Shown here: piece after piece, positions 1-64,000 of the stretch | Layout of the letters: every line of letters starts with the position of its first letter | Position numbering within the stretch: the first letter of the stretch is position 1 | Assembly (NCBI RefSeq): GCF_963675585.1 | Contig: NZ_OY776411.1 | Coordinates: 1,059,001 to 1,123,000 of the forward strand | Source of the DNA: an uncultured Draconibacterium sp. | GTDB taxonomy: Bacteria; Bacteroidota; Bacteroidia; Bacteroidales; Prolixibacteraceae | Direction: 5' to 3' | DNA: 64,000 nucleotides | The notes under the pieces: model-generated | Told to the model about the DNA's origin: nothing | What the model saw: the letters and a program-made list of their open reading frames with translations, nothing else | Database searches by the model: none | Program-made: the position numbers and the translations under genes

Positions 1-461
1 TTGGCTACCCCACGACCCAAAACCGCATAGTTTATTCCATCTTTTTCCAAATAATATTCGCCTTCAATTAACAGTTTGTCGATGTTTGTATACGTTGGAT
101 AATTATCGGGAACGCCTTTTACCGTAGCCGGATATTGCTGCCGGCCGTATTTTAACATGGCCACTTCTTCAATTACCTGGGCATACGAAACCACTCCCGG
201 AGTGGCTTTTATAGCGGAAACATCAACTAACTCCGGGTCAAACATTTTTCCTTCAGCGGTGCTAATTTTAAGGTCGGGGTCAAAATCGCTGTAAAACAAT
301 CCTATCAGTTGGGTAAAACCATTCAGCACCGAAACCACAATAATAATTGCCATGGTTCCAACAATAACACCAGCCATCGAAATTCCAGATATTATGTTAA
401 TAATGTTCTGTTTTTTCCTGGAAATAAGGTATCGTTTTGCTATAAAAAATGGTAAATTCAA
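1..461 (-). CDS. FtsX-type ABC transporter permease (LolC/E-like), partial
   Basis: This is the N-terminal part of an inner-membrane ABC permease of the lipoprotein-releasing type; the gene runs off the left edge. Read on the minus strand, the protein begins NLPFFIAKRYLISRKKQN, then a hydrophobic segment (IISGISMAGVIVGTMAIIIV) and the start of the periplasmic domain, about 153 residues in all. I place the start at a TTG at 461 because family members normally begin just before NLPFFIAKRY and no in-frame ATG lies between there and the upstream stop. It follows rbfA by 51 bases on the same strand, an order I recall as common in Bacteroidota. The substrate cannot be read from this fragment. Confidence 0.8.
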   Translation of the reverse strand, partial: MNLPFFIAKRYLISRKKQNIINIISGISMAGVIVGTMAIIIVVSVLNGFTQLIGLFYSDFDPDLKISTAEGKMFDPELVDVSAIKATPGVVSYAQVIEEVAMLKYGRQQYPATVKGVPDNYPTYTNIDKLLIEGEYYLEKDGINYAVLGRGVA

Positions 462-512
462 TAGGATAAAGTTTGAACTTTTAACGTTGAAATGCCATTA
501 ATATTGGAGGTA

Positions 513-854
513 TTAATCCAATAATTTGTCAATTTTTTCGATGTAATCAAGACTATCGTCAATGTAGAATTCCAGATTTGGAATAACTCGTAAACTTTTA
601 CCCACTTTTCGGCCCAGCTCGCCGCGCAATTGTTTGTTAATTGCAGTTAGATCTTTTAAAATTTCTTCGGCAAATTCAGATGGGAAAATGCTTAAATATA
701 CCCGTGCAATTCCAAGATCTTTGGTAATCCGCACAACGCTAACACTGATAAGTTTTCCGGTAAAATGTGTTTTGTTGATCTTTAAAAGAATGTCGGCCAT
801 TTCGCGTTGAATCAGCCTTGCAATTTTATTCTGTCGTGTACTGTATTGTTCCAT
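513..854 (-). CDS. rbfA: 30S ribosome-binding factor A
   Basis: RbfA helps mature the 17S precursor end of 16S rRNA and is needed for late 30S assembly, especially in the cold. The 113-residue protein has the expected length and pattern: N-terminal helix with TRQNKIARLIQREMADIL, a strand with ISVSVVRITKDLGIARVYLS, and the C-terminal IPNLEFYIDDSLDYIEKIDKLL typical of the KH-like RbfA fold. It is the first gene of a minus-strand pair with the ABC permease downstream. A possible promoter -7 element lies just upstream (874-881). Confidence 0.95.
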   Translation of the reverse strand: MEQYSTRQNKIARLIQREMADILLKINKTHFTGKLISVSVVRITKDLGIARVYLSIFPSEFAEEILKDLTAINKQLRGELGRKVGKSLRVIPNLEFYIDDSLDYIEKIDKLLD

Positions 855-873
855 TACTGCGTTTTATAAGCTG

Positions 874-881
874 CAAAATTA
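874..881 (-). promoter_or_regulatory. Possible Bacteroidota -7 promoter element for rbfA
   Basis: On the minus strand this reads TAATTTTG, matching the TAnnTTTG -7 consensus of the Bacteroidota primary sigma factor, 20 bases before the rbfA start. No TTTG is found 18 bases further upstream, so only half of the promoter is supported. Confidence 0.35.
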
Positions 882-908
882 CGCAAAAACCTTCAGAGTA
901 ACACGATA

Positions 909-2555
909 TCAGTTTACTGATGCATTTTTAAACGCCTTCCGTAAATCTTCGTTGGGTTTAATAATGTTGTAGTTTTCCCAGTATTTTTCGTCGAACTTAC
1001 CAAGTTTTTCAACAAAAATGTCTTGTTTGGTAAACTTCTCATCTTTGGTAAAACGTTTTAAATCAGTGTTTTCAATGTTTGTAATTAGCAAATCAGAAAC
1101 GCTGTGAAATTCCGATTTTAGTTTATCGCGCTTACTGCGAACCTTAAATTTTACCGATGCCTGTGCCGATGCCAGTTGCCATTTTCCCTGGTATTGTTGA
1201 AAAGAAACGGTGTATTGTACAAAGCTCGGACCTGCTTTTACCTTTGGTGGCTTTCTCATTATCATCACATCGCGGGCCTTATTAAGACCTGCTTTACTAA
1301 TTCTGTAATTGGCATGCACTACGGCAAATGTTTCACGATGAACATACATTTCGCCTTCGAAAGCAGGATAAAAAGAAGAGGTTACCGGATGAAATTTAAC
1401 TACGTAAACCGGATGGCTATTGTACCATACAACCCGGTCAATTTCATAGTCGTACATATCCTGGTATTTTACATCGATAAAACTTTCCATGGTTTTTATT
1501 ACATCGAGCTGTGTGATGGTAAATGGGCCGCCCTGCAGTTTAAAATTTAACCATTTAAAGGGCTGCACATCGGGGCTTTTTCGGGCCTTTAGTAAACGTA
1601 CCAAATCGGTTCTGGAAGTGTTGTCGTACGGCGATTTAAGTATTTCTATAACAGCTTCAGAAACATTAATGTAATTGTTGTCCTGCTGAACTGTTTCGCG
1701 GTAGAATGCCGTTAATAATTTGAGGTTCGAACTGTAATTAAGCTCGAGGTTGTTTCGGATATTTCGAAGCAGCTGGCTGGGTGTTATTGCCGTAACCTGA
1801 ACTTCTTTAATACGGATTGATACAGGAGTGAGAATAAACAAGTCTTCGTCGAGCAATTTGTAAGCCGGAAGCATAACCTGGGCATAACCCATGCACGAAA
1901 TTATAACCGTGTCCTGAATGTATTTCGGATGAATCTTTAATAGAAATTCACCATCGATATTGGTAATCGTTCCAATGGGTTTGTTAAAAATCGAAACCGA
2001 AGCATATTTTATGGGTTCTCCTTTTTTGTTTTCGACCAGTTTACCGGTGAGAAAAAAATACTTGATTTTAACGGTATCGTTTGCCGGTATTTCTGAAACT
2101 AAGTCGTTTTTTTCGCTGATTATAATTTGATTTTCGCGCTCACTAAAGCTGAATTTTCGGGCATCGAATAGTTGGTTTAAAACGTTGTAAAGCGATATGT
2201 TTTTTGCTTCGATGGTTTGTTTTTCCTGCGTATTTATAAGCGTTGCATCGTACGAAAAAAACACATTTGCCTGCCAGCTGATTTGTTCAAGAATAAGATC
2301 GAGGCTTTGATTTTTCTGATCGATTGAAATACGGCGTTCAAAAACAGAACCATCCTGCTGCTGCGCTTTGGTTTGAAACGACAGCAACAGAATGGCTAAA
2401 ATTAAGAGTGGAAACAAATAAGCGAGGTGTTTCCTGGTCCGGTTTTTTTCGTTTTTGCTTTGTATAAAAAAATGCGTGTAGCTGCAATTTTGCTTGCTTT
2501 TTATACTTTCACAAAGTCTGAAAAATAACATCAACTTACCAGGCAATTCACACAT
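909..2555 (-). CDS. STN-domain and carboxypeptidase-regulatory-like domain protein
   Basis: A predicted envelope protein of up to 548 residues, last gene of the ECF sigma/FecR operon. A hydrophobic signal or anchor lies near residues 43-62, followed by an STN (secretin/TonB short N-terminal) domain at about 75-150, and a carboxypeptidase-regulatory-like beta-sandwich at about 165-250 (FFLTGKLVENKKGEPIKYAS). The remaining 300 residues form a domain seen in many Bacteroidota hypothetical proteins; I do not know its role. It is not a TonB receptor: no plug or barrel follows the STN domain. The true start is uncertain because the first 40 residues look unlike a signal peptide; internal Met or other codons are possible. 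It lies 27 bases after the protease gene upstream. Confidence 0.8.
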   Translation of the reverse strand: MCELPGKLMLFFRLCESIKSKQNCSYTHFFIQSKNEKNRTRKHLAYLFPLLILAILLLSFQTKAQQQDGSVFERRISIDQKNQSLDLILEQISWQANVFFSYDATLINTQEKQTIEAKNISLYNVLNQLFDARKFSFSERENQIIISEKNDLVSEIPANDTVKIKYFFLTGKLVENKKGEPIKYASVSIFNKPIGTITNIDGEFLLKIHPKYIQDTVIISCMGYAQVMLPAYKLLDEDLFILTPVSIRIKEVQVTAITPSQLLRNIRNNLELNYSSNLKLLTAFYRETVQQDNNYINVSEAVIEILKSPYDNTSRTDLVRLLKARKSPDVQPFKWLNFKLQGGPFTITQLDVIKTMESFIDVKYQDMYDYEIDRVVWYNSHPVYVVKFHPVTSSFYPAFEGEMYVHRETFAVVHANYRISKAGLNKARDVMIMRKPPKVKAGPSFVQYTVSFQQYQGKWQLASAQASVKFKVRSKRDKLKSEFHSVSDLLITNIENTDLKRFTKDEKFTKQDIFVEKLGKFDEKYWENYNIIKPNEDLRKAFKNASVN

Positions 2556-2582
2556 GCTTTTTCACTCGTTTTATTCAATGTA

Positions 2583-4148
2583 CTAAAACATCTTTTTAAG
2601 TTCAAACGAAGTTTTAAACTCTTCTCCGTTCCGTAATACTTTTAATCTGATTTTTCTGTTTTCCTTGCTTTGAAGCAGTAGGTTAATATCGTTCAGTTCT
2701 ATCGATCGGTGGCTGCTGCTGTTAATCGATAAAATCTGATCGTTTTCTTGTAAACCTGCAAAATAGGCTGGCGAATTTTCGCGAATGTTGGCAATGGTGT
2801 ACACAGGTAATCCGGGCATTGGATTTGTTACTTCCATTCCACTCATGTTGTAATTAAAATCTTCGTTTATTTTATGAGTTGGCCGAAGTGTTAAACGGCT
2901 GTTTCTATAGTCGATGGTTACAAAAAACCGACGTAAAATTTCGGCTCCGATTGTACCGTTTCTGTCGTTCGACGAAATAAGCTGGTCGATTACTTCGGAG
3001 TTTGGATAGGCAACAATTGGTTTGGGTAAAATTAGTGGTCCAACCCAAATTCCGTCAATTCGTCCTTTTGTTCCGTATAAATCGCCACTTAAACCTCTGC
3101 CCAAAAATGTTTCGATGTTGTTTTGCGGTAATTTAATTCGTTCGTCCGAACTTTCCGATAACCAGAGTGCATCACTGGCACCGGTGTCAACCAAAAGTTT
3201 TACAGGAACATCTTTTAAGTCGTCGGTAACAATACTGGTGCGAACAAATGGTTTGTTTCCGTCAAAATGCAGTGGCATTATTATGTCTTTCTTCCGATCG
3301 CGGTATTTGTAATATTCAGGCTTGTGCAGCGTAAGTTTTTCGTTAATGTAATCAATTTCAACCACGTAATCTTTAAACAGGTTAAAACCGATTAGGCCGT
3401 GAACAGGAATACCCAGCATGTGCGAAATCTGGAAGTTTTCGTCGATAATCATTTGCACTTCCTGGTTACGCGCTGTAAGTCCTTCTATTTGCATGGTATT
3501 GTTTCCTGAGCGGTAGGCTGTTAAATTTGTTCCTTCTCCCAATCCTTTTATTTCAACCGGAAGCATGTAGTTCAAATTCAGTTTATTTACAAAAGGTAAC
3601 TCGGTAATAATAGGATAGCGCACTCCTGTGTCGAGAATAAAATTCAAGGTGTCGGAGTCGTTAATGGTTACCGGAATAATAATAAGATTACTGGCCGATT
3701 TAAATTTAAAAGTAATCCTTTTTTCGCGTTGATTGTTAAAAAGAAATCCACGGTTGTTTCCGAAATATTGCTGCGTATTTTGTTCAAATTCAATACTTTG
3801 GTCTAACGGAACATAATCGCGAACAACCAAAAGGTTGTCTTCTATTTCAAAAAGAAGGTAAAAGTCCTTCATTAATTTATCCAACACGTATTTTATAGGC
3901 TTGTTCGAAATATTCAGACTAATTTTTTTATCTGAAACAAGGTTTGAATTGTAAGAGTAGTCGAGATCTAAATATTTGCATATTTTTTCGATTACATCTT
4001 CCAATGGTTCGTCTTCGGCATAAATGGTAATGTTTTGGTCGAGTGCCTGGCTTTTTTTATCCTGTGCGTATTGTGTTTTGGGTAAAAGTACCATTGCAAC
4101 AATTGCCAAAACAAAAAGCAAATATGTTTTACTTAATAATGTTTTCAT
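2583..4148 (-). CDS. STN-domain aspartyl protease with C-terminal PDZ domain
   Basis: Predicted exported protease of 521 residues. Order of parts: signal peptide (1-29, ending QYAQD), STN domain (about 36-108), then a retropepsin-like region with two active-site motifs, LDTG at 172-175 and VDTG at 320-323, each followed by hydrophobic strands. Two DTG lobes on one chain imply a single-chain pseudo-dimeric aspartyl protease. A PDZ domain ends the protein (about 435-521: SPAYFAGLQENDQILSIN). It sits 13 bases after fecR and 27 before the next STN protein, so all four genes probably form one operon. The STN domain suggests it receives or relays the FecR signal in the periplasm, a place usually filled by a SusC-like receptor; this role is inference. 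Confidence 0.85.
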   Translation of the reverse strand: MKTLLSKTYLLFVLAIVAMVLLPKTQYAQDKKSQALDQNITIYAEDEPLEDVIEKICKYLDLDYSYNSNLVSDKKISLNISNKPIKYVLDKLMKDFYLLFEIEDNLLVVRDYVPLDQSIEFEQNTQQYFGNNRGFLFNNQREKRITFKFKSASNLIIIPVTINDSDTLNFILDTGVRYPIITELPFVNKLNLNYMLPVEIKGLGEGTNLTAYRSGNNTMQIEGLTARNQEVQMIIDENFQISHMLGIPVHGLIGFNLFKDYVVEIDYINEKLTLHKPEYYKYRDRKKDIIMPLHFDGNKPFVRTSIVTDDLKDVPVKLLVDTGASDALWLSESSDERIKLPQNNIETFLGRGLSGDLYGTKGRIDGIWVGPLILPKPIVAYPNSEVIDQLISSNDRNGTIGAEILRRFFVTIDYRNSRLTLRPTHKINEDFNYNMSGMEVTNPMPGLPVYTIANIRENSPAYFAGLQENDQILSINSSSHRSIELNDINLLLQSKENRKIRLKVLRNGEEFKTSFELKKMF

Positions 4149-4160
4149 GACTAAAAGGCT

Positions 4161-5213
4161 TTATTGTTTGTTAGTACGGCTCGAAAGCGTGTAAAGTTCG
4201 TTGTCAACCGATAATTCCAAGTTGAATGTGAGCCGAATTACATCCAATACAAAATCGATCGGTTTTCCATCGAAATGACCTTCGTATAAAAGATCATTGA
4301 GCTCTGGTTCTGTTAGTTCAATATCGATGTGGTAAACTTTCTCCAGACATCGAATAACATCAGGTAGCGGAACTTTATTAAAAATCAAATCATGTGTTTT
4401 CCAGGCCATGAAATTCAGATTTGTGTTCACCGATTTTTCCAATAAATTGTTTTTGGCAAACAGTGTTCCTTTTTCACCGGGAGTTAAAAATACTTCACGG
4501 TTTTCGGTAAGTAAATCATTGTTTGTATTGATTACCTGTACCTTGCCTGTTTTCACTGTTACTTCAATGGCCTCGGTTCCCGGGTAGGCGCACACGTTAA
4601 AAGAGGTACCTAAAACTTTTACCTGTGCATCGCCGGCATGTATAACAAACGGTTTTTCGGGATTTGGTTTTACATCAAAAAATGCCTCGCCAATAATGGT
4701 TACTTCGCGTATGTCGCCTATAAATTTTTTTGGAAACAAAAGTTTCGAGTTGCTGTTTAAGGCCACTACCGAACCATCGGGTAAAACATATTCCTGTACA
4801 ACCTGGTTTTGTGCCGAAATAATTTCGCTGTAAACTGTCGGAACCTGGTTTCTGAAACCAATAAAATAACCAATAGAGCCCAGTAAAAGCGCAACAACCA
4901 CTATAGCAGCGTATTTGTAAAATTGTGCAATTACCTCCTTTCTTTTTGTTTTGTGCTGAATAGATTTTACTTTCGACGGGCTTATTTGTGTATGTACATT
5001 TGTCCAGGCGGTGTTCGTGTCGAACTTTTTAGCCTGAATGTATGTGTCAATTTTTCTGAGCATGCTTTTGTTTTGCTCAAATTCTTTCCGGTTGTCGTCT
5101 GATTGACTTAACCAGTCCTCCACCTGCAATTTTTCATGAGAATTACATTCGTTGCTTTCGTACTTCGCAAGCAATTCCCAATTAAATTTTTCGTTGTTCT
5201 CCTTTTTCTTCAT
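4161..5213 (-). CDS. FecR-family anti-sigma factor
   Basis: A single-pass inner-membrane regulator that holds the adjacent ECF sigma factor and responds to a periplasmic STN domain. I choose the ATG at 5213 (350 residues, MKKKENNEKFNWELL) because a longer frame would run into the sigma gene and lacks a plausible N-terminus. Parts: cytoplasmic N-terminal region (1-100), one membrane segment (YKYAAIVVVALLLGSIGYFI), FecR core (IISAQNQVVQEYVLPDGSVV through GEAFFDVKPNPEKPF), and the C-terminal DUF4974-like region (VPLPDVIRCLEKVYHIDIEL). It follows the sigma gene by 34 bases and precedes the STN protease by 12. Confidence 0.92.
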   Translation of the reverse strand: MKKKENNEKFNWELLAKYESNECNSHEKLQVEDWLSQSDDNRKEFEQNKSMLRKIDTYIQAKKFDTNTAWTNVHTQISPSKVKSIQHKTKRKEVIAQFYKYAAIVVVALLLGSIGYFIGFRNQVPTVYSEIISAQNQVVQEYVLPDGSVVALNSNSKLLFPKKFIGDIREVTIIGEAFFDVKPNPEKPFVIHAGDAQVKVLGTSFNVCAYPGTEAIEVTVKTGKVQVINTNNDLLTENREVFLTPGEKGTLFAKNNLLEKSVNTNLNFMAWKTHDLIFNKVPLPDVIRCLEKVYHIDIELTEPELNDLLYEGHFDGKPIDFVLDVIRLTFNLELSVDNELYTLSSRTNKQ

Positions 5214-5247
5214 CGCATTTAAATGACAATACACAAATAATTTACCC

Positions 5248-5829
5248 CTAATCCATTTCTTTTTTGAAAGCACTAACAAAAAACAGGAAGGTGTTATATT
5301 CTTTTAATTTATCTCGTAATGTTTTGAGTGCCAGCCCCATTTGGGCCTCAACCGTTTTAACCGACAATTTTAACTTATCGGCAATTTCGCGGTATTTTAA
5401 TCCTTCTTCGCGACTGAGTCGGAATATTTCGCGTCGTTTTTCGGGAAGAGACTCTATACTTTCTTCAATTTTTCGCGCCAAATCCACTTCAATAAAATTA
5501 TCGCTGAAATGATTGGTTTCTACCTCGGCAATAAAGTTTTTTGCATGTTGCAAACGCACATTGTTGTGTTTGATAAAATTCAGGCATAAATTTTTTATAG
5601 ACTTAAACAGGTAGTTTTTAACCGAACTGTCGATGGTGAGCAGTGTTCGTTTTTCCCACAATTTCACAAAAAATTCCTGAACGATTTCTTCGGCCGCAAT
5701 TTCATCTTCTATAATTTTTGAAGCAAATACACACAGGTGGGCATAATATGTTTTAAAAAGATGCTCAAAAGCCCTTTCGTTTCCTTGTTTTATTTTTTCG
5801 AATAAATCTTTTTCCTCGATAGATTTCAT
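5248..5829 (-). CDS. ECF-type RNA polymerase sigma factor (sigma-70 family)
   Basis: A 193-residue ECF sigma factor of the Bacteroidota FecI-like group. Region 2 is at about 10-85 (FEHLFKTYYAHLCVFASKII, then EEIVQEFFVKLWEK), region 4 at about 125-180 (LPEKRREIFRLSREEGLKY and the helix-turn-helix EIADKLKLSVKTVEAQMGLA). It opens an operon with FecR and two STN-domain proteins. In this family the partner is normally a SusC-like TonB receptor; none is present here. No promoter was recognised upstream. Confidence 0.94.
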   Translation of the reverse strand: MKSIEEKDLFEKIKQGNERAFEHLFKTYYAHLCVFASKIIEDEIAAEEIVQEFFVKLWEKRTLLTIDSSVKNYLFKSIKNLCLNFIKHNNVRLQHAKNFIAEVETNHFSDNFIEVDLARKIEESIESLPEKRREIFRLSREEGLKYREIADKLKLSVKTVEAQMGLALKTLRDKLKEYNTFLFFVSAFKKEMD

Positions 5830-5917
5830 TATGAAACAGTTCAGTCTGTATTCGCTAAGGTATGAAAAAGAAGTACTCCGGAAAAGACCATTATTATGTT
5901 TATTAAAAATTGGTCAT

Positions 5918-5947
5918 TTTGTGGATAGGATTAAGCTGTTAATTTTG
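5918..5947 (+). promoter_or_regulatory. Bacteroidota-type promoter for the POT transporter gene
   Basis: TTTG at 5918-5921 (-33) and TAATTTTG at 5940-5947 (-7), separated by exactly 18 bases, match the TTTG / TAnnTTTG promoter form described for Bacteroides. The start of transcription would be near 5954, about 20 bases before the ATG at 5975. A 10-base direct repeat (ATTTTGTGGA) covers both elements, at 5916-5925 and 5942-5951. Confidence 0.6.
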
Positions 5948-5974
5948 TGGACTTAAACAATTAATAAAAGGAGA

Positions 5975-7354
5975 ATGAGGAAAACAGAGAAGGTGAAATT
6001 TCCGAAGGCGTTTTGGGTAGCTAACGCGGTAGAATTATTAGAAAGAGCTGCATATTACGGAGTATTTATTGTAATTACGCTTTACCTGTCGCGAATTTTA
6101 GGATTTAACGATTTTCAGGCCGCCATGTTGGCCGGATCGTTTTCCGCAGGATTATACCTGTTGCCCACTTTTGCAGGCGCAATTGCTGATAAAATAGGTT
6201 TTAAAAAGTCGTTGATTATCGCTTTTTCGCTGCTTTCAGTTGGTTATTTAGCCATGGGTGTTTTACCAACCATGTTAGAGTCGGCAGGTTTGGTCGAATA
6301 CACAAAAACAACGCAGTTTCATGGATTGCGCCAAAGTGGTTATAAATGGATAATTATTCCAATTATGCTGGTAATTATGATTGGTGGATCGTTTATAAAA
6401 TCGTGTATTACCGGAACTGTTGCACGTGAAACAACAGAGGAAACACGGGCCCAGGGGTATTCCATTTTTTATATGATGGTAAATATTGGTGCCTTTTCGG
6501 GCAAAACAATTGTAAAACCTTTACGCGATGCCATGGGAAATGAAGGTTTGGTTACACTTAATTATTTTGCCGCCGGTGTTACTTTTTTAGCTGTTATTTT
6601 GGTTTTCTTTTTTTATAAAGCAAGTGATAAACACGGCGAAGTAAAAACATTTAAAGAAATTACCTCTGCCCTGGTAAAAGTGCTTACAAACGTTAGATTG
6701 TTGTTGTTAATCATTATTATAACCGGTTTTTGGATGGTGCAGCATCAATTGTATGCTACCATGCCAAAATATGTGTTACGTTTGGCTGGCGAGGGTAGCG
6801 CCATTTCGTGGTTTGCCAATGTAAATCCGCTGGTTGTATTCCTTACCGTTGGAATTGTAACACAGTTAATGCGTAAAAAAACATCGCTGTTTTCAATGAC
6901 TGTTGGAATGTTTATTATGCCGGTTTCGGCACTTGCAATGGCTTCGGGTAATCTTTTCGGAAGCGAACCTATTCTGGGTTTTCATCCGGTTGCACTGATG
7001 ATGATTGTGGGTATTGTGTTTCAGGGTTTAGCCGAAACTTTTATCTCGCCACGTTATCTGGAATACTTTTCGTTGCAGGCACCAAAAGGTGAAGAAGGAC
7101 TTTATCTTGGTTTTAGTCATTTACACTCTTTCCTTTCATCTATTTTGGGTTTTGGGCTATCGGGATATTTACTTACAAAATATTGCCCCGATCCCTTGTT
7201 GTTTGATACCCATGAAGCGTGGCAGGCAGCAGCTGTAAATGCCCATTACATTTGGTATTATTTTGTTGGAATTGCTTCGGTAGCAGCCGTTTCTTTGATT
7301 GTTTACGGACAAATTGTAAAACGTATCGATTCAAAACAAGAATTGGCAAAATAG
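5975..7354 (+). CDS. POT/PTR2-like MFS transporter
   Basis: A 459-residue polytopic membrane protein with about 12 hydrophobic segments. The N-terminus holds the ExxER-type motif of proton-coupled oligopeptide transporters: E20, E23, R24 within VELLERAAYYG, followed by a membrane helix. The first half also has the MFS loop GAIADKIGFKKSLIIAF. Proton-driven uptake of small peptides is the family role, but many Bacteroidota members annotated simply as MFS have no known substrate, so the substrate is left open. It has its own promoter (5918-5947), a strong purine-rich ribosome site (AAAAGGAG) just before the ATG, and a hairpin terminator after it, so it is probably a single-gene unit. Confidence 0.85.
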   Translation: MRKTEKVKFPKAFWVANAVELLERAAYYGVFIVITLYLSRILGFNDFQAAMLAGSFSAGLYLLPTFAGAIADKIGFKKSLIIAFSLLSVGYLAMGVLPTMLESAGLVEYTKTTQFHGLRQSGYKWIIIPIMLVIMIGGSFIKSCITGTVARETTEETRAQGYSIFYMMVNIGAFSGKTIVKPLRDAMGNEGLVTLNYFAAGVTFLAVILVFFFYKASDKHGEVKTFKEITSALVKVLTNVRLLLLIIIITGFWMVQHQLYATMPKYVLRLAGEGSAISWFANVNPLVVFLTVGIVTQLMRKKTSLFSMTVGMFIMPVSALAMASGNLFGSEPILGFHPVALMMIVGIVFQGLAETFISPRYLEYFSLQAPKGEEGLYLGFSHLHSFLSSILGFGLSGYLLTKYCPDPLLFDTHEAWQAAAVNAHYIWYYFVGIASVAAVSLIVYGQIVKRIDSKQELAK

Positions 7355-7374
7355 CTGATTTTTAAAAATATGGG

Positions 7375-7411
7375 ATACCTCTCTGAGTTTATTTCGGGGA
7401 GGTATTTTTTT
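7375..7411 (+). terminator. Rho-independent terminator after the POT transporter gene
   Basis: ATACCTC (7375-7381) pairs with GAGGTAT (7399-7405), extended by two more pairs, and is followed by a run of T. It lies 20 bases after the stop codon. Confidence 0.75.
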
Positions 7412-7495
7412 GTGGCAAAAAACTTTTTCAAATAGTTTTTGCTAATTCAACTGAAATAATTAGTTTTGCACACCAATTTTCCACAAAGGAAGTTT

Positions 7496-7579
7496 GCCCG
7501 GGTGGCGGAATTGGTAGACGCGCTGGATTCAAAATCCAGTTCTGGCAACGGAGTGCGGGTTCGATTCCCGCCCCGGGTA
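7496..7579 (+). tRNA. tRNA-Leu (anticodon CAA)
   Basis: The acceptor arms GCCCGGG (7496-7502) and CCCGGGT (7572-7578) pair, with A at 7579 as discriminator. The anticodon stem CTGGA/TCCAG encloses the loop TTCAAAA, giving anticodon CAA, which reads UUG leucine codons. A long variable arm is present, as expected for class II leucine tRNA, and the T arm contains GGTTCGATTCC. The CCA tail is not encoded. Length is 84 nt. Confidence 0.96.
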
Positions 7580-7581
7580 CT

Positions 7582-7619
7582 AAGGAGAAATCAAATTTAT
7601 CTTTGATTTCTCCTTTTTT
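7582..7619 (+). terminator. Rho-independent terminator after tRNA-Leu
   Basis: A 14-bp perfect stem (7582-7595 with 7602-7615) with a 6-base loop, followed by TTTT. It starts three bases after the mature tRNA 3' end. Confidence 0.85.
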
Positions 7620-7716
7620 GCTTTTATGATGTTTACATTTTGAACTATAATCAGCGTTTTATTGTTGTTTTACTGCCCAAAATTTTGAATACTTACAAAT
7701 AAAAGATTCAAATAAA

Positions 7717-8079
7717 ATGAAAGTTACAGCAGAGCACAACCAACGTATTGCAAAAATGACCTTTGCTTCGGTGTATCCACATTATGTAGTAAAGGTGGAG
7801 AAGAAAGGTCATACAAAAGCCGAGTTACTTCAGGTAATTGAATGGTTAACAGGTTTCAGTGAATCTGATTTGCAAAAATTTATTGATACCGAGGCAACCT
7901 TTGAAACCTTTTTTCAGCAGGCGAAACTGAATACCAATGCACACCTGATAAAAGGAGTGATTTGCGGTTACCGTATTGAGGAAATAGATAACGATTTAAC
8001 ACGAAAAGTGCGTTATTTAGACAAACTGGTTGACGAGCTGGCAAAGGGCCGAAAAATGGAGAAAATACTGCGCGAATAA
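7717..8079 (+). CDS. DUF2200 family protein
   Basis: A 120-residue soluble protein that matches the DUF2200 pattern over its whole length: MTFASVYPHYVVKVEKKGHT, then EVIEWLTGF-type segment (VIEWLTGFSESDLQKFI), and GVICGYRIEEIDNDLTRKVR. The family has no established function. It is transcribed alone, between the tRNA terminator and the convergent sulfatase gene. The start is the only sensible ATG. Confidence 0.88.
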   Translation: MKVTAEHNQRIAKMTFASVYPHYVVKVEKKGHTKAELLQVIEWLTGFSESDLQKFIDTEATFETFFQQAKLNTNAHLIKGVICGYRIEEIDNDLTRKVRYLDKLVDELAKGRKMEKILRE

Positions 8080-8080
8080 A

Positions 8081-8132
8081 CGTACTGGCTGCAGCTTCCT
8101 TTTTTGGAATGTAATCCAACTGCAGTTGTACG
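8081..8132. repeat. Inverted repeat between converging genes
   Basis: CGTAC-TGG-CTGCAG (8081-8094) faces CTGCAG-TT-GTACG (8120-8132). The hairpin lies between the stop codons of the DUF2200 gene and the sulfatase. There is no clear T run on either side, so a terminator role is only possible. Confidence 0.45.
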
Positions 8133-8165
8133 CTGCTTTAAAATAGCATAAACGGTCCAAATTAT

Positions 8166-9785
8166 TTAATTCTCAATCTCTTTTTCGCTTTCAGGTTTTG
8201 GATAAGAGCGCATTGGAGAATATCGTTTATAGGTATCGAAAGTTCCGAATTCTTCCACTGTCATTCTTGTGTCATTTGTTCTTTTTAACTCATCAAAAAG
8301 CGTTTGTGTTAAATCTTTTTCAATGGCTGAGTATTCTTCTTTTCCCGCGAGATTATTTAAACAATCCATATCAGTTGTTACATTAAACAATTCAAATTCA
8401 GGACGTTTGTCAACTGATAGATGAAAGTACTCTGAAACTTCGGGATTGTTATTGTTTTTTATTAAAAACTGTTTTGATGGCGATTGGTCAATGTCGGAAA
8501 ATACGTTTTCGCCAATCTTTGTTTCATCATCGAATAAATCATATAAAGGATTAAGCTTTCCTGTTTTCGGGTTTATACCTTGGGGTGCACCGGCCGGCCA
8601 ACGATTGGGAATGGCATTCCATATGTACAAATAATCCCCTTTTCGCACGCAGCGTTGAGGATATCCCCAATTCTGATAACGAGAGGAAGAATGTCTTTCT
8701 CTTCCGGCGTAAACCACCCTATCTTTATTTTCCTTGCCGGATTTTAATAAGTCCCAGATGCTTTTTCCTGTAATTGGCAGCATTTTTTGGGGTTTGGTTT
8801 GGGTAATTTCTAAAATTGTAGGAGCCAGATCGATAAAACTTACAGGTGTTTCACTAATTCGGTCGCCTTGAATTTCTTTGGGATAACGAATGGCCATTGG
8901 AACATGAACGCCGTAATCGTAACAATTGGCTTTGGCTCTTGGAAGCGGCATGCCGTTATCAGAAGTAACAATAACAATTGTATTGTCCAACTCGCCAATT
9001 TCTTCGAGGTATTCCAGCATACGTTGCAGGTGTAAGTCGAACCATTCAATTTCAACAGCATAATCCAATAAATCGCCTCGTATTACTTCGTTATCGGGTA
9101 AAAAGCCCGGCACTTCAGCTTCTTCCAGTTTTTTGCCACGACGTTTCCAGGAGCCCTGTTCGTAAACTAAATGTGGTTCTTTGCATCCAAACCAGTAGAA
9201 AAATGGTTTATCGCCACGAATACTATCCAGAAAATATTTGAAATTTTCGGCGTAATTGGCATTTACAATGCCGCTTGCAAAACGCTCGTCGTTTGTTTCG
9301 TTGTAGCTCACAAGGTCGTAGGCAGGGCCGGCAGCATTTTCCGCTCTCCACAAGGAGTCGTTTTCGTTTCGTGCGTACTGAAAAGGGCCAACTCCTTTTG
9401 TTGTGCGGCCAATAGCATAACCGTTTGCAGCGAGTTCATCAACAAAGGGAATGTATTTTTTCATCCACGACGACGCATGCTGACCCGATTGTTCGTTTTG
9501 CCAATGGTGCCTTCCGGTAACAATCGCACTTCTGGAAGGAGCACAACCCGGCGAACCGGCATAGCATTTGGTAAAAAACACGCCTTCTTTTGCAACTCTG
9601 TCGAATGCAGGAGTATTCACAAATTTTGATCCTGCAAAACTTGTGTGTGGAAACGACTGATCGTCGCTGATTGCAAAAAGAATATTGGGACGTTTTTTTT
9701 CAATCTTTTTTTCCTGACATCCAATTGCAAATGAAGCGGTTAATGTGATAACAACTATGAAGAGTTTTACTGTCAATTTTTTCAT
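8166..9785 (-). CDS. Lipoprotein sulfatase, heparan N-sulfatase-like (S1 family)
   Basis: A 539-residue type I sulfatase that hydrolyses sulfate esters or sulfamates on glycans at the cell surface or periplasm. A lipoprotein signal ends at C23 (SFAIGC). The Ca-binding Asp pair is at 41-42 (AISDDQSF). The formylglycine site is C81 in CAPSR, with the following SAIVTG and a HHWQNEQSGQH stretch reminiscent of sulfoglucosamine sulfohydrolases. Being of the Cys type, it needs a radical-SAM or FGE-type maturase, not in this window. The next sulfatase upstream (9846-11459) is 60 bases away on the same strand, so they are probably co-transcribed. Exact substrate is unknown. Confidence 0.88.
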   Translation of the reverse strand: MKKLTVKLFIVVITLTASFAIGCQEKKIEKKRPNILFAISDDQSFPHTSFAGSKFVNTPAFDRVAKEGVFFTKCYAGSPGCAPSRSAIVTGRHHWQNEQSGQHASSWMKKYIPFVDELAANGYAIGRTTKGVGPFQYARNENDSLWRAENAAGPAYDLVSYNETNDERFASGIVNANYAENFKYFLDSIRGDKPFFYWFGCKEPHLVYEQGSWKRRGKKLEEAEVPGFLPDNEVIRGDLLDYAVEIEWFDLHLQRMLEYLEEIGELDNTIVIVTSDNGMPLPRAKANCYDYGVHVPMAIRYPKEIQGDRISETPVSFIDLAPTILEITQTKPQKMLPITGKSIWDLLKSGKENKDRVVYAGRERHSSSRYQNWGYPQRCVRKGDYLYIWNAIPNRWPAGAPQGINPKTGKLNPLYDLFDDETKIGENVFSDIDQSPSKQFLIKNNNNPEVSEYFHLSVDKRPEFELFNVTTDMDCLNNLAGKEEYSAIEKDLTQTLFDELKRTNDTRMTVEEFGTFDTYKRYSPMRSYPKPESEKEIEN

Positions 9786-9845
9786 TTCGATAGGTTTTGA
9801 TTTAGTTCTGTTATTAGGACTGTAAAAACAGGCTTTGGTAATATT

Positions 9846-11459
9846 TTAGTTGTTAACACCGACTTCTTTTGCCCATGTCTCATAATTTTTAATCAAATCC
9901 TCTGCAATTTCCTTGTTGTCGTTAATGAGATTATTTGATTCTGTTCTGTCCTCTTTCAGATTATACAACGCCCAGGCTTTATCTTTTTTTGCCACCAGTT
10001 TCCAATCGCCTTTACGCGCAGCCCGGTTTCCGTTGTGTTCCCAAAATATTTCCCTCTTGTTTGCAGTTTCTTCTCCCAGCAGGAGCGGTGCAAACGATTT
10101 TCCCTGCATTGGAATAATCGTGTTGTTTTTGTATGTCTCAGGATATTCAACGCCTGTAATATCGCAAATGGTTGCCATCACATCATTAATGTGTCCAACT
10201 GAATGAGTAATGCTTCCTTTTTGGGCTATTTTACCCGGCCATTTTACAATAAACGGAGTTGCTATTCCACCTTCGTACGTATCTTTTTTGTAGTATCTGA
10301 AAGGAGTGTTGCTTAAATTCGCCCATGACGAACCGTAAGTATGATATGATTCGCCGGAACCCGGCCTGGCATTTCCATCCCAGAAATTGCCCCAAAAATC
10401 GCTGCCCATTGCATCGTTTTCTCCGCTACCTCCGTTGTCTGACAAAAACATTATAATCGTATTTTCCGCTTGTCCTAATCTTTTCAGTTCGTTCATTATC
10501 AATCCAATTCCCTGGTCGAGGCGATGAACCTGCGCGGCATAAATTGACATTAAAACATCCATTCGTTCCTGTTCTTCCTCGCTTAAATCGTTCCAGGCAG
10601 TTACCCCTTCGTTTCGTTCACTCAGATCCTGGTTTTTATCGATTATTCCCATTTTTAACATTCGATCAAACCTTTCAGCTCTGAGAGTGTCCCACCCTTT
10701 TAAATATTTTCCTTTATACAGGTCAATGTCTTCTTGTAAAGCATGCAAAGGCCAGTGAGGCGCAGTATAGGCCACATACATAAAAAAGGGTTGATCTTTT
10801 GTGGCTGCTTTTTGCAGATACTTAACGGCGTTTTCAGTAATGGCATTGGTCATATAGAAGCCTTCGTTTGGAGGCATGTATTCTGTACTGTCGATGGCAA
10901 AATGACGAACCACTCCTGATTTTTTTGTTTTGCTTATGTCGAAATAATTGGCGGCTCCACTAATAAGACCATAGTAATTGTCAAATCCACGGTCGGTTGG
11001 CCAATGGGGGCGTTCTTCGCCAACATGCCATTTCCCTGACGAAACTGTATAATAGTTGGCCTGTTTTAGCACTTCTGCAATGGTGACACTGTGTTTGCTC
11101 AGGTATCCCTGGTAGGGGCCTTCGGGGACTTCCCGCGGCTTGTTTACCATTCCTCCCATACCCGCCTGATGGGGGTACAAACCCGTTAACAAGGAAGCCC
11201 TGGTCGGGCAGCATCGGGCAGCATTGTAAAATTGAGTAAAACGAATTCCTTCGTTGGCTAACTTGTCTATATTGGGTGTATTTATTTCACTACCATAACA
11301 ACTTAAATCAGAATAACCCATGTCATCTGCAAGAATGAGAATTATATTTGGTTTCGGTTCCTCATTCTGGCCAGAGGTTTGTTGCTTTGTTTCACTGGTA
11401 CATGAGAGTTGGGAAATGACTATCAAAGCAAACAAAATGAGTTGAATTAGATTCTTCAT
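9846..11459 (-). CDS. Lipoprotein arylsulfatase (S1 family, AtsA-like)
   Basis: A type I sulfatase of 537 residues from the ATG at 11459, chosen because it directly precedes a lipoprotein signal (MKNLIQLILFALIVISQLSC, lipidated at C20); an ATG 13 codons earlier is open but adds an unlikely tail. Ca-binding Asp pair at 45-46 (LADDMGYSD). The formylglycine motif is CCPTR, with C83 the expected modified residue, followed by ASLLTGLYPHQAGMG. The C-terminal region has GDWKLV and LYNLKEDRTE typical of AtsA-type enzymes. It is the first gene of a pair with the sulfatase at 8166-9785. The natural ester is not determinable here. Confidence 0.9.
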   Translation of the reverse strand: MKNLIQLILFALIVISQLSCTSETKQQTSGQNEEPKPNIILILADDMGYSDLSCYGSEINTPNIDKLANEGIRFTQFYNAARCCPTRASLLTGLYPHQAGMGGMVNKPREVPEGPYQGYLSKHSVTIAEVLKQANYYTVSSGKWHVGEERPHWPTDRGFDNYYGLISGAANYFDISKTKKSGVVRHFAIDSTEYMPPNEGFYMTNAITENAVKYLQKAATKDQPFFMYVAYTAPHWPLHALQEDIDLYKGKYLKGWDTLRAERFDRMLKMGIIDKNQDLSERNEGVTAWNDLSEEEQERMDVLMSIYAAQVHRLDQGIGLIMNELKRLGQAENTIIMFLSDNGGSGENDAMGSDFWGNFWDGNARPGSGESYHTYGSSWANLSNTPFRYYKKDTYEGGIATPFIVKWPGKIAQKGSITHSVGHINDVMATICDITGVEYPETYKNNTIIPMQGKSFAPLLLGEETANKREIFWEHNGNRAARKGDWKLVAKKDKAWALYNLKEDRTESNNLINDNKEIAEDLIKNYETWAKEVGVNN

Positions 11460-11506
11460 GATTTTTGTTCCGGTTAATTTGAAATTTGTTGATCGCAATA
11501 TCTTTT

Positions 11507-11514
11507 CAAACTTA
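11507..11514 (-). promoter_or_regulatory. Possible -7 promoter element for the sulfatase pair
   Basis: On the minus strand this reads TAAGTTTG (TAnnTTTG), placing the transcript start about 40 bases before the chosen sulfatase ATG at 11459. No clear TTTG at the -33 position. Confidence 0.35.
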
Positions 11515-11606
11515 AAGTACCTGAAAAAAATAAATTACAGCAAAAATCGGAAGGAATTATTTTTCAGAAGAGGCTTTCTTCATAAGTATAAAACAGGTTC
11601 TGAAAA

Positions 11607-13706
11607 TTATTTTTTCCTCCACACAGATAATTCAACAAGCGAAACTTCAATGGAACGTGTTGAGGAGCGTTGTGCCGCATTCAGGTTAAAAGGTTGTTCC
11701 ACCAGCTCAAATTTATCTTGTAACAGCGCTTTTATTCCTTCAAAAGAACGAACGGGTTCGCCATCCTTTTTAAATCCTCCAGGCCAGTGTTCCCGTTTAA
11801 TATTGTTTTTTCCCCAATTGTAAGTCGAGCCCAAAATTAGAATGCCACCGGCATTTAAACGTTCGTTTATCGAAACCAGAAAACGATCGGGAGCATACAA
11901 TTCTTCCAGCAAATTTACGGCTAAAATCAAATCGTAACCGGTGTAAATGGGTTTCAGGTTGTTGGCATCGGCCTGCATAAACTGCGTATTTTCAAACTTC
12001 GTTATGCCTAACTTGCTTAGTTGAATATCGTTGTAATGCAGTAATTCTCCTTCGTCTTTTGTAATGTAACGTATAAAGCCTTTTTCCTGCAGTTGAATGG
12101 CCATTCGGATAAAACGTGCAGAGAAGTCGATACCTGTAACGTGTTGAAAGTGTGTTGCCACTTCAAAAACCGTTCGTCCGGTATCGCAATTCAGGTCAAG
12201 CATTTTTAAGCCGCTTCGCCCATCGGCGTATTTAATACAAATTTCAGCTAGTTTTTTCTGAAAGTTGTCAAATCCAAATGGAGTTACACCGTAATTAAAT
12301 TCACACGATTGTGCCACTTCTTCATCGATTTCGTACGCATCGTTCCGAATTTGTAAAACGGCATCCGATTCTACCAAACGAAATCCTGCATGCTGGTAAA
12401 AATGGCGCCGGAAAGCATAACGTGCATACCAGGTTGCTTCGTTACCTGTTGAAATCCACGAACCTCCTTTAATCAGGTTGTGTTTACCGTCGAAAGTTGG
12501 TGTGGAAAAATCGTCGTAAAGCGGGTGTACTTTAAAACCGGGAAAACCGGTAACCGGCGTTTCTGTCCACTGCCAAACATTTCCAATAATGTCGTAAAAA
12601 CCACCCTGTTTAAACGTATCGACAGGACAAGGCGAAATGTAAGCTGCCAGGTTTATATTGCCCTTTACAGCGGCAAAGTTATCGTCGCTAATTCCATTTT
12701 GACCGGCCAGACTGTACCATTCGGCTTCGGTGGGCAAGCGAAGGTTTTTTCCTGTCTTTTTACTTTTCCAGTTAGCAAAAGCTTTTGCTTCGAGGTAATT
12801 TACTTCAACCGGCCAGTTCCAGGGCATTTGTATTTCCTGATCGAACAAACGTAAAAAGTAGTCATTGTTTTGTTTGCGCCAAAATAACGGATGTTCCGCT
12901 TTTTTGTATTCTTTCCAGTTCCATCCTTCAGCGGTCCAGTACTCTTTTGTGAAATAGCCTCTGTCATTTACAAATTCAAAAAATTCGCTGTTGGAAACCA
13001 AAAATTCAGAGGCATTAAAAGAAGCCACTTTTTCAGGATTTGTTCCGTATTCCAAATCCCAACCGTACTGCCTGTGGTTTTCGGGTTTTCCGAGCACAAT
13101 TTCGGTCTCTTTTACCGGCAAAAAACGATTGGTAGGTGCTTCTCCTATTTCGAAACAACGCTTGCCAAAAACATCAGGAATAACATTGTCGAGTGGCAAT
13201 TGGCGAATCAAAACCGACGATGTTTCAATGTGAATTCGTTCGTGTTCAATGCCCATCATAATAATCCACAAAGGATGGTCGGGAGTAATAGGCAGATCAG
13301 TCGTGGTATTTTCAATGACACTTAAAATCACTTCCTTCACTTTTTGTCGATACGCCATAACTTCACTAACAGCAGGCCATTGATAATGCTGTTCGTTTAA
13401 ATCGTCCCAACTCATTTCGTCAACGCCAATGGCAAAAACCGACTCAAAATGAGGATCGACCCGCGAGTCGATTAATTTGGCCAATATGAGTTTGTTTATG
13501 TAAAAAACGGCTGTATGTCCGTAATAAAAAATGAGCGGATGACGCAAAGAATCAGCTCTTCGGTAAAACGGTTCGTCACCTTTAAGGTACTCATAAAGCT
13601 TTTCATCGAGTTCAAAAGTGTTTAAAAAATAGGCGTGGATTTCTGCCTTTTTCGCAGATAAATCACCGTTTATCAGGTCAGTTGTATGGGTTACCAGTTG
13701 ATTCAT
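11607..13706 (-). CDS. ovoA: OvoA: 5-histidylcysteine sulfoxide synthase with methyltransferase domain
   Basis: OvoA is an iron enzyme that joins cysteine to histidine using O2 to give 5-histidylcysteine sulfoxide; its C-terminal domain methylates the later thiol-histidine, leading to ovothiol A. The 699-residue protein shows all three parts: a DinB-like N-terminal region with the iron motif HERIHIE (H155, H159, E161), an FGE-sulfatase-like region (about 190-440: RLPTEAEW, GNVWQWTETPV, FRRHFYQHAGFRL), and a SAM methyltransferase domain (about 475-699: KMLDLNCDTGRTVFEVA). Length and order match full OvoA rather than EgtB, which lacks the methyltransferase. The sulfoxide lyase OvoB is not in view. 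It has no co-directional partner within 100 bases on either side, so it may be transcribed alone. Confidence 0.93.
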   Translation of the reverse strand: MNQLVTHTTDLINGDLSAKKAEIHAYFLNTFELDEKLYEYLKGDEPFYRRADSLRHPLIFYYGHTAVFYINKLILAKLIDSRVDPHFESVFAIGVDEMSWDDLNEQHYQWPAVSEVMAYRQKVKEVILSVIENTTTDLPITPDHPLWIIMMGIEHERIHIETSSVLIRQLPLDNVIPDVFGKRCFEIGEAPTNRFLPVKETEIVLGKPENHRQYGWDLEYGTNPEKVASFNASEFLVSNSEFFEFVNDRGYFTKEYWTAEGWNWKEYKKAEHPLFWRKQNNDYFLRLFDQEIQMPWNWPVEVNYLEAKAFANWKSKKTGKNLRLPTEAEWYSLAGQNGISDDNFAAVKGNINLAAYISPCPVDTFKQGGFYDIIGNVWQWTETPVTGFPGFKVHPLYDDFSTPTFDGKHNLIKGGSWISTGNEATWYARYAFRRHFYQHAGFRLVESDAVLQIRNDAYEIDEEVAQSCEFNYGVTPFGFDNFQKKLAEICIKYADGRSGLKMLDLNCDTGRTVFEVATHFQHVTGIDFSARFIRMAIQLQEKGFIRYITKDEGELLHYNDIQLSKLGITKFENTQFMQADANNLKPIYTGYDLILAVNLLEELYAPDRFLVSINERLNAGGILILGSTYNWGKNNIKREHWPGGFKKDGEPVRSFEGIKALLQDKFELVEQPFNLNAAQRSSTRSIEVSLVELSVWRKK

Positions 13707-13821
13707 GCGTTCAACAAATTTTTTACGAATACCGAAAGTAATAAATTTAAAGTCATAAAAGTTGGCTCAGAAAACAAGTGCACATAAATTGTTTTCGATT
13801 TAATGTTAGCACTACCGACAA

Positions 13822-14358
13822 CTAATCTAATTTTTGGTGGAGATAGATTTTTTCGAAATCGAACATACCACTTTTATCAGCAAGAAGTTTCGATTGTACA
13901 ATGGAAGCACAGGGAGTAAATCCCATTTTTTTGTACAAATGCACTGCATTTTTGTTTTCAATCCAAACCCGGATAAAAGCATCGTGGTATCTTTCTTTAT
14001 CAACAGTTTCCAGAAAATAGTGCAACAGTTTTTTCCCGATACCCTTTCCCTGGCTTGTTTTCTCCACCATCATTTCGGCTACATAAACCGAACTGTTTAG
14101 CTCAAAATTTTGTGCTATACTTTCCGGAAGTAAACGGTCGAATGTTAAGGGTGTTAGCAGCAGGGCGCCTGCCAGCCTGTTGTTTTCAAACGCAAAAATT
14201 CCATATCCCAAATCGAATATCGATTGCAGGTAGTTTTTGGTTTCCTTTTTACTGTGGTACTGAAAACTTTTTCCGGCAGAAAACGCATCAACATACAAAT
14301 CAGTTAAGGCATTCTCGTATCCTTTATAATCTTCCTTTTTTATGCTTCTTATTTCCAT
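13822..14358 (-). CDS. GNAT-family N-acetyltransferase
   Basis: A 178-residue acetyltransferase from the ATG at 14358 (MEIRSIKKEDYKGYE), the usual GNAT opening; a longer frame to 14391 exists but adds an unlikely tail. The acetyl-CoA motif is at about 105-125 (VEKTSQGKGIGKKLLHYFLE, an R/Q-x-x-G-x-G/A variant) and motif B follows (WIENKNAVHLYKKMGF). The acceptor is unknown. It lies between ovoA and the Fnr-like gene, with separate spacing to both. Confidence 0.87.
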   Translation of the reverse strand: MEIRSIKKEDYKGYENALTDLYVDAFSAGKSFQYHSKKETKNYLQSIFDLGYGIFAFENNRLAGALLLTPLTFDRLLPESIAQNFELNSSVYVAEMMVEKTSQGKGIGKKLLHYFLETVDKERYHDAFIRVWIENKNAVHLYKKMGFTPCASIVQSKLLADKSGMFDFEKIYLHQKLD

Positions 14359-14437
14359 TTTTCGCAACAGGGTTGATGGTTTAAACAACAAAACACTTTG
14401 GTAGGTTTAAACGGGTTAAAAATAGAAAGGAATATAT

Positions 14438-15163
14438 CTAACCGATTTCGCTAATCCGTTTTAAAAGTGGCATGTTAATGATCTCAATCGTACCATCTTC
14501 GTTTTTTATAATGCTGTTGTCTTTAAAATCTTTGATAACTTTAACTACGCTCATGGTCGACATACCTGTGAGTTCAGCCAAATCGGACCGCGAAAGAGAG
14601 AGTTTAAATAGCGGCGTTTTATATATTTCTTCTGACAAATAAATGAGTGCATCAGCCAGGCGACCATTTAATTGTTTGTGCGTTAAACTTACAAATCGGG
14701 TAAAAGTAGAATTCGAGCAATTGTTCATGGTTGTTATTAGCTCAGCTGCAAATTTCCCATTGGTTTCAATCAACTCTTTTATTATCTCGTTTTCAATAAT
14801 ACAAACAGTCGTATTTTCAATAGCTGTTGCTGTGTAAGTATATACTTTATTGCCGTATATTGATGGTAATCCCAATAGATTTCCATCAGGCAAAAGATTA
14901 ATGACCAGATTTTTATCAGAATTTGGAATTTCTAAATACAATTTTACCAGGCCATGTTTTACAAAATGAACGTGATTGGCAAACGACCCTTGTTTAAAAA
15001 TAGTTTCGCCCGCTTTAAAATTAAGTTGAACTCTGTGTTTATCACTTAAGTTCAGCTCGGCTTCGTTGAGTTGTTTAAAACACGACGATTTGTTTTTGCA
15101 GAATAAACATGAATTAGAAGTGTCTGTAGTATTTATTATGTCCTTGATCATTCCGTTTTTCAA
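14438..15163 (-). CDS. Crp/Fnr-family regulator with complete FNR-type cysteine set
   Basis: A 241-residue regulator: N-terminal Cys cluster, cyclic-nucleotide-binding-like sensor domain (about 45-150) and a helix-turn-helix (about 185-230). Cysteines are at 19, 22, 28 and 121, that is CxxCx5C plus one distant Cys, one residue offset from E. coli FNR (20, 23, 29, 122), which binds an O2-labile [4Fe-4S] cluster. So O2 or NO sensing is likely. The recognition helix is unusual: MSTMSVVKVIKDF lacks the Glu and Ser/Arg residues that FNR uses to read TTGAT. It diverges from the mbx-type operon, with 162 bases between the two starts. A palindrome just before its start (15171-15190) may be its own operator. 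Start could also be Met5. Confidence 0.9.
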   Translation of the reverse strand: MKNGMIKDIINTTDTSNSCLFCKNKSSCFKQLNEAELNLSDKHRVQLNFKAGETIFKQGSFANHVHFVKHGLVKLYLEIPNSDKNLVINLLPDGNLLGLPSIYGNKVYTYTATAIENTTVCIIENEIIKELIETNGKFAAELITTMNNCSNSTFTRFVSLTHKQLNGRLADALIYLSEEIYKTPLFKLSLSRSDLAELTGMSTMSVVKVIKDFKDNSIIKNEDGTIEIINMPLLKRISEIG

Positions 15164-15170
15164 TCATTTG

Positions 15171-15190
15171 TTTGTAATGAAAGTTACAAA
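15171..15190. promoter_or_regulatory. Crp/Fnr-style palindromic operator
   Basis: TTTGTAA (15171-15177) and TTACAAA (15184-15190) are a perfect 7-base inverted repeat with a 6-base spacer. The spacing is that of Crp/Fnr half sites (TGTGA-N6-TCACA) with TGTAA in place of TGTGA. It lies 8 bases before the Fnr-like start codon and just downstream of a -7 element (15203-15210), a position suited to autorepression. Confidence 0.5.
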
Positions 15191-15202
15191 TATACAAATA
15201 AT

Positions 15203-15210
15203 CAAACCTA
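15203..15210 (-). promoter_or_regulatory. Possible -7 promoter element for the Fnr-like gene
   Basis: Minus-strand TAGGTTTG matches TAnnTTTG. The predicted start, near 15196, would place the palindrome at 15171-15190 at about +7 to +26. No -33 TTTG is seen. Confidence 0.4.
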
Positions 15211-15325
15211 CATATCTAAATATGTGGCTCTATTTATACGAAAAAGCTGTTCTGGTTTATAGCACCTTGTTCTTTTAGGCTTTTTGTTTGACTTAATTTT
15301 ACAGGCAAAAGAAATATAGAGAAAA

Positions 15326-15820
15326 ATGAAGATAAAATCTTTTTTGATTTCAGTGGTAACGATTTTTGTTATTTGGGTTTTGCTTAATAACAAACTTTCG
15401 CTCGAAGTGCTGGCTTTCGGCGGTTTAATTGCGGTTGTAGTTGCCATAATGTTTCATCGCTCGTACGATATTTTTGAGGCATTAAAATTAAACCCAAAAG
15501 CAATTGTGTACTGGTTTGTGTACATTTTTGTTTTCCTGACGGAACTGGTAAAATCGAACCTCGATGTGGCTTTTAGAGTGATTTCACCAAAACTACCTAT
15601 TAATCCCGGTATTGTTGAAGTAAAAACCAAACTCAAATCAAAACTGGGTCGGATGATCCTTACCAATTCAATTACGCTTACCCCCGGAACCTTTACCGTG
15701 GAGTTGCTGGGCGACAGAATCTTTGTACACTGGATTGATGTAAAAAGCGAAGACATTGAAGAGGATACACGCTTGATTGTACACAAATTTGAAAAATACC
15801 TGGAGGTGATTTATGGTTAA
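15326..15820 (+). CDS. mbxA: MrpE/MnhE-like antiporter subunit E (MbxA equivalent)
   Basis: First gene of a 12-gene membrane-complex operon. The 164-residue protein has two or three N-terminal membrane helices and a cytoplasmic tail; the signature VYIFVFLTELVKSNLDVAFRV and RMILTNSITLTPGTFTVELLGD is typical of MnhE/MrpE. In MBH/MBX-type complexes this subunit belongs to the Mrp-derived ion-translocating membrane arm. The start at 15326 is preceded by AGAGAAAA, a weak purine-rich site. The end overlaps the next gene by 8 bases. Confidence 0.92.
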   Translation: MKIKSFLISVVTIFVIWVLLNNKLSLEVLAFGGLIAVVVAIMFHRSYDIFEALKLNPKAIVYWFVYIFVFLTELVKSNLDVAFRVISPKLPINPGIVEVKTKLKSKLGRMILTNSITLTPGTFTVELLGDRIFVHWIDVKSEDIEEDTRLIVHKFEKYLEVIYG

Positions 15821-16073
15821 TATCATTTTACAAATAGCCGGTGGGATTATGTTGCTAAGTATAATTCTTGCCTTGTACCGTTTTTTTAATGCAGGCTCGC
15901 TTGTAAGCAGAGTTATTGCATTCGATGTAATGAATATTGTTACGGTTTCACTGATTGCGTTGATCACGCTTTTTTCGGGCCGGACCATTTATATCGATGT
16001 GGCAATGATTTACGGATTGCTGAGTTTTCTTGGGGTTATAATCATTGCCAGGTATCTGGAAAAAAGTTTATAA
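15813..16073 (+). CDS. mbxB: MrpF/MnhF-like antiporter subunit F (MbxB equivalent)
   Basis: An 86-residue protein with three membrane helices, matching MnhF/MrpF in length and in the segments RFFNAGSLVSRVIAFDVMNI and IYIDVAMIYGLLSFLGVIII. It overlaps the preceding subunit by 8 bases and is followed 2 bases later by the G subunit, showing tight translational coupling. Role: part of the sodium/proton module of the membrane arm. Confidence 0.9.
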   Translation: MVNIILQIAGGIMLLSIILALYRFFNAGSLVSRVIAFDVMNIVTVSLIALITLFSGRTIYIDVAMIYGLLSFLGVIIIARYLEKSL

Positions 16074-16075
16074 GT

Positions 16076-16432
16076 ATGGAAGTTTTAAAAATAATAGGTG
16101 CTTTTATTACGCTAATTGGTTCGTTTTTCCTTTTGCTGGGAAGTATCGGATTGATTCGAATGCCCGATGTTTTTACACGCATCCAGGCCGGAACAAAAGC
16201 TTCAACGCTGGGAACAATTCTATCTTTATTGGGAATTGGTTTGATTTACCTCCCAATTTTCGGGAAAGTATTCCTGTTAATCGTATTCATTTTAATTACC
16301 AACCCGGTATCGTCGCACATGCTGGCACGCGCCGCACATTACATTGGTGTTAAAAAAGCCGATGTTACTGTGGTTGACAAATTGAGCGAATACTATGAAA
16401 ATAACAAAACGCAAAAACCGGAATTAAAATGA
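16076..16432 (+). CDS. mbxC: MrpG/MnhG-like antiporter subunit G (MbxC equivalent)
   Basis: A 118-residue protein with three membrane helices and the MnhG signature GSIGLIRMPDVFTRIQAGTK followed by LGTILSLLGIGLIYL and ITNPVSSHMLARAAHYIG. It ends in an ATGA overlap with the next gene. It forms part of the Mrp-like arm with the E and F subunits. Confidence 0.92.
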   Translation: MEVLKIIGAFITLIGSFFLLLGSIGLIRMPDVFTRIQAGTKASTLGTILSLLGIGLIYLPIFGKVFLLIVFILITNPVSSHMLARAAHYIGVKKADVTVVDKLSEYYENNKTQKPELK

Positions 16433-16668
16433 GCCTGATAATAACAATTGTATTAAGTCTGATAATGCTGATAATGGGTATCACAGCCATTCTTCATAAA
16501 AAACTCAGTGTGGCCATTATTGCAACCGGAATTGTGAGTTTGCTGGCTTCGGTTTTGTTTCTGTTAATGGCTGCTCCCGATGTGGCAATGACAGAAGCTG
16601 CCATTGGAAGCGGACTTTCTACCATCATCTTTTTTTATGTGTTGAATAAAATACGAAACGTAAAATGA
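16429..16668 (+). CDS. mbxD: MbxD/MbhD-like membrane subunit (DUF4040)
   Basis: A 79-residue membrane protein with three hydrophobic segments and the motif LMAAPDVAMTEAAIGSGLST, the hallmark of the MbhD/MrpA C-terminal DUF4040 segment. In the MBH/MBX complexes this helix bundle corresponds to a piece of MrpA. It overlaps its neighbours by ATGA on both sides. Confidence 0.9.
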   Translation: MSLIITIVLSLIMLIMGITAILHKKLSVAIIATGIVSLLASVLFLLMAAPDVAMTEAAIGSGLSTIIFFYVLNKIRNVK

Positions 16669-17366
16669 TACGCAACTTTTTTATACTACTATTATTGGCC
16701 GGGTTAACAGCAGTTTTTGTGAGCTTGTTTGTTGATTTCGGCAGCAGCGAAAGCTTGTCTCCGCTGGCAGAACACTACGCCAATTACGGCGCTGATGAGG
16801 TAGGAGCGCCCAACCTGGTAACTTCGGTGGTGGTAACTTACCGTGGTTTGGATACACTGGGCGAAGTAACCATCTTGTTTTTGGTGGCGTCCATCATCAG
16901 TTTTTTTCTGAAAAGAAATAAAGACCAGGAAGAGAAATTCGAAAAACGCGAATCGAGCGAGATTTTAAAATCAGCTTCACGTTTGTTGGTACCCATTGTA
17001 ATGGTGCTCGGAATTTATGTTTTTATAAACGGACACCTCACGCCGGGAGGAGGTTTTCAGGGAGGTGCAATTATTGCCACCGCTTTTATTCTGCTGTTAA
17101 TGACTTATCCCGATTACGAAATCAATCATAAAGTAATTTCAATTATTGAATCTATTTCAGGAATAAGCTTTGTGTTGATTGGTGTTTTAGGAATTGTACT
17201 GGCCGGTGGTTTTCTCGACAATAAAATTCTTGCATTGGGAACCTTCGGAAATATTTTAAGTGCCGGCGCCATCCCGATTATCTATTCGTTAATTGGATTA
17301 AAAGTGGGATCTGAGCTGTCGAATATCCTTTCAAATTTCCAGGCAGTACAAAAAGAAAAAATGTAA
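16665..17366 (+). CDS. mbxF: MnhB-like antiporter subunit (MbxE/F equivalent)
   Basis: A 233-residue membrane protein. The first 85 residues (ADEVGAPNLVTSVVVTYRGL, DTLGEVTILFLVASI) resemble the MbhE segment of MrpA, and the rest resembles MnhB/MbhF: SRLLVPIVMVLGIYVFINGH then LTPGGGFQGGAIIATAFILL. So two adjacent subunits of MBH appear joined, as I recall for MBX where the order runs D to F. It lies between the DUF4040 subunit and the C subunit. Confidence 0.88.
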   Translation: MIRNFFILLLLAGLTAVFVSLFVDFGSSESLSPLAEHYANYGADEVGAPNLVTSVVVTYRGLDTLGEVTILFLVASIISFFLKRNKDQEEKFEKRESSEILKSASRLLVPIVMVLGIYVFINGHLTPGGGFQGGAIIATAFILLLMTYPDYEINHKVISIIESISGISFVLIGVLGIVLAGGFLDNKILALGTFGNILSAGAIPIIYSLIGLKVGSELSNILSNFQAVQKEKM

Positions 17367-17383
17367 ATCATAAAAAGCAGTCA

Positions 17384-17740
17384 ATGGAAACTATCGCATT
17401 AATAACGGCTTTCGCATTAATTCTGATTGGAATTTATGGCATCCTTTCAAATAAAAATATCATCAAAATAATTGTGGGATTTTGGCTTTTTGAAACCGGT
17501 TTGCATGTATTAATTGTAACCATCGGGTACATTAAAGGTGGTACAGCTCCAATTCTTGACGATGCAGTGGGATTGACCAATGTGTCAGAAAAAATAGTAG
17601 ACCCGATTCCGCAGGCGCTGGTTTTAACGGCCATTGTAATCGGACTGGGAGTAACCGCGCTGATGCTGGCTTATGCCCTGAGAATGTACCAGGCTAAAAA
17701 GTCGCTCAATATTGGTGATTTCAAAGAATTGAAATGGTAA
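17384..17740 (+). CDS. mbxG: MnhC/NuoK-like subunit (MbxG equivalent)
   Basis: A 118-residue, three-helix protein of the NuoK/MrpC family. Key segments are GIYGILSNKNIIKIIVGFWL, GLHVLIVTIGYIKGG and the MnhC signature DPIPQALVLTAIVIGLG. In complex I relatives this subunit carries membrane glutamates used for proton transfer; E (WLFETGLH) is present in the second helix. It follows the B-like subunit by 17 bases. Confidence 0.92.
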   Translation: METIALITAFALILIGIYGILSNKNIIKIIVGFWLFETGLHVLIVTIGYIKGGTAPILDDAVGLTNVSEKIVDPIPQALVLTAIVIGLGVTALMLAYALRMYQAKKSLNIGDFKELKW

Positions 17741-17758
17741 TTAAATAAGTACTTAATA

Positions 17759-20700
17759 ATGAATTTAATTTCTCCTATAAATATTATCGCTGTTTCCCTT
17801 GGAGTTGCCTTTTTTATGGGCATGCTGGGAAAAAAGCTACAGGGATTTTCTTATTTCTTAATGCTGGCAGCTTTGCTTTTTAATACAATTATTTCGCTGG
17901 AGTGGTTTTATGCACTGGCAAATAATCTGGCTGAAGCACAGCAGGTTTTTACAGCAGGTTTTAAACCGCCGCTTTCCATTAATTTACTGATGGGATTAAA
18001 CGAGTCGGTAATTACCGGACTGGTAAATGTTGCCGGGTTGCTGGGCGCCGTTTATATGGCATCAACACTTAAAAAAGTGGGCACAGCAAGCCAGGTCGTT
18101 TTTCTGGTACTTATTATGAGTTTAAATGTAATTGTGCTTTCGCGCGACTTGTTTAATATTTTTGTTTTTCTTGAAGTGGCCAGTATTGCAGTGGCAGGTT
18201 TAATTATTTTGCAAAAAGGATTGAATGCTGTTTCAGCCGGATTTAAATACATGATTGCTACCGGTTTGATTTCCTCGTTTTTACTCCTCGGAATTATTTT
18301 TATCTATCGTTTTTCAGGAACACTAAATCTGGACATGGTAATTGAATCGAATCCGATGATTAAACAGGGAGCCATGGTTTCCACTTTTATTATTATGGTG
18401 GCAATTTTGCTTGAATTGAAACCGTTTCCGGCAAACGGCTGGGCACTCGATGTTTACCAGGCAGCTCACCCCGGTTTGTCGGCCATGCTTTCGTCGGCAG
18501 TGGCCACTGCAAATTTGTATGTGCTGTATAAATTTTCAGGATTGAATACCGAGAGCAGCATGTACTTTGTTGGCTTAATTGGTTTGATAACTTTTGTGGG
18601 TTCCAATCTTTTGGGAATGAACCAAACTAATGCACGACGTTTACTGGGGTATTCGTCGGTGGGGCAAATTGGTTTGCTGGTGGCCATTATTGGATTCATT
18701 CCACATTCAAACGAAAACTTTAAACTTATTTTTATAGGACTGCTGACCAGTCATTATTTTGCAAAAGCCGGTTTGTTTTGGATTGCCGGAATTGTAAAAA
18801 CCGAAAAATTAAAAGAGTGGTCGGTATTACGAAATAAACCTATTTTACTATTCCTGTTTCTGTCGTTTGTTCTGGCACTGACTGGATTCCCTCCGTTTCC
18901 ATCATTTTGGGGAAAATGGCAACTGATTATGGAGTTGTCGCAGCAAGGAAATATGGCTGCGATAATTGCCATTTTGGTAGGTTCGTTTTTCGAAGTGGTT
19001 TATTTATTACGCTGGGCTGGTTATTCCATAAAACTGGAGGCCGTTGCATTGCCTAAAGTAAAACTTACTCAACTGGTTCCTGTTATCCTATTCGGACTTG
19101 GAATTTATGCCACCGGATATTTTGTTTCGCAAAACACTGCTTTCGGGAATACTATAAATTACTTTCCACTGCTGGTTGTGGCGGCTCTTTTAGTGCTCGA
19201 TTTCCTTCCTGCATTTGTTAAAAATTCATTGTCAATTTTGGCAACCGGGTGGTTTGCTTATGAATTAATTCCGGGTCAAGAAACATTAAAACTGGTTTTT
19301 ACCGTGATATTTTTAATCGGAGGAATTTTAACGCTCATTCCCGGATTTCATGTAAAAGGGAAACGGGCAGGTTTTTATCCTTCGGCTATGTTAATGTTTG
19401 GAGGATTGGCACTTTTAATTGAAGCTGAAAACTTGTTGCAGTTTTTCTTTGCCTGGGAAATTATGACATTGGGTTCGTATTTTCTTATTATCCGCGGGAA
19501 AAAATCGATGCCACATGCATTTAGTTACATGTTATTTTCAGTAGGCGGTGCTTATTTAATTTTGATGGCATTCGGAATGGTTTCTGTTGGAAACAGCGGA
19601 TTAAGCCTGAGTTTACTATCACAAATTAATTTTTATCCGGTAGTTGCACTTGCCTTGCTCGCCATTGGTTTTATGACAAAAACAGCATCGCTCGGTTTAC
19701 ACATTTGGCTGCCGGGAGCACACGGTGAAGCAGAATCGGACGTGTCGCCAATGGTTTCTGCCATTCTGTTAAAAGCCGGAGTTTTTGGTCTGGTTATGCT
19801 TATGCTGGCTTCGGGTGGAGAACACAACTCGTATTCAGGATTGTTTTACACCTTAGGATGGATTGGTGCATTAACCGCTCTGGTGGGTAACCTTGGAGCA
19901 ATTTTCCAGGAAGATGCAAAACGTTTACTGGCTTACTCGAGTATCGGGCAGTTGGGATATATTTTATTCGCATTTTCTATTATGTCGCAAATGGGGTGGC
20001 TGACCGGTTTTACATACACAATAAACCACTTTATGTTTAAAGCTATTTTATTCCTTTCAGTGGGTGGAGTTGTAATGCGACTGGGGACACACAATATGTA
20101 CGAAATGGGAGGTCTAATCAAAAAAATGCCATTCTCATTTATTGCTGTTTTAATCGGAATTATTACGCTGGCTGGTATTCCTCCGCTTTCAGGTTTTGCC
20201 GGAAAATGGTTGTTCTACAACGCCGTTATTCTGAAAGGGTGGTATTTCCAGGGAGCCATTGTATTTTTTGCCGGAACCATCGCATTCCTATACTGTTTTA
20301 AACTCATTTATTCCATCTTTTTGGGTCAGTTAAAAGACAACCACCGGAATGTAAAAGAATTGCCTTTCTGGTATTTACTTCCAATATACATTCTGATTTT
20401 TGCCATTATGGTTTTTTCGGCCAAACCCGATTTGATTTTAAAACCACTTGGAAATGTTTTAGCGGTTAATTTCCCCAGCAACAATTTAACCTGGAACGGA
20501 ACCACTGCCATGAGTAAACTGGGGTACTGGGATGCCACAACAATTATGATTGTGATTGGAACCATGTTCGTGATTTTATTTAGCTGGCTGTGGCTGATGA
20601 GCCGCAAAGCGCAAAAAGTAAAACAGTTTAACATGGTTTATGCAGGCGAACGTCCCGAACGTCCTGAGTTAACACATGTTTCGCATAATATTTATGCCGG

Positions 20701-20887
20701 CTATAATAAAGCACTGGGATTTCTGGTGGCGCCCGGCATCACACATTTCTGGAAATATACATGCAACCTGTTTGAATCTACCGGCAATTTTATTCGCCGC
20801 CTTTACAGCGGAAACGGACAAAGCTACGCCTTTCATCTGGTAACTTATATCGTTATTGTTTTTGTCATTTATTTAAGCTCGATTTAA
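17759..20887 (+). CDS. mbxH: Fused double antiporter-like subunit (MbxH-MbxH' in one chain)
   Basis: A 1042-residue membrane protein carrying two NuoL/M/N-type proton-antiporter modules in tandem; each alone is about 480-500 residues. Module 1 (about 1-480) has NIFVFLEVASIAVAGLIIL, LLELKPFPANGW, and ARRLLGYSSVGQIGLLVAI. Module 2 (about 530-900) has FFAWEIMTLGSYFLII, MTKTASLGLHIWLPGAHGEA, SAILLKAGVFGLV and AKRLLAYSSIGQLGYILFAF. The conserved TM8 lysine is present in module 2 (K672) but appears to be Thr in module 1 (T250), so module 1 may not pump as usual. In archaeal mbx operons the two copies (H and H') are separate adjacent genes, so this is a fusion. The NuoH-like gene begins immediately after the stop codon. 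Confidence 0.92.
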   Translation: MNLISPINIIAVSLGVAFFMGMLGKKLQGFSYFLMLAALLFNTIISLEWFYALANNLAEAQQVFTAGFKPPLSINLLMGLNESVITGLVNVAGLLGAVYMASTLKKVGTASQVVFLVLIMSLNVIVLSRDLFNIFVFLEVASIAVAGLIILQKGLNAVSAGFKYMIATGLISSFLLLGIIFIYRFSGTLNLDMVIESNPMIKQGAMVSTFIIMVAILLELKPFPANGWALDVYQAAHPGLSAMLSSAVATANLYVLYKFSGLNTESSMYFVGLIGLITFVGSNLLGMNQTNARRLLGYSSVGQIGLLVAIIGFIPHSNENFKLIFIGLLTSHYFAKAGLFWIAGIVKTEKLKEWSVLRNKPILLFLFLSFVLALTGFPPFPSFWGKWQLIMELSQQGNMAAIIAILVGSFFEVVYLLRWAGYSIKLEAVALPKVKLTQLVPVILFGLGIYATGYFVSQNTAFGNTINYFPLLVVAALLVLDFLPAFVKNSLSILATGWFAYELIPGQETLKLVFTVIFLIGGILTLIPGFHVKGKRAGFYPSAMLMFGGLALLIEAENLLQFFFAWEIMTLGSYFLIIRGKKSMPHAFSYMLFSVGGAYLILMAFGMVSVGNSGLSLSLLSQINFYPVVALALLAIGFMTKTASLGLHIWLPGAHGEAESDVSPMVSAILLKAGVFGLVMLMLASGGEHNSYSGLFYTLGWIGALTALVGNLGAIFQEDAKRLLAYSSIGQLGYILFAFSIMSQMGWLTGFTYTINHFMFKAILFLSVGGVVMRLGTHNMYEMGGLIKKMPFSFIAVLIGIITLAGIPPLSGFAGKWLFYNAVILKGWYFQGAIVFFAGTIAFLYCFKLIYSIFLGQLKDNHRNVKELPFWYLLPIYILIFAIMVFSAKPDLILKPLGNVLAVNFPSNNLTWNGTTAMSKLGYWDATTIMIVIGTMFVILFSWLWLMSRKAQKVKQFNMVYAGERPERPELTHVSHNIYAGYNKALGFLVAPGITHFWKYTCNLFESTGNFIRRLYSGNGQSYAFHLVTYIVIVFVIYLSSI

Positions 20888-21796
20888 ATGGAATTTACTG
20901 TAAGCAAAATACTTTGGACCCTGTTGGGATTATTTATTGTCCTGAACTGGGGATTGATTATGGGAGGTACAATGCGCAAAATTGGTGCACGTGTTGCAAA
21001 ACGTCATGGCATTCCGCTATACCAGCCCTACATCGATTTGATTAAAAATTACGCCATTCGTTCGCAAATCACGCACGGAATCATGTTCTACCTCGGGCCG
21101 GTTTTCCGCTTGTCGGGAGGTGTGGGAATCTTTCTTTTTCTCCCCTTAATTTTTGGTAACGAACACTGGTCAAATTTTTCATTTTCGGGCGATTTAGTTT
21201 TAATTCTCTATTTTCAGTTTTTTGGAATGTTGGGAATGGCGCTTGGAGCCGGAGAAGGCGGACATCCGTATTCGGCAATTGGAATCAGCCGCGGTTTGTC
21301 GCAGTTTACAACCATCGAAGTACCGATGACTCTGGCGGTGATTTCTATCGCTGTTCAGTACAACACACTTTCAATTTCTGAAATTGTGGCTGCACAACAG
21401 GGAGGATTTGCCCACTGGACAATGATAACCAATCCCTTTGCAACGGCTGCAGCAGTTTTATCAATGTTGGGAGCCTTTGGTCATTCGCCATTTAATTTGG
21501 TAAAAGCACCCAACGAAATTCCTATTGGACCACCAACCGAATATCATGCAACGTATTTGGGCGTATTGCGCACTAATGCGGCCATTTTACATGTGGTGGA
21601 AGCCGCATTGTTTATGAACTTGTTTTTTGGAGGTGCAACCAACTGGTTTGAGTTCATCCTGAAAACTTTCCTTATTTATTTCTGGAGCGTTTTTGTGGGA
21701 ATGGTTTTCCCTCGATTCATGATAGAACAATCGGTGCAGTGGTTTTTAAAAATCCCGCTGGTACTCGGAATCATTGCAATCATTGTCATTTTATAA
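20888..21796 (+). CDS. mbxM: NuoH-like membrane subunit (MbxM equivalent)
   Basis: A 302-residue polytopic protein of the complex I NuoH / group 4 hydrogenase anchor family. Signature stretches are KRHGIPLYQPYIDLIKNY, GMALGAGEGGHPYSAIGISR and APNEIPIGPPTEYHATYLG. It links the peripheral Fe-S arm to the antiporter arm and shapes the coupling route for ions. The ATG follows directly on the TAA of the antiporter gene; the next gene starts 9 bases after its stop. Confidence 0.93.
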   Translation: MEFTVSKILWTLLGLFIVLNWGLIMGGTMRKIGARVAKRHGIPLYQPYIDLIKNYAIRSQITHGIMFYLGPVFRLSGGVGIFLFLPLIFGNEHWSNFSFSGDLVLILYFQFFGMLGMALGAGEGGHPYSAIGISRGLSQFTTIEVPMTLAVISIAVQYNTLSISEIVAAQQGGFAHWTMITNPFATAAAVLSMLGAFGHSPFNLVKAPNEIPIGPPTEYHATYLGVLRTNAAILHVVEAALFMNLFFGGATNWFEFILKTFLIYFWSVFVGMVFPRFMIEQSVQWFLKIPLVLGIIAIIVIL

Positions 21797-21805
21797 GATT
21801 TTACC

Positions 21806-22477
21806 ATGAAAGAGACAGACAATCAAGATAAATTCATTCACGAAGAAAATAAAAAGCGAGAAGTAGTTGCGCCCGATGGAAGCATTATTGAAATTAATCC
21901 GATGGAGGATTATTTCTGCGGTGCCCGTCCGCAAGTACAAGAGCCGCATAAAGTTAAAGTTGTTGAAAAATTTTTGAACTGGGCACGTTCCGAGTCGATT
22001 TGGGTATTAGGATTTGGAACCGGCTGTGGAAGTATTGAAATTCCACCGCTGGTAACTCCGCGCTTCGATATGTTCCGCTTTGGTGTGCAAATGCGCCCGA
22101 CTCCGCGTCAGTCGAATGCCATAATTATTTCGGGTTATCTCTCGGTAAAAACATTAAAAAGAGCAATTCGCAGTTACGAACAAATGCAAAGTCCTAAATA
22201 TTTAATTGCACTGGGAAGTTGTACCATCAACGGTGGAATGTACTGGGACAGCTACAATACCATTAACCGGGTTGACCAATATTTACCGGTTGATGTTTAC
22301 ATCGCCGGTTGTATGCCACGTCCTGAAGCGTTGCTAGCCGGTTTTGAAAAATTGAAGGAGCTGATAAAAGCGGGTAAAGCAGAAAAAGCAAACGAATACA
22401 TCGAGAACCTTGACTGGTACAAAGCCAATCAGAAAAAAATTATTAAAGACTGGAACATGCCGGATTATAATTGGTAA
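21806..22477 (+). CDS. mbxJ: NuoB-like Fe-S subunit with three ligand cysteines (MbxJ equivalent)
   Basis: A 223-residue small-subunit protein that should hold the proximal [4Fe-4S] cluster next to the catalytic subunit. Candidate ligands are C74 (GTGCGSIE), C139 (ALGSCTING) and C169 (AGCMPRPE). The tandem CC of NuoB and the CxxC of MbhJ are both absent, leaving three ligands. I recall that the archaeal MBS sulfane reductase also has a three-Cys proximal cluster, which would fit. C38 lies outside the family core. The N-terminal 30 residues are charged and family-atypical. Confidence 0.9.
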   Translation: MKETDNQDKFIHEENKKREVVAPDGSIIEINPMEDYFCGARPQVQEPHKVKVVEKFLNWARSESIWVLGFGTGCGSIEIPPLVTPRFDMFRFGVQMRPTPRQSNAIIISGYLSVKTLKRAIRSYEQMQSPKYLIALGSCTINGGMYWDSYNTINRVDQYLPVDVYIAGCMPRPEALLAGFEKLKELIKAGKAEKANEYIENLDWYKANQKKIIKDWNMPDYNW

Positions 22478-22578
22478 AAAACAAAAAATACCACTTTTCT
22501 TTTCCTTTTTAGAAGGGAAATATCAGCAGGGTAAGGAATGTGGGGGAGCTGATGACAAAGGGGTAAAAAATAATACAA

Positions 22579-23109
22579 ATGAAGAAATTTATAGAAAACT
22601 TAGGATACAAATTCAACCTTTCGGAGGTTGAATACCAGCGGAAGAACCTCACTTTTGTTACGGTTGATAAAGAAAGTGCTGTGCAAATGCTGGCCTATCT
22701 TCGAGATTATGAAGGATTCAGTCATTTTGTATTAATGACTGCTGTGGATTGGATTGAAGACGGTCTGTTTCAATTGACCTACATTCTGAATAATCCGACA
22801 AAAAAAATTGATCTTGCCATTCGCACTAAAATTCTACGCGAAAAAGCAAAGATGACCACTGCGCATCATTTGTGGAACCAGGTGGCTACTTATCAACGCG
22901 AATTAAAAGAGATGTTCGGCATTGATTTTCCGGAAAGTCCGCGCGTTAACGAATCGTTTATTCTCGAAGGTTGGGATAATATTCCACCCATGCGCCGCGA
23001 TTTCGACACCAAAAAATATTCTGAAGAAACATTCTTCCCTCGACCTGGGCGGGGTACAAACGACCCAAGTGAATACATGAAACAAAAATTATATCCCAAT
23101 GAACAATAA
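22579..23109 (+). CDS. mbxK: NuoC-like subunit (MbxK equivalent)
   Basis: A 176-residue soluble subunit of the 30-kDa NuoC family. The conserved region is REL-type: YQRELKEMFGIDFPESPRV, followed by ILEGWDNIPPMRRDF near the C-terminus. It packs against the NuoD-like subunit in the peripheral arm. A 101-base gap precedes it, the longest inside the operon core, and it overlaps the next gene by 11 bases. Confidence 0.92.
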   Translation: MKKFIENLGYKFNLSEVEYQRKNLTFVTVDKESAVQMLAYLRDYEGFSHFVLMTAVDWIEDGLFQLTYILNNPTKKIDLAIRTKILREKAKMTTAHHLWNQVATYQRELKEMFGIDFPESPRVNESFILEGWDNIPPMRRDFDTKKYSEETFFPRPGRGTNDPSEYMKQKLYPNEQ

Positions 23110-24292
23110 ACATTGGCTAAATATAGGATACGACCGCAGCAACTACCCGCAAAAGGGGAGCGACGGTAATTTGGTGATTGATGAATCATCGCACAAACTG
23201 GTAAAAGTGTGGCAGGGACCAAACCACCCCGGTGTTACTGGAAACATGTCGATTGAACTGACAGTCAGTGGTGATGAAATTGTAGAAGCAAAAACACATG
23301 TGGGATACCTGCACCGCGGTTTCGAGAAACTTTTTGAACGCCGGAAATACATCCAGGTTTTTCCAACTTGTATTCGTTTGTGTGTGGCTGAGCCCGATTA
23401 CAATGAATACAATCTGGCAGCCAGTGTGGAAGAATTGGGTGGAATTGAAATACCGGAAGCTGCTTTGTGGTTGCGTACTTTGGTACTCGAAATGGCGCGT
23501 TTGCAGTCTTTGCTACGTGTTGTACCGGGGCAGGGGGGAACCACCGGACTGGGAATTGGCGTGCAGTGGGGCGTTTATCTTCGCGACCTGATTCTCGACC
23601 GTTTTGAAGAATTGACGGGCGGACGTGTGTATCACATGTACATTATTCCGGGCGGAGTGCGCGGATTGTTACCCGATGGTTTCAAAAAACGAATGCTGGA
23701 GAACCTGAAAGAAATTGATGATTTTGTGGTGAACATCGACAATGTGATGTACAACAATGCGGTTTTCAAAAAGCGTACAATTGGTGTGGGTTACATCGAC
23801 CCAAGCTGGATTGACAGCTACGGAGTGGTTGGGCCAAATGCGCGCGCTGCAGGTTTTAAACGCGATGTACGCAAAGATTATCCGTACCTGAAATATAGCG
23901 ATCTGGACTTCGACCCAAAAACAGCAACGGAATCGGATATTTATACCCGCTCACGTATTCGCTGGCACGATCTGCAAACAACAGTAAGTTTAATCCGTCA
24001 GATTCTGGATAAAATGCCTGACAAAGGGGAAATCAGAGCTGAAACACCAAATGTATTACACTGGAAACTACCAAAGGGTGAAACCTATGTTCGGGCTGAA
24101 TCATCACGCGGAGAATATGGTTTTTATGTGGTTTCCGACGGAACTGAATATCCACGTAGAATTAACCTGCGCGGACCAAGTTACACACACGCCGTTTCGT
24201 TGCTGGAACGCATGCTGATTGGAGCCAACATTGCCGATGTGGCAAATATTATGGTGTCGCTGCAAACCTGCCCGCCAGAAATTGAACGCTAG
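23099..24292 (+). CDS. mbxL: NuoD-like catalytic-type subunit with CxxE motifs (MbxL equivalent)
   Basis: A 397-residue large subunit related to NuoD and to [NiFe] hydrogenase large subunits. Where group 4 hydrogenases have RxCxxC near the N-terminus and DPCxxC at the C-terminus, this protein shows RLCVAE (C95, E98) and TCPPE (C391, E394): the second Cys of each pair is Glu. Without the four Cys, [NiFe] binding is not expected, so H2 chemistry is unlikely. An extra C91 lies nearby. Other conserved parts include HVGYLHRGFEKLFE and GGIEIPEAALWLRTLV. It is joined to MbxK by an overlap, followed by 160 AT-rich bases before the last gene. Confidence 0.93.
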   Translation: MNNKHWLNIGYDRSNYPQKGSDGNLVIDESSHKLVKVWQGPNHPGVTGNMSIELTVSGDEIVEAKTHVGYLHRGFEKLFERRKYIQVFPTCIRLCVAEPDYNEYNLAASVEELGGIEIPEAALWLRTLVLEMARLQSLLRVVPGQGGTTGLGIGVQWGVYLRDLILDRFEELTGGRVYHMYIIPGGVRGLLPDGFKKRMLENLKEIDDFVVNIDNVMYNNAVFKKRTIGVGYIDPSWIDSYGVVGPNARAAGFKRDVRKDYPYLKYSDLDFDPKTATESDIYTRSRIRWHDLQTTVSLIRQILDKMPDKGEIRAETPNVLHWKLPKGETYVRAESSRGEYGFYVVSDGTEYPRRINLRGPSYTHAVSLLERMLIGANIADVANIMVSLQTCPPEIER

Positions 24293-24452
24293 CAAATTTA
24301 TAATTGATTATTGATTAATTATTATTGAAAAATTTGAAGAATATGTCAAAAAGCTCAGTAAAATATACAAACACTAAAATGCGAAGCATTGAGAAAAAGC
24401 TTTACAAGAATTCAGTAATAAATCATAATTAATAAATCATAATTTTTAAAAA

Positions 24453-26255
24453 ATGAGTTCTATTAAAGATATATTAATGCCATTTACCGCCTGGAAAAAT
24501 GTTTTCAAGGAACCGGTAACCATTAAAGACCCGATAAACGACCGTCCCGGCGCAGCGCGTTACCGCGGATTTCATAAAAACGATGTAAGTACCTGTATTG
24601 GTTGTGGTACCTGTGAATCTATTTGTGAAAACGAAGCCATCGACATGGTTGCCATTGCCAATTTCGAACCGAAAGACGGCGACAGTGGTTTGCGCCCAAA
24701 AGTGGATTATGGACGATGCTGCTGGTGTGCACTTTGTGTTGATGTATGTACAACCGGTTCGCTGAGTATGTCGAACGAATATACCTGGGTGGATACCGAC
24801 CCCGAAAATTTCCGTTTTATTCCGGGTGTGGATGAAAAGAACTGGGACAAAAACGAACTGGGCTGGAAAAAACCGGAAGGCGACGATTACCAGTTTTACG
24901 GACTCGAACGCGTTAAAATGGGAGAACTTCATCCGGAAGAAAGAGATGATTCTTTTATTGAAATGATACAGGGTTTCTCGAAAGAGCAAGCCGAAAAAGA
25001 AGCCGACCGTTGTGTGGAATGTGGTATTTGTACTGCCACCTGCCCGGCGCACATGGGAATTCCGGAATATATAAAAGCTATTAGAAACGACGATTTGGAA
25101 GAAGGTCTGCGTATTTTATACGATACCAATCCGCTACCTGAAATTTGCGGACGGATCTGTACACACAAATGCGAAAGTGTTTGTTCAATCGGTCATAGGG
25201 GAGAGCCACTTTCTATACGCTGGCTGAAACGTTACATTGCCGACCAAAATCCGTCGGAAAAGTACAAGACCATTTTAGAAACCGATTTTATTGAGAAAAA
25301 CGGGAAAAAGATTGCCATTATTGGTTCTGGTCCTGCCGGATTATCAGCGGCTCATTACCTTGCCAAACTTGGTTACGAAGTAGAAATCTTTGAAAAACTG
25401 GCGCAAGCCGGTGGTATGATGCGTTTTGGTATTCCTGAATACCGTTTGCCATACGACCAGATTGATAAAGATGTGAATTACATTTTATCGTTGGGCGTAA
25501 AAATTCATTACAATGTGAATGTGGGAGCGGATATTACCCTTGAAAAATTGGGAAAAGATTTTGATGCTGTATTTGCCGGAACAGGTCTGCACCTGGGAAG
25601 AAGCACACGTATTGAAGGTTCTGACCACGAAAATGTGTATCAGTCGATTGAATTGTTGCGCAAAATCACACAGGGAGAAGAAATCCATGTGGCAGAAAAA
25701 ATAGTGGTAATTGGCGGTGGAAATGTGGCTATGGATATTACCCGTTCGCTGGCACGTTTGCAAAATCAAAAATACGGCAACGTGCAGCTTATTGCCACCA
25801 GTCTGGAAACCGAAGAAAAAATGCCTGCCGACCGTGAAGAAGTTGTTGAAGCACGCGAAGAAAAAGCAACGGTGAATCCGGGTTGGGCGCCACAAAAAGT
25901 GGAAATTGTTGACGGAAAAGTGAAAGGCCTGCATGTGGTTCAGTGCTTGTCGTTATTCGACGAAACGGGAGCCTTTAATCCGCAGTGCAACATGGAAAAT
26001 AAAAATTTCTTCGAAGGTGATATGATTGTAGAATCCATCGGTCAGGGAATGGATTTGAGTTATATATCGGAGGACATTAAAGAGAACCTGGAAATGGGAC
26101 CGCGAGGAAGGGTTAAAGTAAATAACGATTTCCAAACCAGCGTGCCGTGGTTATTTATGGGTGGTGACACCATTCAGGGACCCGACGTAATTCACGGAAT
26201 TGCAAACGGGCATCGTGCCGCTCTGGGTATCGATCGGTTTTTAATTGGAGAATAA
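24453..26255 (+). CDS. NuoI-like ferredoxin fused to GltD-type FAD/NAD(P) oxidoreductase (MbxN-like fusion)
   Basis: A 600-residue fusion. N-terminal part (about 1-110) is a two-cluster NuoI/MbxN-type ferredoxin: C48-C51-C54-C58 and C89-C92-C95-C99. The remainder resembles the small subunit of glutamate synthase / NfnB / PreT: Fe-S motifs CVECGICTATCP and CGRICTHKCESVC (about 185-250), FAD site IAIIGSGPAGLSAAHYLAK, NAD(P) site IVVIGGGNVAMDITRSLA, and the FAD-binding LFMGGDTIQGPDVIHGIANG. In archaeal mbx operons the last gene encodes only the NuoI-like part, so this fusion could give the complex a direct NAD(P)H or ferredoxin:NAD(P) entry point; that role is inference. It could also act as an electron input for other partners. 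Confidence 0.88.
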   Translation: MSSIKDILMPFTAWKNVFKEPVTIKDPINDRPGAARYRGFHKNDVSTCIGCGTCESICENEAIDMVAIANFEPKDGDSGLRPKVDYGRCCWCALCVDVCTTGSLSMSNEYTWVDTDPENFRFIPGVDEKNWDKNELGWKKPEGDDYQFYGLERVKMGELHPEERDDSFIEMIQGFSKEQAEKEADRCVECGICTATCPAHMGIPEYIKAIRNDDLEEGLRILYDTNPLPEICGRICTHKCESVCSIGHRGEPLSIRWLKRYIADQNPSEKYKTILETDFIEKNGKKIAIIGSGPAGLSAAHYLAKLGYEVEIFEKLAQAGGMMRFGIPEYRLPYDQIDKDVNYILSLGVKIHYNVNVGADITLEKLGKDFDAVFAGTGLHLGRSTRIEGSDHENVYQSIELLRKITQGEEIHVAEKIVVIGGGNVAMDITRSLARLQNQKYGNVQLIATSLETEEKMPADREEVVEAREEKATVNPGWAPQKVEIVDGKVKGLHVVQCLSLFDETGAFNPQCNMENKNFFEGDMIVESIGQGMDLSYISEDIKENLEMGPRGRVKVNNDFQTSVPWLFMGGDTIQGPDVIHGIANGHRAALGIDRFLIGE

Positions 26256-26380
26256 AAAAGATTTGAATAATGAGTATCGATTGAAGATTTTGGATTAACG
26301 ATTTTTGGGAGGCGCGTTTGAAAGTATTGGAGAACATTTTGTCATTCAACATTCGATATTAAAGATTAAAAAAATACATC

Positions 26381-27364
26381 ATGAATATTTCAACAAAATA
26401 CATGGGATTGGAGCTGAAAAGCCCGATTATCGTTGGTAGCTCATCGTTAACCGAAAAGGTAGAAAATTCGGTAGCTTACGAGAAAGCCGGTGCCGGAGCA
26501 ATTGTATTAAAATCGCTTTTCGAGGAACAAATACTGCACGATGTCGATTCGCAGAGGCTAAACAATATGTATGGCACGTACAATGACCAGGAACATTATG
26601 CGATGTATTTTAGCAAAAAACACAATCTGTCGAATTACATCAGCTTAATCGAAAAAAGTAAGGCTGCATTAAGTATTCCGGTTATAGCAAGCATTAATTG
26701 TGTGTCGGCGGAGGAATGGATTTCGTATGCCAAAATGATCGAGGATGCCGGTGCCGATGCGTTGGAAGTAAACCTGTTTTTGTTACCTGCCGATATAAAT
26801 GAAACAGGAGAAGAAAAGGAAAAAGAGTATTTCGATATTATTGAAAAAGTAAGCGAAGTAATTACCATTCCATTTTCGATTAAACTCAGTTACTATTTTT
26901 CAGGATTGGCAAATTTTATTAAACGCATTTCCACTACCAAAGCCTCGTCGGTGGTGTTATTCAACAAATTTTACAGTCCCGATGTGGATATTCAAAAGGA
27001 AAAAATTTCATCGGGCGACGTGATGAGCACTAAAGAATTGAATACAATGACTTTGCGCTGGATTGGAATTTTGTACGATAAAGTGGATATAGAATTAACA
27101 GCTTCGGGAGGAATTTTTAATGGCGAGCAGATGATTAAAAATCTGTTGGTTGGTGCGCAGACAACTGAAGTTGTTTCTGCCATTTATAAAAACGGTGCAA
27201 AAGTTATCGAGGAAATGACTGCGACTTTAAACGACTGGATGACCCGTCACAATTACAATTCAATTGAAGAATTCCGAGGAAAAGCCAGCCAGAAAAACAT
27301 CAAAAAACCAATTCTTTTCGAGCGTACCCAGTTTATGCGTTATTTTTCAGACGCAGGATATTAA
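26381..27364 (+). CDS. Dihydroorotate dehydrogenase-like flavoprotein
   Basis: A 327-residue TIM-barrel protein of the dihydroorotate dehydrogenase-like family: SPIIVGSSSLTEKVE at the N-terminus, KAGAGAIVLKSLFEEQI, VIASINC, DALEVNLFLLPAD, TASGGIFNGEQMIKNLLVGA. FMN binding is expected from the fold. These Bacteroidota proteins are not the pyrimidine-pathway PyrD; true function is unknown. Its place 125 bases after the GltD-type fusion recalls the PreT/PreA pairing of GltD-like and DHOD-like halves in dihydropyrimidine dehydrogenase, so an electron-transfer link is possible. The Fe-S tail of PreA is missing. Confidence 0.85.
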   Translation: MNISTKYMGLELKSPIIVGSSSLTEKVENSVAYEKAGAGAIVLKSLFEEQILHDVDSQRLNNMYGTYNDQEHYAMYFSKKHNLSNYISLIEKSKAALSIPVIASINCVSAEEWISYAKMIEDAGADALEVNLFLLPADINETGEEKEKEYFDIIEKVSEVITIPFSIKLSYYFSGLANFIKRISTTKASSVVLFNKFYSPDVDIQKEKISSGDVMSTKELNTMTLRWIGILYDKVDIELTASGGIFNGEQMIKNLLVGAQTTEVVSAIYKNGAKVIEEMTATLNDWMTRHNYNSIEEFRGKASQKNIKKPILFERTQFMRYFSDAGY

Positions 27365-27470
27365 TATTCAAAAATAAATTTGAAACGAATAATACCTGCT
27401 TTTAGATAAATAAGTAGTGTTTTTTGTGTATGGGTGAGAACATATAAAATTATAGAGGAGTAGAGTTGAA

Positions 27471-27659
27471 TTATTTTTTGAGTATACTTTTGAAGGTCAT
27501 TGTTACTCCTATCGCTGCAAATACAGCTAAAGAAAACAGAAAAGTTTCTTTTGATAAACCAAAACAACACGAAAGGAAACTTAAAATGATGGTAGCAAAG
27601 AATCCTAGAATCCCCCAAAGTTCGAGGTTTAAAAGAGCTATTAATAATACTTTTTTCAT
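27471..27659 (-). CDS. Small membrane protein, hypothetical
   Basis: A 62-residue protein from the ATG at 27659: basic start (MKKVLL), two hydrophobic segments (LLNLELWGILGFFATIILSF, TFLFSLAVFAAIGVTM) and a basic C-terminus (KSILKK). The layout is that of a two-helix inner-membrane protein. A 90-codon frame on the opposite strand is less protein-like. No family is recognised. It lies between the DHOD-like gene and the second Fnr-like gene. Confidence 0.5.
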   Translation of the reverse strand: MKKVLLIALLNLELWGILGFFATIILSFLSCCFGLSKETFLFSLAVFAAIGVTMTFKSILKK

Positions 27660-27767
27660 GATAAAAATTTTCACTAAAAATAAATCTAATAATGCACATA
27701 TGGCGATAATTTCATGTGATAAATATCTCATTTGACTGTGATTTTGTTCCGATTAATTAAATAGTTT

Positions 27768-28460
27768 ATGGAATCAAATAATATAAAATGCCGAACCTGT
27801 GTGATTAAGTCGAGCGCTGCTTCGGTTTTAAACTACGATGAACTTGGTATATTAGAGAAAGCTTGTTTCCAAACAAATTTTCGCAAAGGCGAATTAATTT
27901 TTAAAGAAGGGGCTCCTGCCCAACATATTACGTATATACGCGACGGTTTTGTTAAACTGAGTAAAATAATTCGGGCAGGAAAAGAAAACATAGTAAGTAT
28001 TTCAAAACAAGGTGCTTATCTTGGAATTCAGAATTTAAATAAAACCAATACGATCAATTATTTTTCGGCTTATGCCATTTCCGACACGCTAGTTTGTTTC
28101 CTCGACATCGACTATTTCGACCAATTAATTAAACATAATGGGGAGTTTGCATCAGAAGTAATTTCCTATATTATTAATGATGAAATGGGTAATTTTGATC
28201 GATTGCTTAACAATGTTCAGCAACAATTACCGGGAAGGTTGGCAAGTATTCTCTTTTACTTTAGCAAGCAAGTATTTTGTCAAAATCCTTTTAACCTAAA
28301 CATTACCAAGAATGAACTTGCCTCATTAATTGGAACATCACGTGAAAGTGTTACCCGCTTATTAAAAGATTTCCAGGATAATGGTATTATAAAAATGGAA
28401 AAAAGCAGCATTACTATTTTGGATGAACCCAAATTAATGGAAATCAAAAGGAAAGGCTAG
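27768..28460 (+). CDS. Crp/Fnr-family regulator with incomplete FNR-type cysteine set
   Basis: A 230-residue paralogue of the regulator at 14438-15163. Aligned without gaps over the N-terminal region, it keeps three of the four FNR-type cysteines (C8, C11, C110) but has A17 where the partner has C28; C33 is an additional Cys. The sensor domain (about 35-140) is followed by a helix-turn-helix with a canonical reading helix (GTSRESVTRLLKDF, with Glu and Arg in the FNR positions). So it should bind an FNR-like site but may hold a weaker or different cluster, or none. It and its paralogue bracket the mbx-type operon. Confidence 0.9.
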   Translation: MESNNIKCRTCVIKSSAASVLNYDELGILEKACFQTNFRKGELIFKEGAPAQHITYIRDGFVKLSKIIRAGKENIVSISKQGAYLGIQNLNKTNTINYFSAYAISDTLVCFLDIDYFDQLIKHNGEFASEVISYIINDEMGNFDRLLNNVQQQLPGRLASILFYFSKQVFCQNPFNLNITKNELASLIGTSRESVTRLLKDFQDNGIIKMEKSSITILDEPKLMEIKRKG

Positions 28461-28835
28461 AATAAATTTTAGTTTATAATTTGCTTTGTCAGGCTGAATA
28501 TATTTCAGCATCTCTATTAGTACAAAGAAGATTCCAATATTAATCCGGAATGACTTAAACGAAATCAGGCCATGAAACTGCTGAAGTTTATACTTTGTTG
28601 TAGGCAATCGACATTCTAATGTGTAACTTGCACTACTTCAACAGTGTGTTAAATTTTATATGCGTGTATTCCATATACGTTAATTCCCATCTCTATAATT
28701 TTAAGCTATTTTCGTGCAAAGAGTATTCTGTTAAAAGCAGTTCAGTTTTCTATGAAATTAAAATTTTACGTACTTTAGTCTGAATCAGAATTAATGCTGA
28801 TAAATTTGTTGCATTTATAGTTTGAAAGATACGTC
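28461..28835. other. Intergenic region without a recognised gene
   Basis: AT-rich stretch between the second Fnr-like gene and the AsmA-like gene. It contains a small hairpin (GCTGAA-N5-TTCAGC near 28493-28509) without a T run. No open frame of note and no promoter match is seen. Confidence 0.5.
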
Positions 28836-31817
28836 ATGAAAAAATTAGGCAAAGTAGTATTGTACACTTTAGTAACGTTCATTTTTGTTTTGGTCGTGCT
28901 GATTGTTGTTGCAGCTTTGGCCGAAAAAAAGATTGTAAAACTGGCACTCGAGCAGGTGAGTAAGACCACCGATATTCCAATTCGTGCCGATGAAATTGAT
29001 TTTACCCTGGTGCATAATTTTCCGTATGCGACCATCCGATGTACAAATTTATTGGTGAGTTCGCCTGAAACCAACGGTGATTTTGAGTCGGACACTTTAT
29101 TTTATGCCGAACGTTTATTTATTTCGGTGGCGTCGAAACCCTTGCTAAAAAGCATTTTTGAAGTTAAAGTGGTTGAGATGGACAATGCCGAAGTTTTTTA
29201 TTCGCTTGACACAGCCGGAATAAGCAACATCAATTTTTTGAACGATACCACGCAGAAAGCTGTAATTGATACATCAGACAACAATATATTTTTGGATATA
29301 AAAGAATTTAACATTCAAAACTTTACCTGCCATTACAAAGACAGCCAACAAAAAGCATCGGCAAATCTGTTTTTGGAAGAGCTTAATTTATCGGGATTAA
29401 TCGACAACGACGATTACAAGGGAAAAGCAGAAGGTGCAGCCATTTTGACGAATTGTACTTTCGGGACTACAAATTTGTATCGGATGCAAAAAACTGTTAT
29501 GGACTTTAAAATGGCATACAATGATAATTTGCTAAGCATTGAAAATGCTGATGTAGCCGTTGATGAGGATGCACTTTTTTCGCTTGCAGGGAAGTTTAAT
29601 TTAAGCGACAGTACGTTGACCGATGTGGTTTTAAAAGCCCAAAGATTGGATCTGGGAAGCTTGTTAAAGTACCTTCCTGAAAACTTATTGAAAGAATATG
29701 GAGTAACTGACTTCTCCGGAATTTTGGTTGCCGAAGCAAACATCTCCGGATTTATATCCGATTCGATAATGCCTGCTGTAACTGCCACTTTCGATTTTTC
29801 CGACGGTTTGCTTCATTACGAAGATTATCCGGTGCTAAAACAGGTTGAGTGTAAGGGAATGGCGACCAACGGAACAAATCAAAACAATTCCTCCACCAGG
29901 CTCGACATCAGTACAATGAGTTTTCGTACTGAAAAAAGTAAAGTTAGCTTGTCAGGCAACGTAAACAATCTGGATAAACCGGCCTACCAGATAAAGTCTA
30001 CGATCAATATAGATCTTGGTGAGTTTGCTGATTATGTCCCGGATACATTGTTGCAGTCGATAGGCGGAAGAGTAAACGCAGTGTTTAGCACAAAAGGCAT
30101 TTTGCCCGATTCCATTTCTGATGCATTTATTCACTCGGTGCTCAAAAATTCAAAAGCAAGTGCTCAATTTCAGAATATTAAGGCGGTAGTTGATAGTTCA
30201 ATGTCGGTTGACAGTTTAACCGGTAAAATGGAGTATCTGCCAAACGAAATAAAACTAAACGATGTTACCGCTTTTGTGCCTTTGTACAAGCTCCGCATAA
30301 AAAACTCCGGTGCTCTAATTACCGGCGACCCGACAAAACCGGATTCGCTTGACATTGAGTTTAACGGATTTAAGGCAGCTTTCGAAAAAAGTGCTTTCGA
30401 ATTGAGCGGATCGATTAAATATCCAATGAATCCGGAATATTCTGTCTCCGGGCAGGCGTATGTTGATTTACAGGAAATGCAACAGTTTTTACCCGATTCG
30501 CTTATAAATTCCATGGCAGGAACCGTGTCGGCAACATTCAGTTCGGCAGCCCGGTTAAATCCCGATTCAATTAGCGATAACCTATACGAATTACTTTTTG
30601 AAAAGAGCACTTTTAGTGCCGGCTTCAATGATGTTACCGCCGACATGCCTGCTTCAACAATGAGTGTAAGTCAGTTAACGGGACAGCTGAACTACCACGC
30701 CGACACATTTGAAATTAAAAAGCTCGGACTGAATTATATGGGGCAACAATTCGACATGAGTGAAACAACCGTATTAAATGCGTATTCAGCTGTTTTACAA
30801 AACCAGGCAAAGGAACTTTCGGTTACCGGTTCGTTTGGAGTTGGTGATTTGGATTATGCATTTTTGGAGCAATTTATGGAACTGGATACATCAAGAGTGG
30901 AGGAACTGGAAGCCGAACCGCTGAATTTCACCTACAAGATTAAAGGTAAATTTAAAGCCAATAGTATTAAATACGGCGATGCCTTGTTTGAGCACATCGA
31001 TACAAAGTTTTTGCTGAAAAGCAGTTCGTATGTCTTTGATAGTCTATGTGTTGACGCTTTTGACGGAACCTCACTTTCATCTGTAAAAATTGAAATGTTA
31101 CCCGACGAACTGATAGAAATATACTTTAAAACGGATGTGGAAAAAATGAACATCTCGAAAATGATAGGAGCATTTAGCGAATACATTACCTATGAAGATG
31201 TGAAGCCCGAAAATGTGCAGGGGCTGGGTTCAACCAAAATGGATGGTAAAATTGTGATGAAAAATTTCGAACCGGTTTATAACTCGCTGTTACTAAATGG
31301 CGATTTAACTCTGGAAAACGGAGCTCTGATCAATGTAAAACCGATTATGGAAGTGGAGAAAATACCGGGAATTGGTCTTAAAAACATGGACCGGCTGTAC
31401 TTCAGTACCCTAAACAGCAGTGTTTTTCTATTCAACCGCGAGGTGTACATTCCGCGTACCGAAATAAAATCAAGCTCGTTTGATGCCATGTTTTTAGGAA
31501 TGTACAGTTTTGGCGAAGATTACGACTACCACATTCGTATGTTTTTGGGAGAAGTACTTTCGAGCAAATCAAAAGCAAATCTTCGTAAACAGGCACAAGA
31601 CAACGGTTTTGGCGAAGATGTGGAAGCAGATGAAAAAACACTCACCAAGGGCAGGACTTCGATTTATCTGGTTTCGAAATCGGAGAACGGGAAAGAAAAG
31701 GCAGGCTTTGATAAAAAACAAGACCGGGCGAATATGAAAGCAAAAGTAAATTTGCAGAAACAAATGGTTGATATGCGTTTTCACCCCACTTTAGTAAAAT
31801 ATGACACGGAACAATAG
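28836..31817 (+). CDS. AsmA-family envelope protein
   Basis: A 993-residue protein with an N-terminal membrane anchor (VVLYTLVTFIFVLVVLIVVA) and a long beta-rich periplasmic part of the AsmA type: ALEQVSKTTDIPIRADEIDF, repeated FTLVHNFPYATIRCTNL-like strands, and a C-terminal AsmA_2-like segment (NGDLTLENGALINVKPIM, YLVSK). AsmA relatives form bridge-like tubes that move phospholipid between membranes or affect outer membrane assembly. The chain has internal repetition (several DLGEFADYVPDTLLQSIGG / DLQEMQQFLPDSLINSMAG units). The next gene starts 1 base after its stop. Confidence 0.88.
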   Translation: MKKLGKVVLYTLVTFIFVLVVLIVVAALAEKKIVKLALEQVSKTTDIPIRADEIDFTLVHNFPYATIRCTNLLVSSPETNGDFESDTLFYAERLFISVASKPLLKSIFEVKVVEMDNAEVFYSLDTAGISNINFLNDTTQKAVIDTSDNNIFLDIKEFNIQNFTCHYKDSQQKASANLFLEELNLSGLIDNDDYKGKAEGAAILTNCTFGTTNLYRMQKTVMDFKMAYNDNLLSIENADVAVDEDALFSLAGKFNLSDSTLTDVVLKAQRLDLGSLLKYLPENLLKEYGVTDFSGILVAEANISGFISDSIMPAVTATFDFSDGLLHYEDYPVLKQVECKGMATNGTNQNNSSTRLDISTMSFRTEKSKVSLSGNVNNLDKPAYQIKSTINIDLGEFADYVPDTLLQSIGGRVNAVFSTKGILPDSISDAFIHSVLKNSKASAQFQNIKAVVDSSMSVDSLTGKMEYLPNEIKLNDVTAFVPLYKLRIKNSGALITGDPTKPDSLDIEFNGFKAAFEKSAFELSGSIKYPMNPEYSVSGQAYVDLQEMQQFLPDSLINSMAGTVSATFSSAARLNPDSISDNLYELLFEKSTFSAGFNDVTADMPASTMSVSQLTGQLNYHADTFEIKKLGLNYMGQQFDMSETTVLNAYSAVLQNQAKELSVTGSFGVGDLDYAFLEQFMELDTSRVEELEAEPLNFTYKIKGKFKANSIKYGDALFEHIDTKFLLKSSSYVFDSLCVDAFDGTSLSSVKIEMLPDELIEIYFKTDVEKMNISKMIGAFSEYITYEDVKPENVQGLGSTKMDGKIVMKNFEPVYNSLLLNGDLTLENGALINVKPIMEVEKIPGIGLKNMDRLYFSTLNSSVFLFNREVYIPRTEIKSSSFDAMFLGMYSFGEDYDYHIRMFLGEVLSSKSKANLRKQAQDNGFGEDVEADEKTLTKGRTSIYLVSKSENGKEKAGFDKKQDRANMKAKVNLQKQMVDMRFHPTLVKYDTEQ

Positions 31818-31818
31818 T

Positions 31819-32439
31819 ATGTTGAAACATTTGCTTTTCGGATTTTTATTGTTGGGTTTATGGAGTTTAAGCGGATGTAAATCAAAGACCTCAAAAACTT
31901 CAATTCAAGTACAAAATGAGGTAATACAAAAAACCGGCGATGTTATTTTTGGCGACAATGCAGCACCGAACACCGTTTTTTTATTTGCAAGTTACAATTG
32001 CGATTACTGCCGTTATTTTTTTTCAAGAACTTACCCCGGGTTAAAAACCAATTATTTAGACAAGGGCAAAATAAAGCTGGTTGTAAAGTGGCTCGATTTT
32101 GAAGAAAACCCTCAGGTTTTACAGTCGCTACAGGCGGCCAGTTGTATCGGTCAGTTCGGAGTTTACGAAAAATTTCATGAGTTATTGTTGGTAAATCCGG
32201 CAGTTGTTTTTACCGATGATTTTTCGGCGCTACTTGACGATATTATGCAAGATAATTCCGAAATTGCAGAATGTATTTTGCAAAATAACGAATATGAGTA
32301 TCTTCGTTTAAATGTGAGTGAATTCCGGGAGAATAAATTTACAGGAACTCCAACATTTGTTTTGAATAAAAATGCGTACAGTGGTTTTATATCATTTATT
32401 AACTTTGAAAAATTACTCGCAAAAGAATTTAATTTATAA
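31819..32439 (+). CDS. DsbA-like thioredoxin-fold lipoprotein
   Basis: A 206-residue lipoprotein from the ATG at 31819 (lipidated at C20, SLSGC) that follows the AsmA-like stop by one base. The fold is DsbA/thioredoxin-like: ASYNCDYCRYFF gives the CxxC pair (C61, C64) and KFTGTPTFVL gives the cis-Pro loop. It should act on disulfides in the periplasm or at the membrane. The neighbour downstream is a lipoprotein with many cysteines, a plausible client. Confidence 0.85.
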   Translation: MLKHLLFGFLLLGLWSLSGCKSKTSKTSIQVQNEVIQKTGDVIFGDNAAPNTVFLFASYNCDYCRYFFSRTYPGLKTNYLDKGKIKLVVKWLDFEENPQVLQSLQAASCIGQFGVYEKFHELLLVNPAVVFTDDFSALLDDIMQDNSEIAECILQNNEYEYLRLNVSEFRENKFTGTPTFVLNKNAYSGFISFINFEKLLAKEFNL

Positions 32440-32455
32440 GGATAACAATCAAATT

Positions 32456-32818
32456 ATGAAAGCAAAACTAATCGCAACCTTTATACTCGGAATATTTATA
32501 CTGGCTTCGTGTACCGAAACCGGATCAGAAGAATTTTGTAATAATCCGGGAGCAACATGTCCCGATGCATCGGCCATTGAAGCTACATCCTGTTGTACCG
32601 ATCAGGATTGTTACTGGATTTACAACGGAACTCAGTACGATTGCAACGGAGATGATTGTAGTACCGCAATCAACACCATTGTGGCAAGTGCTTGTGCTTC
32701 GGCAGCAGCCGGTATCGATATTTCCATTAATGATTACGACGTATTACGAGCACAGATGCAGGCTGTTACCAATAAATTATTAATCGAAGCCAGATCAGCC
32801 TCAGGTTGTGAATATTAA
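32456..32818 (+). CDS. Cysteine-rich small lipoprotein
   Basis: A 120-residue lipoprotein (signal ending ILASC, C19). The mature part has nine further Cys at 28, 35, 46, 47, 52, 63, 68, 80 and 118, an odd number, so at least one may stay free or pair with a partner. The start at 32456 is preceded by AAGGATAA. I recognise no family. It lies 16 bases after the DsbA-like gene, so the two are probably co-transcribed; the DsbA-like protein may form or repair its disulfides (inference). Confidence 0.8.
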   Translation: MKAKLIATFILGIFILASCTETGSEEFCNNPGATCPDASAIEATSCCTDQDCYWIYNGTQYDCNGDDCSTAINTIVASACASAAAGIDISINDYDVLRAQMQAVTNKLLIEARSASGCEY

Positions 32819-33149
32819 AGAATTTTCCTGATTTCTTTTATCAAAAAAGATCCTCTTTTATTTTTTAGGATTTTCGTTTTTCTTGTGCTGCAATCAAGTG
32901 GCGCAACAACAAAACGTAGGCGGTATTTCTGCTGTAATGACGGCAGGTTTAGCTTCTGTAATAAGGTAACAGTTCAAATTGTACCCTATAATGCATAAAG
33001 CGAAGTATTAGTTGGCAGAGAACAAAAATTGGCGGCTGATCAGGAAACAAGTTTATAAAGAGTCTAAATTTAGATCTAACATAAGCTTCTTACTAGGAAG
33101 AATTGGCAATTGTTTTTATCTTTATTTCATCAACTAATTGTACCGTTAA
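32819..33149. other. Intergenic region with a possible gene remnant
   Basis: Within this stretch, 32832-32969 is open on the plus strand for 45 codons and reads like a lipoprotein signal (KKILFYFLGFSFFLCCNQ) followed by AQQQNVGGISAVMTAG, but no start codon precedes it in frame. It may be a decayed small gene. Nothing else is recognised before the zinc-ribbon gene. Confidence 0.35.
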
Positions 33150-33668
33150 ATGAGTACCAATAAATGCCCTAAGTGCCACAATATGGTGAGCGTAACGGAT
33201 AAATTCTGTCCGGTTTGTGGAGCACCTCTCCACAAAATATCTTCTGATGTTGTAAGTTGTAAAAGTTGCAATCACCAAAACAAACAAGGTGCTGCATTTT
33301 GCGAAAAATGTGGTAATTCTCTTGGTGAGCTAAATACTGAAGCACAGAATAAAATCCCTTCAGAAAATGCCCATAAAATCGTGTCAAAAGGCAATTACAC
33401 AGGTACCATGGTAAAAGGAAAAACTTCGCGGGGATGGAAGATTTTCAGAAAACTAATAATCGCACTGGTGCTTCTCGCTGTTGTTGCTTTAATTGTGTGG
33501 TTTCAGGTTGATCCCGATGCAGGTACGAAATTGAAAGACGCCGCCATGGGAACCGCTTTTATGGCTGTATTCTTTTTTGTTGGTTGGCTTTTTATGCGAG
33601 GTAAAAAGGGAAATAAATACGACTGGGACGACGACCAGTACAGCGATGTGGCAGATGACGATGATTAA
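33150..33668 (+). CDS. Double zinc-ribbon membrane protein
   Basis: A 172-residue protein. Two zinc ribbons stand at the N-terminus: C6-C9-C20-C23 and C37-C40-C51-C54. A basic linker is followed by two membrane helices (LIIALVLLAVVALIVWF, GTAFMAVFFFVGWLFM) and an acidic tail. The ribbons face the cytoplasm if the N-terminus is in. First gene of an eight-gene plus-strand run in which five proteins carry such ribbons. No function known. Confidence 0.85.
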   Translation: MSTNKCPKCHNMVSVTDKFCPVCGAPLHKISSDVVSCKSCNHQNKQGAAFCEKCGNSLGELNTEAQNKIPSENAHKIVSKGNYTGTMVKGKTSRGWKIFRKLIIALVLLAVVALIVWFQVDPDAGTKLKDAAMGTAFMAVFFFVGWLFMRGKKGNKYDWDDDQYSDVADDDD

Positions 33669-33686
33669 CGCCTAATACTATAAAAT

Positions 33687-34592
33687 ATGCCGTTTTGTAC
33701 AAGTTGTGGTAAAGAGATAACTACAGGAGCAAAATTTTGCAGTTCGTGTGGTAAAGAGCAAATTTCAGGTACTCCGCAGTGTTCCAACTGTGGAAAAGAA
33801 CTTGGAGAGAACGAAAAGTTTTGTTCGGATTGTGGCACTCCGGTTGTAAAAAACACGGAGAAAAAGGTTCAGGATAAAACGAAATCTGAACCAAAACCCA
33901 AAGAAGAAGATCGCACTCCTGAAGGCCGAAAAATTATAAAAGCCGCAACTAAAGCGCCTGTTCAAATGAAACAGGCACCGACAGCGAAACGTGCGAATGC
34001 CCCAACAAAACGTCCACCAAAGAATAAAAAGAGGAGCCCGGTTGGATGTTTCTTTCGAACGCTGTTTATTCTGATTTCCATTGTGGCGGTATCGGCCTTA
34101 ATTATTGTAGTTGTTAATGTGTTTTTTATAGAAGACGACGGAGCAAAAACGAATACTGCACAAGAATACAATGCTGCAAAGAACGATGGTCTGACCGATA
34201 CCAACATTCCCGGTATTGTTGACATTGAGCCGGGAGATGAGAGTCATTTGCCGGAAAACAGAAGCGTTGATTCAAAAGCGATTTCTACAACAAACTTTCA
34301 GGAAGATAAAGCAATTAAAAAAGCGGCAAAATCAGTAGAAGAAGCTTTTGAAAAAGCTGACATAACTTTATTAAAACAACAACTTTCTGAAAGTGCACAA
34401 AGTCAGTATAGTGGTGTGTTTGAGCAGATTCAACCTCACATGAAAGATTATGCAGGAGCTTTCAAAAAGCGAAAACTGATAAGCTCAACCGAAGCGTACA
34501 AAGTATATGAGTTTTCTGCCGGTTCAGGCGAGAAATACTCTGCAGCTTTTGCTTTTCAACCCGATGGATCATGGAAATTAGTTCGTTTTTAA
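33687..34592 (+). CDS. Double zinc-ribbon, single-pass membrane protein
   Basis: A 301-residue protein. Two zinc ribbons (C4-C7-C18-C21 and C32-C35-C46-C49), a long basic/proline-rich linker (about 55-115), one membrane helix (LFILISIVAVSALIIVVVNV) and a C-terminal 100-residue domain outside (about 200-301) ending in FAFQPDGSWKLVRF, like NTF2-type or DUF4878-type folds. The domain order resembles bacterial proteins that join a cytoplasmic ribbon to an extracellular sensor; function unknown. Starts 18 bases after the previous stop. Confidence 0.85.
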   Translation: MPFCTSCGKEITTGAKFCSSCGKEQISGTPQCSNCGKELGENEKFCSDCGTPVVKNTEKKVQDKTKSEPKPKEEDRTPEGRKIIKAATKAPVQMKQAPTAKRANAPTKRPPKNKKRSPVGCFFRTLFILISIVAVSALIIVVVNVFFIEDDGAKTNTAQEYNAAKNDGLTDTNIPGIVDIEPGDESHLPENRSVDSKAISTTNFQEDKAIKKAAKSVEEAFEKADITLLKQQLSESAQSQYSGVFEQIQPHMKDYAGAFKKRKLISSTEAYKVYEFSAGSGEKYSAAFAFQPDGSWKLVRF

Positions 34593-34603
34593 TACCCGAC
34601 AAA

Positions 34604-36661
34604 ATGAAAATATTAACTACACCTATACGGTATCTTTTATTGGTAATTGTTGCACTTCTGTTATCGAGCTACGGAAATAAAAAAAGTCACCCGCATATAA
34701 ATGAAATGATTGTGGAAGGATTTGCAAAAAGGTATGTAATGTTCGATTATAATCCTCCCCGTTTTAAAAACTACAAGTTTCATTTGAATATTAAAAAGTA
34801 CAAGGGAAATTATATTTCTAAATCAGGATTGTTTCATCCCAATGACTACTCCGGTTTTACAGCCGATCAAAAATCTATGGCTGACGATATGGTAAAAACC
34901 ATGCTTGAAGGAGCGATGCCAATTTCATCGACCTACGAAGAAAAAGAAGGAGCATTTACAGCACAAGGGTGGATACAACATGGCGGATTTTCTGCAGATG
35001 TTCCGGAAATTCACGCAAGCCTCAGGCATTTTTACGATCCTACCCGAAACGAAAACGACAGGTATTTAACCGACGAAGTAAATAACGCAGCCATGCTAAA
35101 ACTTCAATCATACCTGATAAATCCGGAAATAAACGGAGTTGACTGGGCACTTGGAGACAAAGCAGGAACAGGTGTGTTCGAACAAAATTATTCGTGGGAA
35201 AATGGCAAAAAGTATATGAAAGCAGCTCTGGAAGAAATAAATCCGGAGAAACGGGATAACTACATGGCAAAAGCCTGGAGGTGTCTGGGAGAAACCTTAC
35301 ACATGATTGCCGATAATGGTTGTCCGCCACATGTTCGTAACGACGCACATCCTTTGGGGAATGTTGATCCGTATGAAGAATACATTGAAGCCACGGATGT
35401 TAGATTGTTTAACACAGGAAAAATTCCTGAAGAGCAGAGAAAAGCATTTGTTAAATCAGAAACAGCACGAAAAATAGCGCACGAACTGGCTGTTTTTACC
35501 AACGAAAATTTCTTCTCCAATGAAACCATTTCAGGAGATAGTAAAAAACTAAGAGATGTAAAACAAATTGCTCATCCTAACTATGTTTATGCTTCTCCGA
35601 AACTTCAAAACATGGTTTACGAAGATGAATATTATGACAGCCAGGTTGGAGAAAACCAGGTTTTTCATTGTACTGACAAATGGATTTTTTCAGTCTGGAA
35701 TATTGGTCGTACTACCGCCCCATACATCGATGGAAAGTGCATTCAGTCGCAGGCAAAAGTACTGGTTCCAACCATTGTTGAAGCTGGCATAAATGTGATG
35801 AAACTTTATATTCCTGAACTAACAGTGAAAATAACTGATATTGATGAAGATGGCAATGTAACTGGATTTGTGAAACATACTACCGATGAAGAGTATAAAA
35901 AAACCATCAAGTATAATGGACTTGTGGAGATAAAAGACAATTCGCAAAATACTTTGGCGCGAATTCAGGCGAAGAACGGGCAATTTTCAGGCCGGGTACC
36001 GGCTTCAAAAAAGGAAATATTTGCCGAAATTGAATTTGGTGGAGTTATTGTTTGTTCCGACAATTTACAGTCAAATATTGGAGCCTTCGGATTAAGCAGC
36101 AAAGCTAAAAAGACAGCCGAAGAAATGCCCGATCCTTCGAGTGACAGACTCAATGATCCGCTTCAATGGCTGCTCTATTTCCGGGATGTCAATTTTACCG
36201 TTTCCGGAGAAGGAGTATTTAATACGAATATTCCGGGGTATGTATTTAAACGGGGTTATGACAGAAGTGGTTTTAACTCAAATAATGGAAGAATGCTAAC
36301 GCTCGGAAACGTTTCGTTACAAGGGCAAATAGACGATATGAAGGCCATGTTTGATTACATGGAAAAAGGAGGAGGATCAAGCAACGGAATTAAGGTGGGA
36401 ACCATGAAATACAATAGTAACGGAAGCTATTCAGATAAGGAAGAAATGTATAAAGGCTCTGGAAAAACCATAACGAACAGGGCATACAGCTTTGCCATTT
36501 CTGCCGATTATGACGTTTATATAAAACGAGACACCCGAAAAATGGATGCTCCTTATGTTATTTCGGCCCAGCTAAAAGAAGGCTCACAGCGTTTTTCAGG
36601 ATTACCTGATAATCTGGCCAAGATTATTGAAGATGAAGTAATATTCGAAATAAATAAATAA
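34604..36661 (+). CDS. Exported zinc-dependent phospholipase C-like protein
   Basis: A 685-residue secreted protein from the ATG at 34604, which gives a clean signal peptide (LLLVIVALLLSSYG); a frame from further upstream overlaps the preceding gene. The region 28-270 resembles the zinc-dependent phospholipase C / S1-P1 nuclease fold: RHFYDP (141-146), W181-A-L, and H233-x3-D237-x3-P241-x-H243, spacing identical to the HxxxDxxxPxH motif of bacterial phospholipase C. The rest contains a carboxypeptidase-regulatory-like segment (about 410-500) and an unknown C-terminal part. The substrate is unproven. It starts 11 bases after the previous gene. Confidence 0.75.
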   Translation: MKILTTPIRYLLLVIVALLLSSYGNKKSHPHINEMIVEGFAKRYVMFDYNPPRFKNYKFHLNIKKYKGNYISKSGLFHPNDYSGFTADQKSMADDMVKTMLEGAMPISSTYEEKEGAFTAQGWIQHGGFSADVPEIHASLRHFYDPTRNENDRYLTDEVNNAAMLKLQSYLINPEINGVDWALGDKAGTGVFEQNYSWENGKKYMKAALEEINPEKRDNYMAKAWRCLGETLHMIADNGCPPHVRNDAHPLGNVDPYEEYIEATDVRLFNTGKIPEEQRKAFVKSETARKIAHELAVFTNENFFSNETISGDSKKLRDVKQIAHPNYVYASPKLQNMVYEDEYYDSQVGENQVFHCTDKWIFSVWNIGRTTAPYIDGKCIQSQAKVLVPTIVEAGINVMKLYIPELTVKITDIDEDGNVTGFVKHTTDEEYKKTIKYNGLVEIKDNSQNTLARIQAKNGQFSGRVPASKKEIFAEIEFGGVIVCSDNLQSNIGAFGLSSKAKKTAEEMPDPSSDRLNDPLQWLLYFRDVNFTVSGEGVFNTNIPGYVFKRGYDRSGFNSNNGRMLTLGNVSLQGQIDDMKAMFDYMEKGGGSSNGIKVGTMKYNSNGSYSDKEEMYKGSGKTITNRAYSFAISADYDVYIKRDTRKMDAPYVISAQLKEGSQRFSGLPDNLAKIIEDEVIFEINK

Positions 36662-36665
36662 AATT

Positions 36666-37460
36666 ATGGCATTCTGTTCAAATTGTGGAAATGAAATTAA
36701 TGCGGAGGCTGCGTTTTGCGGCGGTTGCGGAACTCCGGTGACGGGTAAACAAACATCGGCTGTAAATACCCCTGCCGGGAAAGTAACTTTTGATGTGGTA
36801 AATCGCGAGCGTTTAAACATGGTAAAAGTGGAACTTGAAAATGCTTCGTTCCGGTACGAGGCCGGTGCCATGCATTACATGCAGGGAAATCTGGAACTGG
36901 AATCGAATGTTCCAGGGGTAGGAAAAATGTTTAAATCGATGATTACCAAAGAGAAGATAATTAAGCCGGTAATTTCGGGAACAGGAACCGTATTTATGCA
37001 ACCTTCGTTTGGCGAATTTACCATACTCGAACTGCAAAACGATGAATGGATTCTGGATCAGGGAGCTTATTATGCTTCGGAACTTGAGGTAGAAATAGGA
37101 GCTTATACCAACCGGGCAATAAGCGCATTGTTTTCGGGCGAAAAATGGTTTCAAACAGTGGTTGCCGGTACCGGAAAAGTGGTAATTGTTTCGGCAGGTC
37201 CTTTGGAAGAAATTGAATTGGTAAATGATAAACTGGTTGTTGACGGGCGGTTTACAGTTGCCCGAACTTCCGGAGTGGAACTAAAAGTGGCAAAAGCAAC
37301 ACGTGGTATTTTCTCAACGGTTATTTCGGGAGAAGGTTTGGTAAATACGTTTACCGGTACCGGGAAAGTGCTGATTGCTCCGGTTGATAACTACTTTAAT
37401 ACGCTGATCAGTATCGTTCGAAACATTGATTATAAGGTCCAAAGTCTAAATAAAGGATAA
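36666..37460 (+). CDS. Zinc-ribbon protein with AIM24-family domain
   Basis: A 264-residue cytoplasmic protein. One zinc ribbon (C4-C7-C18-C21) is followed by an AIM24/TIGR00266-type beta-rich domain (about 40-260): ASFRYEAGAMHYMQGNLELE, GTGTVFMQPSFGEFTILEL, FSTVISGEGLVNTFTGTG. AIM24 proteins have a double-stranded beta-helix-like fold; their bacterial role is not known. The gene is 4 bases from its upstream neighbour and 2 from its downstream one, showing a tight operon. Confidence 0.88.
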   Translation: MAFCSNCGNEINAEAAFCGGCGTPVTGKQTSAVNTPAGKVTFDVVNRERLNMVKVELENASFRYEAGAMHYMQGNLELESNVPGVGKMFKSMITKEKIIKPVISGTGTVFMQPSFGEFTILELQNDEWILDQGAYYASELEVEIGAYTNRAISALFSGEKWFQTVVAGTGKVVIVSAGPLEEIELVNDKLVVDGRFTVARTSGVELKVAKATRGIFSTVISGEGLVNTFTGTGKVLIAPVDNYFNTLISIVRNIDYKVQSLNKG

Positions 37461-37462
37461 CG

Positions 37463-38533
37463 ATGAAAAAAATAATTTTTTTGAGTTTTGCGCTGGTTGG
37501 TTTGGTCTTTTCAAATTATACCTCTAACGCACAAAAAGTATTAAGCGAACAAGAAACGCAGTGGGTTTTAGAAGCCCAGGGTGAATTGGAACAGGCATTA
37601 AGTGATCCTGAAATGGATGAAACGGAACGGTTGCGTTTAATCGAAAGAAGCGCAAAAACCTTAAAGGAATATGGTCAGCCATGGGCGTATCCAGAGGGAG
37701 ATATCCCACTTCAGGAATTAATGGAAAACAACTTCGAGCAGTGTAAAGACAACATAAAAGAATGGTCGGATTACAATTTAAAAATGCAACACCAAACACT
37801 CGAGCAGAAAATTAAAATCATAAACCAGTTGCAGGTGGAAGTTGGCGAACGGCAATTGCAAATCTTAATTCCGGGCGGAAACGCTGCTGTTTCGTTGTCG
37901 ATGGAGTTTGTAAATACCTTTTTTGATGTAAATATTGTTGATGGTTTTACGAATGGAAAAATTGGAAATGCAAAAGATTTAAAAAACCGTTTTATAGAAT
38001 TGGCCAAACAGAAAAAGCTGGGCTATCAAATCGATCAAATGATTAAGGACGACAAAACATCGTTGATTGAACTGGATAAGGATAGAAAAATTATCAGGTT
38101 AAAAGAAAACAAATGGGAAAGTATTTACCGAAATGCAACGTCTTCAACTTTTACACGAGATGGGTATGAAGGTGCAGTGCTCAACTCGTCGTATGCTGCA
38201 CAAACAAGTACACATCAAAAAGGAGTAATACACACCAATATTTTGGTAGGAACCTGGAGGTTTGGATTTGAACAAACAGGTTATTTCTACTGGACATTTA
38301 AAAACAACGGCACCTGGACTTTTGAAGATAAAATGAACGGTGACCAAAAACCATTAAACGGAAAATATTCGGTGTTTGGCAGCACTTTAAAACTTACCGG
38401 ACCAAACAGTGAATGTGGTGATGTTGAAGCTACCTTTCCATTTGTTATTGAAGATGGAGAACTCCGTTTTCTAAACATTCAGGATCCGTGTATGAGCCGC
38501 AGATTTACCTTGAATCATGTATGGAAACAATAA
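37463..38533 (+). CDS. Exported protein of unknown function with lipocalin-like C-terminus
   Basis: A 356-residue protein with a signal peptide (about 1-23, ending TSNAQK). The middle part is helical and charged (about 30-230, coiled-coil-like). The last 90 residues form a beta-rich segment like lipocalin-type domains (VGTWRFGFEQTGYFYWTFKN, LNGKYSVFGSTLKLTG). I do not recognise a family for the whole. It is coupled to the AIM24-like gene by 2 bases. Confidence 0.75.
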   Translation: MKKIIFLSFALVGLVFSNYTSNAQKVLSEQETQWVLEAQGELEQALSDPEMDETERLRLIERSAKTLKEYGQPWAYPEGDIPLQELMENNFEQCKDNIKEWSDYNLKMQHQTLEQKIKIINQLQVEVGERQLQILIPGGNAAVSLSMEFVNTFFDVNIVDGFTNGKIGNAKDLKNRFIELAKQKKLGYQIDQMIKDDKTSLIELDKDRKIIRLKENKWESIYRNATSSTFTRDGYEGAVLNSSYAAQTSTHQKGVIHTNILVGTWRFGFEQTGYFYWTFKNNGTWTFEDKMNGDQKPLNGKYSVFGSTLKLTGPNSECGDVEATFPFVIEDGELRFLNIQDPCMSRRFTLNHVWKQ

Positions 38534-38565
38534 TGTTGTAGCTCAATGTCTTTTTCAATTAAAAT

Positions 38566-39126
38566 ATGTCGTATTCAAATAAAATACACGACCAGGCATT
38601 TGACAAGTATTTGCAAAACACCAGGAACTGGAAGTTTCAGTTTTCGTTGATTATTGCTGTTATAGCCATTGGCGGATTTTTTCTTTATGGGGCCTTAAGC
38701 AATGAAATGGATAATCCGGAGGCACTTCAAATTGGCTTGGGAGTTGGCTTGATGTTTATTGTGATTGGATTTATTTCAGGCCGATCAAACTCCAACAATC
38801 GTTCGTGGGACGGCGTGGTTATCGACAAAAAAATTACAAAAACAAGAAAAGACATTGGTTCCGGAAGACGTGATGCGGAACGATATATTTTTACTGTTTT
38901 TATAAAGAGCGAAAATGGTAAAGTATACGAAATACGCGACGAAGATGATGAAACGGTGTATAATTATTTTAAAACAGGCGACAAACTTAGGCATCATGGC
39001 GGATTAAATTCGTATGAAAAATTCGACAAATCAGGCGACACAATTGTATTTTGTAATGCCTGTGCATTTTTACATGATATTGAAGAAGATGTATGCCGGA
39101 ATTGCGGCTGTCCTTTATTGAAATAA
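38566..39126 (+). CDS. Membrane protein with C-terminal zinc ribbon
   Basis: A 186-residue protein with two membrane helices near the start (FSLIIAVIAIGGFFLYGALS, GLGVGLMFIVIGFISG), a soluble beta-rich part that resembles DUF3592-type modules (GVVIDKKITKTRKD... YIFTVFIKSENGKVYEIRDE), and a zinc ribbon at the very end (CNAC and CRNC, last Cys pairs). The ribbon position differs from its neighbours, where it is N-terminal. Role unknown. Confidence 0.8.
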   Translation: MSYSNKIHDQAFDKYLQNTRNWKFQFSLIIAVIAIGGFFLYGALSNEMDNPEALQIGLGVGLMFIVIGFISGRSNSNNRSWDGVVIDKKITKTRKDIGSGRRDAERYIFTVFIKSENGKVYEIRDEDDETVYNYFKTGDKLRHHGGLNSYEKFDKSGDTIVFCNACAFLHDIEEDVCRNCGCPLLK

Positions 39127-39206
39127 AATTTAAACTCAAGTGTTAGGAATTAAAATTCAGGCAAGTTCCTTTTTTTTAACGATAGAAAACAACCAATTTT
39201 AATCAG

Positions 39207-39809
39207 ATGAATTTATCAAAATGTAGTACCTGTAAAAAACCAATTCAGCCCGGCGATAAATTTTGTCAGCATTGTGGTGCACCCCAAAGTACAGCTGTTT
39301 CGGCAAAAGAAAACAAAGCTCCGGTGCGTTCGGATTCAATTGCTTTTAACGATTTTATAAAGTGGATTTTAATTGCTGTTGTAATTGGAGTTGCTTTTGG
39401 CTGGGTGCGTTACTGGATTGGTTATTATGTACTTATTCAGGGAGTAATTGCGGGATTGTTAATACCCTTTTTCGTTAAAAATACAGCTAAAAATCAACTG
39501 GAAGCACTTTCCAATATAAGGTTTAAAACTGCTCTTTTGCTTTTTGTGTTCTTTTTATTGGCACAGGCACTTGGTTTTGGTATGGCGCAGCCTGTTTTCG
39601 ATCCGTTTATGTGGTTTATTCGTGTGTGGAATGGCGACACAAGCGAATCGGTATTTGCTATTTTTTCAACCGCCGGTGTGGTTCATCGCACATTTTCCGA
39701 AGGAATTAATGGTGGATTCTGGATCTTGTTAAGTGCTATCGATCTGTTTTTTATGTTCTTTTTTATTTTGGTTTCAATGCCGCTAACTTCTAAAAAAACA
39801 AAGTCATGA
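39207..39809 (+). CDS. Zinc-ribbon polytopic membrane protein
   Basis: A 200-residue protein with one N-terminal zinc ribbon (C6-C9-C20-C23) and then about five membrane helices (FIKWILIAVVIGVAFGWV, YYVLIQGVIAGLLIPFFV, TALLLFVFFLLAQALGFGM, FWILLSAIDLFFMFFFILV). It overlaps the following TPR gene by 4 bases (ATGA), so the two are coupled. No known function. Confidence 0.82.
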   Translation: MNLSKCSTCKKPIQPGDKFCQHCGAPQSTAVSAKENKAPVRSDSIAFNDFIKWILIAVVIGVAFGWVRYWIGYYVLIQGVIAGLLIPFFVKNTAKNQLEALSNIRFKTALLLFVFFLLAQALGFGMAQPVFDPFMWFIRVWNGDTSESVFAIFSTAGVVHRTFSEGINGGFWILLSAIDLFFMFFFILVSMPLTSKKTKS

Positions 39810-40504
39810 TAAAATTTGTACGAATAGTAAGCTTCCTGATTGCGGCTGTAATTGCAGTATTTAGCATTTTCTACATCGATGCAGAAACCGAACTTACCAA
39901 AGCCAGGCAAGCTTACAACAGTGGCGATATGGATCAGGCATTAAGATTGGCAAGACGTGCCAACTTTGCTTTTTCGGATGCTGAAAAAAAGGCAAGCGCT
40001 TATTATTTACAAGCCCGCACCGCAGCTAAAATGGACTGGATGCAAAAATCGAGAGCTTATTTGGATGAGCTGATGGTACTTGATGAAAACAACATTCGTG
40101 GTTTGTTGTTTCGCGGCGAACTTGCTCAATTGGAAGGGAACAGTGCAGCTGCATTAACAGACCTAAATAAAGGATTGACGCTGGCAAAAGGTAAGATCTC
40201 GGAAAGGGATTATGCCTATTCTCTTTCAAAAAGGGGCATGGCTTATTTAGGATTGAAACAAACCGCCGAAGCTGAGTTTGATGCACAGGAAGCGGTTAAA
40301 ATTGCAAATGAATTACCGGAAGCCCACGATTTAATGAGCAAAGTGCTGGAAGAAAAGGGAGATATAAAACAAGCTTTGGATGAATGCGAAAAGGCCTATC
40401 AACTAACCATTAAAAAGGACAAAATGTTGATATTTACACCCGAGGGGCAGGAGCTGTCTGACAGGCTGGTAGCTTTAAAGGTTAAATACCTGCAATCTAA
40501 ATAA
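39806..40504 (+). CDS. TPR-repeat protein with N-terminal anchor
   Basis: A 232-residue protein: one N-terminal membrane segment (IVSFLIAAVIAVFSIFYIDA), then three to four TPR-like helix pairs (KARQAYNSGDMDQALRLARR, ALTDLNKGLTLAKGKI, YSLSKRGMAYLGLKQTAEAE). TPRs scaffold protein complexes. Last gene of the zinc-ribbon run; it ends only 6 bases from the stop of the convergent DUF3592-like gene. Confidence 0.82.
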   Translation: MIKFVRIVSFLIAAVIAVFSIFYIDAETELTKARQAYNSGDMDQALRLARRANFAFSDAEKKASAYYLQARTAAKMDWMQKSRAYLDELMVLDENNIRGLLFRGELAQLEGNSAAALTDLNKGLTLAKGKISERDYAYSLSKRGMAYLGLKQTAEAEFDAQEAVKIANELPEAHDLMSKVLEEKGDIKQALDECEKAYQLTIKKDKMLIFTPEGQELSDRLVALKVKYLQSK

Positions 40505-40510
40505 GGTATC

Positions 40511-40927
40511 TTATTTTATCTTAACCATAAAAAAGCCCAGCACGGCGCTAACTGTGTAATAAATCAGGATTTTGTACCAGGGTTTAAAATCATCTTTGGG
40601 GCAATTTAACACAGGGCAACACGACAGGTAATGGACAGCGATAAAACTGTTGCCATCATTTTTTAAAAATACCGGGCCTTGTACTTTTTTCGAGTGCCCC
40701 GAATACAATTTACCTGCAACCGAAAATTCGTAATCGTAAACGTAGGTGTATTTATTTCGAATGGTTTCGTCCCGCTCCTGAAGCTCTCTGCGAAAATGCA
40801 TAACTCTGGCCTGAGTTTGTGTACCCCCCAACCATAAAACACTCAAAAATAAACCATAAAGAAAAAAAATTGCCGAAACCGAACCGATAATAATTTTACC
40901 TGTCAGAGGAGATTTCTTTTTTTTCAT
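40511..40927 (-). CDS. DUF3592-like small membrane protein
   Basis: A 138-residue protein from the ATG at 40927 (MKKKKSPLTGK); a longer frame from 41047 would overlap the AraC gene more deeply and starts unlike a membrane protein. It has two membrane helices (IIIGSVSAIFFLYGLFLSVL, ILIYYTVSAVLGFFMV) around a beta-rich DUF3592-like module (YTYVYDYEFSVAGKLYSGHS). Its start overlaps the AraC coding end by 32 bases, implying translational coupling with the upstream regulator. Function unknown. Confidence 0.75.
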   Translation of the reverse strand: MKKKKSPLTGKIIIGSVSAIFFLYGLFLSVLWLGGTQTQARVMHFRRELQERDETIRNKYTYVYDYEFSVAGKLYSGHSKKVQGPVFLKNDGNSFIAVHYLSCCPVLNCPKDDFKPWYKILIYYTVSAVLGFFMVKIK

Positions 40928-42098
40928 CGTTTGTGTTGTGTGAATTGTTTTGCATCTTATTTCTGTAGTTTCCGGGGGTAAGACCTTCGGATTCTTTAAA
41001 AACGCGTGAAAATGAAGCTGCAGAGCCAAATCCGGCCATTTCGGCAATGTGCTCCATGGTATAAATATTGTGGTTTTTTGAACACAACAATTCCTTTGCT
41101 TCAGTTAACCTGTATTTATTTACAAACTCGTTAAAGTTCATTCCAAACTCCTCATTTATCAGGCGCGAAATGTAGGTGCGGTTTGTCCCTAATTTCTCAG
41201 AAATGGTGGTAATGCGTAAATCCGGATTTGTATGCACCTTATCCATTTCAAACTGTTTAATAATTTGACTTTTAAGCTTTTCTTCGTGTTCCGATTTAAT
41301 AGCTGCAAATTCCTCCTGATTGTCATTCTCTTCGATCATCTTTTCCAATTGATCGGTTTGTTGGTTGCCTTTAAAGCCAATATAAAACAGAACCGAACTA
41401 AAAATAAATGAGGGTATCAGAAGAGATATTTCATGTTTGGAAAAATAGCTTCGTCCAATGAAGGAGAAACTTATGCTTGCCACAGCAACAATCAGTATTG
41501 CGATATTGAGATCCCTAACCCATTGCAAGGTTCTGCCTTCAATATTTGAGTAATAGTTGGCTACCTTTTTATTGAACTCGTTTGCTGTTTTAATTCCGCT
41601 GGAAGCATAAAAAATAACTTGAACAACTAAAATTAAACGTGCGGTAAAAAAGAATATACCTTTTAGCCCGGTTAGCGAGTACATATTCAGAACTTTCAGG
41701 TTTTTATCCATTAAAATGTCTTTCACATACAAAATACGGTCATCACTTGAAATCAAAAAAGTACTTGTAAGTGATAAAGTAAACAGGATAATAGCTGGCA
41801 GAAAATGTTTAAGCTGCGATTTTACACTTATACTTTTACCTGAGCGTAATAAAATATAAATGTAATAAAGCGGATACATGGAAAGCATTGAGAAGAAATA
41901 GATACTTTCGATATAGGAATAAACAATGTACAGGTTGTTGAAAAAAATGGCGTGAGAGATATAAAGCAGCAATGCCATCAGCATTAAATAGCCAAGGTAA
42001 TTTTTAGGATGTCTCTGTTCTTTTTGGCTGAATATAAATACCGAACACCAAAAAAATGAAACATAAATGGGCGTAAGTAAAGCTATGGCTTTAATCAT
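40896..42098 (-). CDS. AraC-family regulator with membrane N-terminal half
   Basis: A 400-residue protein. The first 230 residues hold about seven hydrophobic segments (IALLTPIYVSFFWCSVFIFS, LIPSFIFSSVLFYIGFKG), like the membrane AraC regulators of Bacteroidota. The C-terminal 110 residues carry two helix-turn-helices (LRITTISEKLGTNRTYISRL, MEHIAEMAGFGSAASFSRVF) and the AraC signature region. A membrane-embedded signal sensor that binds DNA directly is the likely form; ligand unknown. Confidence 0.9.
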   Translation of the reverse strand: MIKAIALLTPIYVSFFWCSVFIFSQKEQRHPKNYLGYLMLMALLLYISHAIFFNNLYIVYSYIESIYFFSMLSMYPLYYIYILLRSGKSISVKSQLKHFLPAIILFTLSLTSTFLISSDDRILYVKDILMDKNLKVLNMYSLTGLKGIFFFTARLILVVQVIFYASSGIKTANEFNKKVANYYSNIEGRTLQWVRDLNIAILIVAVASISFSFIGRSYFSKHEISLLIPSFIFSSVLFYIGFKGNQQTDQLEKMIEENDNQEEFAAIKSEHEEKLKSQIIKQFEMDKVHTNPDLRITTISEKLGTNRTYISRLINEEFGMNFNEFVNKYRLTEAKELLCSKNHNIYTMEHIAEMAGFGSAASFSRVFKESEGLTPGNYRNKMQNNSHNTNDEKKEISSDR

Positions 42099-42354
42099 AG
42101 TGATACATAATGTTAGCTCAATACGAAAATACTAATAAATATGGCTTTTAATGATTTTTTACAATTTGAGATAATATTTTACGATTTGTACGTACGAATT
42201 TATAAGGATTATCGACATTCACAGTGAAGTTAAAGAATGAGCAATTTCAACTTGTAAATTGATTTTAAAAGATACTTGATAGTTCTTAAGTTCGGTTTTA
42301 TTGCCGCTTTAAACTATCAACCCTCCCTCCTGATAAGATGAAACTAAATGCATG

Positions 42355-42381
42355 AAAGGTGACCCAAGGGCCACCTTTTTT
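42355..42381 (+). terminator. Terminator-like hairpin without an evident upstream gene
   Basis: AAAGGTG (42355-42361) pairs with CACCTTT (42372-42378), with a mismatch and a short inner stem, followed by a T run on the plus strand. The nearest plus-strand gene is far upstream, so it could end an untranslated small RNA, or serve the converging minus gene only weakly. Confidence 0.4.
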
Positions 42382-42392
42382 ATTTTGTATAC

Positions 42393-43322
42393 TTATACTT
42401 CAAATGCATCTACTTTTCGGTAGGCTTCAATAAAAGCCAATTCACCTTCTTTTCCTTTCAAACTTTTACCGTGTTCGCAACACAAAGTACCCTTGTATCC
42501 TTTTTTGTAGATGTGCTGAAAAATATTCTGGTAATTGATTTCTCCCGTGGTAGGTTCTTTTCTTCCCGGATTATCGCCGATGTGGAATGCTCCAATGTAA
42601 TCCCAACACAAATCCATATTCATAATCAGGTTGCCTTCGGTAATTTGCTGATGGTACATATCGTCAACAATTTTACAGCTGGGGTGATTTACTGCCACAC
42701 AAATTAGTTTTGCCTGCGCCATTTTGGTAAGAAATAAGCGAGGATGATCAACCTGGTGGTTCAATGGTTCCAATACCAGATCAAGGCCCGATTTGCCGGC
42801 TACATCGCAGCAGGCACGCATGTGGTTCACCACATTTATGGTTTGGTAGTCCCAATCCATTTTTTCATCGTAAATACCCGGAGTTATCAATCCGGTTTTT
42901 GCTCCTGTTCTTTTTTGTACCTCAAGTGCTTCAGTAGTTTTACCAACCAGCATTTTAGTTACTTCCGGATCGTCGGTTACCATGTATTTCGCACCGTGGT
43001 GGGCATAAACAATAAAAGGACCTAAATCAAGACCAAGCCTTGCCAATTCGCTTCCAATTTTTTCCTGCATCTCAGGAGTTCTGCCCATTAATCCGTTATC
43101 AAAAACGGCAGTGAATCCCTGATCGGCAATAAACTTAATGTTTTCAATCGGATCGTCTCCAACATGTTCGCGGAAAGTTCCCAAACCCGGAGCATATTTG
43201 AGTTTAAATTTGGCTGAATTGGAAATTTTTGATTCAGATGCAGTTGCGTTTAATACACTGCCTATTCCTGTAAGGGCAACTCCACTTACTGTTGCGTTTT
43301 TTATAAAATTTCTTCGCTTCAT
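42393..43322 (-). CDS. Tat-exported sugar isomerase/epimerase-like TIM-barrel protein
   Basis: A 309-residue protein of the xylose isomerase-like / hydroxypyruvate isomerase-like barrel family. The N-terminus (MKRRNFIKNATVSGVALTGI) resembles a twin-arginine signal. Metal-binding acidic and His residues typical of the fold are seen: DLVLEPLNHQVDH (E), CKIVDDMYHQQI (D, H), CCEHG (E, H) near the end. It may act on sugars or sugar acids in the periplasm; the substrate is unknown. It lies between the AraC regulator and the GH2 gene, all on the minus strand. Confidence 0.85.
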   Translation of the reverse strand: MKRRNFIKNATVSGVALTGIGSVLNATASESKISNSAKFKLKYAPGLGTFREHVGDDPIENIKFIADQGFTAVFDNGLMGRTPEMQEKIGSELARLGLDLGPFIVYAHHGAKYMVTDDPEVTKMLVGKTTEALEVQKRTGAKTGLITPGIYDEKMDWDYQTINVVNHMRACCDVAGKSGLDLVLEPLNHQVDHPRLFLTKMAQAKLICVAVNHPSCKIVDDMYHQQITEGNLIMNMDLCWDYIGAFHIGDNPGRKEPTTGEINYQNIFQHIYKKGYKGTLCCEHGKSLKGKEGELAFIEAYRKVDAFEV

Positions 43323-43445
43323 GGTTTATGGTTTAAATTAAAATATTCTTTTACTTGCTGCTTAAATATACAAATTGTTGCGCTTGTTGTGGCAACTCTT
43401 CCCAATGTAACTAATGACGATAGATTAGCTATAGATACCTATAAC

Positions 43446-46250
43446 TTATTCCTGTTTTTTGAAATCGAACCACAGTTTAATGGGGTAACTTTTGTCACCG
43501 TATCGACCGTGGTAAATTCCTTTTTGGCTTTGAGGTCCCAGTTTATCGGCACTTTTAAACTTAGTACCTATGGCAGGAATCTCATACAAAAATGAAATGT
43601 TTCCGGCAGGGAAAGGTGGGTAAACTCCTCCCTGAACATGTTGTGGTTTTTCGGGTGTGAATAAACGGAAAAACAGGTTTGGGGTTTCTGAAATGATGGT
43701 AAAATCGGATTCTGTTGTTTCGAGTTTTGCCCAATACAAATTGCCATGGTAGCCTTTAAATTCGGGATAAATCAGATCATTAAAACTTTCGCCGGTTATG
43801 GTGTTGTTGTATTCTTTTTCCCAAATATTTATGTTGCTCCCTTTTAAACGGTTTTTCCATACACGATACGGGCCTTTACCCATCCATTTAATCCCTTTTA
43901 CTTTTTCTTCGGGGTAAGAAAACGATAAACCAAGAAAGTCAATATCATTTAAATTTTCGGTAAGTGCACCGGCTTCAAGGTTTAGCAAGCCATTTTCGTG
44001 AAGTGTCCAAATTGTTTTATGCGGATAACCCGAATAATTGGTTTCAAAATAAAACTCCCCATTTTTGTTCACTTCCCAAAAGGTACCGGTTACTTGTGTT
44101 TCAATACCAACTGGAACGGGGCCACCGTTAAATGAGACAAATCCGGTTTCATTTTTTACCGAAAGAATTGTTCCGTTATTTTTATTGAAAGAAATTTCGA
44201 TGCCGGATGTACTTGCAGTAACCGAGCTGGTATTTTCCGTTATCTTTATTTCTGACTGCTCCGGATTTTTGGCGACATATTTTCCGGCTTTTTCCGAAGG
44301 TTGAATCACCGGCCAACTCCAGATATAAAGCTCATAACCTTCGTGATTTACAGCTTTAAATTCAAAAATGTCTGCATCTTTTAAAGCGTCGTTTAACGCG
44401 ATTTGAATCCTGGCTGTTTCGCCCGGTTGCGCATCAGGACTTGCCACAATTCCTGATCCTGTTGTTGTTTTGTGCGTACTGCCAACTTCCGTTTTTATGG
44501 CTTTCCAGGTAAATACACACGCTTTTAAATTGGTATAAATGAATTTGTTTTTAAGAAATAGTGTGCCGTTCCATTTTTTATTAACGGTGAGTGGTTCTAC
44601 CTGAACCGGCGACCAAATTTCTTTTATGGTGTAAAAACTGCCTTCTTTTTCGTGATGCGGGCCCAAAATACCATCGGGAGCATGATTTCCATCGGAGTCG
44701 TAAACGGTACCCTGCTTGTCGGTTCGGAGGATCGCTTCATCGGCCAGCACCCATAAAAAACCTCCGGCCAACAGGGGAGAAGACTCATAACTTTTCCAAA
44801 ATTCTTCTAATCCGGCACCATGCCCGCCATCGTATAAACCATGTAAAAATTCGGTTGGCATAAACGGATCGTTTCCAAAAATGTTACGGGCAATTGCCTG
44901 GTTGTATTCCGGATAATGATGGGTGTCAACTCCGTTGTGCAAAAGCCAGGGGCAAATTACCGGTCGTTTCTGAATGTCCCAGTACTGCAGCCATTTTTCG
45001 TTTTCGAACAGCCAGCCTCCTTCGTTGCCATGATCCCAGATTACAACACTCGGATGATTTTCATCTTTCAGAACAGTTTCTTTAATTACTTTTGGACCAA
45101 CAATGGTGTCGTAACCATCTTGCCATCCGGTAACTTCGTCGAGTACAAAAAGTCCCATCGAATCGCACAATTCCAGAAATCGCTTGTCAGGAACGTAATG
45201 CGAACAACGTACTGCGTTCATATTCATTTCTTTGATTAAACGAATGTCTTCGAGGATGTTTTCTTCGCTTAAACAGCGTCCTGTTTCGGGCCAGAACGAA
45301 TGACGGTTTACACCTTTAAACACCACTTTTTCGTTGTTGATGTAAAAACCATCGTGTTTTCTTAATTCAACCGTTCTGAATCCAATTCGTTCGCTTGTGG
45401 TGTGTAAAACAAGCTCATTCTGTTTCAGAATGATTTTCATATCGTACAAAGTTGGCCACTCCGGATTCCACGATTTTATGTTTTCAAATTTACCCGAAAC
45501 AAAGGTTTCAGTTGTTCCTTTTTCGATTTCAGCGCTAATGGTTTTACCCATTTTATTACCCAACAGATCAAACAACTCAACAGAAACAGAGTAATTTCCT
45601 TTTGATTGGTTTAGGACGATGAGGGTGTTAAATGAACCATCGGCTTTGGCGTCGATTGCGGTTCGGTTCATATGTGTTTTGGGCAGAGCTTCCAGAAATA
45701 CAGGGCGAAAAATACCACCAAATATCCAAAAGTCGGCTTGTCGTTCGGCACGGTTGACCGATTCGTTTTCCGAATGTTTAGCCACATCAACTTCCAGCAG
45801 ATTTTCTTTTCCGTATTTTAACAGCTTTGAAATGTCGTACTTAAAACGATAAAAAGCACCCTGGTGGATTGCTCCTGCTAATTTTCCGTTGATTTTTACC
45901 TGTGTATCGGTCATCGAAGCATCGAAAACAATATTTACGGTTTTGCCTTTCCACGATTCCGGAACCTCAAAACTGTGTTTGTAGAGCCCGTGTTCTTTGC
46001 CCAGTTTAATGTCCTTGTTGCTCCAGTCGTGGCCATAATTGTAGGTGCCAAAACCTTGCAGCTCCCAGTTTGAAGGAACCGGTATTTTTGTCCACTCGCC
46101 ACTGTTCATGCCATCGGTACAGTAAAAATCCCAGTCAACCGTATTGGCGGCATCAGTACCTGATAGAAATACGATTTCGGTTTGCTGAGAATAGCTCGTG
46201 CCAAAAAGAACAATAAAAAAGGAAGCAAAAATAAGTTTCTTAAAATTCAT
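43446..46250 (-). CDS. GH2-family beta-galactosidase-like enzyme
   Basis: A 934-residue exported glycoside hydrolase (signal peptide ending at about residue 20, FGTSYSQ). Domains follow the LacZ-type GH2 order: jelly roll (about 40-190), immunoglobulin-like domain (about 195-295), TIM barrel (about 297-560), and C-terminal beta-domains. Catalytic residues are E410 (DHGNEGG, acid/base) and E467 (PTEFLHG, nucleophile). Substrate among beta-galactosides and related sugars cannot be read. It lies downstream of the acetolactate decarboxylase gene by 33 bases. Confidence 0.9.
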   Translation of the reverse strand: MNFKKLIFASFFIVLFGTSYSQQTEIVFLSGTDAANTVDWDFYCTDGMNSGEWTKIPVPSNWELQGFGTYNYGHDWSNKDIKLGKEHGLYKHSFEVPESWKGKTVNIVFDASMTDTQVKINGKLAGAIHQGAFYRFKYDISKLLKYGKENLLEVDVAKHSENESVNRAERQADFWIFGGIFRPVFLEALPKTHMNRTAIDAKADGSFNTLIVLNQSKGNYSVSVELFDLLGNKMGKTISAEIEKGTTETFVSGKFENIKSWNPEWPTLYDMKIILKQNELVLHTTSERIGFRTVELRKHDGFYINNEKVVFKGVNRHSFWPETGRCLSEENILEDIRLIKEMNMNAVRCSHYVPDKRFLELCDSMGLFVLDEVTGWQDGYDTIVGPKVIKETVLKDENHPSVVIWDHGNEGGWLFENEKWLQYWDIQKRPVICPWLLHNGVDTHHYPEYNQAIARNIFGNDPFMPTEFLHGLYDGGHGAGLEEFWKSYESSPLLAGGFLWVLADEAILRTDKQGTVYDSDGNHAPDGILGPHHEKEGSFYTIKEIWSPVQVEPLTVNKKWNGTLFLKNKFIYTNLKACVFTWKAIKTEVGSTHKTTTGSGIVASPDAQPGETARIQIALNDALKDADIFEFKAVNHEGYELYIWSWPVIQPSEKAGKYVAKNPEQSEIKITENTSSVTASTSGIEISFNKNNGTILSVKNETGFVSFNGGPVPVGIETQVTGTFWEVNKNGEFYFETNYSGYPHKTIWTLHENGLLNLEAGALTENLNDIDFLGLSFSYPEEKVKGIKWMGKGPYRVWKNRLKGSNINIWEKEYNNTITGESFNDLIYPEFKGYHGNLYWAKLETTESDFTIISETPNLFFRLFTPEKPQHVQGGVYPPFPAGNISFLYEIPAIGTKFKSADKLGPQSQKGIYHGRYGDKSYPIKLWFDFKKQE

Positions 46251-46283
46251 GATGTTGGCTTATTTCGTTTGTAATTCTGTTTG

Positions 46284-47075
46284 TTATTTTTTGTTGGTGT
46301 ACTCCTGGGTCAAATCAAAATCTTCCGTTTTAAAGGCATCGGTTTCAGGTAGTTCAATCGCAAAACCGGAACAGAAGTCAATTTCAATTTTCAGATTAGA
46401 AGCTTTAAATTCCATAACATGGCCGGCCTGTGTTTTATCATCCGAAATAAAATGAAGATGGAATCCAGCCACATTTACTTTTCCAATGTATTCGGGGTAC
46501 CAAAACCCAACAAGGGTGCCTTTTATGTTTTTAAGATCAAAAGTTGGTCGGTCGATTAATGCATCACTTAAGGTTTTTGTATAAGGTTTTTCCTGTTTAT
46601 CGGCGCTACCACATTTTAACGATTCAAAATCGGCTTTAACTTTAAAAGCGTAAGGCATATTTTTCGAAGGAAGCTGAGAGCTTATAAAAGTTTTTAAATG
46701 CTTGTAGTCTTCCGCGTTTGCTAGTTCAATTGTTTTATCGGCTTCAAAAAAAGTAACCACTGTAAAAGGCACTAACTCCGAGTCTGCAGGGGTTCGAACA
46801 CTTCCGTTTGCAAGCCACTGGTATACAACTCCGTCACAAACAATCATTTCTCCATTTAAACCATTAAAAGTACCTAAACCAATATCACCCTTTTCTTTTA
46901 CATCCGCAACACACAATGTACCGTCGTAAATTTTGTTTGCAAGGGCTGTAAAAACGGAATACTGATAAATATTATCAGATATTTCCGGGGCTGAAATTGG
47001 GTTGTTATTTTTTTTTATACTGCACGAAAAAATAGTGCAGCAGAGAATAAGCAGGAGCAGTGTTTTGTTTTTCAT
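46284..47075 (-). CDS. Alpha-acetolactate decarboxylase, predicted lipoprotein
   Basis: A 263-residue protein of the acetolactate decarboxylase family, which converts alpha-acetolactate to acetoin. Zinc ligands H206, H208 and H219 are present (GFHLHFISDDKTQAGH). Further family signatures are YQYSVFTALANKIYDG, GLGTFNGLNGEMI and TLVGFWYPEYIGKVNVAGFH. The unusual point is a lipoprotein signal (TIFSC, C18): most known members are cytoplasmic. It lies 10 bases after the sulfatase gene upstream, inside the sulfatase/GH2 run. Confidence 0.88.
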   Translation of the reverse strand: MKNKTLLLLILCCTIFSCSIKKNNNPISAPEISDNIYQYSVFTALANKIYDGTLCVADVKEKGDIGLGTFNGLNGEMIVCDGVVYQWLANGSVRTPADSELVPFTVVTFFEADKTIELANAEDYKHLKTFISSQLPSKNMPYAFKVKADFESLKCGSADKQEKPYTKTLSDALIDRPTFDLKNIKGTLVGFWYPEYIGKVNVAGFHLHFISDDKTQAGHVMEFKASNLKIEIDFCSGFAIELPETDAFKTEDFDLTQEYTNKK

Positions 47076-47085
47076 AAAAAAGAGT

Positions 47086-48675
47086 TTAATCGTTTACCGC
47101 CTGACTTCCCCACCAGTTGTTAGCGGGGTCAAAATCTTTTGAAAGGAAGTTTAAGCGCTGTTTTTCAAGAGCAGGTAATTGTTGTGAAATCACGTATCCC
47201 AAATGCTGCAACTCTTTCTCAGCAGTCCAGGCCGGATCTTTTGCCGGAAACCGGGCCCCCATTTCATTCAGCATAGCAAACAGTTTAATACTCATTTGTT
47301 TTACCCTTTTGCTGTTTTCAGGTGCCAGATTATTTGCCTCTTCCAAATCGTTTTTAAGGTTATACAGTTCTTCGCGGCCATCTTCGTAATAGTGAATTAA
47401 TTTCCAGTCGCCTTCGCGAATGATTGAAGACGGTTCTCCGCCTTGATTTCCATAGTGAGGATAATGCCACACAAGTGGTCGGTCGGCAATTGTATCGCCC
47501 TTTAACAGCGGTACCAAACTAATCCCGTCGGTGTGTTCTTCCGGTTTTAAATCGATCCCGGCGAGTTCCAAAATAGTAGGGTAAAAGTCGGTTCCGGTAA
47601 CCGGAGTGCTGCATTTTTCGCCCTCATTCAACCCGGGGACTTTAATAAAAAAGGGCTCGCGAATCCCACCTTCAAACTGGTAGCCTTTTCCGGCGCGTAA
47701 AGGCAAATTCGATGTGGAATACGAATCGCCGGCTGCAACACCACCGTTGTCTCCCGTAAAACAAATTATGGTTTTGTCGTCCAGTCCCATTTCTTCCAAC
47801 GCTTTTAAAACCACGCCCACTGCATCGTCCATGGCTTCAACCAAGCCGGCATAAACCGGATTGTCCTGCGTTTGCCTGATGGGTAGAAAATGACCCATTT
47901 CAAAACCGTATCTTGAAATTCCCATGGCTTCCGCTTTATCGCGGTATTTCGCCCATTTTTCCTTTGTAGATTGAATGGGGCCATGAACGGCGTAAAACGA
48001 GAGATAGGCAAAAAATGCGGTGTCTTTGTTGTTCTTAATAAACTCAACGGTTTCGTTGGCCAAACGCATCGACAGGTTTTCGCCATCGGGACCATCCTTC
48101 AGATTTGGATTTTTGAAGGGTGAGAAATAGCCTCCTGCAGGGCTTCCTGCGTCCCAGCCCCCTTTGTTTATATCAAATCCATGATCTTCGGGCCACGAGC
48201 CTTTTGCCCCAAGGTGCCATTTTCCGGCAAAAAAAGTCTTGTAACCGGCTTCTTTTAAAGCTTCGGGTAAGGTGGTATATTCAAGGGGAAGTGCATGCAC
48301 ATAATCGGGAGGCAGTAATTGTGTGGCGCGACCTGTTTGGCTCCATTCTTCCCCGGTTTTTGCACCAATCCAATCGGTAATGCCATGCCGGGCGGTAAAT
48401 TTACCCGATAAAATGCTTGCCCGCGAAGGGCTACAAACCTGGCAAGTGGCATAACCGTCGGTAAAAATCATCCCTTCCCGGGCAATCCGATCAATGTTGG
48501 GTGTTTCGTAATAGTTGCTCCCCATTACACTACAATCACGATACCCAAAATCGTCAACCAGAATAAACAGGACATTGGGTTTTTCAGGTTTGCTTTTATT
48601 GTTTTTAAACTGACACGAAAAAAGTGCGAGTGTAAAAAAAAGCCATACCGCGATTAATGTTGGTTTGATTTTCAT
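47086..48675 (-). CDS. Lipoprotein sulfatase (S1 family)
   Basis: A 529-residue type I sulfatase. Lipidation at C21 (LALFSC), Ca-binding Asp pair 41-42 (LVDDFGYRD), formylglycine site C81 (CSPSRASILSG), then RHGITDWIGA. The core follows the arylsulfatase A / S1_16-like pattern (GKWHLGAKGSWPEDHGFD). It is preceded 41 bases upstream by the cupin gene and followed by acetolactate decarboxylase, all on the minus strand. Sulfate source unknown. Confidence 0.9.
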   Translation of the reverse strand: MKIKPTLIAVWLFFTLALFSCQFKNNKSKPEKPNVLFILVDDFGYRDCSVMGSNYYETPNIDRIAREGMIFTDGYATCQVCSPSRASILSGKFTARHGITDWIGAKTGEEWSQTGRATQLLPPDYVHALPLEYTTLPEALKEAGYKTFFAGKWHLGAKGSWPEDHGFDINKGGWDAGSPAGGYFSPFKNPNLKDGPDGENLSMRLANETVEFIKNNKDTAFFAYLSFYAVHGPIQSTKEKWAKYRDKAEAMGISRYGFEMGHFLPIRQTQDNPVYAGLVEAMDDAVGVVLKALEEMGLDDKTIICFTGDNGGVAAGDSYSTSNLPLRAGKGYQFEGGIREPFFIKVPGLNEGEKCSTPVTGTDFYPTILELAGIDLKPEEHTDGISLVPLLKGDTIADRPLVWHYPHYGNQGGEPSSIIREGDWKLIHYYEDGREELYNLKNDLEEANNLAPENSKRVKQMSIKLFAMLNEMGARFPAKDPAWTAEKELQHLGYVISQQLPALEKQRLNFLSKDFDPANNWWGSQAVND

Positions 48676-48716
48676 TTTATAAGTTAGTGGTGCAAAGCAC
48701 CTGAGTTCGTGACTTT

Positions 48717-49049
48717 TTACAGAAAATCTTCGCGAACCGGGCTAAAGACGTCAACGAGTGTACCTGCTGATTTACAGACTACTCCATGAACTACGTCGGG
48801 AAGTGCAATAAAACAATCGCCTTTTTTAAGGAGTTGAAATTTATCTCCCATTTGTACCTCAAATTCGCCACTTTCAACATAAGTTGATTGCGTATGCGGA
48901 TGACTGTGTGCAGATCCAATGGCACCTTCTTCAAACTTTACAAGCACCATCATTATATCGTTATTGTATCCGGTTATTTGGCGGGTAACTCCCGGGGCTA
49001 CTTCTTCCCATTCGTATTTTTTGTTATCAAAAAAAACCTTGTCTGTCAT
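48717..49049 (-). CDS. Cupin-domain protein, KdgF-like
   Basis: A 110-residue single-cupin protein with the metal site HSHPHTQSTYVESGEFEV (His residues around 62-66) and GDCFIALPDVVHGVVC. The sequence resembles KdgF-like cupins, which convert unsaturated uronates to 4-deoxy-hexulosonates, so an uronic-acid link (for example in ulvan or pectin) is possible. No carbohydrate lyase is in view. It starts a minus-strand group with the sulfatase. Confidence 0.75.
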   Translation of the reverse strand: MTDKVFFDNKKYEWEEVAPGVTRQITGYNNDIMMVLVKFEEGAIGSAHSHPHTQSTYVESGEFEVQMGDKFQLLKKGDCFIALPDVVHGVVCKSAGTLVDVFSPVREDFL

Positions 49050-49268
49050 ACTATTTTCTTCTAATTTGTTATTCAGCCTTAAAAATAAGCGAAATTTCTG
49101 TAGGCCGCGGCCTTTATATGTATTTTTCTAAACGTTCTGATCTGCGACTTTTACCACTTGCTTTCTGACTTATGTAATTCGAATTGCCCCTTTCAAAGGT
49201 GTATACTCGTGATAAAGACTGTTCCTTCGAATACTGACAGGTGGTTCTGTCTTTTTATAAAAAGTAGT

Positions 49269-50705
49269 TTACTTAAATAGGAAAGCTTCCGTTTCGGTGC
49301 GGGAGTTATTCATAATTTCAAGCAACTCTTTTACCAGTTCCGGATGTTCGCCAGCCAGGTTGTTTTGTTCTGAAGGATCGTTTCCCAGATCGTACAATTC
49401 TGTTGTTGTTTTCTCTGGCGAAAACACGTCGTAACGAACCAATTTCCAGTTGTCTTTGCGCAGCGCCAATCGCCCGTTTTTTTCATGAAATTCCCAGTAT
49501 AAATGATCGTGTTTTGCTTGTTCTCCTTTTCCCAGCAAACTTGGTAAAAATGAAATTCCGTCAATGTTTTCAGGATTTTTTGCGCCAATAATTTCTGTAA
49601 CAGTGGGTAAAAAATCCCAAAATGCAGATACGTGATCAGATTGTGAAGCTGCTTCAATTTTTCCCGGCCACCAGGCAATCATAGGTTCCCTGATTCCACC
49701 TTCGTACAAATCGCGTTTGTATCCCTGAAAAGGGCCGTTGCTGCCAAAATAATCCGGATCGGCACCTCCTTCAATGTGTGGGCCATTGTCGGATGAAAAC
49801 AGGATAAGTGTATTGTCGGCAATTCCAAGTTCTTCCAGTTTTGCTACAATTTCACCCACCTGGTCGTCCAGAAGGTTTATCATGGCAGCAAAAGCAGCAT
49901 GTGATTCAGGTTGCGAACCGTAACCGCCCAGTTTGTATCTGGGTGATCCTTCGTCGTCTCCTTTGTATTCTTTTTCAGGAAGAAATTTTCCACGGTATTT
50001 TTCCAGGTATTCTTCAGGAGCAAAAAGCTCGGCATGCGGAATTACAGACGGATAATACATAAAGAAGGGTTTGTCTTTGTTGTCATCCATAAATTTTAGT
50101 GCCTGCTCATGAATTGGAATCGGAGCATAGGTTCCTTGTCCGTTTCCGGCGTTGCCTTCCAGCCAAATTGTATCCTGGTTGTGGTTTAAAAAATAGGGAT
50201 AGTAGTTGTGTGCCAGTGTTTGATCGTTGTACCCAAAAAATTCGTCAAATCCCTGTTTGTTTGGATCACCGGTAGAACTCGGACATCCCAATCCCCATTT
50301 CCCAAAAGCACCTGTTGTATATCCATTTTGTTGAAGGATTTCAGCAACTGTAACGGTTTCGGTTGGCAGGGGCCAGTTCCCGCATTCATCACGATTGTTT
50401 CCACGAATGGGAGTGTGCCCGGTATGTTGTCCGGTAAGTAAAACCGAGCGCGATGGTGAACACACTGTTGATCCGGCATAGTGTTGGGTAAAAATCATTC
50501 CTTCCTTTGCCAGGTGGTCGATGTTGGGCGTTTGGAAATGTGTTTGCCCGTAACAACTTAAATCGGCGTAACCAAGGTCATCGGCAAGAATGTATATGAT
50601 GTTTGGTTTTTGTATTTCAGCTTTACCGGTTGTGCCATTTTGTTTTGTTTGGCACGAAAAAAGAAAAACGATTGCCAGGGTTAAAAGCAGGAATGATGTT
50701 TTCAT
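49269..50705 (-). CDS. Lipoprotein arylsulfatase (S1 family)
   Basis: A 478-residue type I sulfatase. Lipidation at C18 (FLFSC), Ca-binding Asp pair 42-43 (LADDLGYAD), formylglycine site C82 (CSPSRSVLLTG) followed by QHTGHTPIRGN, typical of a common Bacteroidota arylsulfatase group. The C-terminus has the expected LRKDNWKLVRYDV and LYDLGNDPSEQ. It has a possible promoter just upstream (50740-50747). All four sulfatases of the window are of the Cys type and need a common maturase. Confidence 0.9.
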   Translation of the reverse strand: MKTSFLLLTLAIVFLFSCQTKQNGTTGKAEIQKPNIIYILADDLGYADLSCYGQTHFQTPNIDHLAKEGMIFTQHYAGSTVCSPSRSVLLTGQHTGHTPIRGNNRDECGNWPLPTETVTVAEILQQNGYTTGAFGKWGLGCPSSTGDPNKQGFDEFFGYNDQTLAHNYYPYFLNHNQDTIWLEGNAGNGQGTYAPIPIHEQALKFMDDNKDKPFFMYYPSVIPHAELFAPEEYLEKYRGKFLPEKEYKGDDEGSPRYKLGGYGSQPESHAAFAAMINLLDDQVGEIVAKLEELGIADNTLILFSSDNGPHIEGGADPDYFGSNGPFQGYKRDLYEGGIREPMIAWWPGKIEAASQSDHVSAFWDFLPTVTEIIGAKNPENIDGISFLPSLLGKGEQAKHDHLYWEFHEKNGRLALRKDNWKLVRYDVFSPEKTTTELYDLGNDPSEQNNLAGEHPELVKELLEIMNNSRTETEAFLFK

Positions 50706-50739
50706 AAAAGTTTGGTTTTAATAGAACTTAATAAAGTAG

Positions 50740-50747
50740 CAAAAGTA
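50740..50747 (-). promoter_or_regulatory. Possible -7 promoter element for the arylsulfatase
   Basis: Minus-strand TACTTTTG fits TAnnTTTG, 35 bases before the ATG of the sulfatase, just downstream of the GH2 terminator. No -33 partner is found. Confidence 0.35.
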
Positions 50748-50756
50748 AAGATTAAA

Positions 50757-50805
50757 CCAAAGGATGCCATCCTGTTCCGTCATAACTTCGGGTGGTATCC
50801 TTTGG
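50757..50805 (-). terminator. Terminator after the GH2 gene at 50822-53254
   Basis: A 13-base arm CCAAAGGATGCCA (50757-50769) pairs with TGGTATCCTTTGG (50793-50805) with one G-T pair, loop 23 bases. On the minus strand it is followed by TTTAATCTTT. It falls just after the GH2 stop. Confidence 0.6.
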
Positions 50806-50821
50806 GTATTTCGAAATGTAT

Positions 50822-53254
50822 TTATTTCGAGTGTATTGCGATATTTCCGGTTTTTAAGCCTTTGCCTTTTACTGCCAGATTTATTTCTCCCGGTTTTTCA
50901 GATGCTTGTACGGTAACCACTAATTTACCACTAAATGCTTTCATGGTTGGTAAATGGAACATTTCGAGCGAGGTGGCATCGCCGTTGCAAACAACCTTGT
51001 AGGTTCCAGCTCCCGACACAGAAAAGTTTAACTGAGTGTCGGCATTCGGACAAAGATTACCATCCTTGTCGACCACTGAAACGGTGATGTAACTCAAGTC
51101 TTTTCCATCGGCTGAAATGCTTTCCCGATCGGCTGATAATTTCAGGTGATGTGGTTTCCCGGCGGTGTGTATTTCTTTTTCGGCAACAGGTTTTCCTGCA
51201 TCATCGAAAGCTACCACTTTCAGGGTTCCCGGTTCGTATTTTACATCCATCCACATGAGGCGGTAGCGGTGTTGTTTGCTTAACTCCTTTGTTTTCGTTT
51301 GAACTCCCTGGCTAACACCGTTCACGAATAACTCGGCACTGTTGTAGTTGGTGTAAACAAAAACAGGTGTGGTTTCGCCTTCTCTGCCTTCCCAATTCCA
51401 GTGCGGCAAAATATGTAAGGTTTCGTTTTCGGTATTCCAGCGACTGCGGTACAGGTAGAAACGGTCTTTTGGCAAACCGGCCAAATCGCATATTCCAAAA
51501 TAAGAACTGCGCGAAGGCCATGCTTCGTTGTAAGGTGTTGGTTCTCCAAGGTAGTCGAATCCTGTCCAGACAAATTCGCCGATCACCCAATCGAAGTCAT
51601 CCTGCCATACAAAATCTTCATCGGGTACATTCGACCAGTAACACGCTTCCATATCGTAAGATGAACTTTGGAAATCGTCGTACGTTTTTTGTTTCAACTC
51701 TTCAACAGGAAACTTATAGATTCCGCGAGAACTCACTGTAGATGCGGTTTCGGAACCTAAAATAAAACCCTGCGGAAAACGTTCGTAAGCTTCGTCGTAC
51801 AAAGGCAAACGGTAATTTAAGCCCGGAATATCCATGATAGCACCAAAACCATTTTTAAGCGTGTTGGCTACCTGGTCCATTCCAACGGTAACAGGGCGTG
51901 TTGGATCTTCGCGGTGGAAAATATCCTGCAACCATTTGGCAAGTTTTACACCTTCGTTTCCCCATTGGTCGGGTACTTCGTTACCCGAACTCCACATTAC
52001 GATACATGGGTGATTTCGTGTGGCGCGAACCAGATTTACCACATCTTTTTCGGCCCAGTCGTTAAAAAAGCGGTTGTAACCATTTTCTACTTTTGCTTTT
52101 GCCCATTCGTCAAAACTTTCAGCTAAAAACAGAAAGCCCATTTCGTCACACAATTCAAGCTGCTCGTGCGAAGGCATGTTGTGAGACGAGCGGATGGCAT
52201 TGCAGCCCATGTCTTTTAAAATGGTAAGCTGGCGTTTTAAAGCGGCTTTGTTTACGGCTGCTCCAAGGGGGCCCAAGTCGTGGTGCAAACAAACACCTTT
52301 AAATTTGGTTACTTCGCCGTTTAAAACCAGTCCTTTTCCACGCTCGTACACTACGCTTCTAATTCCAAAACGAGTTAGCAATTCATCCTTTAATTCATTG
52401 TTCTTGTAAAGTTTAGAGTGCGCAGTATATAAATACGGGTTTTCAATGCTCCAAATATTCGGATCAGGGACAGCAATGTTCAGTTCCGTTAAATTGCCAA
52501 ACTGATCGCTGCTTGTTTTGCTGGCCACTATTTTCCCTTCGGCATCTTTAATTTCTGTAACAACTTTTAAATCGTCTCCGTTTACTTCCGATTTAATGTT
52601 TATTTGTGCCACTTGATCGGATACAAAAGGAGTAGTTATAAACGTTCCCCATTGCTGAAAATTCACCTCGTCTTTAACAAGAATCTGAACCTTTCGGTAA
52701 ATACCGGCTCCCGGATACCAGCGCGAAGAAGAAGGTGGGTTTTCAAGACGAACTGCTAAAAGGTTTTCGCCAGCTTGCAAATAATCCGAAATGTCGAAAT
52801 AAAAATAGCTGTAACCGTAGGGATGATTGCCCACTTTTGTGCCATTTACATACACCTGGGCATCGCTCATGGCACCATCAAAAATCAGCAGCGCCTTTTT
52901 TCCGGCTTCAAATTCGGGGAGAGTGAAAGTGTTGCGGTACCAGCCAATTCCGATGTGTGGCAAAGCTCCGGTTCGTCCGGTTCGCTCTTTGGCTTCTGTT
53001 TCCATATCCTGGGTAACTTTTACCATTTGTTTATCAATTTCCTTGTCGAATGGCCCTTTAATTGCCCAGTCGTGTGGAACTGAAACCGTTTCCCAGTTGC
53101 TGGTATTGGTTTGTGGATTTTCTGCTCCGGCAACTTCCTGGTTAATAAATTTCCAATTGTTTTCCAGGGTTGTCAGGTTTCTCAGTGGTTTTTCCTGCGC
53201 AAAACTACCGGTACAAAAAAATACGAGTAGCAAAAGAATGAGATTGTGTTTCAT
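50822..53254 (-). CDS. GH2-family beta-galactosidase-like enzyme
   Basis: An 810-residue exported glycoside hydrolase (signal peptide ending SFAQE near residue 20). Jelly roll (about 25-195), immunoglobulin-like domain (about 200-300), TIM barrel (about 305-600) and C-terminal domains with DUF4982-like character (about 620-690). Catalytic residues: E426 (SSGNEVP, acid/base) and E502 (GSETAST, nucleophile). The pattern differs from the other GH2 gene (43446-46250), so the two probably serve different linkages. Confidence 0.9.
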   Translation of the reverse strand: MKHNLILLLLVFFCTGSFAQEKPLRNLTTLENNWKFINQEVAGAENPQTNTSNWETVSVPHDWAIKGPFDKEIDKQMVKVTQDMETEAKERTGRTGALPHIGIGWYRNTFTLPEFEAGKKALLIFDGAMSDAQVYVNGTKVGNHPYGYSYFYFDISDYLQAGENLLAVRLENPPSSSRWYPGAGIYRKVQILVKDEVNFQQWGTFITTPFVSDQVAQINIKSEVNGDDLKVVTEIKDAEGKIVASKTSSDQFGNLTELNIAVPDPNIWSIENPYLYTAHSKLYKNNELKDELLTRFGIRSVVYERGKGLVLNGEVTKFKGVCLHHDLGPLGAAVNKAALKRQLTILKDMGCNAIRSSHNMPSHEQLELCDEMGFLFLAESFDEWAKAKVENGYNRFFNDWAEKDVVNLVRATRNHPCIVMWSSGNEVPDQWGNEGVKLAKWLQDIFHREDPTRPVTVGMDQVANTLKNGFGAIMDIPGLNYRLPLYDEAYERFPQGFILGSETASTVSSRGIYKFPVEELKQKTYDDFQSSSYDMEACYWSNVPDEDFVWQDDFDWVIGEFVWTGFDYLGEPTPYNEAWPSRSSYFGICDLAGLPKDRFYLYRSRWNTENETLHILPHWNWEGREGETTPVFVYTNYNSAELFVNGVSQGVQTKTKELSKQHRYRLMWMDVKYEPGTLKVVAFDDAGKPVAEKEIHTAGKPHHLKLSADRESISADGKDLSYITVSVVDKDGNLCPNADTQLNFSVSGAGTYKVVCNGDATSLEMFHLPTMKAFSGKLVVTVQASEKPGEINLAVKGKGLKTGNIAIHSK

Positions 53255-53373
53255 TTTAACTGATTTATAGAAATTGCTGTAAAGATAAAGAGTTCGTTTA
53301 AATAGTATGTACCTATTTTAACGATCAGTTTTTTGTAATGCCAGGGGAGGAAAGTGTAAATCGAAGGATCAGT

Positions 53374-54185
53374 TTAATAGCTCATTCTGCTCACTTTATC
53401 GCGTAAATGGCTTGAGAGGTCGGAATATTGTTGGTCGAAATCAATTTGGCGAATAAGAACACCCGAAATATTTCGCTTTAGTTTTCCGTGAATGCTTCCA
53501 TCGGGGCGGCAAATAAATGCCGGGAACCCTTGTTGTTTTTTACAGGTGTTTGACCCACTAATCCAGAGTTTATTGTTTGCCGCATTTCCGCGCACAAATC
53601 CCGGAATTACTTCTCCAAGGTCTTTCCCCTCTTCCCGGTATTCCTCTTCTGAATAATTTCCGTCGTACCACGATTGAAACAACATTTGTACGCCCAGGTG
53701 ATAATATTGACGATATAATTCGGGATAGCGCCACTCGTGGCAGATTAGCAAACACATTTTATCCCCTTAATTTCGAAAAGTCCCGGTTTGGTACCGGCCG
53801 AGTACCAGTCCAAATCAAAACCGGCAAGCAATCGTTTGTCGTACCGGGTTACGATTTCGCCCTGGCTGTTGATTACAAATAGGCAGTTAAAAGGTTTTTT
53901 CATGTTTCCTTCAAACACGTGGGTTCCAAAAATTACCCAAATGTTGAACAGCTGTGCAAACTCGCAAATGGCAGCTATTCCTTTCTGAATGTTCTGGTTT
54001 GCGTCGGAAGTATATTCTGCAAAATCGATGCCTGCGTAAGCGCTTAAACTGCACTCGCTGAAATGAATGATTTCAGCCTCGTTTTCGGCAGCAATTTTAA
54101 TTTGCTTTTTTATGAATTTGAGATTTGCATTTATGTCGGTACTAACCGGAAACTGACTGCTGGCAACTTTTAAGGTATTTTTCAT
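53374..54185 (-). pseudogene. Nitrilase-family carbon-nitrogen hydrolase, frameshifted
   Basis: Two overlapping minus-strand frames (54185-53745 and 53757-53374) together make one nitrilase-fold protein of about 272 residues. Catalytic Glu (E44, HFSECSLSAY) and Lys (K117, RYDKRLL) are in the first frame; the catalytic Cys (LLICHEW) is in the second. The frames are related by a -1 shift at GGGATAAAATGTG; adding one A in the A4 run would restore a continuous GIKMCLLICHEW. Either a recent frameshift or a sequence error. The second part also has its own ATG, so re-initiation is conceivable. It follows the DUF1805 gene by 9 bases. Confidence 0.75.
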
Positions 54186-54194
54186 GCTTTAGGT

Positions 54195-54467
54195 TTACGA
54201 CATTAAAAGCAGTGCCTCTTTCCCTGTAATTCCTTCCTTTATTCCCAATTTTGAAGCTGCTTCACTAACCGCTACAACTTTTGCCGAAAGCATATCGGCG
54301 GGAGTTTTAACACCTGTAACAAGAGCACACACATCGTTTACCCGGTTGGCAACATCAATGTTTAAATACCCACAGCCCAAAATGCCTTTTTCGGCTCCAA
54401 TTATAAGTACGAATGTATTACTTGTTGGAATGCTGTAAGCTGTAAATTCTTTTCCTTCAAAATTCAT
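54195..54467 (-). CDS. DUF1805 family protein
   Basis: A 90-residue protein matching the YunC-like DUF1805 pattern: GAEKGILGCGYLNIDVANRV and ALVTGVKTPADMLSAKVVAV. Family members are small, soluble and of unknown role. It lies 13 bases after the histidine kinase gene and 9 before the nitrilase, all on the minus strand, so may be one operon. Confidence 0.85.
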   Translation of the reverse strand: MNFEGKEFTAYSIPTSNTFVLIIGAEKGILGCGYLNIDVANRVNDVCALVTGVKTPADMLSAKVVAVSEAASKLGIKEGITGKEALLLMS

Positions 54468-54480
54468 TTTATTTTATGTG

Positions 54481-56574
54481 CTAACTAATTGATTTTGGTA
54501 AGCTAAAGCAAAAGGTACTGCCTTTTCCTTCAATACTTTCCACCCATATTTCTCCGCCGTTTTTCTCAACAAATTCTTTGCATAAAATCAAACCTAAACC
54601 CGTTCCTTTTTCATCGGAAGTTCCGTTGCGTTGTACCGAATATTCTACTTTAAAAAGCTTGCTGACGATTTCGGCTTTCATACCAATTCCGTGGTCGGTA
54701 ACACAAACCACTACCATATCTTCTTTAACCGAAGCATCCACTTCAATTTTGGTGTTGTAGTACGAAAACTTAATTGCATTGTTAATAAGGTTCCTAACTA
54801 TAAAATGTGCCATATTGTAGTCGGCAAATACTTTTAGTTCTGTTTGAGCAGGAATGGCAATACTAATGTTTTTTGCCTTTGCTGTTTCGTTAAAGAACAT
54901 CGAAACGGTAACAAATAACTCATCCAAAAGAATCGCTTTTGGTGCCAGTTGAATGCTTCCAACCTGTGAGCGTGACCATTGTAATAAGTTTTCAAGCAAA
55001 TCGTGTCCCGATTTAGCTGTTTGTGCCATTCCTTCTATCAATTCCTCGTAATCATCGGTGTGCTTTAACTCGGGATTCTCAATCATTAATTCCGATAAGC
55101 CAATTAATGTATTAAACGGATTTTTCAGGTCGTGTGCAATTATCGAAAAGAACTTGTCTTTTGTAGCATTTAACTCCAGCAAGCGGCTTTCGTTTTGTTT
55201 TAGCTCCAGGTAACTGTTTTCGATCAGCTCTTTTTGGTGGTTAATTAATTCGTTGCTCGATTCAAGCGATTTGCTGTGATTTCGTTTCAAGGCGTAAAAA
55301 TACAGGGCCAGTACCAAAATCGATCCCAATAAAATGGACAGGTTAATGGTAAAATATAATTTCGACCGAACTTTAATCAATTCATTCTCATTTCGTTGAA
55401 TTTCAAGTTCTTGTTCGAGTTTCAGTCGGGTTCTTTCTTCTTTTAGTGCTTCTTCTTTTTCGAATTCGCCCAATGTTTCTGCAATTTCGTTCGATTTATG
55501 TTTTTCCTCTTCAGCATTGGCCATTTGTAAAAATTCGTAGGCTTTGGTGTGTTGCCCCAGCCCTGAAAAAGCCTCCGCTTTAAATTTGTAAATTTCGCCC
55601 AGCGAATAGGTAAATTTTAACTTATTGTATTGTTCAATTGCATTGTCCAGAATTTCCAGACTGGCATTATACATTTTTTGTTTGAGCAAAATTTCGCCTT
55701 TTATGGCAAGCATATCTGCTTTAAACATCGGGTAGTCGAAATTTTTAGAGAAATTATTCGATTTTAGAACGTATTCATTTGCTTTATCTAATTCGTTTGT
55801 TTCGGTGTAGTATGTTGCAAAGCGCTGATGCAAAACGGCTTTGTAGTAGGCGTCATCAATTTTTGGCATCAAAGCCTGTGCCTTTTGCAGGTTTTCAAGT
55901 GCATCGTCAAAGCGTCGTAATTTTATGTTGATGTTGCCAACATCCAAATAAGATATCGCCAGATCTTCCACCGGATTGTAATGCAAATCAACTTCAAGTG
56001 CTTTGTTGTAGTATTTTAATGCCGAACTGTATTCGTTCAAATCTTCGTACACGCCTGCAATGTTGCAATAACCTTCAGCCAATGAAAAGGAATCTTTTAA
56101 TTCCTCCCCAATATTCACCGATTTAATAAAATATTCAAGGCTTGTTTTTTGCTTGTCGCCATAGGAATATAAAACGCCAAGATTGTTGTAGCAACCGGTT
56201 AAATAGCTCGAGTCTCCTATTTCGGTAAAAATAGAAGCAGCTTTTTCGAGGCTCGAAATGGCCTTGTCGTAATCGCCGCTAATGTCTAAAAAATAGGCTT
56301 TAAAAAAATCAGCCTCTGCAGCTCCTTTGGGATAATCTATTTTGTTTGAAAGTTGAATGGCTTTGTCGGTGTAATAAATTGCACTGTCAATTTGGTGATA
56401 GGTAAAATTGTCAGCGATTGAGATAAGGTTTTTTACAATTTTTTGTTGGTCGGTTTCAGTCGTATTAAGGTTTTTAAGTGAATCAATTGCAAGTTGATTT
56501 TGACTTTGTGCCAAGTGAATGTTGAAGGGAATGCCAATAAGTAAAAGAAATAAAAATCGCAATCTTCTGGTCAT
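54481..56574 (-). CDS. TPR-containing sensor histidine kinase
   Basis: A 697-residue membrane kinase. Signal peptide (1-24), periplasmic TPR repeats (about 55-370), coiled coil (about 370-400), one membrane helix (LYFTINLSILLGSILVLALY), HisKA box with H481 (FFSIIAHDLKNPF) and a HATPase domain with NLINNAIKF, DHGIGMK and GTGLGLILCKEF. There is no receiver domain and no response regulator gene nearby, so it is an orphan kinase here. The periplasmic TPR part suggests it senses a protein partner or envelope state; ligand unknown. Confidence 0.92.
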   Translation of the reverse strand: MTRRLRFLFLLLIGIPFNIHLAQSQNQLAIDSLKNLNTTETDQQKIVKNLISIADNFTYHQIDSAIYYTDKAIQLSNKIDYPKGAAEADFFKAYFLDISGDYDKAISSLEKAASIFTEIGDSSYLTGCYNNLGVLYSYGDKQKTSLEYFIKSVNIGEELKDSFSLAEGYCNIAGVYEDLNEYSSALKYYNKALEVDLHYNPVEDLAISYLDVGNINIKLRRFDDALENLQKAQALMPKIDDAYYKAVLHQRFATYYTETNELDKANEYVLKSNNFSKNFDYPMFKADMLAIKGEILLKQKMYNASLEILDNAIEQYNKLKFTYSLGEIYKFKAEAFSGLGQHTKAYEFLQMANAEEEKHKSNEIAETLGEFEKEEALKEERTRLKLEQELEIQRNENELIKVRSKLYFTINLSILLGSILVLALYFYALKRNHSKSLESSNELINHQKELIENSYLELKQNESRLLELNATKDKFFSIIAHDLKNPFNTLIGLSELMIENPELKHTDDYEELIEGMAQTAKSGHDLLENLLQWSRSQVGSIQLAPKAILLDELFVTVSMFFNETAKAKNISIAIPAQTELKVFADYNMAHFIVRNLINNAIKFSYYNTKIEVDASVKEDMVVVCVTDHGIGMKAEIVSKLFKVEYSVQRNGTSDEKGTGLGLILCKEFVEKNGGEIWVESIEGKGSTFCFSLPKSIS

Positions 56575-56812
56575 AAGTCTATCATTAAGGAGGATGGCTA
56601 AAGATACATATTTTTAAGTATACCTCTTATTACAACAGTTTTAAATGATGAAGGTTTTAATATTTAACTTAATAATGTTGTTTTATATGACAAATCAGTG
56701 TGTGTTAGAAATTTTGTGATTTATGATTAATAACAAAAAATGACTGCTGTTAACATTGGGACTGTATGCAGGCATTTTTTTTAAGAAAGAACTTTTTATA
56801 TCTTGATAGTGT

Positions 56813-56820
56813 TATTTTTG
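56813..56820 (+). promoter_or_regulatory. Possible -7 promoter element for the MltF-like gene
   Basis: TATTTTTG fits TAnnTTTG, 25 bases before the ATG at 56845. A TTTT stretch lies near the -33 position, not TTTG. Confidence 0.35.
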
Positions 56821-56844
56821 ATGGTTCAATAAACGAATTGATAT

Positions 56845-58278
56845 ATGACAAAACGTTTTTTCAGTTATATTTTCTTGATTCTTTTAGCCTTCCAAATATC
56901 CTGTAATTTTATCCACTCCAATAAAAAAACGCATTCAAAATCGAAACTTGTTAAGCGCGATTTAGATGACATAAAAAAAGAAGGTGTCTTAAATGTATTA
57001 ACAACGTACAGCAGCACCAGTTACTTTTTATACAAAGGTCAACCCATGGGCTACGAATACGAAATGTTAAAACGTTTTGCCAAGCACCTGGATGTTGAAT
57101 TAAACATTGTGATTTCGAACGATCTTGATACCATGCAAGAGTTATTGAACACCGGTAAGGTTGATTTAATAGCACATGGAATGACTGTAACCCGTGAACG
57201 AAAAAAGCATACCCAGTTTTCCGAATATTTATATTTAACCCACCAGGTTTTAGTTCAGCGGAAACCCGAAAACTGGCGTAAAATGAAATGGAGCGAGTTG
57301 CAAAAATCGCTTATTCACGATGCCATTGAATTAATTGACGACACTGTTTCGGTGAGGGCAAATTCGTCGTATATAAAACGGCTGGCCAACCTGAGTGAAG
57401 AACTGGGGGGCGAAATTTATATTGATACTTTGGCCGGAGACCTGTCCACCGACCGAATTATTGAAATGGTGGCCAATGGCGAAATAAAATATACGGTTGC
57501 CGATAATAACATTGCCAGTATTCATGCGTCGTATTACCCAATTCTGGATATTAAAGTGCCTATTAGCTTTTCGCAGCGAATAGCCTGGGCAATGCGTAAA
57601 AACTCGCCTCAGTTGGAAGAAGCGCTGAATGACTGGATCAGAATGATGAAAAAAGAGGCCACGTATTATGTGATTTATAACAAATATTTTAAAAACGAAA
57701 AGAACTTCCGGCGACGAGAAAACAGCGATTTTTATAGTTTGAATAACAACAACATCAGCGAATTTGACGATCTGATAAAAGAACATTCCACTGAGTTGGG
57801 TTGGGATTGGCGGTTAATGGCTTCCATTATTTATCAGGAGTCGAGATTTAACCCTGAATCAGAGTCGTGGGCAGGAGCGCAGGGATTAATGCAAATGATG
57901 CCAACCACTGCAAAACGGTTTGGGGTAGAAGACCGCACAAACCCCGAGGAGAATCTTGCAGGCGGTGCAAAGATGTTAAAATTGTTATGGAACAGATTTG
58001 ACGAAGTTCCGGACTCGGTGCAACGTATAAAACTAACTCTGGCATCTTATAATTGTGGGTACAGCCACGTTGTCGACGCACAAAAACTGGCCGATGAACT
58101 GGGCGTAAAAAACAATGTATGGGACGAAAATGTGGAGAAAATGATGTTAAAACTGAGTTATCCCGAAAATTACAATAAACCTTTTATCGAGTATGGTTAT
58201 GTTCGGGGAATTGAGCCGGTAACTTATGTGAAACAAATTTTTACCCGCTACGAACATTACATTCAGCTTATTGAATAA
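56845..58278 (+). CDS. mltF: Membrane-bound lytic transglycosylase F-like lipoprotein
   Basis: A 477-residue lipoprotein (C20, FQISC). The N-terminal half (about 45-290) is a solute-binding-protein-like domain, as in MltF; the C-terminal half (about 310-470) is an SLT-type lytic transglycosylase domain with catalytic E332 (IIYQESRF), AGAQGLMQMMPTTA and LTLASYNCGY. It cleaves peptidoglycan glycan strands to 1,6-anhydro ends, with the SBP domain thought to bind muropeptides. Transcribed alone, convergent with the aldolase gene. Confidence 0.92.
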   Translation: MTKRFFSYIFLILLAFQISCNFIHSNKKTHSKSKLVKRDLDDIKKEGVLNVLTTYSSTSYFLYKGQPMGYEYEMLKRFAKHLDVELNIVISNDLDTMQELLNTGKVDLIAHGMTVTRERKKHTQFSEYLYLTHQVLVQRKPENWRKMKWSELQKSLIHDAIELIDDTVSVRANSSYIKRLANLSEELGGEIYIDTLAGDLSTDRIIEMVANGEIKYTVADNNIASIHASYYPILDIKVPISFSQRIAWAMRKNSPQLEEALNDWIRMMKKEATYYVIYNKYFKNEKNFRRRENSDFYSLNNNNISEFDDLIKEHSTELGWDWRLMASIIYQESRFNPESESWAGAQGLMQMMPTTAKRFGVEDRTNPEENLAGGAKMLKLLWNRFDEVPDSVQRIKLTLASYNCGYSHVVDAQKLADELGVKNNVWDENVEKMMLKLSYPENYNKPFIEYGYVRGIEPVTYVKQIFTRYEHYIQLIE

Positions 58279-58311
58279 TTTGTTTTAAAGCTTTAAATGA
58301 TAGCCACAAAA

Positions 58312-58341
58312 AAAGCCGCTTCACATTTGCGAAGCGGCTTT
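58312..58341. terminator. Bidirectional terminator between mltF and fbaA
   Basis: An 11-base stem (58312-58322, AAAGCCGCTTC, with 58331-58341) with an 8-base loop. A-rich sequence on the left and T-rich sequence on the right suit termination on both strands. It lies between the converging stop codons. Confidence 0.85.
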
Positions 58342-58364
58342 CGTATTTTATGCTAAGAAATTTC

Positions 58365-59444
58365 TTAGTTAACGTCGATAGCGTTTAAGTCTTCAAAAGC
58401 AACTTTTAAACGAGCAATCAAAGCTTCTTCACCTTTACGAACCCAAACACGTGGATCGTAGAATTTTTTGTTTGGCTTGTCGTCTCCGTCTGGATTACCA
58501 ATTTGTCCTTGCAGGTAGTCGTGGTTGGCAGCTTCGAAAGCACGAACTCCATCCCAATATGCCCACTGAGTATCAGTATCGATGTTCATTTTAATAACAC
58601 CATAACCAATTGCTTCACGAATTTCGGCATGTGTTGAACCTGAACCACCGTGGAATACAAAGTTTACTGGTTTTGAATTCTCTAAACCAAGTTTTTCAAC
58701 AATGTATTTTTGTGAGTTGTCAAGAATTTTTGGAGTAAGTTTTACGTTACCTGGTTTGTAAACACCGTGTACATTACCAAAAGATGCAGCAATTGTGAAG
58801 TTAGGAGAAACTTTGCTCAACTCTTCGTATGCATAGCAAACTTCTTCTGGCTGAGTGTACAATTTTGATGCGTCAACGTCAGAGTTGTCAACACCATCTT
58901 CTTCACCACCGGTGATACCTAATTCAATTTCAAGAGTCATGCCCATTTTCGACATTCTCTCTAAATATTTTTTGCTGATTTCGATGTTTTCTTCAATTGG
59001 CTCTTCAGAAAGATCCAACATGTGCGAGCTGAACAATGGTTTTCCTGTTTCAGCAAAGTTTTTTTCACTTGCATCAAGAAGTCCGTCAATCCAAGGCAAC
59101 AATTTTTTTGCAGCGTGGTCAGTATGCAGGATTACACGAACACCATAAGCTTCAGCTAAAGTGTGAATGTGTTTTGCACCTGCAACAGCACCTAAAACGG
59201 CAGCTTCTTGTCCGTCCATTTTAAGACCTTTACCTGCGTTAAATACGGCACCACCATTCGAAAACTGAATCATAACAGGAGCGTTTACCTGTGCTGCAGC
59301 TTCCATAATTGCGTTTACTGAAGATGAACCCACAACGTTTACTGCTGGGATAGCAAATTGATTCTCTTTTGCTACTTCAAAAATGAATTGTAAATCAGAA
59401 CCGGTTACTACACCTGGTTTTACGTTTTCGGCTATTTTACCCAT
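58365..59444 (-). CDS. fbaA: Class II fructose-bisphosphate aldolase
   Basis: A 359-residue zinc aldolase cleaving fructose 1,6-bisphosphate to dihydroxyacetone phosphate and glyceraldehyde 3-phosphate in glycolysis, and the reverse in gluconeogenesis. Length and pattern match the E. coli FbaA (class IIA) group. Zinc site: HTDHAAKKLL and HGGSGSTH; also GGEEDGVDNSDVDASKLYT and NIDTDTQWAYWDGVRAF. Codon use is more regular than its neighbours, as expected for a highly expressed gene. Confidence 0.97.
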   Translation of the reverse strand: MGKIAENVKPGVVTGSDLQFIFEVAKENQFAIPAVNVVGSSSVNAIMEAAAQVNAPVMIQFSNGGAVFNAGKGLKMDGQEAAVLGAVAGAKHIHTLAEAYGVRVILHTDHAAKKLLPWIDGLLDASEKNFAETGKPLFSSHMLDLSEEPIEENIEISKKYLERMSKMGMTLEIELGITGGEEDGVDNSDVDASKLYTQPEEVCYAYEELSKVSPNFTIAASFGNVHGVYKPGNVKLTPKILDNSQKYIVEKLGLENSKPVNFVFHGGSGSTHAEIREAIGYGVIKMNIDTDTQWAYWDGVRAFEAANHDYLQGQIGNPDGDDKPNKKFYDPRVWVRKGEEALIARLKVAFEDLNAIDVN

Positions 59445-59872
59445 AACTATTTAATTTATATGATTTTAATTTAGTCTTGCTGTCAAAGCCCAACAAAATT
59501 ATAATTTCCATTATTTGAAAGCAAGATTGTCCTGTTAACGAAGATTAAATTCTTTATTATTTAATATTTAGATGATTAAGATTGGTAATTTTTGATTCAA
59601 TTATACCGGCCATCTCTTAAAACCTCCTGAGAAACAATATTTTCTTGTCAATTTAAGCTAAGCACACGAATTGAACGTATGATTTAATTCAGTATTTCAG
59701 GGTGAAAAAAGAGGCATTCTGAGTTGTTCCCATTGAAGTTTAATTATCTTTAAACAACCAATAAGTTGGCTGAAAAACCATAGCAACCAAAAACACCCAA
59801 CCGTTTAAAGTTGCTGTTACCAAAATTATTACAGACAGGTTTTTTACGCATTTTATATTTTAAGTACAGCCT
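59445..59872. other. Intergenic region between fbaA and a histidine kinase
   Basis: 428 bases without a gene between two diverging genes. A -7-like element for fbaA lies at 59494-59501. The rest is AT-rich, with no recognised RNA element or promoter for the kinase. Confidence 0.5.
59494..59501 (-). promoter_or_regulatory. Possible -7 promoter element for fbaA
   Basis: Minus-strand TAATTTTG fits TAnnTTTG, 49 bases before the aldolase ATG. A degenerate CTTG/TTTC sits near the -33 position. Confidence 0.4.
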
Positions 59873-62800
59873 ATGGTAGGAAAAAATAATAAAATACGCT
59901 CCATGTTTTTTGCTTTCTTTCTAATTGGAGTCTTCTGTATATCAGCAAAATCACAACCAAATCATCTTCAATTCAGGCAACTTAATATCGATGACGGATT
60001 ATCATCGTCAAGTGTCATCTGCATGTTGCAGGATCACAACGGATTTATGTGGATTGGAACAGCTGAAGGGCTAAACCGGTATGACGGATCACAAATTAAA
60101 GTATACAAAAACAGTCGTTCAAATGCACGGAGTATTCCTGACAATCTTATTATTTCGATGTTAACTGTTGGAGAAACAATGTATGTTGGTACAAATGCCG
60201 GATTAAGTGCATATGATCCGGAGACGGATGGATTTATAACCTTTAGTAATGATTCGAATAGTTGTTTGTACAATTTTACTTTTCAGGGCAGAAAAATAGA
60301 GGAGGGACCTGATGAAAGTATATACATTGCAAGTGAGCGTGGATTAATACAGTTTTTCCCGAAAACAAATACCTACCACCTTTTTCCAATCAAAACAGAC
60401 GACAAATTAAATTCACAAGACCTAAGAATAGATGATCTTTGTTTTAGCCGCGATCATAAGCTTTGGGTAGGAACCGTAAATGGACTAAGCTTTTTTCAAC
60501 CGGAAACAGAAACTTTTAAGCCGGTTCTGAAAGGAACAGATGGAGAAGATTACGAAGGAATAAGAGTCAATCACATCGTTGAAGATAATACCGGAGAAAT
60601 TTGGGCAAGTTCGTATGAACATGGACTTTTTCGAATTAAAAAATTGGAGAATGGTGAATTGCGAGTGAAAAATTACAAGCACGATCCGCGTAATTCTAAA
60701 TCGATTTCAAAAAACAGGTTGTTGTCGCTGGCTGTTGACAGGCAAAATAATTTATGGGTAGGAGCTGAAAACGACGGAGTGTTTCTGTTTAACCGGGATG
60801 AACAAAATTTTTGGCATTTTTTGTCCAGCGATTCAGATCCATTGTCGACAAACACATATTCGGGCGAGTGTCTGTTTATTGATAATTCAGAAAATTTGTG
60901 GATTGGCACTTTTGCTTACGGTGTAAACGTTGTTCCAAAAAACAGCGATGCCATTGTTGCATATTCAAAATTTAAAGGTGGCGATTTAAGTTTAACAAAT
61001 AACATGGTTAACGCTTTTGCCGAAGACAAGCAGGGTAATGTCTGGATTGGAACCGATGGCGGCGGCATAAATATTCTAAGTAAAGAAACAGGTTTGTTCC
61101 GGAATTTGAGTACCCAAAATTCGAATCTTCCGAGTAATTATATTCTATCAATTGGGGTTGTTGATGATAAAATCTGGTTGTCAACTTGGGGTGCCGGATT
61201 ATTGTGTTATGATCAGGAAAAGGAAACATTTCAGATTTTTAATACGGAAAACAGTGACATTCCGAGTAACAACATTTTTAGCATCTTAAATGGACAAGAC
61301 AATGATTTATGGTTGGCAACATACAACAATGGATTTGCCCGTTTTAATCCTAAAACGAATGCCTTTATTTCGTACAACATGGCCAATAGCCAAATAAACG
61401 ACAATTACGTAAATGTTGTGAGAATGGGAAGTAAGGGGAATTTATTGATTGGAACCCGGTCGGGCCTTTTGTCATTTGATGTAATAACCGAAAGGTTTAC
61501 ACCGTTTTCGCTTCTTGACTTGGATGCAAAAACCCTTAGCAATCAGCATGTGTACGATATTTTTGTTGAGAATGATACCTCGGTTTGGGTAGCAACTTTA
61601 TCGGGGCTTAATCAGTTGAATTCGGAGACGGGGATCAATGTAAAGTACTCGGTAAAAGATGGATTGCCCGGCAATAATATCAGGGGTATTTTAAAGGATA
61701 ATTTAGGTGGATTATGGTTTAGTACGCGTTCCGGAATATGCAGATGGGATGAGAAATTAAACAAATGTGCTATTTATACAAAAGATGATGGTTTGCAGGG
61801 CAATGAATTCCGTCCCCGAAGTTTATTAAAAAGCAGCGATGGAGATTTGTATTTTGGAGGGGTAAATGGTTTTTCAATTGTACACCCCGAACAAATAAAA
61901 TTAAACACTAAAGTTCCCACCGTTCAACTTACAGGATTGGAGATATTGAATGAGAATGTTGTTCCGGGATCTCACAATTCTCCCCTAAAACGTATAATTA
62001 CTGAAACCAAAGAATTGGTGATTAACTATGATCAGAGTGTATTGAAGTTTGATTTTAGCGTGATGGATTTTACCCGTCCTCAAAAAAATCAATATGCCTA
62101 TATGCTCGAGAATTTTGATGAGGATTGGATTTATTGTGGAGAAAGAAGTGAAGCGACCTATACCAATCTTGATCCGGGAAAATATGTATTTCGTGTTAAG
62201 GGATCGAACAATGATGGTGTTTGGAATGAGCAGGGCGTGGCCTTGGGTATAACTGTAGTTCCTCCGTGGTGGGCGAGCTGGTGGTTTAAAAGCAGTTTAG
62301 TGCTTGTGATTTTGTTATTGGCACTTTCAATATATTCCATGCGGGTTTCGTCACTAAAAAAACAAAAGAAGAAACTCGAAGAAATGGTGCAAAACAGAAC
62401 AAAGGAGTTGGCCGAAATAAATGCCACAAAAGACAAACTGTTTTCAATAATTGCTCACGATCTGCGGAGTCCGTTTAATGCCATTCTGGGATTTACAAAC
62501 ATACTCATCGAAAATTACGATAATTTCGACAGGAAGATGATTCACAAGGTTTTAAACGATTTGAAATTATCGGGAGAAAATGCTTTCTCTTTGCTCGAGA
62601 ATCTTCTAACCTGGTCGCAAACCCAGCAAAACAGAATTGAGTTTAAGCCGGGTTGTATCCCTGTTAATTCATATGTTTCCCAAAAAATTCAGGAGTATAA
62701 TACAGTCTCAAAACGAAAAGACATCGAGATTATTTATAAAACAGAAATAAATGGGGCTTCCGTTTTTGCAGATACGAATATGTTGTCGCTTGTATTACGA

Positions 62801-63130
62801 AATTTGCTTTCAAATGCCATAAAATTTAGTGATCGGGGTTCAGTAATTCATTTAACGGTTAAAAAAGAGAACCAGGGTTGGATAACTTTTTGTGTGGCAG
62901 ATAAGGGTTTGGGAATTGCGGAAGAAAGAGTAAATACAATTTTTGAATTGGATGAGCGCAAATCAGTAGATGGGACACAAGGCGAAAAGGGAACCGGTTT
63001 AGGCTTGATTTTGTGTCGCGAGTTTGTGGAAAAACACAAAGGGCGGATTTGGGTAGTAAGCGAGAAAGGGCACGGGTCCGCTTTTTATTTTACTATTCCA
63101 ACTTCAGAAGACGTGTTCAAAGAGGCATAA
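59873..63130 (+). CDS. Two-component beta-propeller sensor histidine kinase
   Basis: A 1085-residue membrane protein. Signal anchor (about 10-26), then a long beta-propeller sensor of Reg_prop repeats (about 40-700: DHNGFMWIGTAEGLNRYDG, NLWVGAENDGVFLF, GNVWIGTDGGGINILS), a Y_Y_Y domain (about 710-790), one membrane helix, HisKA with H862 (LFSIIAHDLRSPF) and HATPase (NLLSNAIKFSD, GTGLGLIL). This is the sensor layout of Bacteroidota hybrid two-component systems, but the receiver and AraC-type DNA-binding domains are missing, so it needs a separate response regulator. These sensors usually bind glycan breakdown products. The kinase core resembles that of the kinase at 54481-56574. Confidence 0.92.
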   Translation: MVGKNNKIRSMFFAFFLIGVFCISAKSQPNHLQFRQLNIDDGLSSSSVICMLQDHNGFMWIGTAEGLNRYDGSQIKVYKNSRSNARSIPDNLIISMLTVGETMYVGTNAGLSAYDPETDGFITFSNDSNSCLYNFTFQGRKIEEGPDESIYIASERGLIQFFPKTNTYHLFPIKTDDKLNSQDLRIDDLCFSRDHKLWVGTVNGLSFFQPETETFKPVLKGTDGEDYEGIRVNHIVEDNTGEIWASSYEHGLFRIKKLENGELRVKNYKHDPRNSKSISKNRLLSLAVDRQNNLWVGAENDGVFLFNRDEQNFWHFLSSDSDPLSTNTYSGECLFIDNSENLWIGTFAYGVNVVPKNSDAIVAYSKFKGGDLSLTNNMVNAFAEDKQGNVWIGTDGGGINILSKETGLFRNLSTQNSNLPSNYILSIGVVDDKIWLSTWGAGLLCYDQEKETFQIFNTENSDIPSNNIFSILNGQDNDLWLATYNNGFARFNPKTNAFISYNMANSQINDNYVNVVRMGSKGNLLIGTRSGLLSFDVITERFTPFSLLDLDAKTLSNQHVYDIFVENDTSVWVATLSGLNQLNSETGINVKYSVKDGLPGNNIRGILKDNLGGLWFSTRSGICRWDEKLNKCAIYTKDDGLQGNEFRPRSLLKSSDGDLYFGGVNGFSIVHPEQIKLNTKVPTVQLTGLEILNENVVPGSHNSPLKRIITETKELVINYDQSVLKFDFSVMDFTRPQKNQYAYMLENFDEDWIYCGERSEATYTNLDPGKYVFRVKGSNNDGVWNEQGVALGITVVPPWWASWWFKSSLVLVILLLALSIYSMRVSSLKKQKKKLEEMVQNRTKELAEINATKDKLFSIIAHDLRSPFNAILGFTNILIENYDNFDRKMIHKVLNDLKLSGENAFSLLENLLTWSQTQQNRIEFKPGCIPVNSYVSQKIQEYNTVSKRKDIEIIYKTEINGASVFADTNMLSLVLRNLLSNAIKFSDRGSVIHLTVKKENQGWITFCVADKGLGIAEERVNTIFELDERKSVDGTQGEKGTGLGLILCREFVEKHKGRIWVVSEKGHGSAFYFTIPTSEDVFKEA

Positions 63131-63131
63131 A

Positions 63132-63160
63132 AAATGGCACTCATCAAACAATGAATGTCA
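63132..63160. repeat. Hairpin repeat, copy 1
   Basis: This 29-base unit starts two bases after the stop codon of the propeller kinase and is 27 of 29 identical to copy 2 (63763-63791). It can form an imperfect hairpin. Read on the minus strand the hairpin is followed by a T run. Confidence 0.8.
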
Positions 63161-63191
63161 ACTAAAAAACGATAGAAAATAAAACCCAAAT

Positions 63192-63749
63192 ATGCACGAT
63201 AAAATGACTCAAAAAGATTCCGAAAAGCCAATGTTACCAGACGAAATAATCATGAATAAGATTTATTTTATCAGGGAGCAAAAAGTAATGATTGACAGTG
63301 ACCTTGCTGAACTTTATGGAGTTGAAACACGTAGGCTCAATGAACAGGTGAAAAGGAATTTATCCAGATTTCCGGAAGATTTTATGTTTCAATTATCAAA
63401 TTCTGAGTTCGAGAATTTGAGATCGCAAATTGCGACATCAAGTTGGGGTGGTCGGCGTAAACCCCCTTTTGTATTTACTGAGCACGGCGTTTTAATGTTG
63501 TCAAGTGTATTGAACAGTGATAAAGCCATTCGGGTAAACATTCAAATAATGCGAATATTTACAAAGGTTCGTGAAATGTTAACCGACAATTTAAGCTTAA
63601 AACTGGACATTGAACAAATAAAAAAGAAACTTGCCAGTCAGGATAAAAATATTGAATTGGTGTTTAGATATCTTGATGAATTATTGGAAAAACAAGCGAA
63701 CCCGGAACCGCGGAAACAAATCGGGTATAAAAGAAAAGACGAGCAGTAA
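63192..63749 (+). CDS. ORF6N-domain protein
   Basis: A 185-residue protein with the ORF6N domain (about 15-105: KIYFIREQKVMIDSDLAELY, VKRNLSRFPEDFMFQLSNSE, PFVFTEHGVLMLSSVLNS), followed by a charged coiled-coil-like tail (about 130-170). ORF6N is a DNA-binding domain first seen in phages and mobile elements; single copies are common in Bacteroidota genomes with unknown role. It is placed between two copies of a 29-base hairpin repeat, a sign of an inserted unit. Confidence 0.9.
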   Translation: MHDKMTQKDSEKPMLPDEIIMNKIYFIREQKVMIDSDLAELYGVETRRLNEQVKRNLSRFPEDFMFQLSNSEFENLRSQIATSSWGGRRKPPFVFTEHGVLMLSSVLNSDKAIRVNIQIMRIFTKVREMLTDNLSLKLDIEQIKKKLASQDKNIELVFRYLDELLEKQANPEPRKQIGYKRKDEQ

Positions 63750-63762
63750 TATTTTTTAAAAC

Positions 63763-63791
63763 AAATGGCACTCATCAAACGATGAATGCCA
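63763..63791. repeat. Hairpin repeat, copy 2, and likely terminator for hcp
   Basis: Same 29-base unit as 63132-63160. Here the stem is good: ATGGCACTCATC pairs with GATGAATGCCAT around a 4-base loop, one mismatch. Read on the minus strand it is followed by TTTGTTTT, so it probably ends the hcp transcript. Confidence 0.75.
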
Positions 63792-63860
63792 TTGTAAAAA
63801 ACCAAAAACCAACTTCTAAACCTGAAGTGTTTCCACTTCGTCCTCTCCCATGTCCAATTT

Positions 63861-64000
63861 TTAAGCTGTAGCTTCCTGCATAAAAATTTCCAAATCTTTT
63901 TCAACGTCGGTAATTCCGGCAATTCCAAAGTTTTCGACCAAAACATTGGCCACGTTTGGCGATAGAAATGCCGGAAGTGTTGGCCCCAAATGAATGTTTT
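63861..64000 (-). CDS. hcp: Hybrid-cluster protein (hydroxylamine reductase), C-terminal part
   Basis: The last 45 residues of a gene that runs off the right edge: [20 protein letters not shown] followed by [20 protein letters not shown]. This C-terminal block is diagnostic of Hcp, a [4Fe-2S-2O] hybrid-cluster enzyme linked to NO and hydroxylamine detoxification in anaerobes. In other bacteria hcp is commonly under an Fnr- or HcpR-type Crp/Fnr regulator; two such regulators are in this window, but the hcp promoter is not visible. Confidence 0.85.

Follow-up and report, generated by a model that had tools for sequence, protein, structure and literature searches.

A twelve-gene operon of an uncultured Draconibacterium sp. 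encodes a predicted membrane complex of the MBX/MBS type whose last subunit joins a NuoI-like ferredoxin to a GltD-type flavoprotein, and the complex is probably an ion-translocating NAD(H):sulfane-sulfur oxidoreductase with its own NAD(H) module. The window, i.e. the whole stretch of DNA analysed, spans 64,000 nt.

Operon layout and active site

The twelve genes, intact and free of internal stops, form one plus-strand operon (15326-26255; Table 1) with frames and order as first described. Their Pfam domains run MNHE, MrpF_PhaF, PhaG_MnhG, MbhD, MbhE plus MnhB, Oxidored_q2 (MrpC), two Proton_antipo_M, NADHdh, Oxidored_q6, Complex1_30kDa and Complex1_49kDa, followed by a Fer4 dicluster with Fer4_20 and Pyr_redox_2. 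Frames and domains thus bear out the mbx subunit order read in the first-pass annotation, with two corrections: the gene called B-like does encode an MnhB domain, but the same protein also carries MbhE, resembling the six-helix MbsE of Pyrococcus furiosus, and both units of the supposed antiporter pair are present, but as a single fused ORF instead of two genes. The downstream DHOD-like protein is an optional partner: its homologue was found beside the operon in 29 of the 81 loci examined, which comprise the 80 relatives and L010 and many of which end at a contig edge. The window has no FNR-type site (TTG[AT][CT]-N4-[AG][AT]CAA) in front of the operon; such a site was present in 3/27 rows of related loci (two without a gap to read).

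Table 1. Genes of the operon and its flanks in the window.
Feature	Position	Strand	Basis
FNR-like regulator (C-x2-C-x5-C), divergent from the operon	14438..15163	-	
MbxA (MrpE-like), 164 aa	15326..15820	+	PF01899
MbxB (MrpF-like), 86 aa	15813..16073	+	PF04066
MbxC (MrpG-like), 118 aa	16076..16432	+	PF03334
MbxD (MbhD-like), 79 aa	16429..16668	+	PF13244
MbxE, MbhE and MnhB domains in a single protein, 233 aa	16665..17366	+	PF20501 and PF04039
MbxG (MrpC/NuoK-like), 118 aa	17384..17740	+	PF00420
MbxH-H', fused double antiporter subunit, 1042 aa	17759..20887	+	best 6u8y matches of both halves
MbxM (NuoH-like membrane anchor), 302 aa	20888..21796	+	PF00146; best PDB match 6u8y_M
MbxJ (NuoB-like), 223 aa; proximal-cluster Cys 74, 139, 169	21806..22477	+	alignment with MbsJ
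MbxK (NuoC-like), 176 aa	22579..23109	+	PF00329
MbxL (NuoD-like), 397 aa; Cys95 and Cys391 = MbsL C85 and C385	23099..24292	+	alignment
MbxN-GltD fusion, 600 aa; NuoI-like 2x[4Fe-4S] part, residues ~4-125; GltD/NfnL-type 2x[4Fe-4S]/FAD/NAD module, ~153-600	24453..26255	+	NCBIfam match, Pfam, structure model
DHOD-like protein (NF005741/PRK07565), directly downstream of the operon	26381..27364	+	

For L, J, M and each antiporter half, the closest sequence with a solved structure was that of P. furiosus MBS (PDB 6u8y). L scored 297 bits to MbsL vs. 188 to Nqo4, and among NuoI-type chains the N-terminal part of the fusion matched 6u8y_N best (83 bits). The MBS set is present, namely two antiporter-like subunits (fused), Mrp E, F, G, B and C-like genes, and MbhD/E. 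The three J cysteines equivalent to C28, C93 and C123 of MbsJ, which form its three-Cys proximal [4Fe-4S] cluster, were conserved in 81/81 sequences and likewise in 12/12 further aligned ones. At the MbsJ C25 equivalent, Cys never occurred in the 81 sequences (Gly in 79, Ala in 2; Gly71 in the window); nine type II sequences retain C25, like P. furiosus, and relative L118 has an extra Cys at the proximal site, resulting in two adjacent Cys as in complex I. In L, Cys occupied the MbsL C85 equivalent in 68/74 sequences and the C385 equivalent in 45/74 (window included), with Tyr at the latter in the other 29/74; P. furiosus mutants show that C385 is dispensable (PMC7684303). The positions of Nqo4 His38 (Thr47 in the window) and Tyr87 (position 90) were Thr and Thr/Ile/Leu, respectively, in all 74 sequences. 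With a three-Cys proximal cluster, quinone ligands lost and two of the four Ni-Fe cysteines kept, as in P. furiosus, the complex is, by sequence, of the MBX/MBS type, in agreement with the initial assignment.

Two other family assignments were rejected. A [NiFe] group 4 hydrogenase (MBH) is incompatible with the absence from L of the two CxxC pairs that make up the four Ni-Fe-ligating Cys, and with MbsL as its best PDB match. Respiratory complex I shares with the operon a putative NADH input, the Fe-S wire, the chamber and the antiporters; the operon differs in its NADH module (no NuoE, F or G among the 12 genes), its lack of quinone ligands and its Mrp-like Na+ module, and the host genome has no second 49-kDa subunit.

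The N- and C-halves of the H-H' fusion matched chains H and X of 6u8y best, respectively, and the fusion is in one frame in 63 of the 65 testable nearest relatives and in two pieces in 2 (15 others were not testable). In the window, the H half keeps E138, E219 and K393 and has lost K250 and H330 (MbsH numbering), H330 being lost also in all nine unfused relatives compared; the H' half keeps E128, K217, K248 and K399, with H336 changed (MbsH' numbering); and MbxM keeps E203 and E211 of MbsM, with E104, E193 and D196 changed. To judge from the alignments, these changes along the presumed proton path are a point against the function proposed below. Together with the substitution of MbsJ C25, the single H-H' polypeptide, the bacterial host and the GltD/FAD/NAD half of N, the loss of K250 and H330 sets the window complex apart from its P. 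furiosus counterpart.

The NuoI-GltD fusion subunit

Residues 4-598 of the fusion protein aligned to positions 8-607 of the 611-position NCBIfam model NF010590/PRK13984 ('putative oxidoreductase') at 890.7 bits, below the curated cut-off of 946, a match that probably places the NuoI-GltD fusion in a known but uncharacterised family. Its domains and four motifs comprising sixteen Cys (48/51/54/58, 89/92/95/99, 187/190/193/197 and 232/236/240/244) confirm that a NuoI-like ferredoxin is joined to a whole GltD-type oxidoreductase. All 16 cysteines, predicted to bind Fe-S clusters, and the FAD and NAD loop residues checked were invariant in 64/64 full-length sequences compared. A NAD-type Glu replaces the YRR motif in 58/64 (YRRR in five), and NAD(H) is, as read from this one loop, more likely to be favoured than NADP(H). 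Among the 80 nearest relatives, the fusion is in one frame in 62 of 64 testable cases and split in 2, the other 16 being cut by contig ends; with the H-H' fusion equally persistent, neither is due to chance.

The structure model of the fusion protein (pLDDT 89, pTM 0.83; lower for the first 40 residues) found NfnL as its best Foldseek match (5jca_L, TM 0.70 by query). NfnL, NfnABC and StnABC chains led the structural matches and were among the best sequence matches; non-bifurcating GltD and the N-terminal half of DPD share the same 2x[4Fe-4S]-FAD-NAD(P) fold by sequence and structure. None of these enzymes is known to have a complex-I-type membrane arm, whereas the GltD module of the window is fused to a NuoI-like subunit and mostly has the NAD-type loop. 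A GltD fusion as part of MBX was not named in the open-access literature searched.

Distribution and association with dsr genes

A scan matched at least 565 stretches encoding a J relative, the nearest 80 of which were examined, all labelled bacteria. Close relatives occur in dozens of other bacterial genomes, and the system reaches beyond Bacteroidota. Class samples were assigned via their centre isolates, Lamprobacter belonging to the Gammaproteobacteria and Magnetovibrio to the Alphaproteobacteria; the phylum sample was assigned to Bacteroidota from the labels of the nearest relatives. The 274 sampled Gammaproteobacteria contained 13 fusions and the 296 genomes of the host phylum two, every one of them (13/13 and 2/2) behind an mbx L gene. 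The recurrence of the fusion beside NuoD-like genes in other genomes, suggested as a check in the first-pass annotation, was thus observed, and a stand-alone soluble fusion enzyme, which would have spoken against it, is ruled out for the groups sampled.

Thermotoga maritima, which has a bacterial mbx, also encodes an NF010590 protein above the cut-off, and its TM1217 is a glutamate-synthase-like gene. A table of PMC2246101 lists TM1217 next to mal1 for T. petrophila, a place taken by TM1205 in T. maritima; the T. maritima fusion protein may thus lie outside mbx. Passages of PMC2246101 give twelve genes for this MBX and passages of PMC9431562 13 subunits, the latter also reporting a 4.4-fold increase of mbxA with S0.

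dsrA, identified with TIGR02064 (which does not separate oxidative from reductive Dsr; E up to 1e-60), was found in 13/13 gammaproteobacterial carriers (one as a contig-end fragment under the cut-off) vs. 79/261 other genomes, with p = 1.1e-6 without the centre genome in a statistic that ignores phylogeny. It was likewise present in 14/14 relatives labelled Proteobacteria that were tested, including four Alphaproteobacteria, a class in whose sample it occurred in 4/288. Since close relatives of the operon occur with dsr genes in the Proteobacteria checked, the operon may connect NADH with sulfur in a way that has so far been overlooked. A 'putative Mrp-Mbx complex' of the gammaproteobacterial sulfur oxidiser Endoriftia is listed in passages of PMC11636981 among complexes of unknown function or direction; those passages mention no NAD module. 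dsrA was absent from the host genome and the other 33 relatives tested, and none of the recurrent neighbours at Bacteroidota loci (only some annotated) looked like a sulfur gene; in this phylum, the sulfur link therefore derives solely from the active site.

Proposed function and competing explanations

In the mechanism that we favour, the FAD in the GltD-like half of the final subunit would accept a hydride from NADH. The electrons would then move through four [4Fe-4S] clusters, a pair in the GltD-type domain and a pair in the NuoI-like one, and reach the proximal cluster in the NuoB-like subunit. With only three Cys holding this cluster, one of its irons would be available to bind a sulfane substrate (polysulfide, persulfide or a related disulfide or trisulfide) and cleave its S-S bond, in what is the quinone chamber of complex I. 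This redox step would drive the H-H' antiporter pair and the Mrp-like Na+/H+ module, the ion and stoichiometry being, like the substrate, predictions. NADH and sulfane sulfur are close in potential, and either direction is therefore possible: NADH-driven sulfur reduction under anoxia, or, in reverse, reduction of NAD+ by sulfur at the expense of the ion gradient. Against this explanation stand the small difference in potential available to such a large number of pump-like subunits and the two adjacent proximal-site Cys of relative L118.

The first-pass annotation had the complex exchange electrons of either ferredoxin or sulfane sulfur with NAD(P)H while moving ions, as an alternative to Rnf. 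The sulfane route is supported. An ion-pumping ferredoxin:NAD(P)+ oxidoreductase, in which the NuoI-like clusters would take electrons from ferredoxin and NAD(P)+ would be reduced at the GltD flavin, appears unlikely. Motifs for every needed cofactor are present, GltD-type domains do such chemistry in NfnL, the best structural match, and P. furiosus Mbx was earlier proposed to be a ferredoxin:NADP+ oxidoreductase (repeated in passages of PMC6349859). Yet electrons on this route would never enter the J/L/M chamber, where redox chemistry is coupled to pumping in MBS, MBH and complex I (PMC7684303). This weakens the route as a pumping reaction, and the three-Cys proximal site is nonetheless conserved in 81/81 sequences. 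Moreover, the host already has RnfC (569 bits), as do 40 of 47 relatives tested, contrary to the expectation that carriers lack rnf, so a role as Rnf substitute is rejected.

A confurcating or bifurcating enzyme, whose NfnL-like flavin joins or splits ferredoxin and NAD(P)H electrons with sulfane sulfur as third partner, would suit the leading Nfn and Stn matches, but is again improbable, as none of the 12 operon genes (the extent of the search) is NfnS-like and the non-bifurcating enzymes share the fold. We give still less weight to the sulfane site being a relic in a complex that serves another low-potential acceptor or mainly runs backwards, using the ion gradient to reduce NAD+ for biosynthesis or N2 fixation. 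nifH occurred in 4/13 carriers vs. 22/261 others (p = 0.025; 0.086 without the centre genome), a weak lead, and the Endoriftia complex is co-expressed with the rTCA pathway (passages of PMC11636981); however, nine of the 13 carriers lack nifH and the dsrA association is far stronger. Least credible is a plain, ferredoxin-only MBS homologue with the GltD half as an accessory or structural domain: P. furiosus MBS does run on ferredoxin (PMC7684303) and its 208-residue N subunit matches only the NuoI-like part, but the eight extra Fe-S cysteines and the FAD/NAD loop residues checked are invariant in 64/64 sequences.

The preferred NAD(H):sulfane-sulfur reading allows a broader, more tentative proposal, namely that the complex I superfamily gained a NADH-oxidising module more than once, here through a GltD/NfnL-type flavoprotein fused to a NuoI-like subunit with the sulfane-reducing cluster kept, yielding an energy-conserving NADH:sulfane-sulfur oxidoreductase. 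It might link NADH with stored sulfur in sulfur-globule (reverse Dsr) bacteria once oxygen or nitrate is gone, and provide anaerobic Bacteroidota with a sulfur-based electron sink. Sulfur-globule bacteria such as Beggiatoa sp. use stored sulfur under anoxia (passages of PMC4914600); if the proposal is true, the complex would be a testable candidate for this step, to which the open-access literature searched assigns no enzyme. MBX-type operons extend far beyond the thermophiles with which they are associated, and the proposed role would assign a task to proteins so far described only as 'putative oxidoreductase' and, if true, mean that evolution found a second way of coupling NADH to a pump of the complex I type.

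Composition and active site of the mbx operon

All frames of the 12 plus-strand genes are intact, and Pfam and NCBIfam searches bore out the gene order claimed by the first-pass annotation, namely A, B, C, D, E, G, H-H′, M, J, K, L and N (letters for MbxA to MbxN). The antiporter pair described there is present in both halves, but as a single 1042-aa protein rather than two separate ones, the first half matching MbsH best and the second MbsH′ of the Pyrococcus furiosus MBS structure (PDB 6u8y). For L, J and M, and for each half of the antiporter, the nearest PDB sequence stems from 6u8y.

As described in PMC7684303, the proximal [4Fe-4S] cluster of MBS has only three cysteines as ligands, and the complex is devoid of quinone ligands and retains two of four Ni-Fe cysteines. 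MBS activity disappears after ferricyanide treatment and is restored by Fe2+. The three J cysteines were kept in all 81 sequences compared (window plus 80 nearest relatives), and the fourth, non-ligating cysteine was absent from all 81 (Gly in 79, Ala in two). In L, the quinone His position is Thr and the quinone Tyr position Thr, Ile or Leu (74/74 sequences each), while the two residual Ni-Fe-type cysteines are both found in the window and in 68/74 and 45/74 of the L sequences. Twelve further J sequences (from relative loci L010 and L108–L118) also keep the three cysteines; the nine of type II, i.e. with separate H and H′, possess the fourth, like P. furiosus. Based on these hallmark residues and the nearest 6u8y sequences, we therefore file the complex, by sequence, as MBX/MBS type.

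Of the pump residues, MbsH Glu138, Glu219 and Lys393 are retained in the 67 antiporters of the fused H-H′ type, save for Asp at Glu219 in two and one gap at Lys393. The Lys250 position holds Thr, Ser, Ala, Pro or Gly in 67/67 of them and remains Lys in the nine unfused sequences compared (eight type II plus L010). MbsH H330 is altered in fused and unfused groups alike. In the window, MbsH′ H336 and MbsM E104, E193 and D196 are altered too; the last of these positions is still Asp in 32/77 sequences.

The NuoI-GltD fusion and its distribution

The last protein, subunit N, belongs to the curated family NF010590 (PRK13984, 'putative oxidoreductase'), matching it end to end with 890.7 bits, slightly below the curated cut-off of 946. 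Each of its 16 cysteines, enough for four [4Fe-4S] clusters, was invariant in 64/64 full-length fusion sequences, and so was every FAD/NAD loop residue checked. An AlphaFold2 model (56 sequences; pLDDT 89, pTM 0.83, first 40 residues less confident) had NfnL (5jca_L) as best structural match, with a TM of 0.70 by query. Where strand 2 of the NAD(P) domain ends, 4ylf and 9bov carry YRR, which serves in NADPH binding. As this position is Glu in 58/64 fusions (YRRR in five, another sequence in one), the loop favours NADH as the cofactor; the Glu of the window protein's NAD loop is Glu452. The nine type II relatives carry LE here, and L117 and L118 YRRR.

A J-pattern scan of 84,980 species genomes returned at least 565 stretches encoding a J relative, of which the nearest 80 were kept, a sample biased by its choice on J closeness. 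Titles among these best 80 include Bacteroidales, 'Chlorobiota', Neomarinimicrobiota, Delongbacteria, Alpha- and Gammaproteobacteria and others, with named members such as Thiothrix caldifontis, Magnetovibrio blakemorei, Lamprobacter, Halochromatium and two Prolixibacter. Wherever enough DNA followed L, the fusion was present, in one frame (62/64) or two adjoining frames (2/64), and H-H′ occupied one frame in 63 and two pieces in two of the 65 testable relatives. In less biased samples, the fusion was found in 2/296 genomes of the host phylum (its own and G009, whose complete operon, L010, has separate H and H′), in 13/274 genomes of the Lamprobacter class (taken as Gammaproteobacteria) and in 1/289 of the Magnetovibrio class (taken as Alphaproteobacteria), the sole carrier being the centre genome. 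As to a stand-alone soluble enzyme, the outcome that the first-pass annotation had set against its proposal, an L gene lies directly upstream of all 13 gammaproteobacterial fusions. Eleven of these 13 loci had longer flanks; H and H′ are separate in nine (type II) and fused in L117, which is truncated by its contig end, and in L118.

In a FastTree phylogeny of 87 L sequences rooted with Nqo4, the 75 window-type sequences clustered together with a support of 0.997, and a separate clade (0.961) comprised the nine sequences of type II. P. furiosus MbsL joined L010 and the window type (0.98), placing the fusion on either side of the unfused archaeal form and allowing both single and multiple origins.

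Regulators and neighbouring genes

The regulator divergent from the operon carries C-x2-C-x5-C, a motif of the FNR type that recurs in 21/27 homologues of related loci and would be consistent with anoxic control. This homologue cluster flanks the operon in 26/81 loci, and that of the dihydroorotate dehydrogenase (DHOD)-like protein in 29/81. Pairing of GltD-like and DHOD-like proteins is reminiscent of dihydropyrimidine dehydrogenase and PreT/PreA, a likeness by which the DHOD-like protein might dock onto the GltD half. Other neighbours include a CBS-domain protein (14 loci), small ferritin-like proteins (in three clusters, with 5, 4 and 3 loci; only weak ferritin-type family matches for two representatives) and an NqrA homologue of Na+-NQR (L020, L030, L033, L039, L040, L068 and L070), upstream on the opposite strand in 6/7 loci. 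Judged from translations, the window also contains what looks like a sulfated-polysaccharide locus.

Features of the window and of related loci (prefixed L)
Feature	Position	Strand	Remark
OvoA	11607-13706	-	Ovothiol (thiohistidine) biosynthesis; 5-histidylcysteine sulfoxide synthase and methyltransferase domains, both NCBIfam matches above cut-off
FNR-like regulator	14438-15163	-	
mbx operon	15326-26255	+	
H-H′	17759-20887	+	K250-equivalent loss in H half
DHOD-like FMN protein	26381-27364	+	NF005741; directly after fusion gene
Second Crp/FNR-family regulator	27768-28460	+	Without cysteine motif
Putative sulfated-polysaccharide locus	43446-53254		Glycoside-hydrolase-like ORFs on both sides of sulfatase-like pair
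Two sulfatase-like ORFs	47086-50705	-	CSPSR motif
J gene of L118	L118:11347 onward		Two adjacent Cys (TGCC) at proximal site, complex I-like; from a dsrA-carrying relative
Ferritin-like proteins	L073:14172-14660, L052:8112-8558, L043:13512-13964, others		

Sulfur association and proposed electron route

MBX was already known from bacteria (Thermotoga, Endoriftia); the open-access literature searched contained no description of an MBX with an NAD(H) module or tied to dsr. A point against the reading proposed below is TM1217 of T. maritima, a glutamate-synthase-like gene and candidate for the fusion. Together with one table in PMC2246101, it suggests that this species may carry the fusion outside its mbx operon.

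The complex had been proposed as an alternative to Rnf. However, RnfC was found in 40 of the 47 carriers searched (47 of the 80 loci), so that the complex is no replacement for it, as well as in the own genome (569 bits), which also encodes NqrF (612 bits) and lacks a second 49-kDa subunit.

Called at E up to 1e-60, with a model that does not separate the oxidative form of Dsr from the reductive one, dsrA was detected in 92 of 274 gammaproteobacterial genomes (87 above cut-off). It occurred in 13/13 carriers, the G606 copy being a contig-end fragment under the cut-off, and in 79/261 non-carriers (hypergeometric 3.8e-7, or 1.1e-6 without the centre genome; kinship uncorrected); nifH was present in 4/13 vs. 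22/261. All 14 Proteobacteria-titled relatives searched (21 such titles among the 80) had dsrA, including four Alphaproteobacteria (L060, L066, L069, L074); the background in the alphaproteobacterial sample was 4/288 besides the centre genome. It was not found in the remaining 34 genomes searched, including the own genome and L082 (titled only 'bacterium'). Counting against the sulfur link, the active site is its sole pointer in Bacteroidota.

Earlier studies report that T. maritima mbxA rises 4.4-fold with S0 (PMC9431562) and that stored sulfur is respired by Beggiatoa sp. 35Flor (PMC4914600). In Endoriftia, a putative Mrp-Mbx complex, like sulfur globule protein genes, is reported to have network neighbours in common with the rTCA cycle, and MBX is grouped there among complexes whose function or direction is unknown (PMC11636981).

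In MBS, MBH and complex I, redox chemistry is coupled to pumping in the chamber formed by J, L and M (PMC7684303). Ferredoxin-NAD(P) exchange within subunit N alone would not reach this coupling site, which weakens it as the pumping reaction. The conserved three-cysteine cluster and the conserved NAD module are best explained by an electron wire of which NADH and sulfane sulfur would form the two ends. Since their potentials are close, the reaction could run in either direction. As one reading, we infer that the altered pump residues might lower the ion-to-electron ratio, which would fit a smaller redox drop.
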